A DNA stretch of 64,000 bases from Gaiella occulta (GCF_003351045.1 NZ_QQZY01000008.1:1-64000), one strand, 5' to 3'; positions 1-64,000 are shown, counted from the stretch's first letter. Notes: generated by a model not told the origin, from the letters alone. Program-made: numbers and translations.

Positions 1-76
1 GGCGGGCGATCGCCGAGATCGACCACCCGCGGCGGTGTAGAGCACTCGCTTCCACGAACTCCTCCTCTGTCAGCAT
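1..76 (-). CDS. IS21-like transposase, N-terminal fragment (runs off window)
   Basis: Reading leftwards from an ATG at 74-76, the minus strand gives MLTEEEFVEASALHRRGW followed by SISAIAR, an N-terminal helix-turn-helix typical of IstA-type transposases. A purine-rich AGGAGG ribosome site lies about ten bases upstream. The rest of the gene is outside the window, so completeness and activity cannot be judged. The direct repeats at 174-212 look like the end of the same element. Family assignment rests on the short N-terminus and the repeat architecture. Confidence 0.6.
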   Translation of the reverse strand, partial: MLTEEEFVEASALHRRGWSISAIAR

Positions 77-173
77 CCCGCGCGGCCTCCTCTTGTCGCT
101 GCGGCGGTTGACACCGCAAGCGTGGGAAGGGGTCCCGCTGTTGGCCTATGCGGCCGGCCCGACGCTCAGCTGA

Positions 174-212
174 GGAACTTCGACGATCGAGGGTGGGGAA
201 CTTCGGCGATCG
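174..212. repeat. Two direct terminal-repeat units of the left IS element
   Basis: GGAACTTCGACGATCG (174-189) and GGAACTTCGGCGATCG (197-212) differ at one base and are spaced 23 bp apart. They lie about 100 bp upstream of the truncated transposase gene. Multiple tandem terminal repeats are usual at IS21-family ends, so the element boundary is probably near 215-225. Confidence 0.55.
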
Positions 213-258
213 CCGTCACTGACCCAACGACCCGGCCCTCTCACGCGCCGAAAGACTC

Positions 259-1419
259 TTAGTTGACGGCTTTGCCTCGCGCGATGACCAAGAGCGGGTG
301 GGCTAGAGCTGAGAGCACGCGGGTCGGATCACCTTTCACGACGAGAATGTCAGCTGGTGCGCCGACGGCGAGCGTTCCAAGCTTGGCGATGCCGAGCTGT
401 TGTCCCGCCAGTTTGGTGGAACCAATGAGTACCTGGGTTGGCGTCATTCCTGCCTGCCGCATGAGACTAAGTTCGGTGAGATCGAGTCGAGGAGGGACGT
501 TAGGAAGGTCTGTGCCATAGAGAAGCGTTCCGCCCTGCCGTATGAACGCGCGGGCGTTCGCAACTCCGTCAGGGCAACGACCCGAGAGGCGCTCGACATG
601 CAGCGTTCCTACCACCGGTATTCGGCGTTTGGCGAGTTCTGCGATCTGTGCGGGCGTGACTCCGAGACAGGGCATGTGCGCGATCTCATCGACGCCGCCC
701 GCCAAGGCAATCGCCAAGCCCTTCCCTTCCAGAACGTGCGCAGTGACGAGGCGGTTGAGCCGATGTGCCTCGCTCACGATCGCACGGACTTCCTCGCTGG
801 AAAGCGTCGGGAGTGAGCCGTCGCGGCCCGTCTCGAGACCGATCTTGATTAGCGCTGCTCCCTTGGCGGCGAGCATATCCACGGTTGCTACCGCCTCACT
901 AGCAGAAGCAACGGGAGCGGCGAGCTCTGGAAGACGGCCGGTCGGATAGCCTCCGGGAACGGTGATGATCGGCCCGGCAGCAACTATTCGGGGATAACCA
1001 TCCGCGGCATACGGGGGACGCAATCTCGCGACAGGCTCGCCTAGGTTCCGCGTGGTTGTCACCCCGTCTCGCAGCAGGAGTTGAGGGCTGTCGTGGACGT
1101 GAAGGTCGATCAACCCGGGCAGGATCGTCGCGTTCTGGAACCGCAGCACTCGTGCGCCACTAGGGATCCGAAGCCGCCCCGCTGCAACAACCTTCCCGTC
1201 CTCGACCGCCACAGCCACCTGGCCCTTAACCAGCGCAGTACCTGTAAACAGAAGGTCCGCACGGATGAAATAACGCGACGGCGTATTGGTCGATCCTGCG
1301 CCTGGAGTTAGCGACAGCACAATCACGGCCGAGGCACACGCGAGCGTCCCGAGGGTGGTGAGGATCTTCAACAGACTCGTCCTTTGGTCAGCCATCGCTC
1401 CAGTTCCAGAGACCTTCAT
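259..1419 (-). CDS. Secreted or membrane-anchored amidohydrolase
   Basis: A metal-dependent amidohydrolase of the imidazolonepropionase/prolidase-like branch; the substrate is unknown. Residues 16-42 form a hydrophobic signal or anchor segment, so the enzyme probably acts outside the membrane. The metal-binding HxH is seen in LPGLIDLHVHD (His107 and His109). Later conserved segments include TAHVLEG, DEIAHMP and the C-terminal YGTDLPN, which supplies the usual metal-binding Asp. Length (386 aa) is normal for the family. It stands alone between an IS end and a non-coding stretch, so there is no operon context. Class is secure; any specific activity would be a guess. Confidence 0.85.
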   Translation of the reverse strand: MKVSGTGAMADQRTSLLKILTTLGTLACASAVIVLSLTPGAGSTNTPSRYFIRADLLFTGTALVKGQVAVAVEDGKVVAAGRLRIPSGARVLRFQNATILPGLIDLHVHDSPQLLLRDGVTTTRNLGEPVARLRPPYAADGYPRIVAAGPIITVPGGYPTGRLPELAAPVASASEAVATVDMLAAKGAALIKIGLETGRDGSLPTLSSEEVRAIVSEAHRLNRLVTAHVLEGKGLAIALAGGVDEIAHMPCLGVTPAQIAELAKRRIPVVGTLHVERLSGRCPDGVANARAFIRQGGTLLYGTDLPNVPPRLDLTELSLMRQAGMTPTQVLIGSTKLAGQQLGIAKLGTLAVGAPADILVVKGDPTRVLSALAHPLLVIARGKAVN

Positions 1420-1426
1420 CTACTCT

Positions 1427-1470
1427 CTCGTCCGGCACGCTAGACCGGCTCGTCCGGCACGCTAGACCGG
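1427..1470. repeat. Perfect 22-bp tandem duplication upstream of the amidohydrolase
   Basis: The 22-bp unit beginning CTCGTCCGGCACG and ending CTAGACCGG occurs twice without mismatch or spacer (1427-1448 and 1449-1470). It lies immediately 5' of the amidohydrolase gene, where a promoter or operator would be. Confidence 0.9.
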
Positions 1471-1783
1471 CGCCCAATCGGGGCAATCCCGACTGTCAGC
1501 TTGTTCGTCGTAACTCCCGTGTCTCGTTCTCAGCTGTCGTCGACCGTGATCTGCCTTCGATCGCTAATGAACGCCTTCAACGGAGCATCGAACTTCGGTC
1601 GAGAGTGCGACCGGCCCCGCCCTCCCGTGCGCGATCGAGCTGCAGGCACTGAAGTTCAAGCACCAATGGCACCTTAACAGGCCCCGAAGCTATACGTGAT
1701 AAGGCGCCGAACCTAGCGTAAGTGCTCTCCTTCTAATCGACTACAACGCTTCCCAGCGCGACGATCAGTGGTGGGAGGCCGGG
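1471..1783. other. Non-coding stretch between the amidohydrolase and the IS21-like element
   Basis: About 310 bases without a convincing reading frame, RNA gene or terminator. Short open frames here lack ribosome sites and protein-like composition. It ends at the left terminal repeat of the IS element. Confidence 0.6.
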
Positions 1784-1836
1784 TATCGACGCCGGTTTAA
1801 TACTGACCCCCTGACGCCGGTTGAAAGCTGACCCCC
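1784..1836. repeat. Left terminal repeat region of the IS21-like element
   Basis: Two tandem units of the pattern GCCGGTT-AA-CTGACCCCC. Inverted copies are found at 4073-4124. Confidence 0.8.
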
Positions 1837-1909
1837 GGTGGCGCCGTGGCGCTGTCCGGGGTGGTCGTGAGCCTCGCTCGGTCATGGAGATCGGAGCGAG
1901 GAGGAGGTT

Positions 1910-3112
1910 GTGGTCGGGGTGGAGCAGTGGGCGGAGATCCGCCGCTTGTACTTCGTGAAGCGGTTGTCGATCAAGGAGATCGTCCGGCGCACCGGCCACG
2001 GTCGCAACACGATCCGCCGCGCGCTGCGCTCGGGTGAGCCGCCCAAGTACCGGCGGCTGCCGCGGCCGTCGAAGCTCGATCCGTTCCGGGACGAGATCCA
2101 CCGGCTCCTGCGCGCAGATCCGCGGCTGCCGGGCACGCGGGTGCGGGAGCTGCTCTGCGAGCAGGGCTACGCGGGCTCGAAGACGATCCTGGATGACTAC
2201 CTGCGCGAGGTGCGGCCGTTGTTTCTGCCGCGGCCGCGCACGTTCCAGCGCACCTCCTATCGGCCGGGGGCGCTCTTGCAGTTCGACCTCTGGGAGCCGA
2301 GCAGCGAGATCGCCGTCGGCGCTGGCCAGACGCGGCGCGGCTACGTCGTGGTCGCTTGCCTACCCTACTCGCGCGCGGGCGCCGGCACGCTCGTCTTCTC
2401 GAAGGAGGCGCCCGACCTTCTGTACGGGATCGGCCGCTGCCTCGTCCGACTGGGCGGGCTGCCGGAGACGCTGGTCTGGGATCGCGAGGGCGCGCTGCAC
2501 GCCGGCGGCGGCCGCCCGACCGAGCCCTTCGCGGCGTTCTGCGGCCAGCTCGGGCTCGGCTGGCGCTTCCTCGAGGCCCGCGATCCGCAGTCGAAGGGCG
2601 TCGTCGAGCGTCTGCAGGGCTACCTGGAGACGAGCTTCGAGCCGGGCCGGCGCTTCGCGAACGAGCTCGACTTCCAGGAGCAGCTCGACCGCTGGTTTGC
2701 CGAGCGGGCCAACCTGCGCTTCCACCGCACGCTCCGCTGCCGGCCGGCAGACCGGCTCGCCGAGGAGCTGACTGTGATGCGGCCGCTCCCCGAGCGAATG
2801 CCCGACGCCGACCGCCGCCACGTCACGCGGGTGGCGCCCGACCCGTACGTCCGCGTCGACTCGAACGACTACTCGCTCGACCCGCGCCTGGTCGGCCGCC
2901 GGGTCGAGCTCAGGGTCTCGCAACGGGAGATTCTCGCCGTCTGCCTGGACACGGGCGAGCTCGCCTGCCGGCACGCCCGCTCCTTCGCGCGCCACCGCAC
3001 GCTCACCGCGCTCGAGCATGCCCGTGCGCTCAGGAAGCTGCGCGGCGCCCCGTCCGAGCCGGAGGTCGAGACCCGGCCGCTCGCCCACTACGACCAGCTG
3101 ATCCCGGCATGA
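1910..3112 (+). CDS. istA: IS21-family transposase IstA (DDE integrase core)
   Basis: Catalyses strand transfer of the element. An N-terminal helix-turn-helix (about residues 9-48, SIKEIVRRTGHGRNTIRRAL) precedes an rve-type integrase core. The DDE triad is visible as Asp in LLQFDLWE, Asp in LVWDREGAL and Glu in KGVVERLQGY. A C-terminal Mu-type beta-barrel-like segment follows. The GTG start at 1910 is chosen because GAGGAGG lies directly upstream (1901-1907). The stop overlaps the istB start as ATGA at 3109-3112, implying coupled translation. At 400 aa and with all catalytic residues, the gene looks intact. Confidence 0.93.
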   Translation: MVGVEQWAEIRRLYFVKRLSIKEIVRRTGHGRNTIRRALRSGEPPKYRRLPRPSKLDPFRDEIHRLLRADPRLPGTRVRELLCEQGYAGSKTILDDYLREVRPLFLPRPRTFQRTSYRPGALLQFDLWEPSSEIAVGAGQTRRGYVVVACLPYSRAGAGTLVFSKEAPDLLYGIGRCLVRLGGLPETLVWDREGALHAGGGRPTEPFAAFCGQLGLGWRFLEARDPQSKGVVERLQGYLETSFEPGRRFANELDFQEQLDRWFAERANLRFHRTLRCRPADRLAEELTVMRPLPERMPDADRRHVTRVAPDPYVRVDSNDYSLDPRLVGRRVELRVSQREILAVCLDTGELACRHARSFARHRTLTALEHARALRKLRGAPSEPEVETRPLAHYDQLIPA

Positions 3113-3882
3113 GCACGCAGGCCGAGCTCGCGCACCTCTTCCGGACCCTGAAGGCGCCGGCGGCGGCGCGGGCGCTGCCGAAGCTGGCCGAGCGGGCCCG
3201 GGCCGAGGAGTGGTCGTACGAGCGCTTCGCCGAGGCGCTCCTTTCCACCGAGGTCGCCTCCCGTGACGCGCACGGCGGCGAGGCGCGGATCAAGCAGGCG
3301 CGCTTCCCGGCCAGAAAGACGCTCGAGGAGTTCGACTTCTCCTTCCAGCGCTCGGTGCAGAAGACGCTCGTCGTGCATCTCGGGCAGCTCGACTTCTTGA
3401 CGGCGAAGGACAATGTCGTCCTCCTGGGGCCGCCCGGCACCGGCAAGACGCACCTCGCGATCGCGCTCGGGATCCGCGCCTGCCTCGCTGGCCAGCGGGT
3501 CGCCTTTGCGACTGCGACCGAATGGGTCGCGAGGCTCGGCGATGCGCAGCGGCAAGGCCGCCTCGACGAGGAGCTGCGCCGGCTGCTCTGGACGCCGCTT
3601 TTGATCGTCGACGAGGTTGGCTACATCCCCTTCGACGCCCAAGCCGCCAACCTCATGTTTTCGCTCGTCTCGAGCCGCTACGAGCGCGCCTCGCTGATCG
3701 TCACCTCCAACAAGCCCTTCTCCGCCTGGGGCGAGATCTTCGGCGACGAGGTCGTCGCCGCCGCGATGATCGACCGGCTCGTCCACCACGCGGAGATCCT
3801 CTCCTTGAAGGGCGACAGCTACCGCCTCCGCGACCGCGACCTCGGCGGCCGCCCGCCCGCTCGAGAGCCCGACACGGCCTGA
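3109..3882 (+). CDS. istB: IS21-family helper ATPase IstB
   Basis: A DnaA/DnaC-like AAA+ ATPase that acts with IstA in target capture. It carries Walker A GPPGTGKTH (about residues 105-113) and Walker B LLIVDEVGY, the usual IstB sensor segment IVTSNKPFSAWGEIFGD and a C-terminal HHAEILSLKGDSYRLRDRD typical of the family. Length is 257 aa. The ATG at 3109 overlaps the istA stop. A much longer frame extends upstream through istA but has shadow-like composition, so the overlap start is preferred. Confidence 0.93.
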   Translation: MSTQAELAHLFRTLKAPAAARALPKLAERARAEEWSYERFAEALLSTEVASRDAHGGEARIKQARFPARKTLEEFDFSFQRSVQKTLVVHLGQLDFLTAKDNVVLLGPPGTGKTHLAIALGIRACLAGQRVAFATATEWVARLGDAQRQGRLDEELRRLLWTPLLIVDEVGYIPFDAQAANLMFSLVSSRYERASLIVTSNKPFSAWGEIFGDEVVAAAMIDRLVHHAEILSLKGDSYRLRDRDLGGRPPAREPDTA

Positions 3883-4072
3883 CCAACCAGTCGCGCCCGC
3901 CGCTCGCAGGCCCGCAGAAAAGCTCTCAGCGCCTCGTTCCCGGCCCGCCAGCCACGGAATCGGCCTCGCGGGCCCCGATCAGCCTCCCCGCGACCGTCTC
4001 AGCCGCCGCCCTCAGCGGGGCTCTCACGGACGCACACGGCCTCCGGCTGGAGGCCGGAGGCCGCTCACCAGA

Positions 4073-4124
4073 GGGGTCCGTTTTCAACCGGCGCGAAGGG
4101 GTCCGCTTTCAACCGGCCTTGACA
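4073..4124. repeat. Right terminal repeat region of the IS21-like element
   Basis: Two units of GGGGTCC-G-TTTCAACCGGC, inverted relative to 1784-1836. Confidence 0.8.
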
Positions 4125-4187
4125 CTGCGGAAGTGTCTTCGCGCCCGACCCGCCTCAGCTCAAGTCCGCCAGGATCCGCCCGGTACT

Positions 4188-4218
4188 CTGTGGGACTTCC
4201 CCATATTCTGCCCCACAG
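4188..4218. repeat. Inverted repeat next to the tRNA fragment
   Basis: Arms CTGTGGG (4188-4194) and CCCACAG (4212-4218) are perfectly complementary around a 17-base centre. The repeat sits about 30 bp from the tRNA-derived attachment core, so it may be a recombinase arm site or the remains of a terminator. Purely positional inference. Confidence 0.4.
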
Positions 4219-4245
4219 CGGAAGATATCCCTGCAAATCGTGCAG

Positions 4246-4301
4246 TTAGCACCAGCTTTGCAAGCTGGGGGTCGCCGGTTCGAGCCCGGCACGCTCCACC
4301 A
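4246..4301 (+). other. 3' fragment of a tRNA-Ala(TGC) gene; probable attachment-site scar
   Basis: The segment contains an anticodon arm CCAGC-TTTGCAA-GCTGG (anticodon TGC at 4259-4261), a T-arm GCCGG-TTCGAGC-CCGGC, and the acceptor strand ACGCTCC-A-CCA ending at 4301. The matching 5' acceptor strand (GGAGCGT) and D-arm are absent from the preceding 100 bases, so this is not a functional tRNA. The serine recombinase gene on the opposite strand terminates inside it. Site-specific elements often carry the 3' end of a target tRNA as their crossover core, which makes this a likely att site. Confidence 0.75.
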
Positions 4302-6015
4302 TAACTTCGTCTCTCAAACCTAAGGCTCGGGTGAGCCTGGCTTGACCAACACCCTCGAGGACTTGCTCCTCGGGGGTGTCGTTGTTGAGGGAGGCTTCCC
4401 AAAGCTGCCAGTCGAGCTCGCTGGGCTGTTCTCGCGAGAGGGCTGCTTCGCCGAGGTGGATGGCTGCTTGTGTCCGCGCTTTGACCTTGGGGCTGAGCAG
4501 CGTGTTGAAGGGTTCGGCCAGTTCGCTGGTGATGTTGGCGTCCTCATCGACGTAGAGCCGTGCGAAGAAGGCTTGGTTGAGTTGCCGTTTGACGGTTGAG
4601 GTTGCCGAGCGGTAGCTGGCGTGGCAATCGTCGGCGAGGGCGAGTGTGGCTTGGAGATTGATCTGGATAGCGCCGTTGTGGTCGTCGGTTGCTTGGAGGC
4701 GCGCGTCGATCTTGTCGAGCTGGCTTGCGATCCGGTCCTGTTCGCTCTTGAGCAGGTCGAGAGGTACCGCTCCGGCATAGTGGGCTTGGAGGAGTTTTTC
4801 GCGCTCGTCGATCAGCCGGCGGCGGCGCTTCTTCAGCCGGTCGTGTTCGGCGCCTGCTTCGCGCTGGTAGACAGCGAGGTCGTGGCTGAGTGCGCTGTGG
4901 AGCACTCGGCCGACTTTCGGATCAAGCTGGATGGTCTGGTAGTGCTGCTCGACCTTCTCCTCGACCGTCTCGATCAGGACGGCCTTCATCATGCAGTCGT
5001 TACGTTTCTCGTGCCGGCCAGAGCAGACGAAGTAGGGATAGATCTTCCCCGAGCGGCTCTTGGCGTTGCTGACGATCATCCGGGTCTTGCAGTGGCCGCA
5101 GAAGAGGCTGCCCTTGAGATGGTGGTGGTGGACGCGCTCCTTCTCGTGCGCCTGGGTGCGGGTCGCCATGATCTGCTGCACTTGATCCCACGTTTGGCGG
5201 CTGACAAGCGGTGGGTGGCTGCCCGGGTAGAGGACGCCCATGTAACGGACGTAGCCCACGTAGTAGGGGTTGAGGAGCATGTCATTGAAGGTTGTTAGCC
5301 CGAGCGGCACGCCACGTGCAACGGTCGTCAGCCCACGCCTGGTGGCCTCGGCAAGCAACGTTCGGAGTGACCACTCGCCGTTGGCGTAGGCCTCGAACGC
5401 CCACGCGACGAGTGGCGCGCGGACCGGGTCGACTTCGACCGTCCGGATGTCGCGCCCGTTTTCGAACTTGCGCACGTTCAGGTAGCCGATCGGAGCCCTG
5501 CCGGGTGTGCCGCCGGACTGAGCCTTTTGCACCAATCCCTTCATGACTTCGTTGGCGAGGTTGCGGCTGTAGAACTCGGCGATCGAACTCATGATCCCGT
5601 GCAGCAGCATCCCGCTTGGCGTCTCGTCGATGTTTTCGCTGCACGAGACGAGCGTGGTTCCGGCCGCTTTCAAAGCAAGGTTGATCGCGACGTCATCGGC
5701 TCTGCTGCGGGCAAGTCGATCAACCTTGTGGACGATCGCCAGCCCGACTTCGTTCTCGCGTACGTAGGCGAGCATCCGCTGAAGCTCCGGACGGTCGGCG
5801 CTCTTTGCGCTCTCGCCACGGTCGACGAACTCCTCGACGACAACGGCTCCCAGCGAGGTGGCTTTGCGCTTGCAGGCCTCGCGTTGAGCTGGAATCGAGT
5901 AGCCCTCGGCTTCACCGCCTTTTTCGGCTTGCTCTTTCGTCGAGACACGCAGGTAGATGACGGCCTGAGCCATCCCTGGGGAGGTGTTGTCTGTCGCCTG
6001 CTCGGATGCGCTCAT
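4246..6015 (-). CDS. Large serine recombinase (integrase)
   Basis: Integrates and excises the element by serine-mediated strand exchange. The N-terminal resolvase domain shows VIYLRVSTKEQ, with Ser25 the predicted nucleophile. The arginine-rich SADRPELQRML and HKVDRLARSRADD motifs follow. Next are the recombinase domain (about 170-280), a zinc ribbon (SLFCGHCKTRM...YFVCSGRHEKRNDC) and a long coiled coil (about 370-450). Length (589 aa) suits the family. The last residues (ERAGLEPATPSLQSWC) are translated from the antisense of the tRNA-Ala fragment, so the natural C-terminus may differ. The ATG overlaps the upstream gene's stop (ATGA). Confidence 0.93.
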   Translation of the reverse strand: MSASEQATDNTSPGMAQAVIYLRVSTKEQAEKGGEAEGYSIPAQREACKRKATSLGAVVVEEFVDRGESAKSADRPELQRMLAYVRENEVGLAIVHKVDRLARSRADDVAINLALKAAGTTLVSCSENIDETPSGMLLHGIMSSIAEFYSRNLANEVMKGLVQKAQSGGTPGRAPIGYLNVRKFENGRDIRTVEVDPVRAPLVAWAFEAYANGEWSLRTLLAEATRRGLTTVARGVPLGLTTFNDMLLNPYYVGYVRYMGVLYPGSHPPLVSRQTWDQVQQIMATRTQAHEKERVHHHHLKGSLFCGHCKTRMIVSNAKSRSGKIYPYFVCSGRHEKRNDCMMKAVLIETVEEKVEQHYQTIQLDPKVGRVLHSALSHDLAVYQREAGAEHDRLKKRRRRLIDEREKLLQAHYAGAVPLDLLKSEQDRIASQLDKIDARLQATDDHNGAIQINLQATLALADDCHASYRSATSTVKRQLNQAFFARLYVDEDANITSELAEPFNTLLSPKVKARTQAAIHLGEAALSREQPSELDWQLWEASLNNDTPEEQVLEGVGQARLTRALGLRDEVMVERAGLEPATPSLQSWC

Positions 6016-6677
6016 AGGGTGCCCCTCGTGCGGCGGCGGCTACAGCGCCGGAGGAGCCGTGTCCGAACAACGATCCGCAGGACGCGCTGTCGGCGTCGAT
6101 GCCGTGGCGCGAATCCGCATTGCGTGAGCCGAGTGTTGGCGACCGGCACTGGGACGGTGAAGAGTCTGCCGATCTCGCGCGGCGTCCTTTGGCCGTTGCT
6201 GCAGGCGCGCTTGAGCCACCTTCTTGGCGTCAAGAGGCAGCCGGCAAAGTAGTCGGCAGCCCGTTCGGCTTGCTCGGCGGCCGACATGCCGGGCATGCCG
6301 GTGTAGAGGAAGGAGTGTGTCGTGTGGTCGACGACGTGCTTGAACTCGTGGGCGAGCGCGAAGCGTTGACGCGGCGCCCGGTGGCGTCGGTTGAGGACGA
6401 TCAGCCAGGCACTTCCGTTCCAGTGGGCCGAGCCGGAGATAGGAATGTCGTCGACGACCACTTGGAGTCGTGGGAGGCGAGTGATGAGTTCAGTCGGCAC
6501 AGGTGGCTCCTTCGACGGCGCTAATCGAAGTAGCGCTTCCGCTTGCCGCTCCGCGATACGCAGTGCTTCCGCATAGCGAAGTGGGCGTCGCGGGACGAGC
6601 TCCCGCAGTTGAGCCAAGGCGCTCGGGCATCCGGCCGGTTGTGATCCTTGTCGTGTGCCCACCTCCCGTTCCCTCAC
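6012..6677 (-). CDS. ImmA/IrrE-family zinc metallopeptidase
   Basis: Predicted to cleave the partner XRE repressor, as ImmA does for ImmR in ICEBs1. The metal-binding HExxH is seen as LAHEFKHVVDH, followed by the downstream helix AEQAERAADYFAGCLLTP that supplies the third ligand. The GTG start at 6677 has a GAGGAAGAGA ribosome site. A highly basic tail of about 30 residues follows the usual family end and may be a later extension. It lies between the XRE gene and the integrase gene, with a 4-base overlap to the latter: the classic order of an induction-control module. Confidence 0.82.
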   Translation of the reverse strand: MREREVGTRQGSQPAGCPSALAQLRELVPRRPLRYAEALRIAERQAEALLRLAPSKEPPVPTELITRLPRLQVVVDDIPISGSAHWNGSAWLIVLNRRHRAPRQRFALAHEFKHVVDHTTHSFLYTGMPGMSAAEQAERAADYFAGCLLTPRRWLKRACSNGQRTPREIGRLFTVPVPVANTRLTQCGFAPRHRRRQRVLRIVVRTRLLRRCSRRRTRGTL

Positions 6678-6686
6678 ATCTCTTCC

Positions 6687-7094
6687 TCATCGTTTCCGTT
6701 TCTTAGGTTCTGGCGCTTCGTCCTCGCCCGGGGCGGGGCCAGCCGGGTCGATTCCGTAGCGGGCGGCGAGGTCATCGAAGTACTGCTCGAGTTCGGCGAT
6801 CGCCTTGCGAGGAAAAGATCGGTACTTCGCCCGCAGGTAGGGAGTGAAGGTCGGCAGCTCGCTGGGGACGACGTAGTCGGCAAGGGCGAACACATCGGCA
6901 AGACTGACGCCGAGCGCCCTGGCGATCACGCGCAGGGTGTCCGGCCGCGGTTCCACGAACGCTCCCTGTTCGAGCCGCACCACTGTCGCCATGTCGACGC
7001 CGCTGCGCGCGGCGAGGGCTCTGGTCGAGAGACCGAGCGCCGTCCGCCGTTCTTTCAGAAACCTGCCCAGTGCCTTGGCTTGCTCAGGAATCAT
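6687..7094 (-). CDS. XRE-family repressor of the integrative element
   Basis: A helix-turn-helix occupies about residues 8-62 (LGRFLKERRTALGLSTRALAARSGVDMATVVRLEQG). A C-terminal helical part (FPRKAIAELEQYFDDLAARYG) and a charged tail follow. The ATG at 7094 is chosen because the family N-terminus begins there; a longer frame upstream has no homology-like content and runs through the palindromic operator. The partner metallopeptidase gene follows immediately. The 16-bp palindrome 41 bp upstream also occurs twice at the transfer-operon promoter, so this protein is the obvious candidate to bind it and to regulate itself. Confidence 0.85.
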   Translation of the reverse strand: MIPEQAKALGRFLKERRTALGLSTRALAARSGVDMATVVRLEQGAFVEPRPDTLRVIARALGVSLADVFALADYVVPSELPTFTPYLRAKYRSFPRKAIAELEQYFDDLAARYGIDPAGPAPGEDEAPEPKKRKR

Positions 7095-7134
7095 GCGCGA
7101 TCTACTCCAGTTACGAACCCATCTTATCACGCTT

Positions 7135-7150
7135 GATGCGCATACGCATC
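7135..7150. promoter_or_regulatory. Palindromic operator upstream of the XRE repressor gene
   Basis: GATGCGCATACGCATC, a perfect 6-bp dyad around CATA. It is identical to 12301-12316 and nearly identical to 12339-12354. It lies upstream of a plausible minus-strand -10 box (TAAGAT, 7126-7121), overlapping where the -35 would be. Confidence 0.75.
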
Positions 7151-7332
7151 GCGTTGTTGACCATTCCACAACACGATCTGTTGATGATGTTCTTAGTGTA
7201 TTCGTCTGGGTAATTATCTGGGTAATGTTCTCTAACATATTTTACTATATTGCCCCCTTGTTTTCAAGTTGATGTGAGGTTTGAGGGTGGCCCGGATTGT
7301 TTCCAATCCGGGCCACCGACCATCCGGTGCGA
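7151..7332. other. AT-rich non-coding segment with short repeats
   Basis: Unusually AT-rich for this window, notably about 7155-7275. It contains TCTGGGTAAT twice (7205-7214 and 7217-7226, 12-bp period) and a CAACA/TGTTG dyad (7169-7183). The 11-mer ATTCCACAACA at 7163-7173 recurs at 12374-12384 beside the other operators. No gene is seen. Candidate regulatory region or transfer origin. Confidence 0.5.
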
Positions 7333-7704
7333 TTAGGCCTTGAGAGCGTCGATCTTGACCTGGATGTTGGCCTTGCGCTCTGCGGCCGTGTCGCGGAGGT
7401 GCTCGTACTCGGTCTTGGCCTCGTCGACGCGCGTCTTGGCGGCGGCGACTTCGGCGTCGATCGACTCGACTGCCCTGGTGAGGACACTCGTGGCTTGCTC
7501 GATCGGATCGCCGTTCGCCGCCTCGCGCTTGCGCGACCGCGGGGTTGACTGACCGCTGGTGCGGGTGTGGGCGTAGTAGGCGCCGCGCATCGAGTTGAAC
7601 GGCTGTCCGAACTCGTCAGCGACCTGCCGGAAAGCGTCTGCCTTCCGAACGCCCGAGGCGACTAGCGCCTCGACCCGGTCGTACACCTCTTGAGCCTTTG
7701 TCAT
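7333..7704 (-). CDS. Small coiled-coil protein of the integrative element, unknown function
   Basis: A 123-aa protein. The first half (KAQEVYDRVEALVASGVRKADAFRQVADEFGQPFNSMRGAYYAH) looks like a small helix-turn-helix, of the kind that recognises repeated DNA in mobile elements. The second half is a heptad-rich coiled coil (about residues 70-123). A strong AAAGGAGG ribosome site precedes the ATG at 7704. It is the last gene of the leftward transfer operon, about 100 bp below the methyltransferase gene. DNA binding is inferred; no family is recognised. Confidence 0.6.
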   Translation of the reverse strand: MTKAQEVYDRVEALVASGVRKADAFRQVADEFGQPFNSMRGAYYAHTRTSGQSTPRSRKREAANGDPIEQATSVLTRAVESIDAEVAAAKTRVDEAKTEYEHLRDTAAERKANIQVKIDALKA

Positions 7705-7810
7705 GGCTCATGCCTCCTTTCGAGAGGGATGGATGGCTGTGCGGCGGGCAGAACTTCCAGGTCCTCCTGGGTTCCGTCCGCCGGTGGGCCATCAAGCCCA
7801 AGGACGTCGT

Positions 7811-8917
7811 TCATGCCGCTTGCCGCTCGCTTGAGGCTTGCGTCGTTGCCCGGTCGGTTCGCGCGTTGGCGATCCGCTCGTTCGCGAGCCGGGCGAAGTC
7901 CGGGTTGAGTTCGATCCCGATCCAGTCGCGGCCGTGTTGGGCGGCGACGAGAGCGACCGTGCCTGCCCCGAAGAACGGGTCGAGCACCAGCCCGGGTTGG
8001 CTTGCCGCCCGGCAGCTGCAGCCGGGCCGGAGCGGGCCGCGCGTGCGGATGACGCGGTAGTGATGCTTGAAGCGATGGACGTCGCGGGGAGCGCGCCGCG
8101 GTGGGCTGGCTCCGAGTTGGCTTCTCGAGACGCGGCCTCCACGCTTGTACGGGCGGCCGCAGCGGCGACAGACGCGCTCCGGACAGCCGGCCAGCAACGG
8201 TCGCTCGACCAACGCTTCAGGGAAGGTCGCAAAGTGAGCGCCGCGGTAGTTGGCAGCCGGGATCTGCCAGACGTCGCCGGGGTTCTTGCCGAGGCGGTGG
8301 CCGACCTGGCCACGGGCGTGCAGCGCTGCCAGACCCTGGTTGCCGTGATCGCTGTCCCAGGACGGCGCGCCCTGCCCGGGTGGCGGGTAAACAGGCCTGC
8401 CAGCGCGTCGATCAGTCCGGTGTGAGCGGTGCGGCAGCCGGATCGCGTCCAGGTCGAAGTGGTAGCGCCCCGAACGCACGAGCAGGTAGACGACGTCGTA
8501 GGTGCCGCTCAGCCGGTCGGCGACCGAGGAGGGCATCGGGTTGGTCTTCGCCCAGATCAGCTTGTTGCGGACGATCCAGCCGTCGGCGGCCAGGGCCAGC
8601 AGCAGCCGCTCGGGGGCGAGCACGAGACTTTTGGGCGGCGCGCCGGAGCGGTGATGGCGCGAGTAGGTGTCGCCGAGGTTCAGCCAGAGCGAGCCGGTCG
8701 GTTTCAGTACGCGGATAAGACCGCCGAGCACGACCCGCAGCTCCTCGACCCAGTCGCCGACGGTTGGCTCCAGGCCGAGCTGTCCTGCCATGCCGAAATC
8801 GCGGAGCTGGAAATACGGCGGGCTGGTGATCACACAGTCAACGGACGCGTCCGCAAGCTCGCGCAGCCGCTCGCGGACATCACCGACGAGGATCCGATTG
8901 CGCAACCTCGGGCTCAT
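7811..8917 (-). CDS. Site-specific DNA methyltransferase (N4/N6, beta-type motif order)
   Basis: The catalytic motif VDCVITSPPYFQLRDFG (SPPY) lies near the N-terminus, and the SAM-binding motif LDPFFGAGTVALVAAQHGRDWIGIELN near the C-terminus, an order typical of beta-class amino-methyltransferases. Between them is a cysteine-rich insert (CPERVCRRCGRPY...CSC) that may bind zinc, often seen in phage and element-borne orphan enzymes. The ATG at 8917 overlaps the stop of the upstream gene (ATGA), so the longer open frame to 9121 is rejected. No endonuclease gene accompanies it, suggesting protection against host restriction during transfer. Confidence 0.88.
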   Translation of the reverse strand: MSPRLRNRILVGDVRERLRELADASVDCVITSPPYFQLRDFGMAGQLGLEPTVGDWVEELRVVLGGLIRVLKPTGSLWLNLGDTYSRHHRSGAPPKSLVLAPERLLLALAADGWIVRNKLIWAKTNPMPSSVADRLSGTYDVVYLLVRSGRYHFDLDAIRLPHRSHRTDRRAGRPVYPPPGQGAPSWDSDHGNQGLAALHARGQVGHRLGKNPGDVWQIPAANYRGAHFATFPEALVERPLLAGCPERVCRRCGRPYKRGGRVSRSQLGASPPRRAPRDVHRFKHHYRVIRTRGPLRPGCSCRAASQPGLVLDPFFGAGTVALVAAQHGRDWIGIELNPDFARLANERIANARTDRATTQASSERQAA

Positions 8918-9708
8918 GCCGCCCCCACTGCCACGAGCTCGACAAGCTCGTCGGAGGCCACAGCCCTGAAAATCTCGGGTTGCAGCTTCCGCGCGCTGGC
9001 GATCGCTTCGGCAAGCTGTTTGCAGCGACGATCGTTCGGTGTGACCCAGACGACGAGCGGGAAGGTGCCGCTGCGCTGCTGCTCGATGCCGGTGCGCCAG
9101 TAGGCCTGATACTGGCGGCACTTGCGCAGCACCGCCGGAGTGCTCTCAGTCGCGTTGTCGATCTCCAGGAACCAGCAATGCTCGAACTCTCCTTGCGCGC
9201 TGACCACATACAGGTCGGGTCGCAACGTCTCACGCGCGCCAGCCGAGTTGAGGAACCGGCGCCACGCAGCAGGCTCGGTCTCGACGCTGATCAGCTCGAA
9301 CCGGCGAGCATCTGCCGCTTGCAGGAGCGCCAGGTGCGCATCGGCAACCGCCAGCGTGTGATCGAGAAACACCCGTGAGGGCTCCTCGGCCCGCTTCCCG
9401 CGCGGGTTGCTCACCAGCCGGTTGCCGGCCGACCCGAGCGCGTACACATAGGACGCCGATCCAGCCCGGACTCCTCCTACCCGACGCTCCAGTCGAACCA
9501 GCAATCGCTGCTCGACCAGCCGGGCGAGAACTCGTCGGCAGACCCGCGAGCCAGTGACGGAACTTGCGTGCTCGCTGAAGTGGAAGGCCTCGATCTGGCG
9601 ACCGGTCAGGAAGCGATGGCTGGCCACCGAAGCGAGCACGATCAGGTCGCGCTCGCTCAGCTCCGTGCGCAGCCGCTCAAGACCCTGCGGCCCGCGATGG
9701 GCACTCAT
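8914..9708 (-). CDS. Replication-relaxation family protein
   Basis: Matches the replication-relaxation family found in actinobacterial and Firmicute conjugative elements. An N-terminal winged helix (LSERDLIVLASVASHRFLTGRQIEAFHF...RVLARLVEQRLLVRL, about residues 15-80) is followed by an alpha/beta domain (DLYVVSAQGEFEHCWFLEIDNATES) resembling an inactive nuclease fold. Family members are thought to act in plasmid DNA processing or replication. The start at 9708 is preferred over the ATG at 9720 because it overlaps the preceding small gene's stop (ATGA). Confidence 0.75.
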   Translation of the reverse strand: MSAHRGPQGLERLRTELSERDLIVLASVASHRFLTGRQIEAFHFSEHASSVTGSRVCRRVLARLVEQRLLVRLERRVGGVRAGSASYVYALGSAGNRLVSNPRGKRAEEPSRVFLDHTLAVADAHLALLQAADARRFELISVETEPAAWRRFLNSAGARETLRPDLYVVSAQGEFEHCWFLEIDNATESTPAVLRKCRQYQAYWRTGIEQQRSGTFPLVVWVTPNDRRCKQLAEAIASARKLQPEIFRAVASDELVELVAVGAA

Positions 9709-9869
9709 GGGGAACCCCATGTGTGTGCATCAGTCGCCGCACGAAAGCGGATGGTTTGCGCCCATTTCCAGGTGAAAGCAATCGTGCGGGTCCACGCGAC
9801 CGGGTAGGCGATCGGTACGCCCACTACAACGGTGGCCAGCGCGGCCGGGTAGCCGACCGGGACGCTCAT
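9705..9869 (-). CDS. Small coupled protein (54 aa) with one hydrophobic segment
   Basis: Starts MSVPVGYPAALATVVVGVP and continues through a hydrophobic stretch (about residues 8-25) to a basic, Trp-containing tail. Its ATG overlaps the stop of the coupling-ATPase gene (9866-9869) and its stop overlaps the next start (9705-9708), so it is embedded in a chain of coupled genes. It may be a single-pass membrane partner of the ATPase. There is no recognised family; support is positional. Confidence 0.6.
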   Translation of the reverse strand: MSVPVGYPAALATVVVGVPIAYPVAWTRTIAFTWKWAQTIRFRAATDAHTWGSP

Positions 9870-12088
9870 GGTCGTCTCCTTGGCCGCGTTCCGACCGGCC
9901 CGCCATCCGGCTCGTCGCCCTCCGCGAGCCGAGCGATCTCGGCTTCGACCTCGGCGACCGGGCGACCATAGCGGAGCCGGCTGCCTTCGCGCACGACCGC
10001 CGGATCCGAGGTCACAAACGGCGGCGGCAGCGTCCGGCCCGAGGCGAACCCCGTCACTCGACCGCCGACCACCAGGCGGACGTAGACCTCATGCAGCCCG
10101 AGCTGCTGGAAGTCGTCTGCATGAAGCTGACCGTTTGCGGAACGGGCCATCACCTGCGCGTCCTCAGCCGCGAGCTGGAAGCAGACTCGAGAGCGAGCGT
10201 TGGCCAAAACCGCCGAGCGCATCGAGCCAGCGGCAAGCTGCCCGAGGTGTTGGTGGCTGAGCGTCAGCCCAACGGAGTAGCCGCGGGCTTGGGCCAGCGC
10301 GTCGGCAAGATCGGTCGGCAAGTGCAGGTAGTCCTGGAACTCGTCGATGAAGACCGTCACCGGGCGGCGCAGCGACACGGGCACGGCAGCCCGGCGAAGC
10401 GTCGCGTGCCAGAGCTCCGCCACAACCAGCGAGCCCAGCAAGCTCGAGGCCTCCGAGCCGAGCAGACCCTTGGCCAGCGAGACGAGCAGGATCTTCTGCT
10501 TGCTGAAGACCTCCTCGATCTGGAAGCGCGGTGTGGTCTGACCGAGCACTCCGCGCACCCGACGGCGCAGGAGGAACGGCCGCAGCTTGTTCATCACTGG
10601 CGCGATCGCCTGGTGGCGCTCGCCGTCGCTTATGCCCTCGAACCAGGCCCAGAACGGCGACAGCGCGATCGGATCATCGAGCCCGGCAAGCAGCCGACGG
10701 CGGACCTGCGGGTTCGTTAGCAGCAGCGGCAGGGCGCACAACGAGGTCTCGCCTCGACCGGCCAGACTCAAGAGCGAGGCGTGGAGGATGTCTTGGGTAC
10801 GCGGACCCCAGCTCCTTTCGTACAGGCTGTGAAACACGGCCAGGACCTGATCGGCAACCAGCTCCGGGTTCCCGGACGCGCCGGCGAGCGGGTTCAGGCC
10901 GACGGGCCGCTGCGCATCCGCTGGATCAAGAACCACAACATCGCCAAGCCGGCCCTGCGGAACGCGAGCCAGAACGTCGTCGACGAGCTGGCCCTTCGGG
11001 TCGACGACAACCACTCCCCGACCGGCGGCCATGTCCTGGACGATCAAGTTCAAGAGAACCGTGCTCTTGCCGGTGCCGGTCGGCCCGATCACGTGCAAGT
11101 GTTGGAGAGCGTCGCTGATCGAGAGGCCAAGCTGACGGTTATCTCCGGGCGCTGTCGAGCGGGCGATGACGCGACCGTGACCGGCGAGCCGAGCCTCGCC
11201 GCGAAGCAACCGTGCGCCTTCGCGGGGCACGCCCGGTAGCGGCTCGTCTCCGACCGGCCAGCCGGTGAGACCAACCAGCTCGGCGACGTTCATCACCAGC
11301 GGCCAGCGCAGAAACGGCACCACCGCGTCGATCAGCCGGGACGGCTGCTCGCGCGTGAGGCTCAGCCGGACACCGGGAGACTCGGCTGCGCGAAGCCCGG
11401 CCAGCACCCCGACCGCCAATGCGCGGACGCGGGCGGCCGATTTGGCTTGGACGCCAACCCGGGCGACGCAGGCGAAGCCGTGCTCGCTGCGCTTGGCCCC
11501 GAGCGCCCCTCGCTGCTCGGCATCAAGCGGCCGGGCGGTGCCGAACAGGGCGCTTCGCCAGGCAGGCTCTGTCGCACCCGCGCCAATGTTCGCTGCTACC
11601 GGCAACGGCACGCGCCGAGGACCGAGCGCCCACTGGATAATCACGGTCTCGCTCTTTCGAGCAGCGGCCAGGCCGGTCAGGAGCGCGCGCGTGACGGTCA
11701 GCGGATCGTCGTGGCGCAGCGCCCGCTGCTTGGTATTCACGATCACGCGCCAGGCGGCATTGACCTTCGGCCGTTCCGCTGTCGCTGTGATCTCCATGTC
11801 CGTGACGAGTGAGTGGAGGAGATGCCCCATCTCGTCGACCGCCGCCGGGTTGACGCCGAGCCGATAGCTGACCTCGCCAGCTGCGGCGCTCGTCTCGATC
11901 ACGACCACGCCCGCGCGCCGGTCGGCCGCCAGCTGCCGCAGGACGGCGAGGCAGGATCCGGCGTCGAGGGTTCGTGGCCAATGCAGCGTCAGCCAGCTCA
12001 GGGCCGGTCGACGATGAAGTCCGTCCAATAGGAGCCAGCCGGCGCCGATCGCAGCCACGGCGGCACCCAGAAGCAGCTCAGTCCCCAT
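9866..12088 (-). CDS. VirD4/FtsK-like conjugative coupling ATPase
   Basis: Predicted to pump element DNA during transfer. An N-terminal membrane segment (LLLGAAVAAIGAGWLLLDGL, about residues 4-23) is followed by a variable domain and a RecA-type motor. Walker A is HVIGPTGTGKSTVLLNLIVQD, Walker B VTVFIDEFQDYLHLP, and the downstream LTLSHQHLGQL is typical of type IV coupling proteins. The start at 12088 (MGTELLLG) puts the TM segment at the N-terminus; the longer frame adds a Pro/Arg-rich stretch that belongs to the overlapping upstream gene. No VirB4, relaxase or channel gene is recognised nearby. Confidence 0.88.
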   Translation of the reverse strand: MGTELLLGAAVAAIGAGWLLLDGLHRRPALSWLTLHWPRTLDAGSCLAVLRQLAADRRAGVVVIETSAAAGEVSYRLGVNPAAVDEMGHLLHSLVTDMEITATAERPKVNAAWRVIVNTKQRALRHDDPLTVTRALLTGLAAARKSETVIIQWALGPRRVPLPVAANIGAGATEPAWRSALFGTARPLDAEQRGALGAKRSEHGFACVARVGVQAKSAARVRALAVGVLAGLRAAESPGVRLSLTREQPSRLIDAVVPFLRWPLVMNVAELVGLTGWPVGDEPLPGVPREGARLLRGEARLAGHGRVIARSTAPGDNRQLGLSISDALQHLHVIGPTGTGKSTVLLNLIVQDMAAGRGVVVVDPKGQLVDDVLARVPQGRLGDVVVLDPADAQRPVGLNPLAGASGNPELVADQVLAVFHSLYERSWGPRTQDILHASLLSLAGRGETSLCALPLLLTNPQVRRRLLAGLDDPIALSPFWAWFEGISDGERHQAIAPVMNKLRPFLLRRRVRGVLGQTTPRFQIEEVFSKQKILLVSLAKGLLGSEASSLLGSLVVAELWHATLRRAAVPVSLRRPVTVFIDEFQDYLHLPTDLADALAQARGYSVGLTLSHQHLGQLAAGSMRSAVLANARSRVCFQLAAEDAQVMARSANGQLHADDFQQLGLHEVYVRLVVGGRVTGFASGRTLPPPFVTSDPAVVREGSRLRYGRPVAEVEAEIARLAEGDEPDGGPVGTRPRRRP

Positions 12089-12269
12089 CGGGCCCTCGCC
12101 TGCGCGGCTTCTGACCGGCAGTTCTGTGTTCGGCCTGGGCGTCGGCCTCGGCCTTCGCCTGGGCATAGGCCAACGCGATCAAGGCCCGGCTCAACTTTCG
12201 AACATCGGGCGGATCTCGACGCACAGAGCGAATCGTGATCCGCCGCCCCGGTTGCTTGTCCTCGCTCAT
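12078..12269 (-). CDS. Small basic protein, first gene of the transfer operon
   Basis: A 63-aa protein, MSEDKQPGRRITIRSVRRD..., rich in Arg, Lys and Ala, with a helical middle (VRKLSRALIALAYAQAKAEADAQAEH). An excellent AAAGGAGG ribosome site precedes the ATG, and the 3' end overlaps the coupling-ATPase start by 11 bases. It sits directly downstream of the operator-bearing promoter at 12332-12361. Function unknown; a small DNA-binding or accessory protein is a guess. Confidence 0.7.
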   Translation of the reverse strand: MSEDKQPGRRITIRSVRRDPPDVRKLSRALIALAYAQAKAEADAQAEHRTAGQKPRRRGPDGD

Positions 12270-12300
12270 CTCGCGCCTCCTTTCCCGCCCGTATCAACGT

Positions 12301-12316
12301 GATGCGCATACGCATC
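12301..12316. promoter_or_regulatory. Operator copy 2, downstream of the transfer promoter
   Basis: GATGCGCATACGCATC, identical to the palindrome before the repressor gene (7135-7150). It lies in the predicted 5' untranslated region of the leftward transfer operon. Confidence 0.75.
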
Positions 12317-12331
12317 ACTAGGCTCGTTTCT

Positions 12332-12361
12332 AGTAAACGATGCGCGCACGCATCACGTCAA
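12332..12361 (-). promoter_or_regulatory. Promoter of the transfer operon with an embedded operator
   Basis: On the minus strand a TTGACG -35 (12361-12356) and a TTTACT -10 (12337-12332) are separated by 18 bases. The operator copy GATGCGCGCACGCATC (12339-12354) fills the spacer, so a bound repressor would exclude RNA polymerase. A second operator lies just downstream at 12301-12316. Confidence 0.7.
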
Positions 12362-12373
12362 CGATGGTCGCCA

Positions 12374-12410
12374 ATTCCACAACAGCGACCGGTACAGACC
12401 GGCCGCTGTT
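12374..12410. repeat. Shared 11-mer and inverted repeat upstream of the transfer promoter
   Basis: ATTCCACAACA (12374-12384) is also present at 7163-7173 near the repressor gene. It overlaps an inverted repeat with arms AACAGCG (12381-12387) and CGCTGTT (12404-12410). Possibly an additional protein-binding site of the element. Confidence 0.5.
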
Positions 12411-12502
12411 CACTAACGCCCCCGCCACCAACCCACTGGCCCCACAAGCACGACCAAGCGGGGAAAGACGGCGATGCTCGGCGTACGACGGAGGGAAGAC
12501 GC

Positions 12503-12958
12503 TCACACGCCCTCCGCTACGCGCGGCCTGAACACGACGACTGCGCTCGGGAACGGAGCCGAGTGCTTCGCGCTACCGAACCGGAGTCGACCCCGCACGA
12601 AGCGGATCTCGGTCGCCTTCGCCGCGTAGTCGTGCCACCATGCCGTATCCGTGCGCGCGGGAACGAGGCAGACGACGAGCGCCCCCTCGAGACTCGACTT
12701 GTACGCTTTCCGCATCCATCCCTTTATCTCGCGGCCGTAGGGCGGGTTCATCCAGCACCGCTCCTCGTCCCACGTCTGCGAGAGGCCGTCGTCGTCCCGG
12801 GTGAAGTAGAGCCCGCACTTCGCGTTCGAGTCCGAGGCGCACACGTCGAGCGTGAAGTCGAACTCCGCGTCGAGTTCGTCGAAGAACTCCTGCGGCGTCG
12901 CCCAGTCATCCGTTGCGCTACTGAAGTGGACGGCGAGCCGCGTCACGCTACGACTCAC
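12503..12958 (-). CDS. Phage-type DNA N6-adenine methyltransferase (Dam family)
   Basis: Matches the phage Dam family: DDWATPQEFFDELDAEFDFTLDVCAS, the catalytic CWMNPPYGREIKGW, and ALVVCLVPARTDTAWWHDY followed by IRFVRGRLRFG. At 151 aa from a GTG at 12958 it has normal family length; the longer frame to 13216 runs antisense-like through the upstream genes. It is the last gene of the second leftward operon, 35 bases below the small membrane protein. It may mask element DNA from host restriction. This is the second solo methyltransferase on the element. Confidence 0.85.
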   Translation of the reverse strand: MSRSVTRLAVHFSSATDDWATPQEFFDELDAEFDFTLDVCASDSNAKCGLYFTRDDDGLSQTWDEERCWMNPPYGREIKGWMRKAYKSSLEGALVVCLVPARTDTAWWHDYAAKATEIRFVRGRLRFGSAKHSAPFPSAVVVFRPRVAEGV

Positions 12959-12993
12959 CGCACTCGGATTCGGGCAGATGCTCAACTCCGTCA

Positions 12994-13161
12994 CTACCAG
13001 CGCCCGCGGTACCAGCGGACGATCACGACGACACCGATCAGCGCTGCAATTACGAGTAGCGCCGGGATCACGGGTTGGATCAGGCACCAGGCGACGTTCA
13101 GCGCGACCGCGATCGCGAGGATTCCGAAGGCGAACCGCAGGTAGGGGTTGCCGGGGTTCAG
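12994..13161 (-). CDS. Small two-TM membrane protein (about 55 aa)
   Basis: The C-terminal 55 codons encode NPGNPYLRFAFGILAIAV and a second hydrophobic run (VIPALLVIAALIGVVVIV) ending in WYRGRW, a helical hairpin with a basic tail. The frame stays open upstream, but composition there follows the overlapping protease gene. A CTG at 13161-13159 that overlaps the protease stop is the most economical start, matching the overlap style of the operon. The start codon is therefore uncertain. Function unknown. Confidence 0.55.
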   Translation of the reverse strand: MNPGNPYLRFAFGILAIAVALNVAWCLIQPVIPALLVIAALIGVVVIVRWYRGRW

Positions 13162-13799
13162 GACGCGAACTCCCCCGTGCGGCAGAAGACGGCCCCGGTC
13201 GCCGGTCGTGCTGCACCGCCGAGGATCCGGATTGCGCGCTCGCTGTCGGCTGGCGCGAGCAGCCGGCAGCGCCACTCGCCGGGCGGAGGCGGGTCGCAGT
13301 TCTCCCAGAGGGACGGCGTCATCGCGGCGCAGCCGCCGCTCGTGTCGTGCTTGAGACCGAGGATGTGGCCGAGCTCGTGGACAAGCACGCCCGCCTCGTC
13401 GAAGCGGTCCAGTCGCTGGACGATCCAGATCGTTCGAGGCCCGGAGTGGCCCAGGCCGGTACAGGCCGCAACGTCCGGGTCGGAGCCGCACGGGCTCGAA
13501 GAGGCGATCGTCACGGTGATGTCCGCGCCCGCCTCGTGGGCAAGGTAGAGGTGGACGCGAACGCCGCTCGTGTTCCACGCCTCGATGGCTCGGGTGAGCG
13601 ACCACTCGTAGCCGGGCGCCGCGTTGAAGACGCTGAGCTCGACCGCGGGATCCGGTTGGGGAGCTGGCGTTGGCTGAGGCTGTCCAGGCGGGCTCCCGGG
13701 TTTCTGGATCTGCATGGGGATCGCGAAGGCGGCCCCGACGAGGGCGGCCAGCACAACCACGAGGGCGGTGCCGAGATCGTGCCCGGTCCCGTTCAGCAC
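13158..13799 (-). CDS. Membrane-anchored metzincin-type zinc protease
   Basis: A single N-terminal TM segment (about residues 8-24, GTALVVVLAALVGAAFAIP) and a Pro-rich linker lead to an extracytoplasmic domain with the metzincin signature VLVHELGHILGLKHD (HExxHxxGxxH). Met in CAAMTPSLWENC may be the Met-turn. Paired cysteines suit an exported domain. A protease exported by the element could trim envelope or recipient-surface components during transfer. The GTG start at 13799 overlaps the preceding stop; the longer frame to 14069 has shadow-like Arg/Pro composition. Confidence 0.8.
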   Translation of the reverse strand: MLNGTGHDLGTALVVVLAALVGAAFAIPMQIQKPGSPPGQPQPTPAPQPDPAVELSVFNAAPGYEWSLTRAIEAWNTSGVRVHLYLAHEAGADITVTIASSSPCGSDPDVAACTGLGHSGPRTIWIVQRLDRFDEAGVLVHELGHILGLKHDTSGGCAAMTPSLWENCDPPPPGEWRCRLLAPADSERAIRILGGAARPATGAVFCRTGEFAS

Positions 13800-14548
13800 G
13801 ACGGCTCGGCGGCGAGGGTCGGCGTCCAGGCGCGCACGATCGCGCCTGCGCGCGCGAAGTACGCTTTCCAGAAGGCGCGCATGCTGATCTGGATCGAGGT
13901 CGGGATCTGCCGGCCGGGGTCGAGCCCCGCCCCGACCACGTAGACGCAGACCCCGCGGAGCGGTGCGATCTTCCCGGCCCGGCCGAGCCTGTCGATCAGC
14001 CGCGTGATCTGGGAGAGGCTGAGGCGCTGCTTCTTCAGAATCAGCCCGTCGGCGGGACTGTAGGCCCACATGTTCGAGTTCAGGACGAGCGTCTGCGGCC
14101 CGGCCGGCTCGGAGGCGAAGAGCTCGCTGGCCGCGATCAGGCCGCCGAGAACGTCGGTGCCCTGCACGCGCCTCTGACGGCCGAAGAGCGTCTTCGCCTG
14201 CTGCTTCACCGCCTCGGCCTGCTGGGCGAGATCGAGCTTGCGGTAGTACGAGTTCGGGTCGGAGGGCTTGGGCGTGAAGCGGTGGAGGATCGGCCAGGTG
14301 ATCGTGGCCAGAGCGCTCGCCTGGAACGGCGCGGCCGCAACCACGCCCTGATCCGCGGCGGCGAGGTCGGCCATCTCGCCGACGATCCGCACGGCCTCCG
14401 TCCGCTCAGCCGGCGTCGAGTCGAGGCTGTAATCGGCGAGCAGCACCCGCTGCGAGACCGACGTCCCCGCGGACACCGTGCTCGCCGCCAAGGAGACGAC
14501 GAGCACGGCGAGGAGCGTGGGCAGGAGCTTGATCTGGTATCGAGTCAT
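13793..14548 (-). CDS. Secreted VWA-like protein of the element
   Basis: A cleavable signal or anchor (about residues 7-28, LLPTLLAVLVVSLAASTVSAG) is followed by an alpha/beta domain resembling von Willebrand A folds. The first strand reads VLLADYSLDSTPAE, a middle element GGLIAASELFASE, then strands TLVLNSNM and GVCVYVVGAGLDPG. The strand-1 Asp-x-Ser resembles a MIDAS. Start (ATGA, 14545-14548) and stop both overlap neighbouring genes. It may be a surface adhesion or scaffold protein acting with the adjacent protease and four-TM protein. The fold call is by pattern only. Confidence 0.6.
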   Translation of the reverse strand: MTRYQIKLLPTLLAVLVVSLAASTVSAGTSVSQRVLLADYSLDSTPAERTEAVRIVGEMADLAAADQGVVAAAPFQASALATITWPILHRFTPKPSDPNSYYRKLDLAQQAEAVKQQAKTLFGRQRRVQGTDVLGGLIAASELFASEPAGPQTLVLNSNMWAYSPADGLILKKQRLSLSQITRLIDRLGRAGKIAPLRGVCVYVVGAGLDPGRQIPTSIQISMRAFWKAYFARAGAIVRAWTPTLAAEPSC

Positions 14549-15759
14549 CGCCTGTCCTCCTTCTGGTCGTGGTCGTGAACGGCGCGCTTGATCCGCCCCG
14601 CCGAAGCCGCAGGAGGCTTGCCGTTCTCGGACGCCTTCGCCTTGGTCCTGGTCGAGTGCGCGGGTGGCAGGTGCCGGGCGCGCGGCGTCTTCGCCGTGTC
14701 CCAGTCGTCGATCGGCTTCGGCGGGTTGTCGAGCTGGCGGACGAGGATGGCGAGGTACTTCGCCTGCTCGTGCTGGTGGTGGCGAAGCAGCTGGTCGAGA
14801 TCGTGGTCTGCGCTGTCGGCGATCGCCTCCCGGCGCACATGAAGCCGCGCCTCGTGCCGCTCAACCCCTTCGAGTGCGCGCTCTGTGTTTGTCCGCTCCG
14901 TCTCCCGCTCGTTCACCTCGATCTGCGCGTCGCGCCACTCGGCTCCGCGCGCGCGGTAGTAGGCGACGTAGAACGCGGCGAGCAGAGTCGCCGCGTGCAG
15001 GCAGCCGAGCGCGACGCCGAGCCAGGCCGGTTGGCTGACGCCGTGCCCGGCGAACGCGTTGCCGATCCCGATGATCTCGCCCGCCCGCACGAATGCGAGC
15101 CCGACGACGACGAAGACGTAGGACACGGCGGCCAGCACGACGACCACGCGATGAGCGAGCCAGTCGCGCCGGCCTTCGATCCGGTCGCCCTCCGCCTGCA
15201 CGAGTCGCGACACCGCCAGGGCGAGCACGTGCACACCGGCCACGAGCGTCGCCCCGACCAGCACGGAGATCACCCGGATCGTCTGGTCGTCGACCGGCAG
15301 GCGGGTGAACGACAGCTTCAGCAGCGGATACTCGGCCGCCGCAAACAGAGCCATGATCCCTGCGTAGACCAGCGGGGAGATCTGCCCGATGCGCCGCGGC
15401 TTCGGGATCTTGTCCCGGTTGGCGACCGCATTGTCGAGCGCGTCGTCGGCCCGCTCAACGTCGTTCGTCCGCCACTCCTTCTCGCACTCGACGTCTGCCA
15501 GCTCTTCATCGACGGCTCCGATCTCCGCGATGGCGGTCTCGATCCGATTGCTCGCCGCCTCTCCCTGGGCTGCGTGCAGCCCGTCTTGAAACGAGGTCCG
15601 CGTGCCGATCGCCTTCTCGCTCTCGAGGTCGCGCCGGGCGGCCTTCTCACCCGAGCCTCTGACCGTCTCCCGGCGCACCTCAAGCGCGCGCCGCGAGTGC
15701 TTAGCGACGGGCCGAGACGCACCGGCCGCCGGGCTCTTGTTGTGACGCTTGAAGCCCAT
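14545..15759 (-). CDS. Four-TM membrane protein with flanking coiled coils
   Basis: From MGFKRHNKS, a basic cytoplasmic N-terminus and a coiled coil (about residues 30-110) precede four predicted TM helices: ISPLVYAGIMALFAAAEYPLL, VISVLVGATLVAGVHVLALAV, VVVVLAAVSYVFVVVGLAF and WLGVALGCLHAATLLAAFYVAYY. A second charged coiled coil and a Lys/Arg/Pro-rich tail follow. The start at 15759 overlaps the upstream stop (TGATG). No family is recognised. Position with the secreted VWA-like and protease genes suggests a membrane platform for an envelope complex of the element. Confidence 0.65.
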   Translation of the reverse strand: MGFKRHNKSPAAGASRPVAKHSRRALEVRRETVRGSGEKAARRDLESEKAIGTRTSFQDGLHAAQGEAASNRIETAIAEIGAVDEELADVECEKEWRTNDVERADDALDNAVANRDKIPKPRRIGQISPLVYAGIMALFAAAEYPLLKLSFTRLPVDDQTIRVISVLVGATLVAGVHVLALAVSRLVQAEGDRIEGRRDWLAHRVVVVLAAVSYVFVVVGLAFVRAGEIIGIGNAFAGHGVSQPAWLGVALGCLHAATLLAAFYVAYYRARGAEWRDAQIEVNERETERTNTERALEGVERHEARLHVRREAIADSADHDLDQLLRHHQHEQAKYLAILVRQLDNPPKPIDDWDTAKTPRARHLPPAHSTRTKAKASENGKPPAASAGRIKRAVHDHDQKEDRR

Positions 15760-15965
15760 CAGGCCGCCCGTCCGCCCGCCGGCCACTGCACGACGTCCAC
15801 ACCGACCTCGATCGACACGGGATCGCTCAGCCACTGCATCGAGCCCATCTCGATCGGCTCGTCATCCAGGGGATCGACCGCGCCGCCGTCGTCGTCCCAA
15901 CGAAGCAAGGCGATCTCGTCGGGCGTCATTACGTCACGGTCGCCGTAGGGAACCAGTTCCGACAT
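15759..15965 (-). CDS. Small acidic protein (68 aa), first gene of the second element operon
   Basis: Begins MSELVPYGDRDVMTPDE and is strongly acidic in the middle (LLRWDDDGGAVDPLDDEPIEM). An AGAGGGG ribosome site lies upstream of the ATG at 15965. Its stop overlaps the next start, so it is co-translated with the four-TM protein. No family recognised. It faces the rightward operon across a 97-base divergent intergenic region. Confidence 0.6.
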   Translation of the reverse strand: MSELVPYGDRDVMTPDEIALLRWDDDGGAVDPLDDEPIEMGSMQWLSDPVSIEVGVDVVQWPAGGRAA

Positions 15966-16062
15966 TCCGTGCCCCTCTCTCGTCGTTGACCGGTCTGATG
16001 CCGGCTGGCTCGATCGTGCGCGTCCGTCCTGGGCATCCGGGAGGTGCGAAACTGGGCATGAA

Positions 16063-16965
16063 GTGGGCACACCAGATCGCACTGCTCCGGCCGATGACGT
16101 CGTCCCGCCTCCGCTCGACGAGTTGACAGCGGCCCTCAAACGCGGCATTCGCGTCGGCCTTCCGGTCAAGCCCGACGCGGCACCGGAGGTACTCCTCGAG
16201 CTTCGCGGTGTACGCGCCCGAGCGATCGATGCGGGCCGCTTCCTCAGCCGAGTCAAAGCCCTAAACGGGCTCCTGCATGGATTTCTAACGGGCCTGGGAG
16301 AGGGAGAAGAGGCGCGGGCGCTGCGATGCCTCTTCGCCGTTCATGCAGAGGACCGGGGGACGACTCTCACGCATCGCAGACGGCGCGCCGCTGGCATCTT
16401 GGGCTACAACGACACCCACTTCCGCAAGCACATCGAGCCGCGACTCCTACGAGACTTCGCCTGGCTCCTTCACGAAGACAGCCAGACCTACACGCCCCGA
16501 AGCCGGAAGGCGCCGCCCAAGATCGAGATCTCGGGCGACACGCCGACTCTGACCCCGGGGGAAGTCAACGAGCACGAAGAGCTCGTCTCGCGCATCTGGG
16601 CTCTCGTCTACGAACTCCGTGCGGAACTCATCTGCAAGGCTCGGCTCGAGGCCGAAGGGGATCAAACGGCGCAAGCGGAGGTTGATGACGCTTCCGGCAC
16701 CAGCCTATGGCTCGTCGCCCGGCTCCTCAGCCGGATGCACGACTATCTCGATCGCTACGGCGAACGCATCCTCCACGGTGAAGCCGAGTTCAACGCCGAA
16801 GGCCTCATCCGCCTCGCCGGGTGGAGCTACGAGCTCAGCCCAGAGCAAGCGAAGCACCTGCGGTACATACTCGCCAAGAGCGGCGGTGATCGCGCCAGCT
16901 TCATATCGGAAGCCCGCGCCTACCTACGCGGGGCGCCAACCGAAAGTAGCGAGGTAGACAAATGA
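16063..16965 (+). CDS. Conserved-looking helical protein heading the biosynthetic operon
   Basis: A 300-aa soluble, mainly helical protein. The segment HRRRRAAGILGYNDTHFRKHIEPRLLRDFAWLLHEDSQTY (about residues 104-143) resembles a helix-turn-helix that precedes DNA-binding or sensing domains in actinobacterial proteins. The GTG start at 16063 is tentative; no strong ribosome site is visible. Its stop overlaps the creatininase start (ATGA at 16962-16965), tying it to the biosynthetic operon, although the leftward element genes begin only 97 bases away. It may be a pathway regulator; this is inference. Confidence 0.6.
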   Translation: MGTPDRTAPADDVVPPPLDELTAALKRGIRVGLPVKPDAAPEVLLELRGVRARAIDAGRFLSRVKALNGLLHGFLTGLGEGEEARALRCLFAVHAEDRGTTLTHRRRRAAGILGYNDTHFRKHIEPRLLRDFAWLLHEDSQTYTPRSRKAPPKIEISGDTPTLTPGEVNEHEELVSRIWALVYELRAELICKARLEAEGDQTAQAEVDDASGTSLWLVARLLSRMHDYLDRYGERILHGEAEFNAEGLIRLAGWSYELSPEQAKHLRYILAKSGGDRASFISEARAYLRGAPTESSEVDK

Positions 16966-17753
16966 GTCGTGATTCGCGCGATCAACAGAGCGGGCACGTG
17001 AGCAAACTAGAAGATCTTTCGACCAATGAGGTCGAGCAAATTGCACATCGCGGGCGCGTGATTCTCCTCCTACCCGTTGGTTCCACCGAGCAGCACGGAC
17101 CGCATCTTCCGCTTGCTACGGATACGATTCTTGCGGAGACGTACGCAGATAGATTCGCAACGGCGTATCGGCAGGACTTCGACTGGTTCGTACTTCCGTC
17201 TATTGCGTACGGGTACTGCCCGGAACACTCCGGCTTTTCCGGAACTGTTGGTGTAGCCGGTACAGATCTTCTTCAAACAGTGGTTGCTGTTTGTCAATCA
17301 GCAAGCGCATCGTGCGCCGCAACGGGCGTGGTTATCGTGAACGGCCATGGCGGCAATCGACCCATCCTTGAAATTGCGTGCCGAACATTGGCGGATCAGA
17401 ATGATGTGAGGACGCTTGTAGTCCATCCATCCGCTCTCGCGGCAGTTACGGGGCAGCCAGGGATTCCAGAAGTACACGGCGGCCGTTCCGAGACATCGGT
17501 AATGCTGGCGACGCGACCCGACCTCGTTTACCTCGACAGGTGGGGGAAGGATGACCAACTCGACATAGATGCCGAGTTCATCAGGAAGTTCGTCACCAAC
17601 CGTGGAATTGACGCGCCGTGGCTGACGCATGATCCGAGAGTAGGGCGTTCCGGCGTGATCGGTGATCCAACTGGTGCAGACGCAGATATAGGACGGTCGA
17701 TTCTTACGGCAGCAGTGAACAGTTTTCGCGCAGTCGTGGATTGGTTTTCGTGA
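16962..17753 (+). CDS. Creatininase-family amidohydrolase (MftE/ArfB-like)
   Basis: A metal-dependent amidohydrolase of the creatininase fold, related to creatininase, the peptidase MftE of mycofactocin synthesis and archaeal formamide hydrolases. Metal ligands are visible in LLPVGSTEQHGPHLPLATDT (Glu, His and Asp) and VVIVNGHGGNRP; a further Glu lies in EVHGGRSETSVML. Length (263 aa) is typical. The ATG overlaps the preceding stop and the gene's own stop overlaps the next GTG. In a biosynthetic operon it would hydrolyse an amide or formamide of an intermediate; the substrate is unknown. Confidence 0.88.
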   Translation: MSRDSRDQQSGHVSKLEDLSTNEVEQIAHRGRVILLLPVGSTEQHGPHLPLATDTILAETYADRFATAYRQDFDWFVLPSIAYGYCPEHSGFSGTVGVAGTDLLQTVVAVCQSASASCAATGVVIVNGHGGNRPILEIACRTLADQNDVRTLVVHPSALAAVTGQPGIPEVHGGRSETSVMLATRPDLVYLDRWGKDDQLDIDAEFIRKFVTNRGIDAPWLTHDPRVGRSGVIGDPTGADADIGRSILTAAVNSFRAVVDWFS

Positions 17754-19732
17754 CGGCGGCGTCCGGCGAAGTCCGCAATTTCGCCGCGATGCTTGACTAT
17801 GTTGCGCTCTGCCTTCTTCACCTCGTTGACAATCCGTCGCGCGAGCGGCCGCTGGGTTCGGAGGATGTAAAGCCACGTGTCTCGGGTCACTGGGGCTGTG
17901 TCCCCGGTATCACCCGACTCCTTGCGTCATTGACCGACGCGTCTGCAACGCTGGCAGTCACTCCCCGAGTGGTGCTAGGTACAGGACACGCGGGCGCAGC
18001 ATGGCTCGCATGGTCTTTCTACTGCGGTGCTCTCGCTGCGCGAGGCTACCCGCCGACGCGGGACGGGCTCGTCACGTTGTGTCGCGATTTCGGGACGGTT
18101 ATGCCGACCGAGATCAGCGCCGACTGGCCCGGCGTCGCCTGGGCCGGCGGAGCCCTTGGGCATGCGCTGGGAGTGGCACAGGGTATTTCGGTCGCCTCTC
18201 CGGAGCCGGTCGTTGTGATTATCGGAGATGGAGAATTTGAGACTGGCTCGACTCTCGCCAGCCTCTTGGCGCCTATTGAAGCGCCTCGAGCACGCCAGCC
18301 TCTCGTGCTCGTGAACTTGAATGCTCAACGGATGACCGGGTCCAGCATCCTTGGTCGTTTAACCCCAGGTGAACGGAGGGCTCTAGTTGAACCGTTGGGG
18401 TGGGCGACCACGGAGGTCACCTCAAGCGATCTTGACGGCCTGAGTCGGCAGATCGTGGCTGGCCTCAGCCACGCAGATCGTCCGCATCTCATCATGCTGC
18501 GGTCAGAGAAGGGAGAAGGCGCGCCGCCGCTCCCCGATGGAACTGTGACTGTGGGAACACCGAGGGTGCACAAGGCTCCGATGCGCCGGCTGTCGACGGC
18601 AGCGGCTGTTGAGTGGCTCGACGGGTGGCTTGAGCTCTACCAGCCGCAGACCCGGTTCAACGCTGATGGACGACTGAGGGTGCAGTCACGTCTTGCCGAC
18701 CACGCGCGGCTGATTGTCGAAAAGAGCGGCCCTACCTTGGTGATGGGTGATGCTGGCAACGCAGGCTCGTCGAAACTCGCTATGTCCAACCGCAGCGGCA
18801 AGCGCAGCGACGCGAGCACGATATCGCACGGTCTAGTGGAGATCGCGGCGGCCAAAGCGGGACTCGTGGTGGCTTGCCCGGACGAGCTGGAGTCGAATCA
18901 ATTAGAGGCGCTCCGACAAACTGGACACAACGTCTACGAGCAGCTGTCAGAAGAACAGTGTGTTACATATGCGATGGGCGCAACGCTCGCTGGGCAACCA
19001 GCCTGGTTCATCTCGTACATAGGTTTCATGCTCTACGCGAACCCAATCCTCAATCAGCATTTTTTGCAGATCTCGTCGCGGCGCCAGCGGGACCAAAACG
19101 CGGTTCAACTCGCGCGGTTGACAATTATTTTGACCTCTTTAGGTTGGTCCAACGTCTACTCGCATCGAGACGACTCGGGTCTAGCAATGTTGACTTCTCT
19201 TCCGCCAGGCCTATGTTCTTTCCTGTTGCCGCATGATGCGCATGATATCTATGACTCCCTTGATCAATCAGGGACACCGGTCGAGTGCGTCGTCTACGAT
19301 AAATGGGAGCCGCCTTCGCCGCCGGCCGATGACATAGACCACTTGGGCGTAAAGCATTGGTATCTTGGCGATGCATCTGGCTCCGGAAGTGACATCGGTC
19401 TGATCGTCTTGGGTAACTCCCATACACGGACGGCCCTCGAGGCGGCACTTGTTCTTTCGCAGAAAACCCCAGTCCATGTCTCTGCTCCGACGCGTCTTGT
19501 TCTTGCGGAGAAAGGACTACAGGAGGCGGCCACCAACTCGATTGTGGTTTCGTCGTTTTCGAGAGCCATTACCGAGTCGATGCTTCATTGGATCCCGATC
19601 GAATTGCCGAGTCAGCCTCTAATGCGGGTCCTCGTAAACTCTCAGGATGCTGTGACAGCCGAGGCAGTGCGCCGCGCGTCACGATGCCGGGTGAGTGACC
19701 TCGTTACTGCCGGCGAGCAGCTAATTGGGTGA
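17750..19732 (+). CDS. Phosphoketolase-like thiamine diphosphate enzyme
   Basis: Carries the hallmark order of D-xylulose-5-P/fructose-6-P phosphoketolases: GHWGCVPG (residues 47-54), GTGHAGAAWLA (77-87), PTEISADWPGVAWAGGALGHALGVAQG and the ThDP-Mg motif GDGEFETG (159-166), then LVNLNAQRMTG. Middle and C-terminal transketolase-like domains follow, with the catalytic-type Glu in VYEQLSEEQCVTYAMG. At about 660 aa it is clearly shorter than canonical phosphoketolases (near 790-800), and segments after residue 200 have diverged, so the donor substrate may differ. GTG 17750 overlaps the previous stop (GTGA). It probably makes an acyl or ketol fragment for the pathway. Confidence 0.82.
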   Translation: MTAASGEVRNFAAMLDYVALCLLHLVDNPSRERPLGSEDVKPRVSGHWGCVPGITRLLASLTDASATLAVTPRVVLGTGHAGAAWLAWSFYCGALAARGYPPTRDGLVTLCRDFGTVMPTEISADWPGVAWAGGALGHALGVAQGISVASPEPVVVIIGDGEFETGSTLASLLAPIEAPRARQPLVLVNLNAQRMTGSSILGRLTPGERRALVEPLGWATTEVTSSDLDGLSRQIVAGLSHADRPHLIMLRSEKGEGAPPLPDGTVTVGTPRVHKAPMRRLSTAAAVEWLDGWLELYQPQTRFNADGRLRVQSRLADHARLIVEKSGPTLVMGDAGNAGSSKLAMSNRSGKRSDASTISHGLVEIAAAKAGLVVACPDELESNQLEALRQTGHNVYEQLSEEQCVTYAMGATLAGQPAWFISYIGFMLYANPILNQHFLQISSRRQRDQNAVQLARLTIILTSLGWSNVYSHRDDSGLAMLTSLPPGLCSFLLPHDAHDIYDSLDQSGTPVECVVYDKWEPPSPPADDIDHLGVKHWYLGDASGSGSDIGLIVLGNSHTRTALEAALVLSQKTPVHVSAPTRLVLAEKGLQEAATNSIVVSSFSRAITESMLHWIPIELPSQPLMRVLVNSQDAVTAEAVRRASRCRVSDLVTAGEQLIG

Positions 19733-20808
19733 AATTGCTAGAATTGGTACTTGGAGAGCTGAGGTATTCGAGGGGAGAGCCGAGGTTGAGCGCCGACGGC
19801 CGAGACGGCAGTCTGATCAGATTGAACTTGTATGGCCTTCGGTCGCCTTCGTACGGAGGCCGTGCTCGGCTGCACCTCACGCTTATTGATGACGAAGAAG
19901 CGCGCGAGTGGCGTCTCATCCTGCCCACCGGGCAGGAGAACAGTCCTTTTGAACTGCGCGACGGCGAGCTTTGCGACGATGGGCTTCCGATCGGGACGGC
20001 GTGTGAAGTCGAGCATGACGACGCCAAGCTCGGCTACTTCCGTAACGGCCTGAAGAGCGTCACGCTCAATACGAATCGGAGGTCGCTTTGTACGGGCTGC
20101 GTGTTTTGTCCAAATACCGGCCTAGAAGGGAACGACCCAGTTCTGACAGACCTGGAGCGCTACTTGTCAGCATGGGTCGACAGTACGCTCACCAGTCACC
20201 AGCTTGCTTCGCTGTCGGGCGTTACCGACGTGACCCTTTCTACAGGTTGCTTTGGTGAAGAAGACGCGGCTGTCAGGCATATGGGCCACGTGCGGCGCAT
20301 TCTCTCCACCTACGGCTTTCGCGGGCGCCTCGGAATCCTGAGCTCGGTCATACGTACGCGCTCCGGGTTCAACGCTCTGAACGACGCAGCGGGACCAGCG
20401 GCAGTCATTCTCACGCTTGAGTGCGTGAACCGGCGCGCGTTGATCTTGAAGCGCACGAAGGCGGACCTCAGTGTGACCGACGCAGTCGAGGTTCTCGACA
20501 ATGGGCGTCTTGCCGGCGTGGATACCGGTGTAACGCTTGTCGTTGGGCTCGATTCAATCGAGGCAGTAACCGAATGGCTCCGACGCGCTGCATCGACGCT
20601 CACGATGTTTCCGAACCTGCAGATTTTTCAAGCGCACGGTCCCTTCATGGCTGCCTTCCGCCATCCGGGAGCCGAGACTCACGAGTTCTTCTTGAAGGCT
20701 CGGCGGTCATTCGAGAACGTCTTGAAGCAGTATCCGACCCGGCCCGACCTATGGTCGAACTACCGACCCCTCTGGTACTACGAGTACGCGGGTCAGCCCG
20801 TCGTATGA
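19729..20808 (+). CDS. Radical-SAM-like protein with CX2CX2C cluster motif
   Basis: Residues 121-127 read C-TG-C-VF-C, within NTNRRSLCTGCVFCPN, giving CX2CX2C instead of the canonical CX3CX2C of radical SAM enzymes. The downstream layout is that of a partial TIM barrel: VTDVTLSTGCFGEEDAAVRHMGHVRRIL in place of the GGE motif, then VILTLECVNRRALILKR, GVDTGVTLVVGLDS and a C-terminal IFQAHGPFM. Length is 359 aa. Start (GTGA) and stop (ATGA) overlap the neighbouring genes. I infer a 4Fe-4S radical enzyme; the unusual Cys spacing could instead mean an atypical subfamily or another metal site. Confidence 0.75.
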   Translation: MKLLELVLGELRYSRGEPRLSADGRDGSLIRLNLYGLRSPSYGGRARLHLTLIDDEEAREWRLILPTGQENSPFELRDGELCDDGLPIGTACEVEHDDAKLGYFRNGLKSVTLNTNRRSLCTGCVFCPNTGLEGNDPVLTDLERYLSAWVDSTLTSHQLASLSGVTDVTLSTGCFGEEDAAVRHMGHVRRILSTYGFRGRLGILSSVIRTRSGFNALNDAAGPAAVILTLECVNRRALILKRTKADLSVTDAVEVLDNGRLAGVDTGVTLVVGLDSIEAVTEWLRRAASTLTMFPNLQIFQAHGPFMAAFRHPGAETHEFFLKARRSFENVLKQYPTRPDLWSNYRPLWYYEYAGQPVV

Positions 20809-21281
20809 CCCACGTGTCTGTTCAAGTTCCTAGCGAGGCCAATAAACAACGCGCAGCGATCGCGGTGTCACCGTATGGGCGCTTCCTTGTTCTGCCTGCT
20901 CCGAACGTCGCTCGAGATTCCGCTGCAGTCGTGCGCGTCGTCATCGATGGAGCAAGTCGGAAAGCGCTGTATCTTGCGCAGCATCAGGGAGCCGTCCTGG
21001 CCGGCGATGATGTAAACGCTGCCCTCTTGAATCGCCGCATGGGAGAAATCGTCGATGTGGTGATCGAACACTCTCGGCCGATCGCGCCTGTGGGGTTTCC
21101 GCAAAGTGAGGCGCTGCTCTTCCGGAATCTAAGTGGTGTGCTATCCGACGAGCAGTTCCGGCATGCGATCCTGTTCGTTCGGGAGGCCGAGCATCCTGAC
21201 GTGCGCGACCAGAGGTTGACGATGTTGGCGCAATTGGTGAGCGGACGGGCCAAGACGGATGTCGTCGCGGGAGCCAGATAG
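20805..21281 (+). CDS. Unknown 158-aa protein of the biosynthetic operon
   Basis: Begins MTHVSVQVPSEANKQRA at an ATG overlapping the radical-SAM stop. It looks like a compact beta-rich N-terminal half (AAIAVSPYGRFLVLPAPN...VVRVVIDGASRKALYLAQ) and a helical C-terminal half. There are no cysteines, no signal peptide and no TM segment. No family recognised. Placement directly after the radical-SAM gene could make it a substrate carrier or a recognition partner; its size and lack of a leader/core layout argue against a RiPP precursor. The stop overlaps the next GTG as TAGTG. Confidence 0.65.
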   Translation: MTHVSVQVPSEANKQRAAIAVSPYGRFLVLPAPNVARDSAAVVRVVIDGASRKALYLAQHQGAVLAGDDVNAALLNRRMGEIVDVVIEHSRPIAPVGFPQSEALLFRNLSGVLSDEQFRHAILFVREAEHPDVRDQRLTMLAQLVSGRAKTDVVAGAR

Positions 21282-22054
21282 TGCAGAGCCACTCTGCGCC
21301 GCACCGAGCCACGGCTGAGCAGAAGGCAGCCTTCGCTCGCACCGGCGCAGTGGCCGTGCGCAAGGCGGTGCCGCGCGCGCAGATTGACCGCATCCACAGG
21401 GATCTTCTCGAGTGGCTTGTCCAAGCGCCAGATGATCCCGATGCGATAGCTGCGTACACGAGACGAACGTTCGCGGAGGACATGTCGGAGCGACCTGAAA
21501 TCCTCGCCCTGTTTTACGATAGTCCGTTAGTCGATCTGGCATCGTCCCTAGTCGAGCCGCTTGAGCTAGAGAATGTCGAGCGGGCGCAGGTTCAAGTCAG
21601 GCTTCCCGAACGCGCCGGCGGCGCTGCCCAACCAGAGAAGCCGGTACACGTCGATGGTCTTTGGTGCGGCCATCTTCCGTCGGGGACGCTGAACTCTTTT
21701 AGCATGCTCGTTGGAATAGCGGCCTCACAGGTCGCGACGTCATCTGGACCGCTCCGCTTCATCCCGGGTGGGCACCTCCTGGTGGCCGACTGGATACGCA
21801 CACATGGAGATGCTCCACCCGGAGATGGGTACGAAGCTCCAGAGCCTATTCGGACCAAGCTCTCCCAGAACTTCGTCGCCGAGCCGGGCGATGCGATCAT
21901 CCTTCACTATCTTTGCCCACATGCCGCCGGCTTGAACCGGTTGCCTAATCCAAGAGTGATGATCTATTTTAGACTGAAAGTTGTCGATCACGACGGGAGA
22001 GTTTTATTGGCTGACCCCTTTGCTGATTTCCCAAGCTTGCGGCGTAATGGTTAA
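21281..22054 (+). CDS. Phytanoyl-CoA dioxygenase (PhyH) family oxygenase
   Basis: A predicted Fe(II)/2-oxoglutarate-dependent oxygenase. The metal triad is visible as His and Asp in KPVHVDGLWCGH and the distal His in ILHYLCPHAAGLN. The basic residue for 2-oxoglutarate is likely the Arg in NPRVMIYFR. GPLRFIPGGHLL is typical of the family between these motifs. Length 257 aa. It would hydroxylate, desaturate or cyclise an intermediate of the pathway. The GTG start shares its G with the preceding TAG stop. Confidence 0.85.
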   Translation: MQSHSAPHRATAEQKAAFARTGAVAVRKAVPRAQIDRIHRDLLEWLVQAPDDPDAIAAYTRRTFAEDMSERPEILALFYDSPLVDLASSLVEPLELENVERAQVQVRLPERAGGAAQPEKPVHVDGLWCGHLPSGTLNSFSMLVGIAASQVATSSGPLRFIPGGHLLVADWIRTHGDAPPGDGYEAPEPIRTKLSQNFVAEPGDAIILHYLCPHAAGLNRLPNPRVMIYFRLKVVDHDGRVLLADPFADFPSLRRNG

Positions 22055-22694
22055 AACGCTGTCGCAGGCTGAAATCGCCGAGGCAGCCCAGGCGCTGGCT
22101 GATGATGAACTAGTAGTCGCCCCGACGGCTCGGTGGTATATGGTTTGCGGTCGCGCTCGCTGCTCGACCACAGCGTCTCGCATCTTCCGCGCGAAGGCGA
22201 GACCAAACAGCAAGGTTCTCATGCTGTGCCTCGGCCAGCCGGATTGGGCCGAAGAACTCTTTCTGCTCACCGATGAGGCGCGGGTCCTCGCAGCCCATTT
22301 TTGGCCCGGAGATCTACTGCTAAAGCTGCGGTGGCGATCACAGAGTCAGAGTGCTCTTCATCCTGGTGTCGGTGAGCCTATCGCGCTCGTCGGCGTGCCG
22401 AACGATCCCCTCGGAGACCTCGCAAGGGCGCTAGGCGAGCCGCTCGTGGCGTCTAGCGCCAACGTGTCAGGCGACCTCGACGCGCAAGGCACGGAACCCG
22501 CCATATCCGTGGATGAAGCCAGACGGTTTGTTGAGTTGTCTAGCGAACCGATTCGCGTCGTCGTTGATGGCGGCATCGCGCCACAGGCAAGGCATTTGAC
22601 TGTCGTGGATGCCTCTAGAGAGCGCGCCAGTCTAGAGCGAGAGGGTACTCTTCACCCGAGAGCCGTCGCGGCAGCGCTCGGACGTGCGCTCTAG
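22047..22694 (+). CDS. Sua5/YciO/YrdC-family enzyme, pathway-specific paralogue
   Basis: The YrdC fold normally makes threonylcarbamoyl-AMP from Thr, bicarbonate and ATP; related domains supply carbamoyl-adenylate in HypF and antibiotic carbamoyltransferases. Catalytic hallmarks are kept: KARPNSKVLML (KxR) and VASSANVSGD (SxN). The usual N-terminal PTETVYGL loop has become PTARWYMVCG, suggesting a changed acceptor site. At 215 aa it is YrdC-like in length, without the Sua5 C-terminal domain. ATG 22047 overlaps the PhyH stop by 8 bases; the longer frame is rejected. A carbamoylation or carboxyl-activation role in the pathway is inferred. Confidence 0.8.
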   Translation: MVKTLSQAEIAEAAQALADDELVVAPTARWYMVCGRARCSTTASRIFRAKARPNSKVLMLCLGQPDWAEELFLLTDEARVLAAHFWPGDLLLKLRWRSQSQSALHPGVGEPIALVGVPNDPLGDLARALGEPLVASSANVSGDLDAQGTEPAISVDEARRFVELSSEPIRVVVDGGIAPQARHLTVVDASRERASLEREGTLHPRAVAAALGRAL

Positions 22695-23862
22695 GAGGCC
22701 AGAAGCCTCGGGCGAGATCCTCGCCGAGGTCGCGCGTCTCGTGCGCCAGGCCATCGGCCGGCGGCTTGTGGTGCTCATAGGGCCATCTGCACAGAGCCGC
22801 GCGATTGCGCTCTACTTTGCGGCATTCACAGGCGTTGTCGGGATGCGTGATGCTGGGACGGGAGTCGGTGGGCACACAGAGCTCGTTTCCGAGATCTTGG
22901 CACGCCTGGACGCCTGCCTCAGAGACCCCGGTGAGCGCTTGTTGCTACCGCTCGCGAGGCTCGGAAGTCCGGATCAAGTGGTTATCTACGCTGGCTCGTA
23001 TCCAACGGTTGCGAAATGCGGCCTCTACACCGTAATCGGGTCTCGACCAACCGTGCCTGAAGAGATTGAATCGAAAGCAGCTCAATTCACCATCCTGCCG
23101 CCGCACACGATTCCCAATCATCAACGGTGTCCCGCGTTAGTCGCGAACCGTCGTTGCGCGGAGATGGTGAAGAAGGGATCAGTCGTTGCACACGCGGCAA
23201 ACATCGGCGATGTCGCAACGATGGCGACAGCGGCCGCTCGCTTTGTCGCTGCGGACAGCTCCCCTGAGCAGTGCGAGCGCATTTTGAGCTCACTCAATGC
23301 TCGGGGAGATATTTTCCTATGCCAGTTCGTTCCTGGGACGCCTGTAACCGTCTACGGGTACGTGACCGATCGCAGCGTCGTCGTATCAGGAGTGTACGAG
23401 GCACTCAACGAGGTTGATCTCACCACAGGTGTGATCTATGCGGGAGGAGTAAGAGGCGCCGGTGTCCGCGACTCCGACGCAGCCCTCATACAGCATGTCG
23501 TCTCATTCGCGATACGGCATTCGGCAGGCGTGCTGAACTACGCCGGCGCGTTTTGCATCGACGGGGTGTGGGCGCAGGGGCAGTTCGCCGTACTCGATCT
23601 GAACCTTCGGTCGTGCGCCGGAGCGCGAAGGTTACTTGGCGACATAGGCATCGATCTGCCGGCCCCCGTTGTCGACCTCGCTCTGCGCGAGAGTCAAGCA
23701 GACGACAGCCATGACCTCATGATTGCCTTGGCGACTGAAGCAAGAAGGCATTGGCCTAGCCCGCACGATCTGACCCTCTGGGAGAGATCTGAACCGATCA
23801 CGGCTTCCGAAGAGTGGACGGCCGCGCCGGGCCGTGTCGAACTCGCAAGAATCGTCAGATGA
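22684..23862 (+). CDS. ATP-grasp-like ligase
   Basis: The central and C-terminal parts resemble an ATP-grasp core. A middle segment ends in IFLCQFVPGTPVTVYGYVTDRSVVVSGVYEALN, like the strand that carries the substrate loop, and the C-terminal YAGAFCIDGVWAQGQFAVLDLNLRSCAG holds the D-x-N-x-R metal and phosphate motif. The N-terminal 100 residues form a Rossmann-like pre-grasp domain (RRLVVLIGPSAQSRAIALYFAAF). Such enzymes join a carboxylate to an amine or similar nucleophile through an acyl phosphate. GTG 22684 overlaps the preceding stop by 11 bases. Length 392 aa. Confidence 0.7.
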   Translation: MRSRRPEASGEILAEVARLVRQAIGRRLVVLIGPSAQSRAIALYFAAFTGVVGMRDAGTGVGGHTELVSEILARLDACLRDPGERLLLPLARLGSPDQVVIYAGSYPTVAKCGLYTVIGSRPTVPEEIESKAAQFTILPPHTIPNHQRCPALVANRRCAEMVKKGSVVAHAANIGDVATMATAAARFVAADSSPEQCERILSSLNARGDIFLCQFVPGTPVTVYGYVTDRSVVVSGVYEALNEVDLTTGVIYAGGVRGAGVRDSDAALIQHVVSFAIRHSAGVLNYAGAFCIDGVWAQGQFAVLDLNLRSCAGARRLLGDIGIDLPAPVVDLALRESQADDSHDLMIALATEARRHWPSPHDLTLWERSEPITASEEWTAAPGRVELARIVR

Positions 23863-24872
23863 TGAACGTCTACGGGGCCTCTTCGCTCACCGACATTGAG
23901 CTTCTCGACCTTGGCTCCAGTTGCTGCGGCACCGGGCGAGTCTTCACGTTTCGGGTCGTGCTCGCAAGCGGCGAACGGGCGTCGTCGTCTTCTTTTTGGT
24001 TTAGGAATGATGAGAGCCTGACTAGGGCTGTCGCCCCGGTTGCCGCCCGCGCCCTCGCGGCGCAATCTCTGCACCATCAACGAACGACAGAAGTCGCTTT
24101 CACGGGCACGCAGGCGGTCTTGGCGGCTCATCTCGAGTCCGCTTGGCTCTTCGCGGTAGCCGCAGAGCGCGGTGTACCGCTCCGAGTGCTTCTGGGAAGC
24201 CGATCCCGGAACAAAGTCAAGTTCTATGTGTCGCTGCTGACCGCAGATGTCATCGACGATCACGCGGCGTCTGCCAAGATCTCAGCGGGCTGCAGCCTCG
24301 TAAAGATCTCGTACGGCGCAAAACTTACGAGTTCGACTCCCTTCGCTGTTGATTGTCACGGGACGGCCTCGTATCAGGAAGCGCTGGACCGCTACGGCAG
24401 GATGTCCGGACTCAGCTGGGTCGAGGAACCTCGCGACGCCGACGAAGTCGGGGACCCGTGTGTGCCGATTGTCACCGGCGAGTTCGTCACGGACTGGGAG
24501 CGGGAGCTCGACTCGCCTCGCACGCAGTCGTCGACCACTCGGTGGAGGCAGCTCGAGCCAGCCCGATGCGGGGTGCTGCAAGCCCATTCTGCTGCAAAGA
24601 CGCTGACGCGGGCGGGCGCGCCAGTTCTGTTTCACGGCCATCAGCCTTACGTTGCGGCACACCTCGCAGCAGCCACCTCTGGGGTGACATACGTCGAGAT
24701 CAACGCAGCGTGGATGCTTGATCGGTTCAGAACAGCGTGGTGTCGCGGAATCTCTCTGTCTGCCGCAATCCATGACCTTTGCGACGCGTTAGATCGTCGT
24801 GGCGGCGGGCCGGCGGTCGATATGGGCGACGGCTCCGCCGCAGAGGTTGTCTTTACTGCCTCGAAGCAATGA
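23859..24872 (+). CDS. Divergent enolase-superfamily protein
   Basis: A muconate-lactonising/mandelate-racemase-like layout: an N-terminal capping domain (about residues 1-115), then LVKISYGAKL at the second-strand lysine site, FAVDCHGTASYQEALDRYGRMSGLSWVEEP with the metal-binding Asp and Glu, and VTGEFVTD as the third acidic site. The usual KxK pair is reduced to K-x-S, so only one of the standard bases is present. The C-terminal lysine site is not obvious, and VLFHGHQP may provide His instead. It might dehydrate, epimerise or cycloisomerise a carboxylate. Start and stop overlap neighbours (ATGA both sides). Confidence 0.68.
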   Translation: MMNVYGASSLTDIELLDLGSSCCGTGRVFTFRVVLASGERASSSSFWFRNDESLTRAVAPVAARALAAQSLHHQRTTEVAFTGTQAVLAAHLESAWLFAVAAERGVPLRVLLGSRSRNKVKFYVSLLTADVIDDHAASAKISAGCSLVKISYGAKLTSSTPFAVDCHGTASYQEALDRYGRMSGLSWVEEPRDADEVGDPCVPIVTGEFVTDWERELDSPRTQSSTTRWRQLEPARCGVLQAHSAAKTLTRAGAPVLFHGHQPYVAAHLAAATSGVTYVEINAAWMLDRFRTAWCRGISLSAAIHDLCDALDRRGGGPAVDMGDGSAAEVVFTASKQ

Positions 24873-25483
24873 CAGTCGTGACGTCCTTCGATGTGGGTGG
24901 AACGCTGATCCGGGCCTCGACCTCGTGCGCCGAGGCGATCTGCACCCGATTCCAGATCAGAGAGGAGTCTCGTAGGGCAGCAATTCGAACGCTTCTAAGA
25001 TCATCGCCGCTTGACCAAAGAGCGCTGCGCGACCTGGCGGATCTCTCAGGTGTTGCCGCGCTTGCCGTTCAACGATGCCTCGATGAGTATCTCCCCGCCT
25101 TTGAGTGGCAGGATGGAGCTCACGAGGCCCTTGGCCGCGCAAGAAGCCGCGGTCGAGTAGTGACCCTATCGAACGTTTCTCAAATCGATGACTCGACCAC
25201 CGGATGGATCGGCTTCCTTATCGACGCATCATATTCCTCGTGGCGGACAGGATACGTGAAACCTGATCGGAGAGCGTATGAAAACCTCATCGACACGGAG
25301 GCGGTACCAGCATCTGATATTATTCACATCGGAGACGACTGGGAAGCCGATGTCGCCGCACCATTGGCTGTTGGTATTCGAGCGGTGTATATCGGAATCG
25401 TTCCTCCTCGCGCTGATCTCGGTGGCGTCGAGACAGTCGACTCCGTGTTGCACGCCCTCGACGTAATCGAGAGCACAACGTAG
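24869..25483 (+). CDS. HAD-superfamily hydrolase, atypical motif I
   Basis: Motif I is SFDVGGTLI: the nucleophilic Asp is present, but the usual second Asp (DxD) is Gly. Motif II is RVVTLSN, motif III Lys in GYVKPDRRAYENL, and motif IV IIHIGDDWEADVAAPLAVG, as in class IA haloacid-dehalogenase-like phosphatases. A helical cap occupies about residues 20-85. It would fit removal of a phosphate from a phosphorylated intermediate, consistent with a phosphoketolase step upstream, although the motif I change may alter chemistry. ATG 24869 overlaps the previous stop; 204 aa. Confidence 0.8.
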   Translation: MTVVTSFDVGGTLIRASTSCAEAICTRFQIREESRRAAIRTLLRSSPLDQRALRDLADLSGVAALAVQRCLDEYLPAFEWQDGAHEALGRARSRGRVVTLSNVSQIDDSTTGWIGFLIDASYSSWRTGYVKPDRRAYENLIDTEAVPASDIIHIGDDWEADVAAPLAVGIRAVYIGIVPPRADLGGVETVDSVLHALDVIESTT

Positions 25484-25492
25484 AATGGACGC

Positions 25493-26308
25493 ATGACGCA
25501 GGGATACTTCGAGGGCCTCGCAGAGCGGTATGACCGCTATCGCCCTGGCGTGCCTCCGGAAGCTTGCGCGGTTCTTAGCAGTTTCGTCGAGCCTGAAGCG
25601 GATCGGCCGGCGCGTCTACTCGACCTAGGCACTGGCACCGGGCAGGTGATCTTTGATTGTGGGAGTACATTCGGGACTCTTGTTGGCGTTGAGCTCGATC
25701 CCAAGATGGTAGAGATTGCTCGTAATAAGGCACGTAACCATCCTGAGGTTTCTGGCAAGAGGGTTAAGTGGGTTGTGGCATCAGCAGAAGAGTACCTTGC
25801 GAACACGGACGATCTCTTTGATCTCGTAACCATCTGTCGGGCGTTTCATTGGATAGATCAAGCAGGCGTCCTCCAACTCCTTGATCGCGTTGTGGCCCCT
25901 CGTGGGAAGGTCGTGGTTTGCGGTGATGGGAGCCTTTGGAACGCGCCAGATGAGTGGGCGAAGGCGATAAGAGCTACCGTTCAGGAGTTTTTGGGTGAAG
26001 AGCGACGCGCTCGATCGTCCAAGTTTACTCACCATGATCGGCCGTACATCGAGATCATGCAGGAGTCGCCTTTTTCCGACGCGCAACGCCTCGAAGTGCG
26101 TGGAGTTCGTGAGTGGACGATTGAACAGATCATTGGTTACCTATTCTCGACCACCTTCGCATCGCCAGAGCTCTTCGGAAGTCGAGTTGGCGGATTCGAG
26201 AGGAGGATCCGCGAGAGGCTTACGGAATATCAGGGTAGTGGCAGCCTCAAGGAGAGTTACGAGTTCACTCTGGTTGTTGGACAGCGCCCGCATCGCAGCA
26301 CCCGCTGA
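25493..26308 (+). CDS. Class I SAM-dependent methyltransferase
   Basis: N-terminal YFEGLAERYDRYRPGVPPE is typical of the Methyltransf_11/UbiE-like group. SAM-binding motif I is ARLLDLGTGTGQVIFDCG, motif II GTLVGVELDPKMVEIAR, and post-motif DLVTICRAFHWID resembles small-molecule methyltransferases of natural-product clusters. Length 271 aa. It begins 9 bases after the HAD gene, the only real gap in the run from 16962, and is the last gene of the operon. Probably O-, N- or C-methylation of the product; an alternative is modification of a carboxylate for release. Confidence 0.85.
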   Translation: MTQGYFEGLAERYDRYRPGVPPEACAVLSSFVEPEADRPARLLDLGTGTGQVIFDCGSTFGTLVGVELDPKMVEIARNKARNHPEVSGKRVKWVVASAEEYLANTDDLFDLVTICRAFHWIDQAGVLQLLDRVVAPRGKVVVCGDGSLWNAPDEWAKAIRATVQEFLGEERRARSSKFTHHDRPYIEIMQESPFSDAQRLEVRGVREWTIEQIIGYLFSTTFASPELFGSRVGGFERRIRERLTEYQGSGSLKESYEFTLVVGQRPHRSTR

Positions 26309-26414
26309 CTGGGACGCCGTGGCGAGCGAAGTGCAGAAGGGCGTCAGCGCAGAGCGCCTTTACGCCGAGTGGCGCGCAACGCCAGGCGGAGCAGCGTACC
26401 GAGCGCCCGAGTGA
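26274..26414 (+). CDS. Possible 46-aa ORF or gene remnant after the biosynthetic operon
   Basis: A TTG-start frame overlapping the methyltransferase 3' end reads LLDSARIAAPADWDAVASE and ends AEWRATPGGAAYRAPE. Composition is protein-like, but no ribosome site or family is visible. It could be a small coupled gene or the tail of a lost gene. Confidence 0.3.
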   Translation: MLDSARIAAPADWDAVASEVQKGVSAERLYAEWRATPGGAAYRAPE

Positions 26415-26544
26415 TCGCGGGCTGCATCGCGCACGAACCGGCAGACTTCTGACTTCTGACTAGTGTCCGATGCTGTGTTCCGACGACGGCTGCTCGACCG
26501 TAACAGAGCCCGTCCTCCTCCACATCGCGGCTGCTACTAGCGCC
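26415..26544. other. Non-coding left flank of the IS1182-like element
   Basis: No gene seen. It contains GACTTCTGACTTCTGAC (26451-...), a short simple repeat. The last bases (CTAGTAG on the plus strand, with CTAG at 26545-26548) held the original 3' end of the interrupted membrane-protein gene. Confidence 0.5.
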
Positions 26545-26548
26545 CTAG

Positions 26549-28275
26549 GAGCGCGGGTCAGTAAGCGGGTCCATCCGGGCGGGGTCCTAGCCTCGTTCTT
26601 GGCGTCGAGTCAAGGAGGGGGCGATGGCGGCAGCGGCGGCGGTAGAAGCGGTTGAGGGGCAGGAGCGGCTGGTCGAGGTCGAGCCGTCGGCGGTTGTCGA
26701 GGAGCGGCGGCCGGGCGGCGAGGAGAAGACGTTTCGGCCCTACGACCTCGAGCAGGTGTTGTTGCTCTCGCCCGTCCTCTCGGACTGGCTGCCGGAGGGG
26801 CATCTCGCGCACTTCGTCTCGGACCTGGTCGAGTCGGGCGCACTCGATCTGTCGGCGATCTACGACTCGTACGAGGAGGAGCGCGGGTATCCGCCCTACG
26901 ACCCGCGGCTGATGGTGAAGCTGCTCCTGTACGGCTACGCGAACGCGGTCGTGTCGTCGCGCAAGCTGGAGCGGGCGACCTACGAGGACGTGGCGGTGCG
27001 GATGCTGTGCGCCGATCAGCATCCCGATTACCGCTCGATCGCCCGCTTCCGTAAGCGGCATCTGGAGGCGCTCGGCGGGCTGTTCGTGCAGGCGCTGCGG
27101 CTGTGTCGGCAGGCGAGCCTGGTCGGGCTGGGCGCGCTTGCCCTGGACGGGACGAAGCTGCGCGCGAACGCCTCGCGGCACAAGGCGATGAGCTATGAGC
27201 GGATGGTGAAGGCGGAGACGCAGCTTGAGGCGGAGATCGCCGCCATCCGCGCCAATGTGCGGGCGCTCTTGGAGGAGGCGGAGGCGGTCGACGCCGCCGA
27301 GGACGAGCGCTTCGGGCCCGACCGCCGCGGCGACGAGCTGCCCGAGGAGCTGCGCCGGCGCGAGCAGCGGCTCGAGCGGATCCGGGAGGCCAAGCAGGCG
27401 CTCGAGGCCGAGGCGGCCGAGCACGAGCGGGCGCGCCGGGCCGAGCTGAAAGCCGAAGGCAAGAAGCCGCGGCGACCGCCGAACGGGCGTGACCCGTTCA
27501 AGCCCAAGCCGGGCGCGCAGCGCAACTTCACCGATCCCGAGTCGCGGATCATGAAGACCGCCGACGGCGCTTTCCACCAGTGTTACAGCGGCCAGGCGGT
27601 CGTTGATTCGACCGCGCAGGTGATCGTCGCGGCCGAACTCTCGCACGAGGCGCCGGACGCGCGCCAGCTCGAGCCGGCGCTCGACCAGCTCGCCGACAAC
27701 CTGGAGGCGATCGGCGTCGAGCTACCCGCGGGTACGACGCTTGCCGCCGATGCCGGCTACTTCTCCGAGGACAACGTCCGTATCACCACAGAGCGTGGGC
27801 TCGATCCGCACATCGCCACCGGCCGCTTCAAACACTCCGAGCCGCCGCCGGCGCCGCGCGGCCCGATCCCCAAGAACGCGACGCCCAAGCAGCGGATGGC
27901 GCGCAAGCTGAAAACGAAGAACGGCCGCGCCGTCTACAGCCGCCGCAAAGCGATCGTCGAGCCGGTCTTCGGCCAGATCGACACGGTGCAGAACGGGCGC
28001 AAGCTGCTCTTACGCGGCAAGCAGGCCGCCCGCGAGCAGTGGCGCTTCACCTGCGCCGTCCACAACCTGCTCAAGCTCCACCGGGCCGGCGGGCTCGCAC
28101 TCATCGATCAAGCGCCGCAAGCACGCACGGGCGTGGACGGAGCTCCCGAGAGTGCGCGGAAGGCAGCCGGTCCGATCCTTCGCCGCGCGGCGCAGTCCGC
28201 GCGCCGCTGGCTCACAGCCACCTGCGACGCTCCGATGCCGATGCTCCCGCCGCCGCTCGTTACGGACCCGCGCTC
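26549..28275 (+). mobile_element. IS1182-like insertion sequence with CTAG target duplication
   Basis: A single-gene element of about 1.73 kb. The ends are inverted: GAGCGCGGGTCAGTAA at the left (26549 on) and TTACGGACCCGCGCTC at the right (ending 28275), one mismatch in 16. The tetranucleotide CTAG flanks both ends (26545-26548 and 28276-28279) and is taken as the target duplication. Ends and gene are intact, so the insertion is probably recent. Confidence 0.85.
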
Positions 28276-28279
28276 CTAG
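26624..28279 (+). CDS. IS1182-family transposase
   Basis: A DDE transposase. The N-terminal DUF772-like region reads LPEGHLAHFVSDLVESGALDLSAIYDSYEEERGYPPYDPRLMVKLLLYGYANAVVSSRKLE, with LALDGTKLRANAS (first Asp), a charged coiled-coil insert (about 190-280), LAADAGYFSEDN (second Asp) and RKAIVEPVFGQIDTVQNGRKLLLRGKQAAREQWRFTCAVHNLLKL (catalytic Glu). Length 551 aa. Its TAG stop (28277-28279) is not within the element but in the CTAG target duplication, so termination depends on the insertion site. Confidence 0.92.
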   Translation: MAAAAAVEAVEGQERLVEVEPSAVVEERRPGGEEKTFRPYDLEQVLLLSPVLSDWLPEGHLAHFVSDLVESGALDLSAIYDSYEEERGYPPYDPRLMVKLLLYGYANAVVSSRKLERATYEDVAVRMLCADQHPDYRSIARFRKRHLEALGGLFVQALRLCRQASLVGLGALALDGTKLRANASRHKAMSYERMVKAETQLEAEIAAIRANVRALLEEAEAVDAAEDERFGPDRRGDELPEELRRREQRLERIREAKQALEAEAAEHERARRAELKAEGKKPRRPPNGRDPFKPKPGAQRNFTDPESRIMKTADGAFHQCYSGQAVVDSTAQVIVAAELSHEAPDARQLEPALDQLADNLEAIGVELPAGTTLAADAGYFSEDNVRITTERGLDPHIATGRFKHSEPPPAPRGPIPKNATPKQRMARKLKTKNGRAVYSRRKAIVEPVFGQIDTVQNGRKLLLRGKQAAREQWRFTCAVHNLLKLHRAGGLALIDQAPQARTGVDGAPESARKAAGPILRRAAQSARRWLTATCDAPMPMLPPPLVTDPRS

Positions 28280-29059
28280 CCAGCCGCTGGGTTTCGCCAG
28301 GGCTCGTTTCCACGCCGGTGCCACGGCAGCGGGGTAGCGGACTCGCCTCGGGTGCGTGACGACGCGAAGGTGATCCCAGACCGCGGCGTCTTCCTCCGGC
28401 CACTCGCCGTCGAAGTCGATCTCGGTCTCGTAGTAGCGCGCATCCGCGTTCCGCGCAGAGATCACGAGCGAGAGCTTGTAGCGGCCCGGCGTGAGTAGGT
28501 GCCGCTGATCGTTCGGCGCCGTCGTGATCGCGAGCCGGAGCCGCTCGACCCGCTCTGGCGGCGGGAAGGCACTCGGCGGAGGCTCGCCGACCGGTTCGGA
28601 GAAGATCGCGAGGTCGATCACTCGGCTTACGCCGGGCGGGATGGTCAGCGCCGTCGTCGGCACGTTCGTCCATCCGAACGCCGGGAAGCCGATCTGAACG
28701 CGACCGACGTACGAGGACGGTTCCTCCAACAGCTCGCCGAGCACCGACAGCCGCTCGACCCGCTGGAGCAAGACCTCGACGTCCTCGGCAGCGACGCGGC
28801 CTGGCGGATTCGAGACGGCGAAGCGCAGGTACGCCGCTCGGCTCGTCAAGACGACGCTCCGCAGCCCAACCTGCTGCAAGGTCTTCTCGATCGCCGAGTC
28901 GTCAGGGCTGTGCGCCAACGCGAGATCCGGGCGCTCGCGCCGCGCGCGCCACGTCCGAACCTGCTCGTTGAAGAGCGCGACAACGACGGCGCCGATCGTG
29001 CCTACGGCCGTCAGCGCCGTCCACGTCGTCAAGCTCCAGCTCACGATCGCCGCTGCCAT
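28010..29059 (-). CDS. Single-pass membrane protein with 3' end altered by the IS insertion
   Basis: From an ATG at 29059 the protein has an N-terminal TM segment (about residues 2-30, AAAIVSWSLTTWTALTAVGTIGAVVVALF) and a soluble beta-rich domain with no recognised family. An ATG at 29188 would add a basic stretch. Native sequence ends near ALAKPSGWLG (about 28280). Downstream codons are read out of the IS1182-like element, extending the frame to 28010. Rejoining the flanks at a single CTAG gives ...PSGWLGR-stop, so the insertion replaced only the last residue and added roughly 90 foreign ones. Function of the fused protein is doubtful. Confidence 0.65.
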   Translation of the reverse strand: MAAAIVSWSLTTWTALTAVGTIGAVVVALFNEQVRTWRARRERPDLALAHSPDDSAIEKTLQQVGLRSVVLTSRAAYLRFAVSNPPGRVAAEDVEVLLQRVERLSVLGELLEEPSSYVGRVQIGFPAFGWTNVPTTALTIPPGVSRVIDLAIFSEPVGEPPPSAFPPPERVERLRLAITTAPNDQRHLLTPGRYKLSLVISARNADARYYETEIDFDGEWPEEDAAVWDHLRVVTHPRRVRYPAAVAPAWKRALAKPSGWLGARVRNERRREHRHRSVAGGCEPAARGLRRAAKDRTGCLPRTLGSSVHARACLRRLIDECEPAGPVELEQVVDGAGEAPLLAGGLLAA

Positions 29060-29381
29060 CGTGCCGACGGTAGCCGGACCCGCGGACGGTCTAAGCGAAA
29101 CGCGCCGCCGACTCCGCGCGGCGCGCGCAGGCAAGCGATCCGCCATCGACAATGCTCGTCGACGCCGCTCTCGTACGCTCGTGGCCATCGTCTGGACCGA
29201 CCCGGCCCTTAGCTGCCAGGAGGAGGGTGGGCCGGGCGGCGAGCCGAACGCCTAGCGCTTCCCGCGTCCCGGCCTGAGCCGAGAGTACGACCGGCGCGTA
29301 CGCTTGACTAGATGGCTCCGGTGGACACGGCCGGCAAGCCCATGACTGTGATGTGTAGCCTCATCAGACAACAGATAATGT
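29060..29381. other. Intergenic region before the type III restriction operon
   Basis: No convincing gene. It holds the possible 5' extension of the membrane-protein gene (to 29188) and a stretch that turns AT-rich towards the promoter at 29382. Confidence 0.5.
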
Positions 29382-29387
29382 TATAAT
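29382..29387 (+). promoter_or_regulatory. Consensus -10 box (TATAAT) of the type III R-M operon
   Basis: TATAAT lies eight bases before the ATG of a 20-codon reading frame (29396), so transcription would begin at or next to that ATG, giving a leaderless mRNA. No good -35 hexamer is seen. GTTACAA (29389-29395) overlaps the predicted transcription start. Confidence 0.6.
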
Positions 29388-29395
29388 CGTTACAA

Positions 29396-29458
29396 ATGAG
29401 AAGCGACGTAGCCATATCGGGGCTCCGAGAGTTCCTCGTCCTTGAGGAGGGCGTCTAG
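29396..29458 (+). CDS. Putative 20-aa leader peptide coupled to mod
   Basis: A reading frame MRSDVAISGLREFLVLEEG-V ends in TAG, whose last base is the first base of the mod GTG (TAGTG). With the -10 box just upstream it would be translated from a leaderless transcript and deliver ribosomes to mod, which otherwise has only GAGGAGG inside the leader. Support is positional. Confidence 0.45.
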   Translation: MRSDVAISGLREFLVLEEGV

Positions 29459-31131
29459 TGGCTGCGCCTTACGAAGGGCGTCTCGAGCTCACCTGGACGA
29501 ACAAGCAGCTCCGCCTGCTGGCGCACGAGGATGGCTCCTATGAGTGGGTGAATCCTTCCGACTACCGAGTGGCAGAGGTCCGCCTATTGCACGACGTTGC
29601 GAGCGTCGGAGAGGTCGGCAAGACGCGCGCGGCCGACAACCTGCTCATTCGGGGCGACGCCCTCAACGCCCTGACCACACTCGCTCGCCTCCCCGAGTTC
29701 GCTCGGCAGTACCTGGGCAAGGTCAAGCTCGTCTACATCGACCCGCCGTTCAACACACAGCAGAGCTTTCTCCAGTACGACGACGCCCTGGAGCACTCCG
29801 TCTGGCTGACCATGATCCGCGACCGTCTGTTGCAGATCCGGGACATCCTCTCGCAAGACGGGTCTGTTTGGCTCCACATTGATGATGCCGAGGTGCATCG
29901 TGCTCGTTCCGTCATGGACGAGGTCTTCGGACCAGACCAGTTCGTCGCGACCGTCATCTGGGAGAAGGCAGACAGTCCCCGGATGGACGCCGACTATTTC
30001 TCCGGTCGTCACGACTATCTCCTCGTATATCGACGCTCTGAAGCCTTCTCCGTCAACCGAGTCGCGACCGATGGCGTGCCGAAGCACTACAACAAGATCG
30101 ACGATCAAGGGCGCTCGTACTACCTCAAGCCATTGCGAGCAATGGGGCCGGCCGCGACGCGAAAGGAGCGGCCGACCATGTGGTTTTCCCTCACCGCGCC
30201 AGATGGGTCACAGGTGTGGCCGCTGCGACCGGACAGCATCGAAGGACGGTGGCGTTGGAGCCAAAAGAAGTGCTCGGAAGAAGCGAAGCGCCTTGAGTGG
30301 ATCCGTACAGACGCGAGTTGGCAGCCATATTTTCGTATCTACGCCGACACCGACCGCGGCGTTCCGCCTGAGACGATCTGGTCGAAGGACGAGGTCGGGA
30401 CCAACCGCACCTCAAAGGCTGAAGTGAAGAAGTTGGCCCCTGACACTCAAGCGTTTGACACTCCAAAGCCTGAGCGGCTGTTGCAGCGGATCATCCATAT
30501 CGCCTCAGACCCGGGCGACATTGTTCTTGACTGCTTTCTCGGCTCAGGCACAACGTCGGCAGTGGCTCACAAGATGGGCCGCCGCTGGGTGGGCATCGAG
30601 CGTGAGCCGGACACGATCGAGGGCCACGCACTTCCCCGGTTGAGCAAGGTTGTCGCCGGCGAGGACCCTGGCGGCATAACCGAGGACGTCGACTGGGAAG
30701 GCGGCGGCGGCTTTCGAATCCTCGACGTAGCCCCCTCAATGTTCGAGGTTGACGACGGACTGGTGTTCCTCGCCGACTGGATGATAAACGGGAAGCTTTC
30801 CGAAGCAACCGCCGCACAGCTCGGCTTCGAGTACGAGCCCGATCCTCCATTCTCAGGACGCAAGGGACGCACCCGCCTCGCCGTGGTTGATGGCGTGGTA
30901 AACGAGTCGGTGGTGCGACTGCTGACAAGCGCCCTGCCTGAAGGTGAGCGCGTGGTGGTCTGTGGGACCGGCATCGACACCGATGCACGTCCGATTCTCC
31001 GCGAGCTGCGCCCCGGCTCGACGCTGCGGAAGATCCCGGCCGCGCTGCTTGACGAATACCGCTCCTCACGGCAGCTTCGTCTCAGTCTGGACGGTGCTGA
31101 TGCGGCCGAGCCATCGGAGGTGCCGTCCTAA
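29458..31131 (+). CDS. mod: Type III restriction-modification DNA methyltransferase (Mod)
   Basis: Methylates adenine in the recognition site and supplies specificity to the complex with Res. The catalytic motif KVKLVYIDPPFNTQQSF (DPPF) precedes the SAM motif LDCFLGSGTTSAVAHKMGRRWVGIERE, the beta-class order used by Mod subunits. N-terminal NKQLRLLAHEDGSYEWV and the DNLLIRGDALNAL segment are typical. Length 557 aa. The GTG start shares a base with the leader-peptide stop, with GAGGAGG 10 bases upstream. The stop overlaps the res start (TAATG). Confidence 0.92.
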   Translation: MAAPYEGRLELTWTNKQLRLLAHEDGSYEWVNPSDYRVAEVRLLHDVASVGEVGKTRAADNLLIRGDALNALTTLARLPEFARQYLGKVKLVYIDPPFNTQQSFLQYDDALEHSVWLTMIRDRLLQIRDILSQDGSVWLHIDDAEVHRARSVMDEVFGPDQFVATVIWEKADSPRMDADYFSGRHDYLLVYRRSEAFSVNRVATDGVPKHYNKIDDQGRSYYLKPLRAMGPAATRKERPTMWFSLTAPDGSQVWPLRPDSIEGRWRWSQKKCSEEAKRLEWIRTDASWQPYFRIYADTDRGVPPETIWSKDEVGTNRTSKAEVKKLAPDTQAFDTPKPERLLQRIIHIASDPGDIVLDCFLGSGTTSAVAHKMGRRWVGIEREPDTIEGHALPRLSKVVAGEDPGGITEDVDWEGGGGFRILDVAPSMFEVDDGLVFLADWMINGKLSEATAAQLGFEYEPDPPFSGRKGRTRLAVVDGVVNESVVRLLTSALPEGERVVVCGTGIDTDARPILRELRPGSTLRKIPAALLDEYRSSRQLRLSLDGADAAEPSEVPS

Positions 31132-33587
31132 TGGCCGACTTGAACCTCTTCGAGGATGCGATCGCGGAGATCGCCGCGCGATTGGACCTGCGCGAGCCGA
31201 ACCGTGAGGCCGTGCGCACGATCAACGCTGCGGTGTCGCAGTACTACGACGTTGAGGAGCAGCAGCCTCCGTTCGAGGCGGTGATCGACTCGGCAACGGG
31301 TGTCGGCAAGACCTACATCCTGGCGGGCGCGATGGAGTTGTTCGCGGGGGCCTACGGCGTGCGCGACTTCGTGATCGTGACACCAGGCCGCACGATCCTG
31401 GAGAAGACGAAGGACAACTTCACGCCAGGTCATCCCAAGAGCCTGCTCGGGCCGATGAGCTTTCAGCCCGTGGTCATCACGTCGGAGAACTTCGCCACGC
31501 CGGCCATGCGGGCAGCCATGGATGACGAGACGCAGGTCAAGATCTACCTCTTCACGGTCCAGTCGCTGATCCGACCGGAATCAAAGACCGGCCGCAGGAC
31601 GCACAAGTTCCAAGAGGGACTTGGCACCGAGTTCTACGGCCACCTGCAGTCGGTCGGCGAGCTCGTCGTGTTCGCCGACGAGCACCACTGCTACTACGGG
31701 CCGGCGTTCTCAAAGGCCGTGCGTGACCTGAACCCGTGGGTCCTGATCGGCCTGACGGCGACACCCGACAAGAAGACGCCATTGGATCAGATCATCTTCC
31801 GGTACCCACTCGCCGCGGCGATCGCCGACAAGCTCGTGAAGACGCCGGTAATCGTTGGCCGAAAGGATGATCGTGCCGACCCGCTCACCAAGCTAAGCGA
31901 CGGCGTCACGCTTCTGAACGCGAAGGCAGCCGCAATCGACTCCTACGCTCAGGCGACAGAAATGGCGCCGGTCAATCCCGTGATGCTCGTCGTCGCGAAG
32001 AGCATCGAAGACGCCGACGAGTATGGGGCCATCCTTCGATCATCGGAGTTCTTCGGCGGCGCCTATGCCGACGCGGTGCTGGTCGTGCACTCGAACGCTC
32101 CCGACGAAGCGCTTGCGGACCTAGCCAAGGTGGAGGATCCGACCTCCCCGGTTCGGATCATCATTTCGGTCGGGATGCTCAAGGAGGGCTGGGACGTCCG
32201 CAACGTCTACGTGGTCGCCTCGATGCGGGCGAGCGTGTCGGAGATCCTGACGGAACAAACCCTCGGTCGCGGTATGCGCCTTCCGTTCGGGGCGTACACC
32301 GGAATCGAGATCCTCGACACCCTCGAGGTCGTCGCCCATGAGCGATACGAAGACCTCCTGAAAAAAGCCGGCGTGCTCAACCAGGCCTTCGTCGATTACC
32401 GAACATGGGCCGCGCTCCGCACGAACGCTCAAGGCAAGACCGTGGTCGTCACCGAGTCGATCGAAGCAGGCACAAGCCCGTTGGTGATGGCGGGTGATAT
32501 CGAGGGGCCACTGGTGCTTGACGGCCAGTCGAGCCCAGTCGTTACCTCGGTGGAGCAGCGGGCCTCGCAAGTCAACGAAGGCGCCCTGAAGCTGAAGCAG
32601 ACCATTCTGCCCCGGCCCGATGCGCCAGTGATCTCGGTACCTGTGTTGAGAATGAGCGCGGTACAGAGCAGCTTCACGCTCGCAGACATCACAGACACCG
32701 ACCCGTTCCGCAAGCTCGGCGCCGCACTCGCAACGAACCCGGATGACGAGTTGAGCCGGACACTCGTTGGCGCTCGCATCGTCACTGGCCCCGACGGCAT
32801 CAAGCGAACCGAGCTCATCCGGTCAACCGCGGCGGATCGAATCCGGTCGATCCCGACGTTGTTCGATCTAAACGAGTTGCGTACCCAGCTTGTCGAGATG
32901 GTGCTCGCTTCGTCCGCGGTGCCGGCGCGCGCGAATCAACGCGTCGCGGTAGTCCCGATCATCGACGCCTTCTTCACCGGTCTCGGAGACAAGGCTGACG
33001 ACATCCTCTCGGCGAACCTGGGACGCGCGGGGGCACGACTGGTCGCACTCGTCGCCGCTGAACAGAGGCGCTTCATGGTGAAGCCTTCGTACGAGGAGGT
33101 AGTCGAGCTGAGGGAGTTCAACCCGACGCGAGCGACCGACAAGGCTGTAACGGCCGACAGGCTCGGCCCATTCCTGAAGTCCATCACTTACGAGGGTTGG
33201 AGGCGCTCTGTTTACCCGGTGGCGTGGTTCGATTCAGAGCCTGAACGACGAGTCGCCAACATGGTCGACGGCGATGACGGCGTGTCGTGCTGGCTTCGGC
33301 TCCACGTCAACGACCTTCCGATTCTCTGGAACTCCGGTGGCCAGGAGTACAACCCCGACTTGATCGTGATCGAAAACGATGGCACCCACTGGGTCGTCGA
33401 AGTGAAGATGGACAAGGAAGTGGGATCAGAAGACGTGCAAGGCAAGCGCGAGGCTGCGAAGCGCTGGGCCAATCACGTCACAGCGGATCCGCAAGTCGGC
33501 GTGACGTGGCGCTATCTGCTCGTGTCGGAGGCTGATATCAAGACGGCGAAGGGTTCGTGGCCTGCCCTCAGGAAGCTCGGTGCCTGA
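31131..33587 (+). CDS. res: Type III restriction endonuclease subunit (Res)
   Basis: ATP-dependent restriction subunit that works with Mod. Superfamily 2 helicase motifs are seen in order: motif I IDSATGVGKTYILAGAMEL, DEAD-type motif II VVFADEHHC, motif III GLTATPDKK, motif V-like IIISVGMLKEGWDVRNV and motif VI EQTLGRGMRLPFG. A C-terminal PD-(D/E)xK nuclease is visible as NPDLIVIENDGTHWVVEVKMD. Length 818 aa is on the short side for Res but all motifs are present. ATG 31131 overlaps the mod stop. Confidence 0.92.
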   Translation: MADLNLFEDAIAEIAARLDLREPNREAVRTINAAVSQYYDVEEQQPPFEAVIDSATGVGKTYILAGAMELFAGAYGVRDFVIVTPGRTILEKTKDNFTPGHPKSLLGPMSFQPVVITSENFATPAMRAAMDDETQVKIYLFTVQSLIRPESKTGRRTHKFQEGLGTEFYGHLQSVGELVVFADEHHCYYGPAFSKAVRDLNPWVLIGLTATPDKKTPLDQIIFRYPLAAAIADKLVKTPVIVGRKDDRADPLTKLSDGVTLLNAKAAAIDSYAQATEMAPVNPVMLVVAKSIEDADEYGAILRSSEFFGGAYADAVLVVHSNAPDEALADLAKVEDPTSPVRIIISVGMLKEGWDVRNVYVVASMRASVSEILTEQTLGRGMRLPFGAYTGIEILDTLEVVAHERYEDLLKKAGVLNQAFVDYRTWAALRTNAQGKTVVVTESIEAGTSPLVMAGDIEGPLVLDGQSSPVVTSVEQRASQVNEGALKLKQTILPRPDAPVISVPVLRMSAVQSSFTLADITDTDPFRKLGAALATNPDDELSRTLVGARIVTGPDGIKRTELIRSTAADRIRSIPTLFDLNELRTQLVEMVLASSAVPARANQRVAVVPIIDAFFTGLGDKADDILSANLGRAGARLVALVAAEQRRFMVKPSYEEVVELREFNPTRATDKAVTADRLGPFLKSITYEGWRRSVYPVAWFDSEPERRVANMVDGDDGVSCWLRLHVNDLPILWNSGGQEYNPDLIVIENDGTHWVVEVKMDKEVGSEDVQGKREAAKRWANHVTADPQVGVTWRYLLVSEADIKTAKGSWPALRKLGA

Positions 33588-33676
33588 GTGGACACGTTCA
33601 CGCCATTCCGGAGCCCGCTCGGCGGCCGCCGGCATGATTGGACGCCCTCGTGTTGCCATGACTCGGGAGACCCGCG

Positions 33677-36475
33677 GTGAACGACGACGGTGGGGCGCAT
33701 TTCTTCCGGTGCGATCTCCAAGTGCACAGTCCTCGCGACGCGCAGTGGTCGGGTAAGAGGCCCGTAACAGACGACGACCGTCGAGCGTTCGCGACCAAAC
33801 TGGTGAGCGCCTGTCGCGGGCACGGCCTCGGCGCAATTGCGATCACTGATCATCACGACCTCCTTTTTGCGCCAATCGTTCGCGCAGCAGCGGCAGCCGA
33901 GACCGACGACATTGGCCAGCCCTTACCCGAAGATCGTCGCCTCGTTGTTTTTCCTGGCATCGAACTCACTCTCGCCGTTCCGTGCCAGGCCCTGCTTATC
34001 CTCGATGCGAACCTCCCCGACGACCGGTTGAGCCTTGTGCTCGAGGCTCTCGCGATCGATCCGCATCCTTCGTCAGAGGCATCGCTCCCGGAGGTGGTGC
34101 CTCTCGACCACATCAACAGCCTGAAAGGCCTTTACGAAGTTCTTGACCAGCGGGAGTGGCTTCGCGGCCGATACATCGTCCTTCCCAATGTCACTGATGG
34201 TGGTCACAAGTCGCTCATGAGACCTGCGATGCAGGCGAAGTACAAGGAGATGCCCTGCGTGGGCGGCTATTTGGACGGATCGATCGACAAGGTTGGTTCC
34301 GGCAACGCCAAGAAGTTTGCGGGGGAAGACCCCAAGTGGGGAAACAAGCCTCTCTCTGTCTTTCAGACATCAGACAGTCGGAATGGGTCGTTCGTCGACC
34401 TCGGGAAGGTTGCGACGTGGGTGAAGTGGTCCGAGCCGACCGCCGAAGCGCTCCGGCAAGCGTGTCTAGCGCGGGACTCCCGGATCTCGCAGCTGCCCCC
34501 TCAGCTTCCGAGCGTCTTTATCTCGAGGCTGGTCGTCACGAACAGCAAGTTCCTCGGCCCAGTCGATCTATGGCTGAACCGTCAGTACAACGCAGTCATC
34601 GGTGGTCGCGGGACTGGAAAGTCGACGATCTTGGACTACATCCGTTGGGCGCTCTGCGATCAGCCGGCGTCTGTCGAAGACGACGAAGTCGCAAACCCAA
34701 GCGTGCGTCAGAGGAGATTGATCGAAGCGACCCTTGTGCCCCAGGACGCGCACATCGACGTCTACTTCACGATCAACGAGATCCCACATGTCGTTCGTCG
34801 CTACGCAAAGACCGGGGAAGTGCTCCTCAAGGTGGGCGACGGCGAGTTCACCAAGACAAGGGAAAGCGACATTCGCTCGCTGCTCCCGATCCACGCTTAC
34901 AGCCAAAAGCAGCTCAGCAGCGTGTCGGTTCGTGTTGATGAGCTACTACGGTTCGTTACGGCTCCTATTCGCCAGGAACTCGACACGCTCGATCGGCGTA
35001 ATGGCGAGGTCGCCGGCAAACTCCGCGAGAACTACGCCAGTCTTCAGCGCGCTCGTGACCTAGACGCCGGATTGATGCGTTCGGTGTTGGCCGAGCAATC
35101 TCTCGCAGAGCAGGCAGCCAACCTCCGTGCGTCACTCACAGGCCTCTCGGACGATGACCGGGACCTCCTGAACAACAAGCCGGCTGTTGACCGCATCCGC
35201 GCGGCCGCAAGCGCATGGGAGCTTGACACCAACCAGCTTCTTGACTCAGGCACCGCATTGGTAGCCGAGATCGGCGACGCGTTACAGGGTATGCAAGGGC
35301 TAGACGAAGGGCCGGAGGTGCTCGTCAAAGCATCCGAAGAGCTCCGGTCGCGCACTGTCCGGATCGTCTCCGACCTAGGAGTTGCCGTCGAAGCGGCACT
35401 TCGCCTAGCCAGCGATGCCGTCACCGAGACCGGGGAGTTGGCCAAACATCGCCGCGCAGTCGAGGAACAGCTCTCTGCGTTCGATGCGAGCTACGAGGAG
35501 GTGAAAAGTAAGTCAACCGCCCATGAGGTAAGGCTCAAGGAACTGGGGCAGATCGAGGCGCAGCGTAAGTCCACACACGAGCTGGTTGAGGAGCAAAGGC
35601 GCGCACGCAAGACGTTGGGCGATCCCCAGGCGATCTACACAAAGTTGAGGGCAGAGCTTGTCGGTCTCTACAGCGACCGTTCTTCACTGCTCACAGGACA
35701 GTGCGATGCGCTCACCCAACTCTCTGACGGTCTTCTGTGCGCCACGATGCAGAAAGGCACGGGTATCAGCGAGGTCGAAGGGAAGTTCCGCGCCGCAACA
35801 TCAGGATCCGGCGTTCGCGGCGCCCGGATCGAGTCACTCTTCTCAGCTCTCGGCGATGAGACTGATCCAGTCGCAACGTGGGAAACCGCGCTTGCCGAAC
35901 TGGAGACCCTCGTACTGATGGGAGAAGACGGCGAGCTTACGTCTGAGGTCACTCCAACCTTGACGCGACTCGGTTTGCCGCTCGCCGATCAAGACAAGGT
36001 CCGGCGCAAGATTACGCCTGATGGTTGGCTCGATATCGCGCTTACGCCCATTGCGGATGAGCCAGTGTTCGAGTATCAAACGAAGGAGGCCGAGTACATC
36101 CCCTTCTCCTCAGCGTCTCCCGGGCAACAGGCCACCGCTTTGGTACGCATCCTTCTAGCCCAGGGCGGAATGCCGCTGCTAATCGATCAACCGGAAGAGG
36201 ACCTCGACAGTGAGGTCTTCGACGTGGTGGAGCGGATATGGCAGGCGAAACGCGGAAGGCAGCTGATCTTCGCGAGTCATAACGCTAATCTCGTGGTCAA
36301 TGGTGACGCCGAGCTGGTGATTGCGTGCAGTTACCGGACGGCCGGAGATCAATCGGCCGGGAAGATCAAGCTAGAGGGAGCCATAGACGTGCCGGCGATG
36401 CGAAAAGAGATCACGCATGTCATAGAGGGCGGCGAGAAGGCGTTCCGCCTCCGCAAGGACAAGTACGGCTTCTAG
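33677..36475 (+). CDS. TrlF-type protein: PHP domain plus SMC/ABC-like ATPase
   Basis: An N-terminal PHP phosphoesterase domain (DLQVHSPRDAQW with DxH, AIAITDHHD and PLDHINSLKG) is fused to an SMC-like ATPase. Walker A is NAVIGGRGTGKSTILDYIRWAL (about residue 310), coiled coils span about 420-690, the signature-like FSSASPGQQATALVRILL lies near 810, Walker B is PLLIDQPEEDLDSEVF and the final ATPase motif IFASHNANLVVNGDAE. Length 932 aa. Placement 89 bases after res and the nuclease-plus-ATPase layout suggest an anti-phage effector. GTG start at 33677 is tentative. Confidence 0.85.
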   Translation: MNDDGGAHFFRCDLQVHSPRDAQWSGKRPVTDDDRRAFATKLVSACRGHGLGAIAITDHHDLLFAPIVRAAAAAETDDIGQPLPEDRRLVVFPGIELTLAVPCQALLILDANLPDDRLSLVLEALAIDPHPSSEASLPEVVPLDHINSLKGLYEVLDQREWLRGRYIVLPNVTDGGHKSLMRPAMQAKYKEMPCVGGYLDGSIDKVGSGNAKKFAGEDPKWGNKPLSVFQTSDSRNGSFVDLGKVATWVKWSEPTAEALRQACLARDSRISQLPPQLPSVFISRLVVTNSKFLGPVDLWLNRQYNAVIGGRGTGKSTILDYIRWALCDQPASVEDDEVANPSVRQRRLIEATLVPQDAHIDVYFTINEIPHVVRRYAKTGEVLLKVGDGEFTKTRESDIRSLLPIHAYSQKQLSSVSVRVDELLRFVTAPIRQELDTLDRRNGEVAGKLRENYASLQRARDLDAGLMRSVLAEQSLAEQAANLRASLTGLSDDDRDLLNNKPAVDRIRAAASAWELDTNQLLDSGTALVAEIGDALQGMQGLDEGPEVLVKASEELRSRTVRIVSDLGVAVEAALRLASDAVTETGELAKHRRAVEEQLSAFDASYEEVKSKSTAHEVRLKELGQIEAQRKSTHELVEEQRRARKTLGDPQAIYTKLRAELVGLYSDRSSLLTGQCDALTQLSDGLLCATMQKGTGISEVEGKFRAATSGSGVRGARIESLFSALGDETDPVATWETALAELETLVLMGEDGELTSEVTPTLTRLGLPLADQDKVRRKITPDGWLDIALTPIADEPVFEYQTKEAEYIPFSSASPGQQATALVRILLAQGGMPLLIDQPEEDLDSEVFDVVERIWQAKRGRQLIFASHNANLVVNGDAELVIACSYRTAGDQSAGKIKLEGAIDVPAMRKEITHVIEGGEKAFRLRKDKYGF

Positions 36476-36566
36476 TGATCCTCGGCGAGCTGTTGGTCCG
36501 AGCGGCGTCGCCCCTGGAACGTCTGGAGCTTCGCGTGATCTACGTCGCCTCCGGCGCGACATTCGA

Positions 36567-36724
36567 GAGCATGGGCGCAGTTCGCGACCGACGACACCGT
36601 CGCCGTCCGCATCCGCGACGGCGCCGGCTACGACACGATTCGGACCGCGGTCATCTAGAAGCTGCGCCTCGACGCGACCGCCGACAAGGCGCGTGTCGGA
36701 GACTGGATGTTTATGATCTCGTAG
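36567..36724 (+). pseudogene. Probable gene remnant between trlF-like and the small basic protein
   Basis: In one frame the sequence reads WAQFATDDTVAVRIRDGAGYDTIRTAVI, then TAG (36656-36658), then KLRLDATADKARVGDWMFMIS and a second TAG. Both halves look like coding sequence, and upstream codons (VILGELLVRAASPLERLELR) continue in another frame. A decayed small gene is likely. The rest of 36476-36791 shows nothing else. Confidence 0.3.
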
Positions 36725-36791
36725 TGCCTGTCTTCGGTCGACCTTCGGCGAACAGGCGGACTTCTAATTTCCCGCGTCTCGAGGAGAAACC

Positions 36792-36989
36792 ATGGCCCGT
36801 AAGACTGTGTTCGTTTCTGATCTGAGCGGTGACCTGATCGACGAAGGCAAGGGCGCCACTATCACCATCAAGTTCGCTGACGCTCGCAAAGGGACGATCG
36901 TCCTTGATGTCACCGACGCCGAGGCAGACGAGCTCGGCCGCAAGGGTCGCAAGCAAGCCCGCCGGGGCCGCCGCCCAAAGTCCGAGTAG
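36792..36989 (+). CDS. Small basic-tailed protein (65 aa)
   Basis: MARKTVFVSDLSGDLIDEG begins a compact beta-strand domain (ATITIKFADARKGTIVLDVTDAEADELGRKG) followed by the tail RKQARRGRRPKSE. The layout of a small dimerisation-like domain plus Arg/Lys tail recalls nucleoid-associated proteins such as the Lsr2 N-terminus, but the match is only by appearance. A GAGGAGAAACC ribosome site precedes the ATG. Monocistronic between the two convergent defence loci. Confidence 0.65.
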   Translation: MARKTVFVSDLSGDLIDEGKGATITIKFADARKGTIVLDVTDAEADELGRKGRKQARRGRRPKSE

Positions 36990-37027
36990 TCCCGATATCG
37001 TGGTTACCGATCCGGGTCAACGGCGGG

Positions 37028-37489
37028 TCACCCGGCGGTGATCGCCGACCGGACAAGCCGCTCGATCCGAGTCGCCGCCTCCATCGTATTCTCGTGCTCC
37101 CAGACGACGACGAGCGTCCAGCCGGCAGCGGCGAGGGTCTTCTCGTTCCGCCGGTCCCGCTCGACGTTCCGCTCGAGCTTGGGGAGCCAGTAATCTAGGT
37201 TCGACTTCGGCAGCACCGCATCAACCGGACAGAGATGCCAGAAGCAGCCGCGACATTCGACCGCGACCCGGGCTCGCGGGAAGACCACGTCTGGCCGGCA
37301 GCGCAGCCCCGGAACGATGCTCACATGCTTGCGGAAGCGCAGCCCTCGACGGTGGAGTTCGCTGCGGAGTGCGACCTCGAGCGCGCTCACGCTTCGGTTT
37401 CCTTGCATGACCTTACGCGCCTGCGGCGACGAAGCAGCCGGCGGCGAGGGAACCTGCGTGCAGGAGGCCGCTTCGGTCGAAGGGGGCAT
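37028..37489 (-). CDS. vsr: Vsr-like (very short patch repair) endonuclease
   Basis: Vsr enzymes nick at T:G mismatches arising from deamination of 5-methylcytosine. The signature is clear: LRSELHRRGLRFRKHVSIVPGLRCRPDVVFPRARVAVECRGCFWHLCP, with the catalytic Asp in RPDVVF, then SNLDYWLPKLERNVERDRRNEKTLAAAGWTLVVVWEHE. Cys and His residues around CFWHLCP match the structural zinc site. Length 153 aa is typical. It is the last gene of the cytosine-methyltransferase operon. Its partner enzyme makes the lesions it repairs, or it serves as the restriction nuclease of the cassette. Confidence 0.9.
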   Translation of the reverse strand: MPPSTEAASCTQVPSPPAASSPQARKVMQGNRSVSALEVALRSELHRRGLRFRKHVSIVPGLRCRPDVVFPRARVAVECRGCFWHLCPVDAVLPKSNLDYWLPKLERNVERDRRNEKTLAAAGWTLVVVWEHENTMEAATRIERLVRSAITAG

Positions 37490-37498
37490 GCGGGAAGA

Positions 37499-38431
37499 CT
37501 AGAACGGGAGCGGCACGATCGGGTACCAGCGATGGAGGTTGGCATACGCCTTGCAGTCATCGCGCTCGAGGCCCCTCACGCTCGGCACGTGGCCGCCCCG
37601 AATCTGCTCGTTCAGCGAAATGACCTCACGCGTCGTGAGCCAAGGCACGGAGACCTCGAGGAAGTCCTCGCCGTCGCGAAACTGCTCCAGGCGCGACAGG
37701 GGTACCGAGCCGGCCTGCTCTTCCACTGTCTCGTCGACGATCAAACTGGCCCAGAACATCATGGGCGCGCGATCCACGTACCGCAGGAACATGAACTGCT
37801 GGAGACGAGCTGCCGGCGTCCGAGCCGACGCGACCGCGTCGAGCTGCTCTACGAGGATGCGCCTCTGGATTCGAGGGAGTCCGACTATGTCCAGCGCGTC
37901 CTCCCGGACATCGCCTGGCACGACATCGCTGCCGACTGCCCTGATCAGCGTATCGAGGCGCTGGTCCTCTCTGTCCGGACGGCAGTTGAACGTCGCAGCC
38001 ACGACGCTCCCCGGCGGGAGCTCAGCCGTCAGGAGCTTGAGATCCCGCAAGCCTGTCGAATTCAACTTGCTGAGGTAGTCGAGCCAGGCGATCGTCGGCA
38101 CGTGGAGATCGATTTCCTGCAGCTTCTCGAAGGCATCGCCGAAGAGAAGGTCTATCTCCGCGAAAGGCTTGTTCTCTTCATACCGCGCCTTGCGTGCAGT
38201 GTCGATCTCGATGCTCACCATTGAACGTACGCCGACCTCGCGGCGCATGAGCTCGAAGTCGACGAACTGCCAATGGCCGAGACCGACGTAGCGGTACTCC
38301 TCCATGGGTCTGATCGCTCGCAGAAGCCGCACCGCGTCGCAGAACATCATGCGCTGGATGCGTTTCGCCGGACGGAACGCGTACGGCGCATCTGGGAGTC
38401 GCGCGAGATCGGCCTCAGTCGTCGAACTCAG
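37499..38431 (-). CDS. Predicted Rossmann-fold methyltransferase-like protein of the MORC/Dcm cassette
   Basis: The region YRYVGLGHWQFVDFELMRREVGVRSMVSIEID has the look of a SAM-binding motif I/II pair, with AEIDLLFGDAFEKL and TIAWLDYLSKLN downstream. An ATG at 38350 is available, but the open frame upstream (ADLARLPDAPYAFRPAKRIQR) is clearly coding, so the true start lies further up, possibly the CTG at 38431 that overlaps the preceding gene. Function unknown; it recurs in my reading as an integral part of such cassettes, between the GHKL ATPase and Vsr. Confidence 0.65.
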   Translation of the reverse strand: MSSTTEADLARLPDAPYAFRPAKRIQRMMFCDAVRLLRAIRPMEEYRYVGLGHWQFVDFELMRREVGVRSMVSIEIDTARKARYEENKPFAEIDLLFGDAFEKLQEIDLHVPTIAWLDYLSKLNSTGLRDLKLLTAELPPGSVVAATFNCRPDREDQRLDTLIRAVGSDVVPGDVREDALDIVGLPRIQRRILVEQLDAVASARTPAARLQQFMFLRYVDRAPMMFWASLIVDETVEEQAGSVPLSRLEQFRDGEDFLEVSVPWLTTREVISLNEQIRGGHVPSVRGLERDDCKAYANLHRWYPIVPLPF

Positions 38432-39785
38432 GATCGACCTCCCGGCGCATCCAGTACCTGAACGTACGCTGTCCGATCTCCGAGGGACGGTCCGTCTGGA
38501 GCGCAGCGCTAGCCTTCGCGAAGGTATCCGCCGAGACGGAGTAGGCGATCCTCCGTGAATCCGAGGCCTCCCGTGGCGTAGGGTCGGGCAGCTTATAGAC
38601 GCGCCTCTCCGGTAGGCCCTCGAGTCCCGCCGGGCGCGAACGCGCGATGGCGCTTACGAGCGGCCTGTCCTCAGGCGGCAGCTGTTGCACCTCGCGTTTC
38701 ACACGATTCATCACGGTGATCGACTTCCGAAGCGCATCGACCATGTGGCGACGCGCCTGCGCCCAGATCTCGCTGTCCTCATCGACGGTCGTCTTCGCCG
38801 TGTTCCAGGGCATCGCCGAGCTGTCGCCTGTCAGGTAGACGAAGCCGCGGAAGCGTCGGTACTGCGGGTGGAACCGTGGCACCTCGTCGCCCCACCCGGT
38901 CAGCCGTCCGCGATCCGCAAACAGTAGCGCCCGGCCGTTGCAAAAGACGTACCAGCCGGCAGCGTCGGCCCCGGTGAAGAGCGTCGGATCGTCGGTGTCG
39001 AGCTCCTCTTCTTCCTCCTCTCCCGCAGCCAGGCCGGCGGCGAGGCGCATCTCGACATCAACGCCATCCGAGGTCCTCAGTACCTCGCCGTAGGAGATCG
39101 GCTCAAGTGCATCTGAGGCCAGAAGCGTCGGCGGCCGCGGGACGAGCTCGCGGTCGTTGACCTCGATCGAGAGGCCCTGCTGCAAGGCGAGGGCGTGGCG
39201 CATCGAGATCTCGCTGAGGACGCGGGAGACGAACGCTGCTTTGCTCAAACGGCTGCTCGTAGCTGGCAGCAGGCGGCCGCATCTGACGAGCGTGCCCGGC
39301 ACCTCCGGCTCTCGATCGGTCGCGTCCCCAAGTGGAAATGTCCAGTCCTCGGAGTCTTCGAGCCAGGTGTCGACATCGACCGCTACCTCCCAGCGATCAT
39401 CGTCAGTCATGGCTGCCACCTTGAACTCGCGACCGATCTTGAAAATTGCCCGCTTCATGCCTACTCCGAACTGCCCGACTTCGCCAACGGTTGCCGGCTG
39501 ATCCGGATGGCGTCCGAACTTGAATGCGTACGTCGCTGCGTGCTCCCGATTAAAGCCGCCACAGGAGTCGAGAATCTCGAATGTGTCGCCGCTTAGCCGC
39601 AACTTCACCCACAGGCCTGTGTAGCGATCATCGGCCTCGTCCGGCCGGAGACGCTTCGCCCCATCAATGCTGTTGTCGACAAGGTCGATGATCGCAGGCG
39701 CGAGTTCGATATCTCGAGTCAGCATCTCGACGAAGAAGCGTTTCTCGGGATGCGCGTCAACTCTCTGTGCAGGTTGCTCGTTCAC
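38415..39785 (-). CDS. MORC/MutL-like GHKL ATPase
   Basis: A GHKL ATPase with the N-box ELAPAIIDLVDNSIDGA, DxGxG-like motif FEILDSCGGFNRE and G2 loop GEVGQFGVGMKRAIFKIG, as in MutL, Hsp90 and MORC proteins. A second S5-like domain follows (WYVFCNGRALLFADR...FRGFVYLTGDSSAMPWNTAKTTVDED). No MutL endonuclease motif is seen in the 456 residues. Prokaryotic MORC-like ATPases in restriction-modification operons were described by Iyer, Abhiman and Aravind. It may drive communication between methylation sensing and cleavage. ATG overlaps the upstream stop (39782-39785). Confidence 0.85.
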   Translation of the reverse strand: MNEQPAQRVDAHPEKRFFVEMLTRDIELAPAIIDLVDNSIDGAKRLRPDEADDRYTGLWVKLRLSGDTFEILDSCGGFNREHAATYAFKFGRHPDQPATVGEVGQFGVGMKRAIFKIGREFKVAAMTDDDRWEVAVDVDTWLEDSEDWTFPLGDATDREPEVPGTLVRCGRLLPATSSRLSKAAFVSRVLSEISMRHALALQQGLSIEVNDRELVPRPPTLLASDALEPISYGEVLRTSDGVDVEMRLAAGLAAGEEEEEELDTDDPTLFTGADAAGWYVFCNGRALLFADRGRLTGWGDEVPRFHPQYRRFRGFVYLTGDSSAMPWNTAKTTVDEDSEIWAQARRHMVDALRKSITVMNRVKREVQQLPPEDRPLVSAIARSRPAGLEGLPERRVYKLPDPTPREASDSRRIAYSVSADTFAKASAALQTDRPSEIGQRTFRYWMRREVDPEFDD

Positions 39786-41125
39786 GCGGCCTTCCCTGTC
39801 TTGCGCGCCGCAAGGGCACGGACGTTAACCGGCAGCGACTTCGGATCGAGCCCGTACCGCTCGGCAGCTTCTCCCATTGTCATGCCCAGCAGGGCGGCGG
39901 ACCCGAGCGAGAGCGGCTCGCCGGTGCGTCGAGGAGGATCGACCCTCGCGGCCTCGACGACGGCACGCGCGACGGCGCGCGCCAACGGCGGCGGCACAGC
40001 ATTGCCGACTTGGCGAAACCCGTGCCACTTCGTCGCGTGGAAACCGAACCAGTCCGGGAAGCCGTGCAGTCGCGCCGCCTCGCGCACCGCGATCACGCGA
40101 GGGCTCGAGTAGTGAATGGGCCGTGCCGATGTAAAGCTGCCGTGGTCGCGTCCAGTGCCAGCGCGCAGCGTCGGTGATAGGCCGCGCGGGTCAAGTTTCG
40201 GCAGACGGCCAACCTCGTCCCGCTCGCCCAGGCGAAGCCGCCGGAGACGGGCGACGACCGCGTCCGAGTGCGAAGCCACCCCGACCGAGGTCAGCAGCCG
40301 CGCGTCCCAATCGCGCTGATCCGCGAGATCGTCGCGATCGCGCTCGAGTCCGTTGAGTCTCCGTACATAGCCGCTCTGGCGCCGAAGCATCGAAGCGAAC
40401 TGGTCGTCGCGCAGAATCAGCGCGTCGCGCTCGCGGAGCGTGCGGAAACGAGCGAGAGCCGGAAGGTCGCCAAGCGCCTCGGCAACCGTCGGCGGGTTCG
40501 GCTGAGCGGGCGGCTCAATCGGCAGAGGTTCTCCCTCGTAGGCGCCGACGACGAAAACGCGCTTGCGCACCTGCGGTACGCCGTGGTCTCTAGCGTTGAG
40601 CGTCCACGGCTCCGCGACCTGGTAACCAGCAGCGCGCAAGGTTTGGTAGAAGGCATCGAGAGTTGGTCGGTAGGCCGGACTGACGAGGCCGGGGACGTTC
40701 TCCATGACTAACCAGCGCGGCCGCATCTCGACAACCAGCCGCGCGAACTGCGCCACGAGCGCGTTGCGCGGGTCATCCTGCCTGCGTGGGCCGATGACTG
40801 AGAATCCCTGGCAGCTCGGGCCACCGAAGATGCAGTCGATGGGTTCAGCGAAGGGCGCGCGCGGATACCTGCGATTCCATCCACGCCGTGCAGCTTCCAC
40901 GAGTTCGTTCGCGCCGATCTCCGAAATGTCCCCGCACACGGGCTCGCACAGCGGAAAGTTGCGCTCGTGCGCGGCCAAGTGGACGGGATCGGCATCAACC
41001 GACGCCAGCACATCGAACCCGGCCTGCTCGAAACCAAGAGCCATCCCGCCGGCACCGCAGAACAGCTCGACGGCGGTTAGCCGCTGCCGGTCCTTGGGAG
41101 TCGATGATGGGTGAATGCGCGGCAC
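39782..41125 (-). CDS. C5-cytosine DNA methyltransferase
   Basis: All core motifs are present: I AVELFCGAGGMALGFEQAGF, IV FGGPSCQGFSVIGPRR with the catalytic Cys, VI LVMENVPGL, VIII VRKRVFVVG, and IX/X ARLHGFP...GNAVPPPLARAVARAV. A target-recognition region lies between (about residues 200-340). Length 447 aa. It heads a four-gene leftward operon with the GHKL ATPase, the predicted methyltransferase-like protein and Vsr. A C-terminal extension of about 50 residues is unusual and may mediate contact with the partners. Confidence 0.93.
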   Translation of the reverse strand: MPRIHPSSTPKDRQRLTAVELFCGAGGMALGFEQAGFDVLASVDADPVHLAAHERNFPLCEPVCGDISEIGANELVEAARRGWNRRYPRAPFAEPIDCIFGGPSCQGFSVIGPRRQDDPRNALVAQFARLVVEMRPRWLVMENVPGLVSPAYRPTLDAFYQTLRAAGYQVAEPWTLNARDHGVPQVRKRVFVVGAYEGEPLPIEPPAQPNPPTVAEALGDLPALARFRTLRERDALILRDDQFASMLRRQSGYVRRLNGLERDRDDLADQRDWDARLLTSVGVASHSDAVVARLRRLRLGERDEVGRLPKLDPRGLSPTLRAGTGRDHGSFTSARPIHYSSPRVIAVREAARLHGFPDWFGFHATKWHGFRQVGNAVPPPLARAVARAVVEAARVDPPRRTGEPLSLGSAALLGMTMGEAAERYGLDPKSLPVNVRALAARKTGKAA

Positions 41126-41333
41126 TAGTTGAAGGCGGATCGCTTGTTCATCTTAATCGTGCCCTCAGACACCCTGGCCTGGATCACCGGGACACCGGAC
41201 GGCAAGTCTTCACCGCCCGCTCGTCTTTGTTCCGCTAGCCTCGATCCACTGTTCCTCCGGGTGAGTGGTATCCGGGAGGGCGCGCGAGGGCAGCCTCGGG
41301 AACACGAGCATTTCTGGACCTGCGAGCCAGTCT

Positions 41334-41353
41334 CTTGTAACATGAGTTACAAG
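41334..41353. promoter_or_regulatory. Perfect palindrome, candidate operator of the cytosine-methyltransferase operon
   Basis: Arms CTTGTAAC (41334-41341) and GTTACAAG (41346-41353) flank ATGA. It lies about 210 bp upstream of the leftward methyltransferase gene. The half-site GTTACAA also sits at the start of the type III operon (29389-29395). Confidence 0.5.
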
Positions 41354-41517
41354 TAGGGCGTTTGCGAGGGTCCTACTTCTTCGGCCGTCGAGAGCTTGAT
41401 TTGGGCCTTGGGCTGATCTTCTCAAGGAGGTCGAGCAGCCGCCGCGGAGGGTTTGAGAACAGTCCGCTTAGGTCCATACCCCCGACACGAGGAAACAAGC
41501 CGTTCAGCCAGCGTAAG

Positions 41518-41539
41518 AGGCCCCGGCAAAGGGGCCTCA
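41518..41539. terminator. Hairpin, possible terminator or REP-like unit
   Basis: Arms GAGGCCCC (41518-41525) and GGGGCCTC (41532-41539), 6-base loop. No T-run follows. Confidence 0.4.
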
Positions 41540-41591
41540 TCTACGTCCAGGTCAGGATGAGGTCAGGGATCAGGCTCGCCAGCGAAGGAAA

Positions 41592-41609
41592 CGGCCCCCG
41601 AAGGGGCCG
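41592..41609. terminator. Second hairpin, possible terminator of the MetE-like gene
   Basis: Arms CGGCCCC and GGGGCCG around a CGAA tetraloop, about 170 bases downstream of the minus-strand MetE-like gene's stop. Confidence 0.4.
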
Positions 41610-41777
41610 CCCCGGTGCTGCACGGATGTCCTGCCTGGCCTATGCGGCGATGTCGTCCTCGCTCGAACGCAGGATCGAAGCCGCCAAGCGACGCCGGCGC
41701 CGAGCCGACCGCCAAACCCTCGAGCTCGCCGCCTGAACGATGATCGCGTTTCGGGTGCAACGTTCCGAGAGGCCGCA

Positions 41778-42842
41778 CTAGACGCCGAGTTTGCGTGCGG
41801 CGAGCTCGGTGCCCTCGACTCGGGATCGAACCTTCGCGAACGCGGTCTCCCGCGCGGTCGACGTGTCGTCGCCGAACGGAGAGAACCCGCAGTCGTCCGT
41901 CGTGCCGAGCTGAGCGAGCGGGATGAACTCCGCCGCCTCGAGCACCCGATCGCGAACCTCCTCCGGCGTCTCCACTCTCGGGTCGATCGGGTCCGTCACA
42001 CCGACGAAGACCCGCTGCCCCGGCCGCAGGTTCGCTTTGATCGTGCCAAGCACCCTGCGCCGATCCTGCTCGCTCGCGAGCTGGACGTAGAAGCTCCCCG
42101 CCTGCAGCTCGAACAGGGTCGGCAGCAGGTCGGAGTAGTCGACGTCGGCGCTGTGGGTCGAGTCCTGGTCGCCGCCCGGGCAGGTGTGGACACCGAGCCT
42201 GCCGCGGTCCTCGGCGGAGAAACGGCGCAGAACGTCGTTGTTCAGTTCGACGAAGTCGCGCAGCAGCCCGCCCGACGGGTCGAGCTTCAGCGAGAGCCTC
42301 GCCTCCGTGAAGTCAACCTGGACGCAGTACGCGCCACGGTCGAGCGAGCGCCTGATATCGGTCTCCGCCTCGCGCAGCAGATCGGAGAGGAACTCCTCGC
42401 GTGAGTAGCCGTCGATGCCCTCCTGCGGGTACAGGAGGCTCAACGCCGAGGCCGAGATCACCGCCTGTTTCAGCGGCCGCGTGGCTGTGCGCTGCGCGCC
42501 CACGAGGTAGGCGTCGGCGTACGTCTGGTAGCGGAACGGCCCCCGCGTCAGCCGCGGCAGCTGCCGGGTATGGCCATCCTCGAACGGGATCACGACACCG
42601 TCGGGCGCGAGCCCCTCGAGGCCGTGGATCGGGTACGTCGCGAAGCTCGGCTTCCGCTGTTCCCCGTCGGTGATAACGGGAGAGCCGGTCGCCTCGAAGC
42701 TCACGATCGTCTCTCGTACCGCCTCCGCATAGAGAGCCTCGAGCTCATCGCCGCTGATGCGACCCTCGGCCGCCGCATGCATCCCCTCGATCAGCGAGGG
42801 CGGCCTGGGGATGCTCCCAATCGGCTCGGTCCGAATCGGCAT
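41778..42842 (-). CDS. MetE-like methionine synthase/methyltransferase, catalytic domain only
   Basis: A UROD/MetE-fold methyltransferase of 354 aa, corresponding to the C-terminal catalytic half of cobalamin-independent methionine synthase. Zinc-ligand regions are visible as LGVHTCPGGDQDSTH (His, Cys) and TTDDCGFSPFGDDTSTARE (Cys). N-terminal TEPIGSIPRP and VSFEATGSPVITDGEQRKPSFATYP are typical. Stand-alone versions use unknown methyl donors, sometimes with corrinoid proteins. Monocistronic. Its high-GC codon use is like the following core genes. Confidence 0.85.
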   Translation of the reverse strand: MPIRTEPIGSIPRPPSLIEGMHAAAEGRISGDELEALYAEAVRETIVSFEATGSPVITDGEQRKPSFATYPIHGLEGLAPDGVVIPFEDGHTRQLPRLTRGPFRYQTYADAYLVGAQRTATRPLKQAVISASALSLLYPQEGIDGYSREEFLSDLLREAETDIRRSLDRGAYCVQVDFTEARLSLKLDPSGGLLRDFVELNNDVLRRFSAEDRGRLGVHTCPGGDQDSTHSADVDYSDLLPTLFELQAGSFYVQLASEQDRRRVLGTIKANLRPGQRVFVGVTDPIDPRVETPEEVRDRVLEAAEFIPLAQLGTTDDCGFSPFGDDTSTARETAFAKVRSRVEGTELAARKLGV

Positions 42843-43196
42843 GTCGTGAACGCTACCGCGAACACGGGTGCCGGTGGGGTCTTCGGATCAACGGTGTAAC
42901 TGCGGCGCGAAACGCCCCCGTTCCCTGCTCTATCTGGCCGATTGATCGACGCCCTAGCGTACGCGCCGGAAGAGGGGTGAGAGGCGGCCCCGCGTGCCGG
43001 CACTGAGAGCCGGCGAGCGCACAACAGGTAACAGGCCGCAGGATCAACGGACGCGTGGCCACATGGACATTCGGGCGGGGCCCGTGCTGACGAATGACGT
43101 CGCGCCCGGGCTGACAAACGTGAGGGTGCTCCCGGACGGACGTGTGACGCAGACGTATCGGCGGTAGTGCAGACCAGGACAGGATCCGTTGCTCGC
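42843..43196. other. Intergenic stretch, nothing convincing
   Basis: No secure gene. A 34-codon frame starting at about 43062 (MDIRAGPVLTNDVAPGLTN... ending TQTYRR) has protein-like composition but no ribosome site. GTCGCCGGTTCGAG at 43295-43308, just beyond, matches the T-arm of the tRNA-Ala fragment at 4271-4284. Confidence 0.4.
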
Positions 43197-43222
43197 GGGG
43201 GCGAGGCGAAAGCCTCGCCCCC
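43197..43222. terminator. Strong GAAA-tetraloop hairpin, probable terminator
   Basis: An 11-bp perfect stem, GGGGGCGAGGC and GCCTCGCCCCC, capped by GAAA. It lies about 110 bases beyond the stop of the minus-strand lipoprotein gene and upstream of the MetE-like gene. There is no T-run. Confidence 0.6.
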
Positions 43223-43330
43223 GTCCGTAGAGAGAGCCAAGCGCTCACAACGTGGCGGCCATCGGGATCTCCACCCTCGGCGGCCCGAGCAGACGTCGCC
43301 GGTTCGAGACCGCGGGCCGGCGGCGATCGG

Positions 43331-43918
43331 TCAGCGGGTGCGGAAGTCGACGACCAGGCGCGGGGGGTCGGCCAGCGTCGTGACCCGGAAGTCGACGCGG
43401 TCGGCGAGCCCGACGGCCCACGTCAGCACACCCTCGAAGCCGCCGCTGCGCACGAGCTCGACCACCTCGGGCAACCCGGGAGAGAAGCGCTGCGGGCCCG
43501 TGTAGGTGGGCGGCGCCGTCTCCTGCCCGAGGTCGGCGTCGAGCGCCGGCTCCATGCGGATCTGCACGACGAACCCGCCGTCGACCGTCACCTCGTCGCC
43601 CGACCCGTCGGCGAGGACGGGGCGCTCGACGTAGCCGACCTCGTAGCCGGGGACGACGTTGCGGAACTCGAGCACGACCCGGTCGAACCCCTCGTGCGGC
43701 GCTGCCCGCACGTCGGTGAGGAGCGCCGTCTCGTCGCTCGTCGCGGCAGCCGACACCGTCGCGGTCGAGGCGCCCTCGAGCTGGTCTGTCCCTGCGACCG
43801 TGGTCTCGCCGCCCGGCGCCGTCGTGCCCGGGCCGACGACGTCGTCGCTACCGCCGCCGCAGCCGGACGCGCCGAGGGCAAGGAGCAGCAGGACGAGAGC
43901 GGCGGCGACCCGTCGCAT
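43331..43918 (-). CDS. AMIN-like domain lipoprotein
   Basis: A lipoprotein signal peptide with lipobox LLALGASGC (Cys about residue 20) and a Ser/Thr/Gly-rich linker lead to an AMIN-like beta domain: TDVRAAPHEGFDRVVLEFRN...GYEVGYVERPV, and a final strand VDFRVTTLADPPRLVVDFRTR. Similar domains bind the envelope in actinobacterial spore and cell-wall proteins. Length 195 aa. It follows the acyl-CoA dehydrogenase gene closely on the same strand, but a functional link is not evident. Confidence 0.8.
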   Translation of the reverse strand: MRRVAAALVLLLLALGASGCGGGSDDVVGPGTTAPGGETTVAGTDQLEGASTATVSAAATSDETALLTDVRAAPHEGFDRVVLEFRNVVPGYEVGYVERPVLADGSGDEVTVDGGFVVQIRMEPALDADLGQETAPPTYTGPQRFSPGLPEVVELVRSGGFEGVLTWAVGLADRVDFRVTTLADPPRLVVDFRTR

Positions 43919-43922
43919 CGGG

Positions 43923-45110
43923 CTACCCGACGCCCGCGCCGACGAGCGCCCGCTGTTCCCTGAGCATCTCGCGGGCGATGACGAGGCGCTGCACTTCCTG
44001 GGTGCCCTCGTAGATCTGCGTGATCTTCGCGTCGCGCATCATGCGCTCGACCGGGTACTCCTTGATGTAGCCGTAGCCGCCGAGGATCTGTACCGCCTCG
44101 GTCGTCACCTCCATCGCGACGTCGCCGCAGTAGAGCTTCGCCATCGCGGAAGCCTTCGTCAACTCCGCATCGTCGACGCCGGCGTCGCACATGTGGCCGA
44201 ACCGGTACAGCAGGCCGCGGGCGGCCTCGGTCTTCGTCTCCATGTCGGCGAGCTTGGCGGCGATCAGCTGGTGCTGCGCGATCGGCCGGCCCATCGTCTC
44301 GCGCGAGCGCGCGTACTCGAGCGCGTAGTCGGTCGCCCCCTGCGCGATCCCGAGCGCCTGCGCGGCCACGCCGGGCCGGGAGCGGTCGAGGATCCGCATC
44401 GCAAGGCGGAAGCCCGTCCCCTCCTCTCCCAGCCTGTTCGCGGCCGGCACGCGCATCGCGTCGAAGACGAGCTCGCCGGTCGTCGACCCGGCGATCCCCA
44501 TCTTCGGCTCCAGCCGCGCCACCTCGAAGCCGGGCGTCCCCGGCTCGACGAGGAAGGTCGAGATCCCGGCGTGGCCCGCCTGCGGGTCGGTCTTCGCGAA
44601 CACCGTGTACAGGCCCGCCACGCCCGCATTCGTGATGAACCGCTTCGAGCCGTCGAGAACGTACTCGTCCCCCTCGCGCCGCGCGGTCGTCCGCATCGCC
44701 GCCGAGTCCGACCCCGACCCCGCCTCCGTCAAGGCGTATGCGCAGAGCACCTCTCCCGAGGCCAGCCGCGGCAGCCAGCGCGCCTGCTGCTCCTCCGAGC
44801 CGGACAGCTTGAGACCGAGCGAGCCGAGCTCCTGCACCGCCAGGATCAGCCCGCTCGTCGCACAGACCTTCGACACCTCCTCGATCGCGACGAGCGAGAG
44901 CAGCGTCCCCGTCCCCGTGCCGCCGAAGCGCTCCTCGTGGAAGAGCCCGAACAGGCCGTGCTCGCGGTAGAGCTCCACCACGTCCCAGGGGAACTCGTGC
45001 GTGGCGTCGATCTCCGCCGCGCGCGGCGCGATCCGCTCCCGCGCCAGCGTCCGCACGAGATCCCGGATCTCACGCTGCTCGCCCGTCAGAACGTCGTAGC
45101 CCATGCTCAT
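43923..45110 (-). CDS. Acyl-CoA dehydrogenase
   Basis: FAD-dependent alpha,beta-dehydrogenation of an acyl-CoA. Family signatures are CAYALTEAGSGSDSAAMRTTARREGDEYVLDGSKRFITNA and QILGGYGYIKEYPVERMMRDAKITQIYEGTQEVQRLVIAREML; the Glu in IYEGT is the expected catalytic base. Length 395 aa. Adjacent to and just downstream of a methylmalonyl-CoA mutase subunit, which suggests branched-chain amino-acid or odd-chain fatty-acid breakdown. Short-chain or isobutyryl/2-methylbutyryl specificity is possible. Confidence 0.93.
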   Translation of the reverse strand: MSMGYDVLTGEQREIRDLVRTLARERIAPRAAEIDATHEFPWDVVELYREHGLFGLFHEERFGGTGTGTLLSLVAIEEVSKVCATSGLILAVQELGSLGLKLSGSEEQQARWLPRLASGEVLCAYALTEAGSGSDSAAMRTTARREGDEYVLDGSKRFITNAGVAGLYTVFAKTDPQAGHAGISTFLVEPGTPGFEVARLEPKMGIAGSTTGELVFDAMRVPAANRLGEEGTGFRLAMRILDRSRPGVAAQALGIAQGATDYALEYARSRETMGRPIAQHQLIAAKLADMETKTEAARGLLYRFGHMCDAGVDDAELTKASAMAKLYCGDVAMEVTTEAVQILGGYGYIKEYPVERMMRDAKITQIYEGTQEVQRLVIAREMLREQRALVGAGVG

Positions 45111-45117
45111 CGCCTCG

Positions 45118-46782
45118 TCAGAACACCGGTGTCTCGCGCCACGTTCCCCACGTTTCGCGTAGAGCGTCGCACATCTCGCCCATCGTGACGTCGGCCTTCG
45201 CCGCCGCGACGATCGGCGGCATCAGGTTGCCCGTGCCGGCCGCGGCCCGCCGCAGCTCGGCGAGCGCGGCCTCCGCCGCGGCGGCGTCGCGGCGGGCACG
45301 CAGCGCCCGCACGCGCTCGATCTGCTCGCTCTCGAGCGCCGGGTCGATCTTGAGGATCGGGATCGGCGCCTCGTCGTCGACCGTGTGGGCGTTGACGCCG
45401 ACCACGAGCCGCTGCCGCGCCTCGACCTCGGACTGGTAGCGAAACGACGCCTCCGCGATCTCGCGCTGCGGGAAGTTCTGCTTGATCGCCTCGACCATGC
45501 CGCCGAGCCTCTCGATGCGGTCGAAGTACGCGTACGCCTGCCGCTCCAGCTCGTTCGTCAGCGCCTCCACGTGGTAGCTGCCGCCCAGCGGGTCGATCGC
45601 GTCGACGACACCCGTCTCGTGCGCGATCACCTGCTGCGTGCGCAGCGCCAGCCGCACCGCGTCCTCGGTCGGCAGCGCCAGCGCCTCGTCGTAGGAGTTC
45701 GTGTGCAGGCTCTGCGTGCCGCCGAGCACCGCCGCCAGCGCCTCGATCGCCGTGCGCGCCACGTTCACGAGCGGCTGCTGCCACGTCAGCGACACGCCCG
45801 CCGTCTGCGTGTGGAAGCGCATCAGCAGGCTGCGCTCGTCCTTCGCGCCGTAGCGGTCGCGCAGCACCGTCGCCCAGATGCGCCGCGCCGCCCGGTACTT
45901 CGCGATCTCCTCGAAGAAGTCGATGTGCGCATTGAAGAAGAACGACAGGCGCGGCGCGAAGCTGTCGACGTCGAGGCCGCGCTCGAGCGCCCACTCCACG
46001 TACGTGAAGCCGTCCTGCAGCGTGAACGCGAGCTCCTGCGCCGCCGTCGACCCGGCCTCGCGGATGTGGTAGCCGGAGATCGAGATCGGATGCCACAGCG
46101 GCATCTCCGCCGCGCAGAACTCGACCATGTCGGTGACGAGCCGCATCGACGGCTCCGGCGGGAAGATGTACTCCTTCTGCGCGATGTACTCCTTCAAGAT
46201 GTCCGTCTGGATCGTCCCGCGCAGCCGCTCGCGCGGCACCCCCTGCTCCTCGCCCACGCACAGGTAGAACGCGAGCAGCATCGCCGCCGGCGCGTTGATC
46301 GTCATCGACGTCGACACCTCGCCGAGCGGGATCCCGGCGAACAGCCGCCGCATGTCGTCCAGCGAATCGACTGCCACGCCCTCGCGGCCCACCTCACCGA
46401 GCGAGCGCGGATGGTCGGAATCGAGCCCCATCAACGTCGGCATGTCGAACGCCGTCGACAACCCCGTCTGCCCGTGCGCGAGCAGATAGCGAAAGCGCTC
46501 GTTCGTCTCCGCCGCCGTCCCGAAGCCCGCGAACTGGCGCATCGTCCACAACCGCCCCCGGTACATCGACGGATACACACCGCGCGTGAACGGAAACCGG
46601 CCGGGATAGCCGAGATCACGCTCGTAATCGACCACGACCGTGTCCGGCGTCGACAGCGGCTCGACGGGAACACCCGAGATCGTCGAGCACAGCTCGCCGG
46701 AGCGCGCCGGGGTCGCCTCGAAGCGCTCCCGCCATACCTCCACGCCCCGCCGCTGCTCGAGATCTCCGGAATGGACGGTCAC
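45118..46782 (-). CDS. Methylmalonyl-CoA mutase large (catalytic) subunit, without B12 domain
   Basis: The TIM-barrel acyl-CoA mutase domain: [116 protein letters not shown] and [24 protein letters not shown]. At about 554 aa it ends before the cobalamin-binding DxHxxG domain, so a separate small subunit is required; it is not in the window. Residues around the acyl pocket cannot be judged for methylmalonyl versus isobutyryl specificity. The GTG start at 46782 (TVHSGDLE) is chosen because the longer frame has shadow composition. Confidence 0.9.
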
Positions 46783-46930
46783 GACGCCACGACGATAGCG
46801 CGCACGCGCGGAGCAGGCCCGCGACACACGTCCGCCGCACTCCCGGGGTGCTCCCCTACCATGACGCTGCGGCGTGCGCTTCGGCGGCCCGCGCACCGAC
46901 GTCATCCCGGCGCAAGAGCAGGAGTAGCGG

Positions 46931-48979
46931 ATGCTGACGATCCTCGAGGGCTCGACGTTCTGCGTCAGCGACGAGATCGGCGACGTGGAAGAGGGAGCGG
47001 AAGGGCTGTTCGCGGACGACACGCGGATGCTCTCGCGCTGCCGGCTGCTCGTCGACGGCACCTCGCCCCTGCTGCTCACGTCGAAGGCCGTCGAGTACTT
47101 CCACGCGGCGCACTACCTCCGCAACGCGCCGACCGCACGGCTGCCCGTGGACTCGCTCTCGATCGCGCGCGAGCGCTACATCGGCCAGGGTCTGGTCGAG
47201 CGCATCGCGGTGCGAAACGAGAGCATGGAGCCGCGGCTGTTCGACGTCGAGATCGAGTTCGCGAGCGACTTCGCCGACATCCTCCTCGTCAAGGCGCACG
47301 ACTTCGGCTTCGGCGACCCGGCCAACGCCGCCCCGCTGCCGACGGAGCGCGGGCCGCGCCGGGCAGGGCCGGCGACGCTGCGCGTGAGCGGAGACGACGA
47401 CGGGCTCGCGACCACCATCTCCTTCTCGCAGGACGCGACGTTCACGGGCGCCGGGGCGCGCTTCTCGCTCCGGCTCGACCCGCACGAGAAGTGGGAGCTG
47501 ACGTTCGAGGTCACCTTCGGGGCGGGCGCGCAGCGCGGGGGCTCGGTCGGGCCGGCGTTCCGCTTCGGCACCGAGCTCGAGCACGTGCGCGAGGCGCTCG
47601 GCGCGTGGAAGCTGCGCGTGCCGCGGCTGCGCACGAGCGCGACCGACCTGCAGCGCTCCTACGAGCGCTCGATCGCGGATCTCGCGTCGCTGCGGCTGAA
47701 AGGGATCGAGGGGATCGGCGAGCTGCCGGCCGCCGGGATGCCCTGGTTCATGACGCTCTTCGGGCGCGACACGCTGGTCACGTCGCTGCAGACGCTGCTG
47801 TTCGGGCCCGAGCTCGCGGCCGGCGCGCTGCGCTCGCTCGCGGCGCTGCAGGCCGAGGCCGACGATCCCTCGATCGACGCAGAGCCGGGGAAGATCCTGC
47901 ACGAGCTCCGCCGCGGCAAGGCGGCGAAGACGTGGTTCCCCATCTACTACGGCACCGCGGACGCGACGCCGCTGTTCCTCATCCTGCTCTCCGAGGTATG
48001 GCGCTGGACGGGCGACGACGCGCTCGGGCGGGAGCTGAAGGAGCCGGCGCTGCGCGCGCTCGCGTGGATGAGCGACTACGGCGACCGCGACGGCGACGGG
48101 TTCGTGGAGTACGAGCGCCGCACGCCGCGCGGCCTCGAGAACCAGTCGTGGAAGGACTCGGGCGACTCGCAACGGTTCCACGACGGCTCGCCGGCGCGGA
48201 CGCCGATCGCTCCCGTCGAGGTGCAGGGATACGTCTACGACGCGCGGCGGAGAATGGCGGAGCTCGCACGCGCCGTCTGGAGGGATCCGGCGCTCGCGGA
48301 GCGGCTCGACGCCTCGGCCGACGACCTGCGACGACGCTTCGACGAGGCGTTCTGGATCGAGGAGCGGAGCACCTACGCGCTCGCGCTCGACCGCGACAAG
48401 CGGCGGGTCGACTCGCTGTGCTCGAACATCGGCCACCTGCTGTGGTCGGGAATCGTGCCCGAGGCGAAGCGCGCGGCCGTCGCCTCGTCGCTCAGCGGCG
48501 ACGCGCTGTGGTCGGGCTGGGGGATCCGCACGATGGGCGTCGGCGAAGGGGCCTTCAACCCCCTCAGCTACCACAACGGCACCGTGTGGCCCCACGACAC
48601 CGCGATCGCCGCGTGGGGCCTCGCGCGCGCCGGCTTCTGGGATCTCTCCCACATGCTCTGTCGCAGCCTGATCGAGGCGGCCGGCTCCTTCGACTACTCG
48701 CTGCCCGAGGTGTTCGCCGGCTTCTCCCGCTCCGAGACCGCGTTCCCGGTCGCCTACCCGACGGCCGCCCGGCCGCAGGCGTGGGCGGCGGGCGCCCCTG
48801 TGCTGTGCCTCAGGCTCCTCCTCGGCCTCCGCGCCGATACGCGCGCCGGTAGACTTGTCAGCGACGCGCCGGCGCCGGCCTGGCTGGGCGAGCTGAAGCT
48901 CGACGGGGTGCGCGCGCTCGGGAAGACATGGCATGTGGAGATCGCAAACGGTCACATCGAGGTAGAAGAGACACCATGA
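46931..48979 (+). CDS. Glycogen-debranching-type amylo-alpha-1,6-glucosidase
   Basis: An N-terminal beta domain (about 1-220, [40 protein letters not shown]) typical of the glycogen-debranching N-terminal family is followed by an (alpha/alpha)6 barrel. Conserved segments include [23 protein letters not shown], a calcium-like [63 protein letters not shown] and [10 protein letters not shown]. Length 682 aa. ATGA overlap with the GT4 gene suggests joint work on an alpha-glucan or compatible-solute glycoside. Confidence 0.88.
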
Positions 48980-50037
48980 ACGTCGCGCTGTTCAGCCCGG
49001 TCTGGTTCCCCGTGCCTCCCGACCGCTACGGCGGCATCGAGGCGGTGGTACATCTGCTGGCAGACGGGCTCGTGGACGCCGGCGTCGACGTGACGCTCTT
49101 CGCGTCCGGCGACTCGAGCACCACCGCCGAGCTCGTCTCCGTCTTCGACCGCGCTCCGAGCGAGCGCATCGGCCAGAGCTTCTGGGAGCTCCAGCACGCG
49201 CTCGCCTGTCTGGAGCTGATCGACGAGTTCGACATCGTCCACGATCACTCCGGCCTCGTCGGCCTCACCCTGTTCGGGCTCACGCGGCGGCCGCTGCTGC
49301 ACACGGTGCACGGACCGCTCACCGGCGAGCCGGGAGAGGTGTACGAGCGCGTGTGCCGGGTCGTGCCCGACGCGGGCCTCGTCTCGCTCACCCTCAACCA
49401 GCGCAGGCCCCGGCCGCACCTGCCCTGGGTGGCGAACGTGCACAACGCGATCGACACGTCCCGCTATCCGTGCGATCGCCGCCCCGGCGAGTCGCTGCTC
49501 TTCCTCGGGCGCATGAGCCCCGACAAGGGTGCACACCGCGCGATCGAGATCGCCCGCCGCACGGGAAGGCCGTTGAAGATCGCGGCCAAGTGCCGCGAGA
49601 CGGAGGAGATCGCCTACTTCGAGCAGCACGTCGAGCCGCACCTCGGCGACGGGATCGAGTACATGGGCGAGGTCGGGCACGCCGAGAAGTGCGCGCTCCT
49701 GCAGGAGGCCCACGCGCTCCTCATGCCGATCGACTGGGAGGAGCCGTTCGGCCTCGTCATGATCGAGGCGCTCGCATGCGGAACGCCGGTCGTCGCCATG
49801 CGCCGCGGCTCGGTGCCGGAGCTCCTCCGCCACGGCCGCACGGCCTACATCGCCGACGATCTCGACGACATGGTCGCGGGCGTCGATCGCGTCGGCGAGC
49901 TCGACCCGTCCGTGCTGCGCGCCGAGGCGGAGCGGAGGTTCTCGGTCGCGAAGATGGTGAGCGGATACGTCGCCGCCTACGAGACGATGATCTCTCCCGA
50001 GCGGAGCGACGAGCGCGGCGCTCTCTTCGCCGCCTGA
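48976..50037 (+). CDS. GT4-family glycosyltransferase
   Basis: A GT-B glycosyltransferase. The N-terminal donor/acceptor half starts [32 protein letters not shown], and the C-terminal GT4 motif is LLFLGRMSPDKGAHRAIEIARR ... LLMPIDWEEPFGLVMIEALACGTPVVAMRRGSVPELL (E-x7-E). The EPFGLVMIEAL segment binds the nucleotide sugar. Length 353 aa. Start overlaps the debranching-type gene. No signal peptide; cytosolic. The sugar is unknown. Confidence 0.92.
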   Translation: MNVALFSPVWFPVPPDRYGGIEAVVHLLADGLVDAGVDVTLFASGDSSTTAELVSVFDRAPSERIGQSFWELQHALACLELIDEFDIVHDHSGLVGLTLFGLTRRPLLHTVHGPLTGEPGEVYERVCRVVPDAGLVSLTLNQRRPRPHLPWVANVHNAIDTSRYPCDRRPGESLLFLGRMSPDKGAHRAIEIARRTGRPLKIAAKCRETEEIAYFEQHVEPHLGDGIEYMGEVGHAEKCALLQEAHALLMPIDWEEPFGLVMIEALACGTPVVAMRRGSVPELLRHGRTAYIADDLDDMVAGVDRVGELDPSVLRAEAERRFSVAKMVSGYVAAYETMISPERSDERGALFAA

Positions 50038-50114
50038 CGCGGCGTCCGGCACCGTCCTGCGCACGTGCGCCGGCTGCGCAGCCCCGGAGCGCGACCGGTG
50101 GGTACGCTCGCCCC

Positions 50115-51200
50115 ATGGCGACGACACCGCTGAAGGCGCCGGCGGACGGCTTCGACTCGCCCTTCCCCGACACGCGCTTCGACGCGCTGCTGCTCGTGTC
50201 GTTCGGCGGGCCGGAGGGGATGGACGATGTGATCCCGTTCCTCGAGAACGTCGCGCGCGGACGTAACGTCCCGCGCGAGCGGCTCGAAGAGGTGGCGCGC
50301 CACTACGAGCTGTTCGGCGGCGTCAGCCCGATCAACGCGCAGAACCGGGCGCTGATCGCGGCATTGCGCGCCGAGCTCGACGCGCACGGCGTCGACCTGC
50401 CGATCTACTTCGGCAACCGCAACTGGCATCCGCTCCTCCCCGACGCGCTGCACGAGATGGCGGCCGACGGGGTCGAGCGGGCGCTCGCGTTCTTCACGTC
50501 GGGGTTCTCGTGCTACTCGGGCTGCCGCCAGTACCGCGAGAACCTGTACGTCGCCCAGCAGCAGGTGGGCGCGAAGGCGCCGGAGGTGCTGCGCACGCGC
50601 ATGTTCTTCAACCATCCCGGCTGGGTGGAGGCGAACGCCGACCATGTCCGCGCGGCGCTGGACGCGATCCCCGCAGAGCGACGCGCGCGGGCGCACGTTG
50701 CGTTCACGGCGCACTCGATCCCGCTCGCGATGGCGCGGGCGTCGCGCTACGAAGACCAGCTTCGCGAGAGCGCGCGCCTCGTCGCCGAGGCGGTCGACAG
50801 CGCCGACGCGGCGCTCGTCTACCAGAGCCGCAGCGGCCCGCCGCACGTCCCGTGGCTCGAGCCGGACATCCTCGACCACCTGCGGGCGCTCGCGGCGCGC
50901 GGCGTGGAGGACGTGGTCGTGTCGCCGCTCGGCTTCGTCTCCGACCACCTGGAAGTGCTGTTCGATCTCGACGTGGAGGCGAAGAAGCTGGCGGGCGAGC
51001 TCGGCCTCAACCTCGTGCGCGCGCCGACCGCCTCGACGCACCCGGCGTTCGTGGCGATGATCCGCGAGCTGATCCAGGAGCGCCTCGACCCCTCACGCGA
51101 GAAGCGCGCGCTGGGCCGCTTCGCGCCGGCGCACGACGTCTGCCCGGTCGACTGCTGCCTGCCGGGCACGGGCCGGCCGAGCCCGTGGGCGCAAGCGTGA
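50115..51200 (+). CDS. Ferrochelatase (coproporphyrin-type)
   Basis: Inserts Fe2+ into coproporphyrin III or protoporphyrin. Signatures: ALLLVSFGGPEGMDDVIPFLENV, the catalytic-His region VAFTAHSIPLAMA, VYQSRSGPPHVPWLEPDI and VSPLGFVSDHLEVLFDLDVEA. The C-terminus DVCPVDCCLPGTG and the internal FSCYSGCRQYREN provide Cys residues that could bind the [2Fe-2S] cluster seen in actinobacterial enzymes. Length 361 aa. The ATG at 50115 is the first in-frame start after the GT4 gene. In Gram-positive bacteria the product would feed the coproporphyrin-dependent haem route. Confidence 0.93.
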   Translation: MATTPLKAPADGFDSPFPDTRFDALLLVSFGGPEGMDDVIPFLENVARGRNVPRERLEEVARHYELFGGVSPINAQNRALIAALRAELDAHGVDLPIYFGNRNWHPLLPDALHEMAADGVERALAFFTSGFSCYSGCRQYRENLYVAQQQVGAKAPEVLRTRMFFNHPGWVEANADHVRAALDAIPAERRARAHVAFTAHSIPLAMARASRYEDQLRESARLVAEAVDSADAALVYQSRSGPPHVPWLEPDILDHLRALAARGVEDVVVSPLGFVSDHLEVLFDLDVEAKKLAGELGLNLVRAPTASTHPAFVAMIRELIQERLDPSREKRALGRFAPAHDVCPVDCCLPGTGRPSPWAQA

Positions 51201-51421
51201 TCCGCCTCGTTCGCGTCCGCGCCGGCGCTTCGCGGACACCGTCCCGACTTGCCCGTCGAAGCCCCGTTAGCCCTTGCGATCTCGTTCGGCCTCTCTCGCG
51301 CGGCCGACGGCCTCGGCTGCTGGGCGAGGGGGTCACTGATAACAGGCAGTCGTTCTCCAACGAAACTATTGTGCAGGAAAGTTTCGTGTATGAATGTTTC
51401 TCCTGCTGCACTAATGGCCGG
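51201..51421. other. Intergenic region after the ferrochelatase
   Basis: No gene seen. It becomes AT-richer towards 51340-51420, just before the ATPase-gene remnant, where the remnant's promoter probably lay. Confidence 0.5.
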
Positions 51422-51574
51422 ATGACATCCCGGAAGTTCCTTGGCCGAGACCGCGAGCTGGAGAAGCTCGCCGGCCTCCTCAAGGAGAGGGCCGCCTGGG
51501 TCTGCACCGCTTGGCCCGACTTCTTCTCACCTGTCACACGGTCTTGTCCGGCGATCCGATGTCAGCCGGCATGA
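51422..51574 (+). pseudogene. 5' remnant of an archaeal-type/DUF234-like ATPase gene
   Basis: MTSRKFLGRDRELEKLAGLLKERAAWV is the usual N-terminus of ATPases that continue into a P-loop (GRRRIGKT). Here the frame instead passes into unrelated residues (CTAWPDFFSPVTRSC) and stops within 50 codons. The 3' part overlaps, on the opposite strand, the downstream extension of the HNH-like gene. A truncation by deletion is likely. Confidence 0.6.
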
Positions 51575-51695
51575 GCGGGCTGTTGTACGGAAGCCGGAGA
51601 TCGACATCCACCTGCTCGTCATAGCCGAGCACAGTGAGATGCGTGACCTCACCAGAGCGCGCTTGCAGACCTTCTGGTTCGTCGATCGTTAGCGT
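51534..51695 (-). pseudogene. In-frame continuation of the HNH-like gene after an amber codon
   Basis: Directly after the TAG at 51696-51698 the same frame continues for about 53 codons, TLTIDEPEGLQARSGEVTHL to LPYNSPLMPADIGSPDKTV, ending at TGA (51534-51536). Composition and strand-turn pattern look like true protein sequence. Either the gene is a recent nonsense pseudogene or the stop is read through. Confidence 0.55.
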
Positions 51696-52415
51696 CTAAC
51701 TGAAGGGCGGGTACAGGATGTCGGTGGCCGCGAACGCCCTGATCGTGGAGCCGTCGAAGTGTGCGAGCATGTAGAGGCCTGCGTGGCGCGCGAGCGGCTC
51801 GTCGTAGATCCCGAGGTAGAGGCGGTAGCGGTCCGGTAGCCCCACGAGGTCGCGCTCCGCGACGAACCGGCGCAACGGCTCGTGCTCGGCGGCGAACTCG
51901 CTCGTGTTGATCACGAGCAGCATTAGCACGACCTGCTTCACGAACCTGACGGGGTACGACGGGGGCACTTTCAGGTTGACGGCTTCGATGTTCTCGCGCT
52001 CAGGATGCTCGCGGATGTCGTTCACGATGTCGGCGCCGAGAGACGCCCACTCCCGGAACTCGGGGACGTACCAGTTGCCACCGCGCTCGTTGTTGCATTT
52101 GTCGCAGAGCACGAAGTAGCCGGAGCCGCGCTGATCGTTCAGCCACCGCGCCCGCTCGCCCGCCTCGAACAGCATCCGCTGATCGAGCGTGTACGTACGC
52201 GCCGGCGAATTGTTGAACGCACACTGGGGTGGCACATGCTCAAAGGTCAGGCGGCCGTACCAGCCACAGACCCGGCAAGTGCCGATTACGTGCCTCTCCG
52301 CGATGACGAGACGGTACTCCCCTTCGCGGCGATACCAGGATCCCGCCGACAAAGACCGAGATCGCTTGTGCGACAAATAACTTGGGTGGAGCCATGCAAC
52401 TGCAATCGGCCGCAA
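51696..52415 (-). CDS. HNH-endonuclease-like protein, probably interrupted by an amber stop
   Basis: A treble-clef/HNH-like region is visible: IGTCRVCGWYGRLTFEHVPPQCAFNN followed by YFVLCDKCNNERGGNWYVPEFREW, with CxxC...H...CxxC metal ligands. The rest (about residues 125-239) is an alpha/beta domain without a recognised family. The N-terminal 35 residues of the longest frame may not be translated; a start nearer VIAERHVIGTC is possible. The gene has GC-moderate codons and lies between core genes, suggesting transfer. See the downstream in-frame extension. Confidence 0.6.
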   Translation of the reverse strand: MRPIAVAWLHPSYLSHKRSRSLSAGSWYRREGEYRLVIAERHVIGTCRVCGWYGRLTFEHVPPQCAFNNSPARTYTLDQRMLFEAGERARWLNDQRGSGYFVLCDKCNNERGGNWYVPEFREWASLGADIVNDIREHPERENIEAVNLKVPPSYPVRFVKQVVLMLLVINTSEFAAEHEPLRRFVAERDLVGLPDRYRLYLGIYDEPLARHAGLYMLAHFDGSTIRAFAATDILYPPFS

Positions 52416-52494
52416 GCGGCGGCTCGAAAAATCCAGCGATTAGCAGGATCTTTCGAGACAGGCCGATGCAATCAAGCGTTCAACCAGCTCCTCG

Positions 52495-53712
52495 CTACTT
52501 GACCAGGCTGAGCATCTTGAACATCGGCAGGTACATGCTGATGATGATGATGCCGACCATGACGCCGACGCCGACCATCATCAGCGGCTCGATGATCGAG
52601 GTCAGCGCGGCGATCGACGCGTCGACCTCGTCCTCGTAGAAGTCCGCCACCTTCGAGAGCATCTTCTCGAGCTCGCCCGTTTCCTCGCCGATCTTCACCA
52701 TCTGCGCGACCATGGGCGGGAACACCTCGCTGTCGATCAGGGGCTGCGCGATCGACGCGCCCTCCTGCACGCGGGCCCGCAGGTGCCCGGTCTCCTCCTC
52801 GACGACCCAGTTGCCGGACGTCTGCGCCGTGATCTCGAGCGCGCGCATGATGTCGACGCCCGACGCGATCAGCGTCGACAGCGTGCGCGACCAGCGCGCC
52901 ATCGCGATCTTGCGCACGACGCTGCCGATCTGCGCGGGCAGCCTTAGCTTGAAGCGATCCCACGCCTGCCGGCCGGGCTCTGTCCTCTTCCAGCGGAAGA
53001 AGCTCCAGAGCGAGAGGCCGACGACGGGGAAGATGACGAACCAGTAGCCGCGCAGCGCGTTCGACGCGTACAGCACGTACTGCGTCAGCGTCGGCAGCTC
53101 GCCGCCGAGCTGGTCGAAGATCTTGACGAAGATGGGGACGAGGAACATCAGCATCCCCGTCATCACGAGGGTCGCGAACGTGAGCACGACGCTCGGATAG
53201 ATCATCGCGCCCTTGACACGGCGCTTGATCCGCTCCTCCTTCTCGATCTGGATCGCGACGCGGTCGAGCACAGTGTCGAGCACGCCCGCGGCCTCCCCCG
53301 CTTCCACCATGGCGATGTAGAGCCGGCTGAACACCGTCGTATGGCGTGCCATCGCCTCGGAGAGCAACGCGCCCGTCTCCACCTGCTCGCGGATGTCGGC
53401 GATCACGGCCGCGAGCGCCTTGTCGTCGGTCTGCTGCTCGAGGATCACGAGCGCCGTCACGACGGACAGTCCCGCCTCGATCATGGTCGCGAACTGGCGC
53501 GAGAACACCTGCAGCGACTTCGGCTTGACCTTCCTGGTCTCGAACAGGCTCTTCCGCGACGACGGCGCCGGGCTCCTCAGCTCCTCGACCCGCTGGGCGA
53601 GAAGCCCGTTGCCGCGAAGGGCATCGCGCGCAGCCGAGAGGTCGGCTGCCTGGATCTCGCCCGTGAGCTCGGCCCCCTGGGCGTTGATGGCGCTGTAGGC
53701 GAAGGAGGGCAT
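52495..53712 (-). CDS. pilC: Type IV pilus inner-membrane platform protein PilC
   Basis: Two GspF-type domains: FSRQFATMIEAGLSVVTALVILE...VSRLYIAMVEAGEAAGVLDTVLDRVA and RWSRTLSTLIASGVDIMRALEITA...VFPPMVAQMVKIGEETGELEKMLSKVADFYEDEVD. Three TM helices are visible (about 165-190, 215-235 and the C-terminal MMVGVGVMVGIIIISMYLPMF). Length 405 aa is normal. It anchors PilB and PilT at the membrane. First gene on the left of the minus-strand pilus operon, 11 bases after the PilP-like gene. Confidence 0.95.
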   Translation of the reverse strand: MPSFAYSAINAQGAELTGEIQAADLSAARDALRGNGLLAQRVEELRSPAPSSRKSLFETRKVKPKSLQVFSRQFATMIEAGLSVVTALVILEQQTDDKALAAVIADIREQVETGALLSEAMARHTTVFSRLYIAMVEAGEAAGVLDTVLDRVAIQIEKEERIKRRVKGAMIYPSVVLTFATLVMTGMLMFLVPIFVKIFDQLGGELPTLTQYVLYASNALRGYWFVIFPVVGLSLWSFFRWKRTEPGRQAWDRFKLRLPAQIGSVVRKIAMARWSRTLSTLIASGVDIMRALEITAQTSGNWVVEEETGHLRARVQEGASIAQPLIDSEVFPPMVAQMVKIGEETGELEKMLSKVADFYEDEVDASIAALTSIIEPLMMVGVGVMVGIIIISMYLPMFKMLSLVK

Positions 53713-53723
53713 CGCTCGCTCCC

Positions 53724-54545
53724 CTACTTCTGCACGGAGGTCGGGGCGGCCGCCGCGCTCGGCGCCGGGGCGGTGAAGCTCTCGATCTTCTCCGGCGCCG
53801 CGCCAAGGTACACGAGCTTCACCGCGTAGCGCGCGCCGGTTGCGTCGTTCACGAGCGTCACCTGCTTATCCAGCTTCAGCGCGATCGTCTTGCCGCCGGC
53901 GAACGTCCCGCCGGCGACGCCGATCCGCGCCGTCCCCTTCTTGAGCGAGACGAGGACGAACATGGGGTCGCTCTTCGGGAACGTGTCCCTGAGCGAGAGC
54001 GCCTGTGGCGAACCGTTGATGACGATGGTCGCGTTCGTCAGGGCCGGCTGGGCAGGCGTCGCCGGCGCGGAGCCCGCCGGTGCGACGGTGACGCCGCCGC
54101 TGAGGTCGCCGCCGGCTCCGGCCGGCGCGCCCGCGCTCGGAGCGGGGGCCGGGGTCGCGGCGGGGGCAGCGCTGACGTCGCTCTGCTGCTGCACGAACGG
54201 GTCCTTCGCCTCGAACAGGCTGAACGAGCGCAGCTGCCCCTCCGTGGCTCGGGGGGCGGCCGCGCCGACGATCGTGACGCCGGCGAGCACGGCGCGCGGG
54301 CCGGTCCCGGCCTGCGCGGGTGCGGCCGGGCTCGCCGGTGCCGTCGACGACGCCGGCGAGCCCGGGACCGACGCGACCGGAGGCGCGCTCGCTGCCGCAG
54401 GAGCGGCCGCGGGCGGGTTGAGCTGCTTCCACAGCTTCGGGCCCTGGATCGCGCCGAGGCCGAGCAGCACCACGCCCATCACGACGAGCATCGTCTTCTG
54501 CTTCTTCGCCTTGGCGGCGGCGTGGTCGATCTGCTTCCTGGCCAT
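53724..54545 (-). CDS. PilP-like pilus assembly protein
   Basis: An N-terminal TM segment (about residues 17-36, KTMLVVMGVVLLGLGAIQGP) and a long Ala/Pro linker lead to a C-terminal beta domain. FSLFEAKDPFVQQ resembles the F..DPF motif of PilP, and SLRDTFPKSDPMFVLVSLKKGTARIGVAGGTF follows with strands up to AVKLVYLGAAPEKI. Position between pilO and pilC is where pilP usually lies. Sequence identity with known PilP is not evident, hence PilP-like. The ATG overlaps the pilO stop (TGATG). Confidence 0.7.
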   Translation of the reverse strand: MARKQIDHAAAKAKKQKTMLVVMGVVLLGLGAIQGPKLWKQLNPPAAAPAAASAPPVASVPGSPASSTAPASPAAPAQAGTGPRAVLAGVTIVGAAAPRATEGQLRSFSLFEAKDPFVQQQSDVSAAPAATPAPAPSAGAPAGAGGDLSGGVTVAPAGSAPATPAQPALTNATIVINGSPQALSLRDTFPKSDPMFVLVSLKKGTARIGVAGGTFAGGKTIALKLDKQVTLVNDATGARYAVKLVYLGAAPEKIESFTAPAPSAAAAPTSVQK

Positions 54546-55201
54546 CAGGGCGTCACTCCTGCTGCAACCGTCCCGCTCGAGGACGGCGTGCTGGTCGTGG
54601 AGTGGTCGGGGGTCGCGGCCGGTGCGGACGTCGAGAACACGTACGCGTTGATCGTCACCGTCGCCTTCACGATCGGGAACTTCTTGTCCAGATCCGGCTG
54701 AGCGAGGTCGACGCCGGCGACCGAGTAGAGCCGGCCGCGGGCGTCGAGCCGCCCCTCGCGAACGCCGACGAGCGAGCGCAGGTCGCCGAGGAAGCGCGAG
54801 ACGTCGGCGAACCGTCCCTGGACGATGACGCCGAGCGGCTGGGTCACGAAGCCGCTGCCCATCTGCGCTCCCGAGGGCGTGATCGAGCGGAACTCGAGCC
54901 TGTTCCGGCCCGCGAGCCGGTCGACGTCCAGCAGGATGCCGGCCATGTCGGTGGAGTTCGGCAGTGCCTTCGTGAGGCGATAGATGTCTCCGGGCTTCAC
55001 CTTGACGTTCGCGGACGGGCGGGCGAGCGCGAGGCGGCGCTGCGAGAGATCGCCGCGCGCCTCGCTGATCTGCCGCTCGAGCTGCGCGGCCTTCGAGCGC
55101 TGCGGGCCGACGAGCAGGAACCACCCCGCCGCGACGACGAGCAGGAGGGCGGCGACGGCGCCGCCGATCGTGCGCTCGCGGGAGCCGAGCAGGCCGCTCA
55201 T
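54545..55201 (-). CDS. pilO: Type IV pilus alignment protein PilO
   Basis: A short cytoplasmic N-terminus, TM helix (about residues 12-32, IGGAVAALLLVVAAGWFLLVG), a coiled coil (SKAAQLERQISEARGDLSQRRLAL) and a ferredoxin-like periplasmic domain (GILLDVDRLAGRNRLEFRSITPSG...LGVIVQGRFADVSRFLGDLRSL). Length 218 aa. It pairs with the PilN part of the fusion protein. Start overlaps the stop of pilMN (55198-55201). A Ser/Thr-rich tail follows the domain. Confidence 0.9.
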   Translation of the reverse strand: MSGLLGSRERTIGGAVAALLLVVAAGWFLLVGPQRSKAAQLERQISEARGDLSQRRLALARPSANVKVKPGDIYRLTKALPNSTDMAGILLDVDRLAGRNRLEFRSITPSGAQMGSGFVTQPLGVIVQGRFADVSRFLGDLRSLVGVREGRLDARGRLYSVAGVDLAQPDLDKKFPIVKATVTINAYVFSTSAPAATPDHSTTSTPSSSGTVAAGVTP

Positions 55202-57561
55202 CGGGAACCTCCGGTCTTGGTCAGAGCCGCGACGATCACGAAGCGGACGACGTCCTTCTTGCCGACCGTCTCGCGCTGGCTCGAGGTGAGGGTGACGCGC
55301 GACAGCGAGGGGAGCGTTGCGAGCCGCGCCAGCAGCCGGGCGACATCGGGCTGCGAGTACGTGTAGCCCTCCATCGTGACGTCGGTCGGAGGCGCCTCCG
55401 GCTGTCCGACCGTCGCCGCGGTCGCGGCGGTGGTGTTGCCGTCGGCCGACACGACCGGCTGCGGCTCCTTCGCCGACAGCGACTTCAGCCACACGTTGCC
55501 GGGCAGGACGCGGGAGATGTCGCGGAACATCGCGTCCCAGGCGAGGCGGCCGCCGAGCACGTTGGCGACCGCGGTCGCGCGGGCGGCCTCGTCGCCGACC
55601 ACGCGTGCGTCGATCTCCGGCCCCTGCGGCTTCGGCAGGGCCGCGATCTGCGCGGCGACCGCGTCCAGCTCGGCCTGCCTGTCGCCGACCGCCCCGTGGG
55701 CGCCCATGTAGAGGACGCCGAGCGCGACGAGCGGGACGGCGGCGGCGACCGGCGCTGCGAGCGCGATCAGGCTCGACCGCATGCTGCGCGTCTTGACCGC
55801 GTCCGACGGCAGCAGGTTGACGCTGCGCGTCGAGATGTCGTCGATCGCGAGGCCGATCGGGACCGCCATCGACCCGATCGCGGTCTCGATCGCCGGGTCG
55901 AACGACCCGGCCGCGACGACGCGGCCGAGCGGGTCGCCGAGCCGGACGTTGACGCCGATCATCTGGTGCAGCGTCTCGCCGAGCCCCTCGAGGTGCGAGG
56001 TGCCGCCGGTGATCACGATCTCCCCGATGCCCAGCGACTCGGGCTGGGTCTGGTAGAACTGGAGGGAACTGACGAGCTCGCGCGCGAACGGGGTCAGCCG
56101 CAGCCGCACGGCGTCGACCGCTCTGGCGCGCGCCACCTCGTCGAGCCCGTCGAGCTGGCGGCCGGGGCCGCTGAGCGAGAGATGGCGCAGGATCGTGGCG
56201 GCCTCGGCCGGATGCACCTCGAGCGCGGTCGCGATCGCCTCTTGCAGCGCGCCACCGCCCCAGTCGAACACCCGCGTGAACTCGCAGGTGCCGGCGCCGG
56301 CGACGAGCAGCGTCGACGACTCGTGGCCGATCGCGACGACCACCGTGGCCGTGTCGTCGACGGCGCGGACGGAGAAGGGCCTCGGATCGACGAAGGCGCG
56401 CAGCAGGCCGAGCGCCTCCAGGTCGATGCCCGCGAGCTTGATGCCGGCGCGCCCGGCGACCTCCACGTACGGCTCGATCTGGTCGCGTGGGGCAACGACG
56501 AGCAGCACGCGGCGAGTGGACTCGCCCGCCTCGTTGCTGCGCTCCTCGAGCACGCGGTAGTCCAGCACCGACTCGTGCACGGCGACCGGGAGCACCTCGT
56601 GCGCCCGGAAGCGGACGGCGTTGTCGAAGCGCGCGTCGTCGTCGATGCCGGCGATGTCGAAGGTGCGCACACCGATGCGGTTGCTCGAGATGCCGATGCG
56701 GACGTCCTTCTTCGGCAGGCCCTCCTCGTCGAAGAAGGCCCTCAGCGCGTTCGCGAGCGCATCCCCGTCGCGCACCTCGCCGTCGACGACGACGCCGTCT
56801 GCGAGCGGCCGCCGCGCGAGCTCGACGAGCTCCGGGCCGCCGTCCGTGTCGACGACGACGGCCGCGGCGAGCTGCGAGGCGCCGATCTTGACGCCGACGA
56901 CCCGGCGGCCCCTGCCGCTCCTGCTGCCACGGCCCGACCGGCGCCTGGAAACGGCTCGGGCGCCCCACCCGCCGCGGGCGAACCGTCCTGCTCGCCTGGC
57001 CGCGACCTCGTCCGCCGCGCTCTCATCGGCACCAGCGCCGACCACAGGCTCCCCGACCACAGGCTCCCCGGCGGCGGCCGCACCGGCCCCGACATCGGGA
57101 GCGCCACGTCGGCGCCGGAAGCTGAGCTCCCGCTTGTAGAACGGCACCTTCTCCGCGGCCACCGCGGCCTCGGGCTCGGCGATGCCCGCCCGCTCGGCGT
57201 CGTCGTGCTCGGCCGATCCGGCCGTCTGCCACGGAGCCGGCGCTTCCTCGCCGCCGCCGGCCGATATCCGCGGCGTCGTGTCTGCACGCGGCACGCCCCC
57301 GTGGCGCTTGAACGAGAGCTCCGTGCGAAAGCGCGGCTCGTGGTCGACGTCCTGCTCGGAGGGTGCGAAGCCGATCGGCCTGCGGCGCGACTCACCGGGA
57401 GCGGGGAGCGCACGCGTGTCGCCGAAGCCGATCGAGGGGCGGGTCGAGCCTGGCTCGACCGGGTCGCCGGTGCGATGCGGGTCGAAGCCCGGCGCGGGGC
57501 CGGACGAGGGAACGGCGGCATCGTCGCGGCCGGAGAGGACGTTGCGGGGGTTCCAGATCAT
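55198..57561 (-). CDS. Natural PilM-PilN fusion protein
   Basis: An unusually long disordered N-terminus (1-215) holds two copies of an ELSF-(K/R)R motif (residues 81-91 and 145-155). A PilM actin-like ATPase follows (about 216-575: VVGVKIGASQLAAAVVVD, IGISSNRIGVRTFDIAG, VVVAIGHESSTLLVAG, IGEIVITGGTSHLEGLGE). Then PilN begins at VNLLPSDAVKTR (581), the motif that normally contacts PilM, with a TM helix (about 598-620), coiled coil and periplasmic domain to 787. In other bacteria pilM and pilN are separate genes. The complex links the ATPase ring to PilO/PilP. Confidence 0.92.
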   Translation of the reverse strand: MIWNPRNVLSGRDDAAVPSSGPAPGFDPHRTGDPVEPGSTRPSIGFGDTRALPAPGESRRRPIGFAPSEQDVDHEPRFRTELSFKRHGGVPRADTTPRISAGGGEEAPAPWQTAGSAEHDDAERAGIAEPEAAVAAEKVPFYKRELSFRRRRGAPDVGAGAAAAGEPVVGEPVVGAGADESAADEVAARRAGRFARGGWGARAVSRRRSGRGSRSGRGRRVVGVKIGASQLAAAVVVDTDGGPELVELARRPLADGVVVDGEVRDGDALANALRAFFDEEGLPKKDVRIGISSNRIGVRTFDIAGIDDDARFDNAVRFRAHEVLPVAVHESVLDYRVLEERSNEAGESTRRVLLVVAPRDQIEPYVEVAGRAGIKLAGIDLEALGLLRAFVDPRPFSVRAVDDTATVVVAIGHESSTLLVAGAGTCEFTRVFDWGGGALQEAIATALEVHPAEAATILRHLSLSGPGRQLDGLDEVARARAVDAVRLRLTPFARELVSSLQFYQTQPESLGIGEIVITGGTSHLEGLGETLHQMIGVNVRLGDPLGRVVAAGSFDPAIETAIGSMAVPIGLAIDDISTRSVNLLPSDAVKTRSMRSSLIALAAPVAAAVPLVALGVLYMGAHGAVGDRQAELDAVAAQIAALPKPQGPEIDARVVGDEAARATAVANVLGGRLAWDAMFRDISRVLPGNVWLKSLSAKEPQPVVSADGNTTAATAATVGQPEAPPTDVTMEGYTYSQPDVARLLARLATLPSLSRVTLTSSQRETVGKKDVVRFVIVAALTKTGGSR

Positions 57562-57569
57562 GGACGGGC

Positions 57570-58841
57570 TCAGCTCCCGGCCACCCGCAGCGCCGCGCCC
57601 AGTCCGGGCATGGCGGCGGGTGCGCCGTCGCTGGGCAGGGCGGGAATGGGGACGCCGGCGCGCTCGAGCGCCGACACGAGTGCTTCGGGGCGGCTCGAGC
57701 GGCCGACGGCCTCTTGCACGGAGATGCGGTTCGACTGCACGAGCTCGGTGAGCGACTGCTCCATCGTCTGCATGCCGCGGCGCGTGCCGGTCTGCATGTA
57801 CGAGTAGACCTGCTCGATCTTGCCCTGGCGGATCAGGTTGCGGATCGCGTCATCGAGGAAGAGGATCTCGAGCGCACACGCACGGCCGCTGCCGTCGACC
57901 GTCGGAAGCAGCGTCTGGGTGACGATGCCCTGCAGCGTGCTGGCGAGCTGCATGCGCACCTGATCCTGCTGGGTGGCCGGGAACACGTCGATGATGCGGT
58001 CGATCGTGCTCGGCGCGCTCTGCGTGTGCAGCGTGGCGAATACGAGGTGGCCGGTCTCGGCCGCGGTCAACGCGGTCGAGATGGTCTCCAGGTCGCGCAT
58101 CTCGCCGAGGAGGATGACGTCGGGGTCCTGGCGCAACGCGCCGCGCAGCGCGTCGGCGAACCCTGTCGCGTCCTCGCCGACCTCGCGCTGGTTGACGATG
58201 CAGCGCTTGTGGCGGTGCAGGAACTCGATCGGGTCCTCGATCGTGATGATGTGGTCACTGCGCGTGCGGTTGATCTCGTCGATGATCGAGGCGAGCGTCG
58301 TCGACTTGCCGGACCCCGTAGGACCGGTGACGAGCACGAGCCCGCGCGGCTTGTTCGCGAGCTCGTGCAGGCTCGACGGCAGACCGAGCTCCTCGAGCGA
58401 ACGGATGTCCACGGGAATGGTGCGGAAGGCGGCCGCGAGGCTCGTGCGCTGGTAGTACACATTGACGCGGAAGCGGGCAAGGCCGCGGATGCCGTGGGCG
58501 AAGTCGAGCTGGCGTTTGAGCTCGAGCTGCTTCTGCTGCTCGGTCGTGGTGATGCGGTAGAGGAGCTCGCGGATGGCCTCGGGGGTGAGATCGGCGAACT
58601 CGCTCAGCATCTCGATGCGACCGTGGAGCCGCACAGCCGGCGGCAAGCCTGCCGTCAGGTGCAGGTCGGAAGCGCCCAGCGCGACGGTGCGCTCGAGCAG
58701 CGCGTCGACCGAGAGAGGGGCGGCGTGGGTGTGCCCGGAGAGCTCCACGGGTGCACCTATCGGCAGGGGGACGCCGCGGCTTGAGCGCCATTTCGGTTCC
58801 GCTGCACGTGCCGGAACGGGGCCCTCGTCGCTGCTACGCAC
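57570..58841 (-). CDS. pilT: Twitching motility/retraction ATPase PilT
   Basis: Hexameric ATPase for pilus retraction. An N-terminal PAS-like domain (LGASDLHLTAGLPPAVRLHGRIEML) is followed by Walker A LVTGPTGSGKSTTLASIIDEINRTRSDHIITIEDPIEFLHRH, Asp box, Walker B DPDVILLGEMRDLETISTALTAAETGHLVFATLHTQSAPSTIDRII and the PilT C-terminal AIRNLIRQGKIEQVYSYMQTG. The start is uncertain: a GTG at 58841 gives the longest form, and a GTG near 58750 (VELSGHTH) follows an AGGTG site. Eight bases separate the stop from pilMN's start. Confidence 0.94.
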   Translation of the reverse strand: MRSSDEGPVPARAAEPKWRSSRGVPLPIGAPVELSGHTHAAPLSVDALLERTVALGASDLHLTAGLPPAVRLHGRIEMLSEFADLTPEAIRELLYRITTTEQQKQLELKRQLDFAHGIRGLARFRVNVYYQRTSLAAAFRTIPVDIRSLEELGLPSSLHELANKPRGLVLVTGPTGSGKSTTLASIIDEINRTRSDHIITIEDPIEFLHRHKRCIVNQREVGEDATGFADALRGALRQDPDVILLGEMRDLETISTALTAAETGHLVFATLHTQSAPSTIDRIIDVFPATQQDQVRMQLASTLQGIVTQTLLPTVDGSGRACALEILFLDDAIRNLIRQGKIEQVYSYMQTGTRRGMQTMEQSLTELVQSNRISVQEAVGRSSRPEALVSALERAGVPIPALPSDGAPAAMPGLGAALRVAGS

Positions 58842-58983
58842 CTGGGGAGGGAAGGAGAGAGATCACCCACTGCAGGGGATGCCGTCACCCGCGAATCACC
58901 CGTTTGGGGATTCAGCCGCCGGGGACGCGCCCCGATACCCCCCCTTGTCGGTTCCACCCCTGCACCTTCGGAAGGAGCACTGC

Positions 58984-59373
58984 ATGTTCTCGATCGTCAC
59001 CAAGCTGCAGAGGCGGCTTGCAAAGGAGCAGTCGGGCTTCACGCTCATCGAGCTCCTCATCGTGCTCGTCATCATCGGCATCCTGCTCGCCATCGCCGTG
59101 CCGTCGTATCTCGGCTTCAAGGATCGCGCCAACAAGTCGGCGGCGCAGGCCAACGTCCGAGCCGCGACCCCGTCGCTCGAGGCGTTCTACGCCGACAACG
59201 CAACGTATGTCGGGGCCACGATCGCCAAGCTCAAGGCCTCGTACGACGCCGGCATCAAGCTCAACACCGTCAAGGGAGCGACCGCGTCGACGTACTGCAT
59301 CGACGCCGTGTCCGGCAGTTTCACCTACAAGAAGGCCGGTCCGGGCGCCGACATCGTCAGCGGCGCCTGCTAG
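58984..59373 (+). CDS. pilA: Type IV major pilin-like prepilin
   Basis: A class III signal peptide ending in Gly18, then FTLIELLIVLVIIGILLAIAVPSYLGF, with Glu at position 5 of the mature protein. The C-terminal globular domain is short (129 aa in total) and has two cysteines (STYCIDAV and SGAC at the end) positioned for a disulphide loop. A GGAAGGAGCACTGC ribosome site supports the ATG at 58984. The gene is divergent from pilT and monocistronic. No prepilin peptidase gene is in the window. Confidence 0.95.
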   Translation: MFSIVTKLQRRLAKEQSGFTLIELLIVLVIIGILLAIAVPSYLGFKDRANKSAAQANVRAATPSLEAFYADNATYVGATIAKLKASYDAGIKLNTVKGATASTYCIDAVSGSFTYKKAGPGADIVSGAC

Positions 59374-59486
59374 CCCTGCAACGACAGAAGCCGATCTGCG
59401 CGGGGCGCGGCAGGAGCCGCGCCCCGCGCGTTCAAGTCCGTAGCTCCACATCCGGGGACAGTCCTACCCGACACCAACGAACGACG

Positions 59487-61586
59487 ATGCCCGAGATCCC
59501 CGCTTACCTCTCACACGTGAGACCTGCGGCGTCGTCTCAAGCGGCGACGTCGCTCGTCGCGCGCGCCCGCGTCGTGCCCACGTGGGGATGGCTAGCCGCG
59601 ATCGTCGCCCTGAGCGCGCTCGTGCGCGGGATCCTCGCCGTGACACGTTCCACGCCGCGCTACTTCCCCGACGAGTACATCTACACGTCACTTGCACGCT
59701 CGATCGGCCATGGCGAGCTCTCGATCCGCGGCGAGACCGTCCACTTCCCGGCCCTCCTCGAGCCGCTCGTCGACGCGCCTCTCTGGCTGCTGCAGAGCAC
59801 CGAGACCGCCTACCGCCTGACACAGGCACTGCACGCGGTCGAGATGTCGCTCGTGGCGCTCCCCGTCTACCTCCTCGCGCGTCGCCTCGGGCTGCCCACG
59901 TGGCAGGCGCTCGCATCGGCCGCTGCCGCGGTCACGCTTCCCGCGCTCGTCTTCTCGAGCTATCTGACCGCTGACTCTCTCGGCTTCACGCTGGCCACGG
60001 CCGCCGTCGCCGTGGGCGTCACAGCGCTGGACCGGCCGACCCGACGCTCGCAGGCGCTGTTCCTGGCGGCTGCCGGGCTCGCGACGTTCGCACGCGTGCA
60101 GTACGTCGTCATCCTCGCTGCGTTCCTCGCCGCCACCCTGATCGTGTCGAACGGCCGCTTGCGCGAGGCGCTCCGCGCGTTCGGCGCGACATACCTCTTC
60201 GTGGGCGTACCGGCCGTCCTCGCTGTCGTGGTCGTCGGACCGTCAGGTGCCCTCGGCTACTACAGCGGGATCCTCGAGTTTTCCCTCGATCCCGCGAGCG
60301 CCGTCCGCTGGGTAGCGGTCGACGCCATGCTGTTCGCCTACGCCGTCGGCTGGGCGCTCGTTCCCGGAGCGGTCGTCGGCCTCGGAGCGGGACTCGCGCG
60401 GCCGCACGACCGCGCGGAGCGGGCGTTCGCAGCGATGACCGTCCTCGTCGGATTCGGCCTCCTCGCAGAGGCGGCCCTGTACGCAACCAACGGCTCACCG
60501 CGTTTCCAGGAGCGCTACCTGATCGGCCTCATGCCTCTCGCGCCGATCGCCTTCTCCATAGGTGCCCGGCGGCTTGCGCACGTCCGGTACGTCGTTGTGG
60601 CGATCGCCACGGGGCTAGCCGTGCTGTCGATGCGCGTGCCGCTGTCGGGCTATGCAGCCGCGTCGGGCAAGCAGGACTCACCGTTCCTCTCGGGGGTCTT
60701 CCAGATCGAGCAGTGGGTCGGGACAGGCGAGGGATCGCTCATCGTCGCGCTATCGGCGCTCGCTCTCGCCGGACTGGCTACGGTCGGAGCACTGCGCCCA
60801 CGCGTCGGCACCCCAGCCGTCCTCATCGCGTCGATCGCCACTTCGGCGACGATCGCGATCGCCTCGACTCTGAACGACATCCAGTCGTCCGACACGGTGC
60901 GCCGGCTCTTCGTCCCCGCCTCACCGTCGTGGGTCGACGAGGCGGCACTCGGCAAAGCAGATGTCCTGCTGGCGCCCGGATCGTTCGCGCCGGTGGTGTC
61001 GGAGCACCTCTTCTGGAATCGCTCGCTCGACCGAGTCGTGCTTCTCCCGGGAGCGCAGCCGATTGACGCGTTCGGGACGGCGCAGGCCAACATCGACAGC
61101 GCTACCGGAGCGCTTCTCGAGGAGGGTGCGCCCATGGGACGCCCGCTGCTCATCGAGGAATACTATTCGGTGGTCGAGATCGAGGATGCGCCGCTGATCG
61201 TGCGAGCGAAGGCCAGCACGCTGTGGGGCTCCTCTCCACACCCGCGTATCGCGCTCATCCAGGAGGGACGCTACCTCGACGGCTGGCTCGGGCGCGGTTC
61301 GGCGATCACGATCTGGCCAGGGGCGGACGGCTCTCGCCGGGCGACGCTTCGGCTCAGGCTCCGCCTCCCCGACGAAGCACCATCGATGACGCTCACCGTT
61401 TCCGCCCCAGCCGAAACGCAGACGGTCGCCGTACTACCCGGACGGAGCGTGACGGTCGACGTGCCGGTGCGTGCGACGCGCGCGCCCGTCACCGTCACGA
61501 TCACCTCGGGGCGTGCGTGGATCCGTGGCAACCGCGCCGTCTCCGTCCTTGCCGAAAGGCCGCAGCTCATCACCAGGCAGCCGTAA
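59487..61586 (+). CDS. Multi-pass membrane glycosyltransferase (GT-C fold) next to the pilin gene
   Basis: About ten TM helices in the first 450 residues, with the periplasmic acidic pair in STPRYFPDEYIYTSLARSIG, the position of catalytic acidic residues in PMT/ArnT-like enzymes. A soluble beta-rich domain follows (about 470-699), ending in RVTVTITSGRAWIRGNRAVSVLAE. Length 699 aa. Position directly after the pilin gene suggests glycosylation of pilin or surface polymers with lipid-linked sugar. No close family match is claimed beyond GT-C. Confidence 0.75.
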   Translation: MPEIPAYLSHVRPAASSQAATSLVARARVVPTWGWLAAIVALSALVRGILAVTRSTPRYFPDEYIYTSLARSIGHGELSIRGETVHFPALLEPLVDAPLWLLQSTETAYRLTQALHAVEMSLVALPVYLLARRLGLPTWQALASAAAAVTLPALVFSSYLTADSLGFTLATAAVAVGVTALDRPTRRSQALFLAAAGLATFARVQYVVILAAFLAATLIVSNGRLREALRAFGATYLFVGVPAVLAVVVVGPSGALGYYSGILEFSLDPASAVRWVAVDAMLFAYAVGWALVPGAVVGLGAGLARPHDRAERAFAAMTVLVGFGLLAEAALYATNGSPRFQERYLIGLMPLAPIAFSIGARRLAHVRYVVVAIATGLAVLSMRVPLSGYAAASGKQDSPFLSGVFQIEQWVGTGEGSLIVALSALALAGLATVGALRPRVGTPAVLIASIATSATIAIASTLNDIQSSDTVRRLFVPASPSWVDEAALGKADVLLAPGSFAPVVSEHLFWNRSLDRVVLLPGAQPIDAFGTAQANIDSATGALLEEGAPMGRPLLIEEYYSVVEIEDAPLIVRAKASTLWGSSPHPRIALIQEGRYLDGWLGRGSAITIWPGADGSRRATLRLRLRLPDEAPSMTLTVSAPAETQTVAVLPGRSVTVDVPVRATRAPVTVTITSGRAWIRGNRAVSVLAERPQLITRQP

Positions 61587-61618
61587 AGTCGACAGGCGAA
61601 TCTGCCGATAGCCCGAGC

Positions 61619-62164
61619 ATGACGTTCCACCTCACACCGCAAGCGCGCATCCTGGCAATCGTCGGGCTCGCAGGACTGCTCGCCGTCTCTGCGCTGATGG
61701 CGTCGCGCGCCGGTGTCATCGGCGCCGGCTCTGCCGGCTCCTCTCCTACGGCCACTCGGGTCGTGACCACCATCAGGCCGGCGCTCCCTGCGACGACCCG
61801 GCCGGCTACAGAGCCGACGACGCCGAAGGTCGTCCTCCTGCCGGGACTGCCGCAGCCCGTCGCCAGGGCGCTCCGCACCTCGAAAGTGGTCGTCGTCTCC
61901 CTCTACGCCGGCCCCGCGCAGGCGGACCGCGCCGCGGTCGCCCAGGCACGCGCCGGCGCACGCACGGCAGGCGCCGGGTTCGTGGCGATGAACGTCGTCG
62001 ACGACCGCAAGGCACGGCAGCTCGCCTCGTTCGTCGGCCCCGTCTCCCCCCCCACCCTGCTCGTCGTACGACGGCCGGGCAGGGTCCTGACCCGCATCGA
62101 GGGCACGGTCGACAGCACGATCGTCGCGCAGGCCGCGCACGACGCCGGCGCCCGCCGCCGTTGA
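61619..62164 (+). CDS. Membrane-anchored thioredoxin-fold-like protein
   Basis: An N-terminal TM segment (about residues 11-30, LAIVGLAGLLAVSALMASRAG), a Thr/Pro-rich linker and a C-terminal alpha/beta domain: VVVVSLYAGPAQADRAAVAQARAGARTAGAGFVAMNVVDDRKARQLASF...SPPTLLVVRRPG. The cis-Pro (SPPTLLVV) and strand order suit a thioredoxin fold, but there is no CxxC, so it is not an oxidoreductase. Possibly a pilus-associated periplasmic scaffold. Its stop overlaps the next TTG start. Confidence 0.65.
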   Translation: MTFHLTPQARILAIVGLAGLLAVSALMASRAGVIGAGSAGSSPTATRVVTTIRPALPATTRPATEPTTPKVVLLPGLPQPVARALRTSKVVVVSLYAGPAQADRAAVAQARAGARTAGAGFVAMNVVDDRKARQLASFVGPVSPPTLLVVRRPGRVLTRIEGTVDSTIVAQAAHDAGARRR

Positions 62165-62448
62165 GCACAGGCCCCCTCGACCCACCGCGGGCGGAGCCGA
62201 TCCCGGTCGACTCCGCCCACGCGCTCTTCGACTACGAGGTGCGGCGCGATGGCCGGGTCGTCGCGCATCTGCGCGCCGTGCAGTCCCCGGGGGGCGTGAC
62301 CGTCGAGACGGAGGTCTACCCGGTCGGCAGCCGCCCCACGGACATGCCGGTCGCGCGGCCGATCACCTTCACCTCGCCCGACCAGGCACGCCGCTTCGCC
62401 GACGAGGCGCTGACGGCGCTCGAGTACCTGAACTGCACCGTCGCCTGA
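62161..62448 (+). CDS. Small uncharacterised protein (95 aa)
   Basis: The TTG start overlaps the preceding stop (TTGA). The sequence DYEVRRDGRVVAHLRAVQSPGGVTVETEVYPV...FTSPDQARRFADEALTALEYLNCTVA looks like a compact alpha/beta fold. No motif or signal peptide. Convergent with pilB, with only 7 bases between the two stops. Confidence 0.6.
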   Translation: MSTGPLDPPRAEPIPVDSAHALFDYEVRRDGRVVAHLRAVQSPGGVTVETEVYPVGSRPTDMPVARPITFTSPDQARRFADEALTALEYLNCTVA

Positions 62449-62455
62449 GGCTCTC

Positions 62456-64000
62456 TCAGAAGGTGGCGACGACGCGCGCCAGCTCTTCCAGCGACGTGAG
62501 GCCGGCCGCTGCCTTTGCGATGCCGTCGTCCCACAGCGAGCGCATACCGGCCGCGGCCGCGGCCCGCTCGATCTCCTCGCGATGGGCGTTCTGCGACGCG
62601 AGCGCCTCGAGCTGGTCGTCCATCACGAGCAGCTGGAAGATCCCGACGCGGCCCTTGTAGCCGGTGCGGTTGCAGCGTGGGCAGCCGGCCTTGCGATACA
62701 GCACCATGCCCTCGCGCGCGGCGGCCATGTCGGGCGAGATGCGCGCCGCCATCAGCTCCTCGGCGGTCGGCGCGTACATCTCGCAGCAGTTCGCGCACAG
62801 CCTGCGCGCGAGCCGCTGCGCGAGCACCGCGGACACGGCGGAGCCGGTCAGAAACGGCTCCACGCCCATCTCGTTGAGGCGCGTCAGCGCGCCGGGCGCA
62901 TCGTTCGTGTGCAGCGTCGAGAGCACGAAGTGGCCGGTCAGCGCCGACTCGATCGCCATCTTGGCCGTCTCGGCATCGCGAATCTCGCCTACCATGATCA
63001 CGTCGGGATCGGAGCGAAGGATGGAGCGCAGCGCCGCCGCGAACGTCATGTCGGCCTTCACGTTGATCTGCACCTGGTTGACGCCGTGCAGCCGGTACTC
63101 GACCGGGTCCTCGACCGTGATGATGTTGATCTCGGGCCGGTTGATCTCCGCGAGCGCCGCATAGAGCGTCGTCGACTTGCCCGAGCCGGTCGGGCCCGTG
63201 ACGAGCAGCGCGCCGGTCGGCCGGCGGATGATCTCGCTCAGCTTCCCGCGCATCGCCTCGGAGAGGCCGAGCGACTCGAGCGTCGGCGTCTTGCGCGACT
63301 TGTCGATGAGACGCATGACGACCTGCTCGCCCTCCACGGTCGGCAGCACCGCGACGCGGATGTCGAGCATGCGCCCGACGGCCCGCGCGTTGAGGGAGAT
63401 GCGGCCGTCCTGCGGCTTGCGGCGCTCGGCGATGTCGAGCTTGGCGAGCACCTTCAGTCGCGTGGTGACGCCGTTGGCCATCCGCTTCGGGATGCGCTGC
63501 GCCTCCGTGAGCACGCCGTCGATGCGCACGCGCACGAGCAACGCGTCCTCCTGCGGCTCGAAGTGGATGTCGCTCGCGCCGTCGACCGCCGCCTGCATGA
63601 CGATCGAGTTGACGAGACGCACGAGCGGCGCGTCGGAGACGCCGTCGTCGACCTCGAGGTCGTCGTCGTCCTCGACCACCTCGAAGTCGTCCATCGCGGA
63701 CTGGGTCTCGAGCACTTCCGACCGGCGGGCGATGCGCTCGAGCTCGACGAGGATGTCGTCCCGGCTCGCGACGCCGATCTCGAGCTGGTAGCGCGTCGCG
63801 AGCCGCAGCTCGTCGATGCCCTGGATGTTGCCCGGGTCAGCGACGGCGACCCGCATGCGCTCGCCGGTGCGCGAGAGCGGGACGGCGACGACGCGCTGCA
63901 GCGTCTTGAGCGGTATCAGATCCGCGGCGCTCGGCGAGACGCGATCCTCCGCGAGGTCGATGAACGGCAGGCCGAATCGGCGCGCGAGCGAGCGCGCGAT
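62456..64000 (-). CDS. pilB: Type IV pilus assembly ATPase PilB (5' end outside window)
   Basis: Extension ATPase. The frame stays open to the window edge, reading an N-terminal GspE_N-like domain (ARRFGLPFIDLAEDRVSPSAADLIPLKTLQRVVAVPLSRTGERMRVAVADPGN). The motor shows Walker A LLVTGPTGSGKSTTLYAAL, Asp box INIITVEDPVEYRLHGVNQVQIN, Walker B DPDVIMVGEIRDAETAKMAIESALTGHFVLSTLHTNDAPGALTRL and a four-Cys zinc site (LCANCCEMY...CPRCNRTGYKGR). A C-terminal domain with MRSLWDDGIAKAAAGLTSLEELARVV is typical. Confidence 0.95.
   Translation of the reverse strand: MARSLARRFGLPFIDLAEDRVSPSAADLIPLKTLQRVVAVPLSRTGERMRVAVADPGNIQGIDELRLATRYQLEIGVASRDDILVELERIARRSEVLETQSAMDDFEVVEDDDDLEVDDGVSDAPLVRLVNSIVMQAAVDGASDIHFEPQEDALLVRVRIDGVLTEAQRIPKRMANGVTTRLKVLAKLDIAERRKPQDGRISLNARAVGRMLDIRVAVLPTVEGEQVVMRLIDKSRKTPTLESLGLSEAMRGKLSEIIRRPTGALLVTGPTGSGKSTTLYAALAEINRPEINIITVEDPVEYRLHGVNQVQINVKADMTFAAALRSILRSDPDVIMVGEIRDAETAKMAIESALTGHFVLSTLHTNDAPGALTRLNEMGVEPFLTGSAVSAVLAQRLARRLCANCCEMYAPTAEELMAARISPDMAAAREGMVLYRKAGCPRCNRTGYKGRVGIFQLLVMDDQLEALASQNAHREEIERAAAAAGMRSLWDDGIAKAAAGLTSLEELARVVATF

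What the first reader, a model, noticed from the sequence alone, without database searches (positions are those of the whole stretch)
16962..26308. Unrecognised ten- to eleven-gene biosynthetic operon with end-to-end translational coupling
Creatininase-type amidohydrolase, phosphoketolase-like ThDP enzyme, CX2CX2C radical-SAM-like protein, unknown 158-aa protein, PhyH dioxygenase, YrdC-type enzyme, ATP-grasp-like ligase, enolase-superfamily protein, HAD hydrolase and methyltransferase follow each other. Start/stop overlaps occur at 16962, 17750, 19729, 20805, 21281, 22047, 22684, 23859 and 24869. I know no pathway with this set. The logic suggests sugar-phosphate cleavage, radical or oxidative remodelling, carbamoyl or carboxyl activation, ligation, dephosphorylation and methylation: a small, polar specialised metabolite. 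The proposed chemistry is inference.
Basis: partly seen in the sequence, partly recalled or inferred. Interest (0 to 1): 0.85.

Follow-up and report, generated by a model that had tools for sequence, protein, structure and literature searches.

The report
Mobile phosphoketolase–radical-SAM biosynthetic gene cluster
Ten overlapping genes on a mobile DNA element encode what looks like a complete, undescribed pathway for making a small molecule; the same gene set recurs in dozens of actinobacteria and, in one case, in an archaeon, and its product is unknown.

Summary
Ten genes (16962-26308, +) run end to end with nine start/stop overlaps and a 9-nt last gap. GC is about 0.60 against 0.67-0.69 beside it. 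They sit on an integrative/conjugative-type island (serine recombinase, T4SS coupling protein, R-M genes).

One scan of 84,980 species genomes with the radical-SAM profile, plus plasmids, gave 59 further loci. Over the 60 loci (window included), HMMs find radical SAM in 60, enolase-like 59, the '158-aa unknown' 57, methyltransferase 57, HAD 56, phosphoketolase-like 54, PhyH 37, YrdC 36, creatininase 25, ATP-grasp 6. In 296 Streptomyces genomes the radical SAM and 158-aa families co-occur (13 shared of 15 and 14; P about 1e-19). The genes co-diverge and are under purifying selection. An archaeal contig carries all ten.

Most enzymes are derived paralogues: a phosphoketolase whose H142-equivalent is often aromatic, a mandelate-racemase-type enzyme, a YrdC with PTxRWYM, a HAD with DxGxT, an OmdA/YdeI-like 158-aa protein. 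No described pathway was found in the open literature; MIBiG was unavailable. Product and exact chemistry remain inference.

The parts
16962..17753 (+). Creatininase-family amidohydrolase, metal-site motifs intact (accessory: 25 of 60 loci)
   Evidence: PF02633 4.5e-55; closest NCBIfam model MftE at 154 bits, below its 172-bit cut-off; TEQHGPHLPL..TD and NGHGGN conserved in the family
17750..19732 (+). Phosphoketolase-like ThDP enzyme (core)
   Evidence: Family profile hits phosphoketolase 8io8, E 2e-152; H64/H97/H320/H553 equivalents and GDG conserved in (nearly) all 53 aligned; H142 equivalent is Trp here and 0/24 His in creatininase-bearing loci
19729..20808 (+). Radical SAM enzyme, CX2CX2C (core)
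   Evidence: C121/C124/C127 and C174 invariant in 34 sequences; model pLDDT 85, lipoyl synthase fold Z 15.2
20805..21281 (+). 158-aa OmdA/YdeI-like protein (core; 57 of 60 loci; fused to HAD or GGDEF domains elsewhere)
   Evidence: PF13376 OmdA hits 15/36 family members, best 2e-5; N-terminal barrel like 2d9r, Z 8.2, rmsd 2.3, 77 aligned
21281..22054 (+). PhyH-type Fe/2-oxoglutarate oxygenase (accessory)
   Evidence: PF05721 6e-11; HxD...H and the C-terminal Arg conserved in 36/36
22047..22694 (+). YrdC/TsaC-like protein with PTxRWYM signature (accessory)
   Evidence: PF01300 1e-19; TIGR00057 at 77 bits, below its 123-bit cut-off; KxR motif kept in 34/34
22684..23862 (+). ATP-grasp-like ligase (accessory; 6 of 60 loci)
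   Evidence: PF02655 best 0.0012 in 3/6 members; terminal ExNxR motif present in relatives, LDLNLR in the window
23859..24872 (+). Enolase-superfamily enzyme of the mandelate-racemase group (core)
   Evidence: Profile hit 3tj4 1e-44; metal ligands D165/E189/E208, H259 and E280 invariant, D233 nearly invariant in 22 sequences
24869..25483 (+). HAD-superfamily protein with DxGxT motif I (core)
   Evidence: PF00702 2.5e-9; Asp 50/54 and Gly 52/54 at the motif I positions
25493..26308 (+). Class I SAM-dependent methyltransferase (core)
   Evidence: DLGTGTG motif; homologue in 57 of 60 loci
16063..16965 (+). Upstream ORF overlapping the first gene by 4 nt; no family, not conserved with the cluster; membership doubtful
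4246..6015 (-). Large serine recombinase of the host island
   Evidence: PF00239 5.6e-33 with PF07508
9866..12166 (-). Type IV secretion coupling protein (VirD4/TrwB type) of the host island
   Evidence: PF02534, PF10412
29458..33587 (+). Type III-like restriction-modification pair next to the operon
   Evidence: PF01555 2e-47 and PF04851 2e-19

Best explanation
The ten genes are most likely one transcriptional unit encoding a dedicated pathway for a small, polar specialised metabolite, carried as cargo on an integrative/conjugative element. Shown: gene set, conservation, patchy distribution on mobile DNA, catalytic residues. Inferred: six core enzymes build a scaffold. The phosphoketolase-like ThDP enzyme cleaves or transfers a two-carbon unit of a ketose (phosphate). 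The mandelate-racemase-like enzyme abstracts the proton alpha to a carboxylate (dehydration, epimerisation or cyclisation of a sugar-acid-like intermediate). The radical SAM enzyme functionalises an unactivated C-H or C-C bond. The HAD protein does a hydrolytic step that need not be dephosphorylation. The methyltransferase methylates. The OmdA-like protein binds or carries an intermediate, or gives self-protection. Optional enzymes (PhyH hydroxylation; YrdC carbamoyl-adenylate-type activation; creatininase cyclic-amide opening or closing; ATP-grasp amide ligation) tailor the scaffold, giving a family of related products.
For: Same set in 59 further loci with shuffled gene order but persistent clustering. 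Reverse test independent of the first scan: radical SAM full-length in 15 and the 158-aa family full-length in 14 of 296 Streptomyces genomes, 13 shared (P 9e-20). Pairwise distances of the families correlate, r 0.60-0.95, 0/200 permutations as high. dN/dS about 0.1-0.35 for nearly all genes in pairs with enough divergence. Catalytic motifs intact in phosphoketolase-like, enolase-like, PhyH and creatininase proteins. No other phosphoketolase was found in the host genome, so the enzyme is not a second copy beside a housekeeping one. An amino-acid permease-type gene lies near about ten of the loci.
Against: No product, expression or biochemistry. No obvious transporter or resistance gene inside the window operon. 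Most loci were found through the radical SAM query, so counts for the other genes are conditional on it. Functions of derived paralogues cannot be read from parent families.
Confidence: 0.75

Rival explanations
1. A catabolic pathway: uptake and breakdown of an unusual sugar acid (mandelate-racemase-type dehydratase, phosphoketolase, HAD), carried on mobile elements as a niche function.
For: Enolase-superfamily dehydratases and phosphoketolases are typical of sugar-acid catabolism (established knowledge); amino-acid permease near some loci.
Against: Radical SAM, PhyH, methyltransferase, YrdC and ATP-grasp are anabolic/tailoring types; no kinase, aldolase or dedicated sugar transporter was seen as a conserved member of the operons; the HAD lacks the phosphatase motif.
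Confidence: 0.1
2. A mobile-element conflict or maintenance system: the operon makes a nucleotide-like or other small-molecule effector against phages or competing elements.
For: Located on plasmids, ICE-like islands and beside R-M genes in both the window and the archaeon; GGDEF-type domains with GGDE motif in the plasmid-type loci.
Against: No PADLOC match beyond generic methyltransferases and a weak DpdE hit at E 0.023; many copies are on chromosomal-scale contigs; no toxin or effector domain recognised.
Confidence: 0.1
3. The cluster is already characterised for a known product under names or sources not searchable here (MIBiG, patents, closed journals).
For: Many carriers are well-studied Streptomyces; the paper library is open-access only.
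Against: Nine full-text searches with combinations of the enzyme names found no such cluster; plasmid annotations call the genes hypothetical or by superfamily only.
Confidence: 0.15
4. The operon matures a ribosomal peptide: MftE-like creatininase as peptidase, radical SAM and ATP-grasp as modifiers.
For: The creatininase scores close to the MftE cut-off; one Streptomyces subgroup lies beside FxLD-lanthipeptide-type genes.
Against: No conserved precursor ORF was seen among the clustered genes (the ORF caller used a 70-aa floor, so a short one could be missed); creatininase is in only 25 of 60 loci; phosphoketolase- and enolase-like enzymes do not fit peptide maturation.
Confidence: 0.04

Closest known systems
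Xylulose-5-P/fructose-6-P phosphoketolase (XFP)
   Same: Profile match over about 670 residues, E 2e-152; catalytic His/Glu and ThDP motifs kept
   Different: Shorter at the C-terminus; far below NCBIfam phosphoketolase cut-offs; H142 equivalent aromatic in 23 of 24 creatininase-bearing loci (Trp in the window) and mixed elsewhere; R442 equivalent Gln and H548 equivalent Ser in the window
Mandelate racemase-group acid-sugar dehydratases (enolase superfamily)
   Same: Metal ligands, Asp-His dyad and terminal Glu
   Different: The window copy is only 17-24% identical to its own relatives in other clusters; none characterised
Lipoyl synthase / biotin synthase / NosL (radical SAM)
   Same: Partial TIM barrel, Z 15.2, rmsd 3.6, 231 aligned to 4u0o
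   Different: CX2CX2C rather than CX3CX2C; no auxiliary-cluster cysteine motif of lipoyl synthase seen; no full-length sequence relative in PDB
TsaC/Sua5 (YrdC) threonylcarbamoyl-AMP synthase
   Same: Fold family and KxR motif
   Different: PTDTxYGL (recalled) is replaced by PTxRWYM in the family; below the TIGR00057 cut-off
Mycofactocin creatininase MftE
   Same: 154 bits to the MftE model, metal motifs
   Different: Below the 172-bit cut-off; no other mycofactocin genes recognised in the operon
OmdA/YdeI (PF13376) proteins
   Same: C-terminal domain matches in 15/36 relatives; N-terminal barrel like 2d9r
   Different: No Pfam match in the window copy; built into a biosynthetic operon

Membership tests
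Phosphoketolase (EC 4.1.2.9/4.1.2.22) | Catalytic and ThDP residues (H64, H97, H320, E479, H553, GDG) | tested here: met
   51-53 of 53 conserved; residue numbers recalled from Bifidobacterium XFP
Phosphoketolase (EC 4.1.2.9/4.1.2.22) | H142 in the active site | tested here: not met
   Trp in the window; His in 0/24 creatininase-bearing loci, 10/11 of PhyH-only loci, 7/18 of the rest
Phosphoketolase (EC 4.1.2.9/4.1.2.22) | Curated NCBIfam cut-off | tested here: not met
   180 bits vs 777 (NF003616); the other phosphoketolase models also far below cut-off
Radical SAM superfamily | Partial TIM barrel with three cluster cysteines | tested here: met
   C121/C124/C127 invariant; fold match; PF04055 in 3/6 relatives
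Lipoyl synthase | CX3CX2C plus auxiliary cluster CX4CX5C (recalled) | tested here: not met
   CX2CX2C, no such N-terminal cysteine motif
Mandelate racemase group of the enolase superfamily | Three metal carboxylates, Asp-His dyad, barrel Lys | tested here: met
   D165, E189, E208, H259 invariant and D233 nearly so; Lys nearly invariant, probably misaligned but present in the window
L-threonylcarbamoyladenylate synthase | TIGR00057 cut-off and PTDTxYGL motif (motif recalled) | tested here: not met
   77 vs 123 bits; PTARWYM in the window
Mycofactocin MftE | Score above the TIGR03964 cut-off | tested here: not met
   154 vs 172 bits
HAD phosphatase | DxDx(T/V) motif I | tested here: not met
   DVGGT; Gly at the second Asp in 52/54
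OmdA/YdeI (PF13376) | Match to the Pfam model | tested here: inconclusive
   15/36 relatives match at E up to 5, best 2e-5; window copy no match
ATP-grasp | ATP-grasp domain model and Mg-binding ExN | tested here: inconclusive
   3/6 relatives, best 0.0012; window has DxN instead of ExN
Any characterised biosynthetic gene cluster | Same core genes in a cluster with known product | not testable with these tools
   MIBiG not held; open-literature searches negative

The most novel reading that the evidence does not exclude
A new class of natural-product pathway in which a repurposed phosphoketolase, a radical SAM enzyme and a mandelate-racemase-type enzyme jointly build a previously unknown scaffold, spread between actinobacteria and archaea on conjugative elements, with clade-specific tailoring modules giving a family of products.
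Probability: 0.55. Interest if true: 0.82.

Novelty: categorically new. Interest (0 to 1): 0.72.

Why it matters
Phosphoketolase is a central-carbon enzyme, and I know of no natural-product pathway built on one. A six-gene core that recurs with exchangeable tailoring genes is a handle for discovering a new compound family (about 5% of the Streptomyces species sampled carry a full-length radical SAM gene of this family), several new enzyme reactions, and a case of a biosynthetic pathway shared across the bacteria-archaea boundary on mobile elements. The 'categorically new' rating concerns the pathway family and would fall to 'new member of a known kind' if a curated cluster matched.

Tried and rejected
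Hydantocidin (a carbamoyl-plus-creatininase logic came to mind): no gene-cluster paper found, dropped. Phage origin: no PHROGs match beyond one YrdC and generic methyltransferase hits, no viral contigs. Known defence system: PADLOC gave nothing convincing. GTP-cyclohydrolase-III/ArfB logic (GGDEF-like plus creatininase): the two gene types were seen together only in L006, so not supported. Contamination of the archaeal MAG: its 258-kb contig carries A-type ATP synthase subunit genes with an intein and other archaeal-type genes, so the locus is probably genuinely archaeal, as a GC-poorer insert. A matching genus-wide scan with the phosphoketolase profile failed twice on the server. Fold search: the absence of other families from the lists was not used as evidence.

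Full report
Observation. The GC content of 16-26 kb is 0.59-0.62 against 0.68-0.69 just upstream and 0.67-0.68 just downstream, which suggests acquisition. The flanks hold a large serine recombinase, a T4SS coupling protein, DNA methyltransferases and a type III-like R-M pair, and an IS-type transposase follows directly at 26624-28279, so the operon looks like cargo of an integrative/conjugative-type island. None of 100 searched relatives of the host carries it; one other genome in 396 of its phylum gave a distant hit, on a small low-GC contig.

Distribution. Plasmid searches gave eight records in Streptomyces, Nocardia and Mycobacterium, and the neighbourhoods read show the same families in shuffled order. 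A profile scan of 84,980 species genomes gave 54 loci in Streptomyces, Nocardia, Actinoplanes, Salinispora, Plantactinospora, Saccharopolyspora, Geodermatophilus, Actinomadura, Nocardiopsis, Streptacidiphilus, Actinacidiphila, Actinophytocola and one thaumarchaeal MAG. HMM searches over six-frame translations of the 59 loci plus the window found radical SAM 60, enolase-like 59, 158-aa family 57, methyltransferase 57, HAD 56, phosphoketolase-like 54, PhyH 37, YrdC 36, creatininase 25, ATP-grasp 6. The radical SAM count is by construction; the others are conditional on it. Several missing genes are at contig ends.

Architectures. Class A: rSAM-XFP-ENO-158-HAD-MT-creatininase-PhyH-(ATP-grasp)-YrdC. 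Class B: rSAM-ENO-158-HAD-MT-PhyH-YrdC-XFP, in Streptomyces, several next to FxLD-lanthipeptide-type genes. Class C: rSAM-ENO-HAD-GGDEF-158-XFP-MT, on plasmids and in Nocardia, Actinomadura and some Streptomyces, where the 158-aa domain is frequently fused to a GGDEF domain with an intact GGDE motif. The window and the archaeal locus L006 share all ten genes and the block creatininase-XFP-rSAM-158-PhyH; the radical SAM proteins of the two are each other's closest (46%), although for several other genes L006 is closer to class A loci.

Co-occurrence tested in the reverse direction. In 296 evenly drawn Streptomyces genomes, full-length radical SAM was in 15 and full-length 158-aa family in 14; 13 genomes have both, on the same contig and strand a few kb apart, hypergeometric P about 9e-20 (this treats species as independent). 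Five further genomes hold only short radical SAM fragments, consistent with decay. Pairwise divergence of the families is correlated (r 0.60-0.95; none of 200 permutations as high; one pair, MT-YrdC, could not be computed; shared ancestry of the host genomes contributes). dN/dS in pairs with enough divergence is about 0.1-0.35 with few exceptions.

Archaeal copy. The L006 contig (258 kb) carries A-type ATP synthase subunits with an intein, other archaeal-type genes, a XerA-type recombinase-like gene near tRNA genes, a CedB/VirB4-like ATPase and a C5 DNA methyltransferase with a restriction enzyme. The cluster region is at 0.50-0.51 GC against 0.59-0.60 in two other stretches. So in both domains the cluster sits in a transfer-type island with R-M genes.

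Enzymes. Phosphoketolase-like: profile hit to 8io8 at E 2e-152. Equivalents of H64, H97, H320, E479, H553, S440, Y501, N549 and K605 are conserved (51-53 of 53), but the H142 equivalent is aromatic in 23 of 24 creatininase-bearing loci (Trp in the window), and the R442 and H548 equivalents are Gln and Ser in the window (numbering recalled). So ThDP chemistry is probably kept and substrate or outcome changed. No other phosphoketolase was found in the host genome. Enolase-like: mandelate-racemase group with the catalytic positions kept, implying proton abstraction next to a carboxylate. Radical SAM: confident model, lipoyl/biotin synthase-type barrel, non-canonical CX2CX2C, invariant fourth Cys174. 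PhyH: facial triad and Arg intact. Creatininase: metal motifs intact. YrdC: KxR kept, but PTxRWYM replaces the TsaC signature. HAD: DxGxT. ATP-grasp-like: weak evidence. 158-aa: OmdA/YdeI-like.

Mechanism. Shown: the genes form one conserved, mobile, selected unit of mostly intact but derived enzymes. Inferred: a six-enzyme core builds a carboxylated, ketose-derived scaffold, and accessory enzymes hydroxylate, carbamoylate or carboxylate, ring-open or ring-close, and amidate it. I put about 0.75 on a biosynthetic pathway for a specialised metabolite, and no more than about 0.3 on the sugar-derived scaffold in particular.

Known or not. Nine searches of 5.4 million open papers found no such cluster. 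Curated NCBIfam models either do not match or match below cut-off, and Pfam gives superfamily-level names only. MIBiG, patents and subscription papers could not be searched; this is the main risk to the novelty claim.

Noticed in passing
L002, L003, L045, L048 and fused forms (e.g. L001:17872-19035); L006:15427-16326: GGDEF-domain proteins with intact GGDE motif are encoded inside or beside class C operons, often fused to the 158-aa domain; the archaeal operon ends with a separate GGDEF protein, unusual for archaea.
   Followed up: partly
L038, L042, L043, L046, L047, L058 upstream of the radical SAM gene: Class B clusters lie beside LanC-like, lantibiotic-dehydratase-C/PCMT (FxLD-type), NUDIX, VanY-like and ABC transporter genes.
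   Followed up: partly
L065 (low-GC 3.7-kb contig in a MAG of the window's phylum): A distant radical SAM relative (CHGCKFC) next to a methyltransferase, opposite a ThDP decarboxylase pair that by eye resembles sulfopyruvate/phosphonopyruvate decarboxylase; probably from another organism.
   Followed up: partly
L003:21835-23935, L045:17597-18934: Nocardia versions carry one or two additional radical SAM genes where others have PhyH.
   Followed up: no
genomes G166, G176, G234, G353, G360: Several Streptomyces genomes keep only fragments of the radical SAM gene, suggesting repeated gain and decay.
   Followed up: no
L064:888-4217 and 6705-11216: The archaeal contig has intein-interrupted ATP synthase subunit A and ribonucleotide reductase genes.
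   Followed up: no
window 26624-28279: IS-type transposase (DUF772/DDE_Tnp_1) directly downstream of the operon.
   Followed up: no
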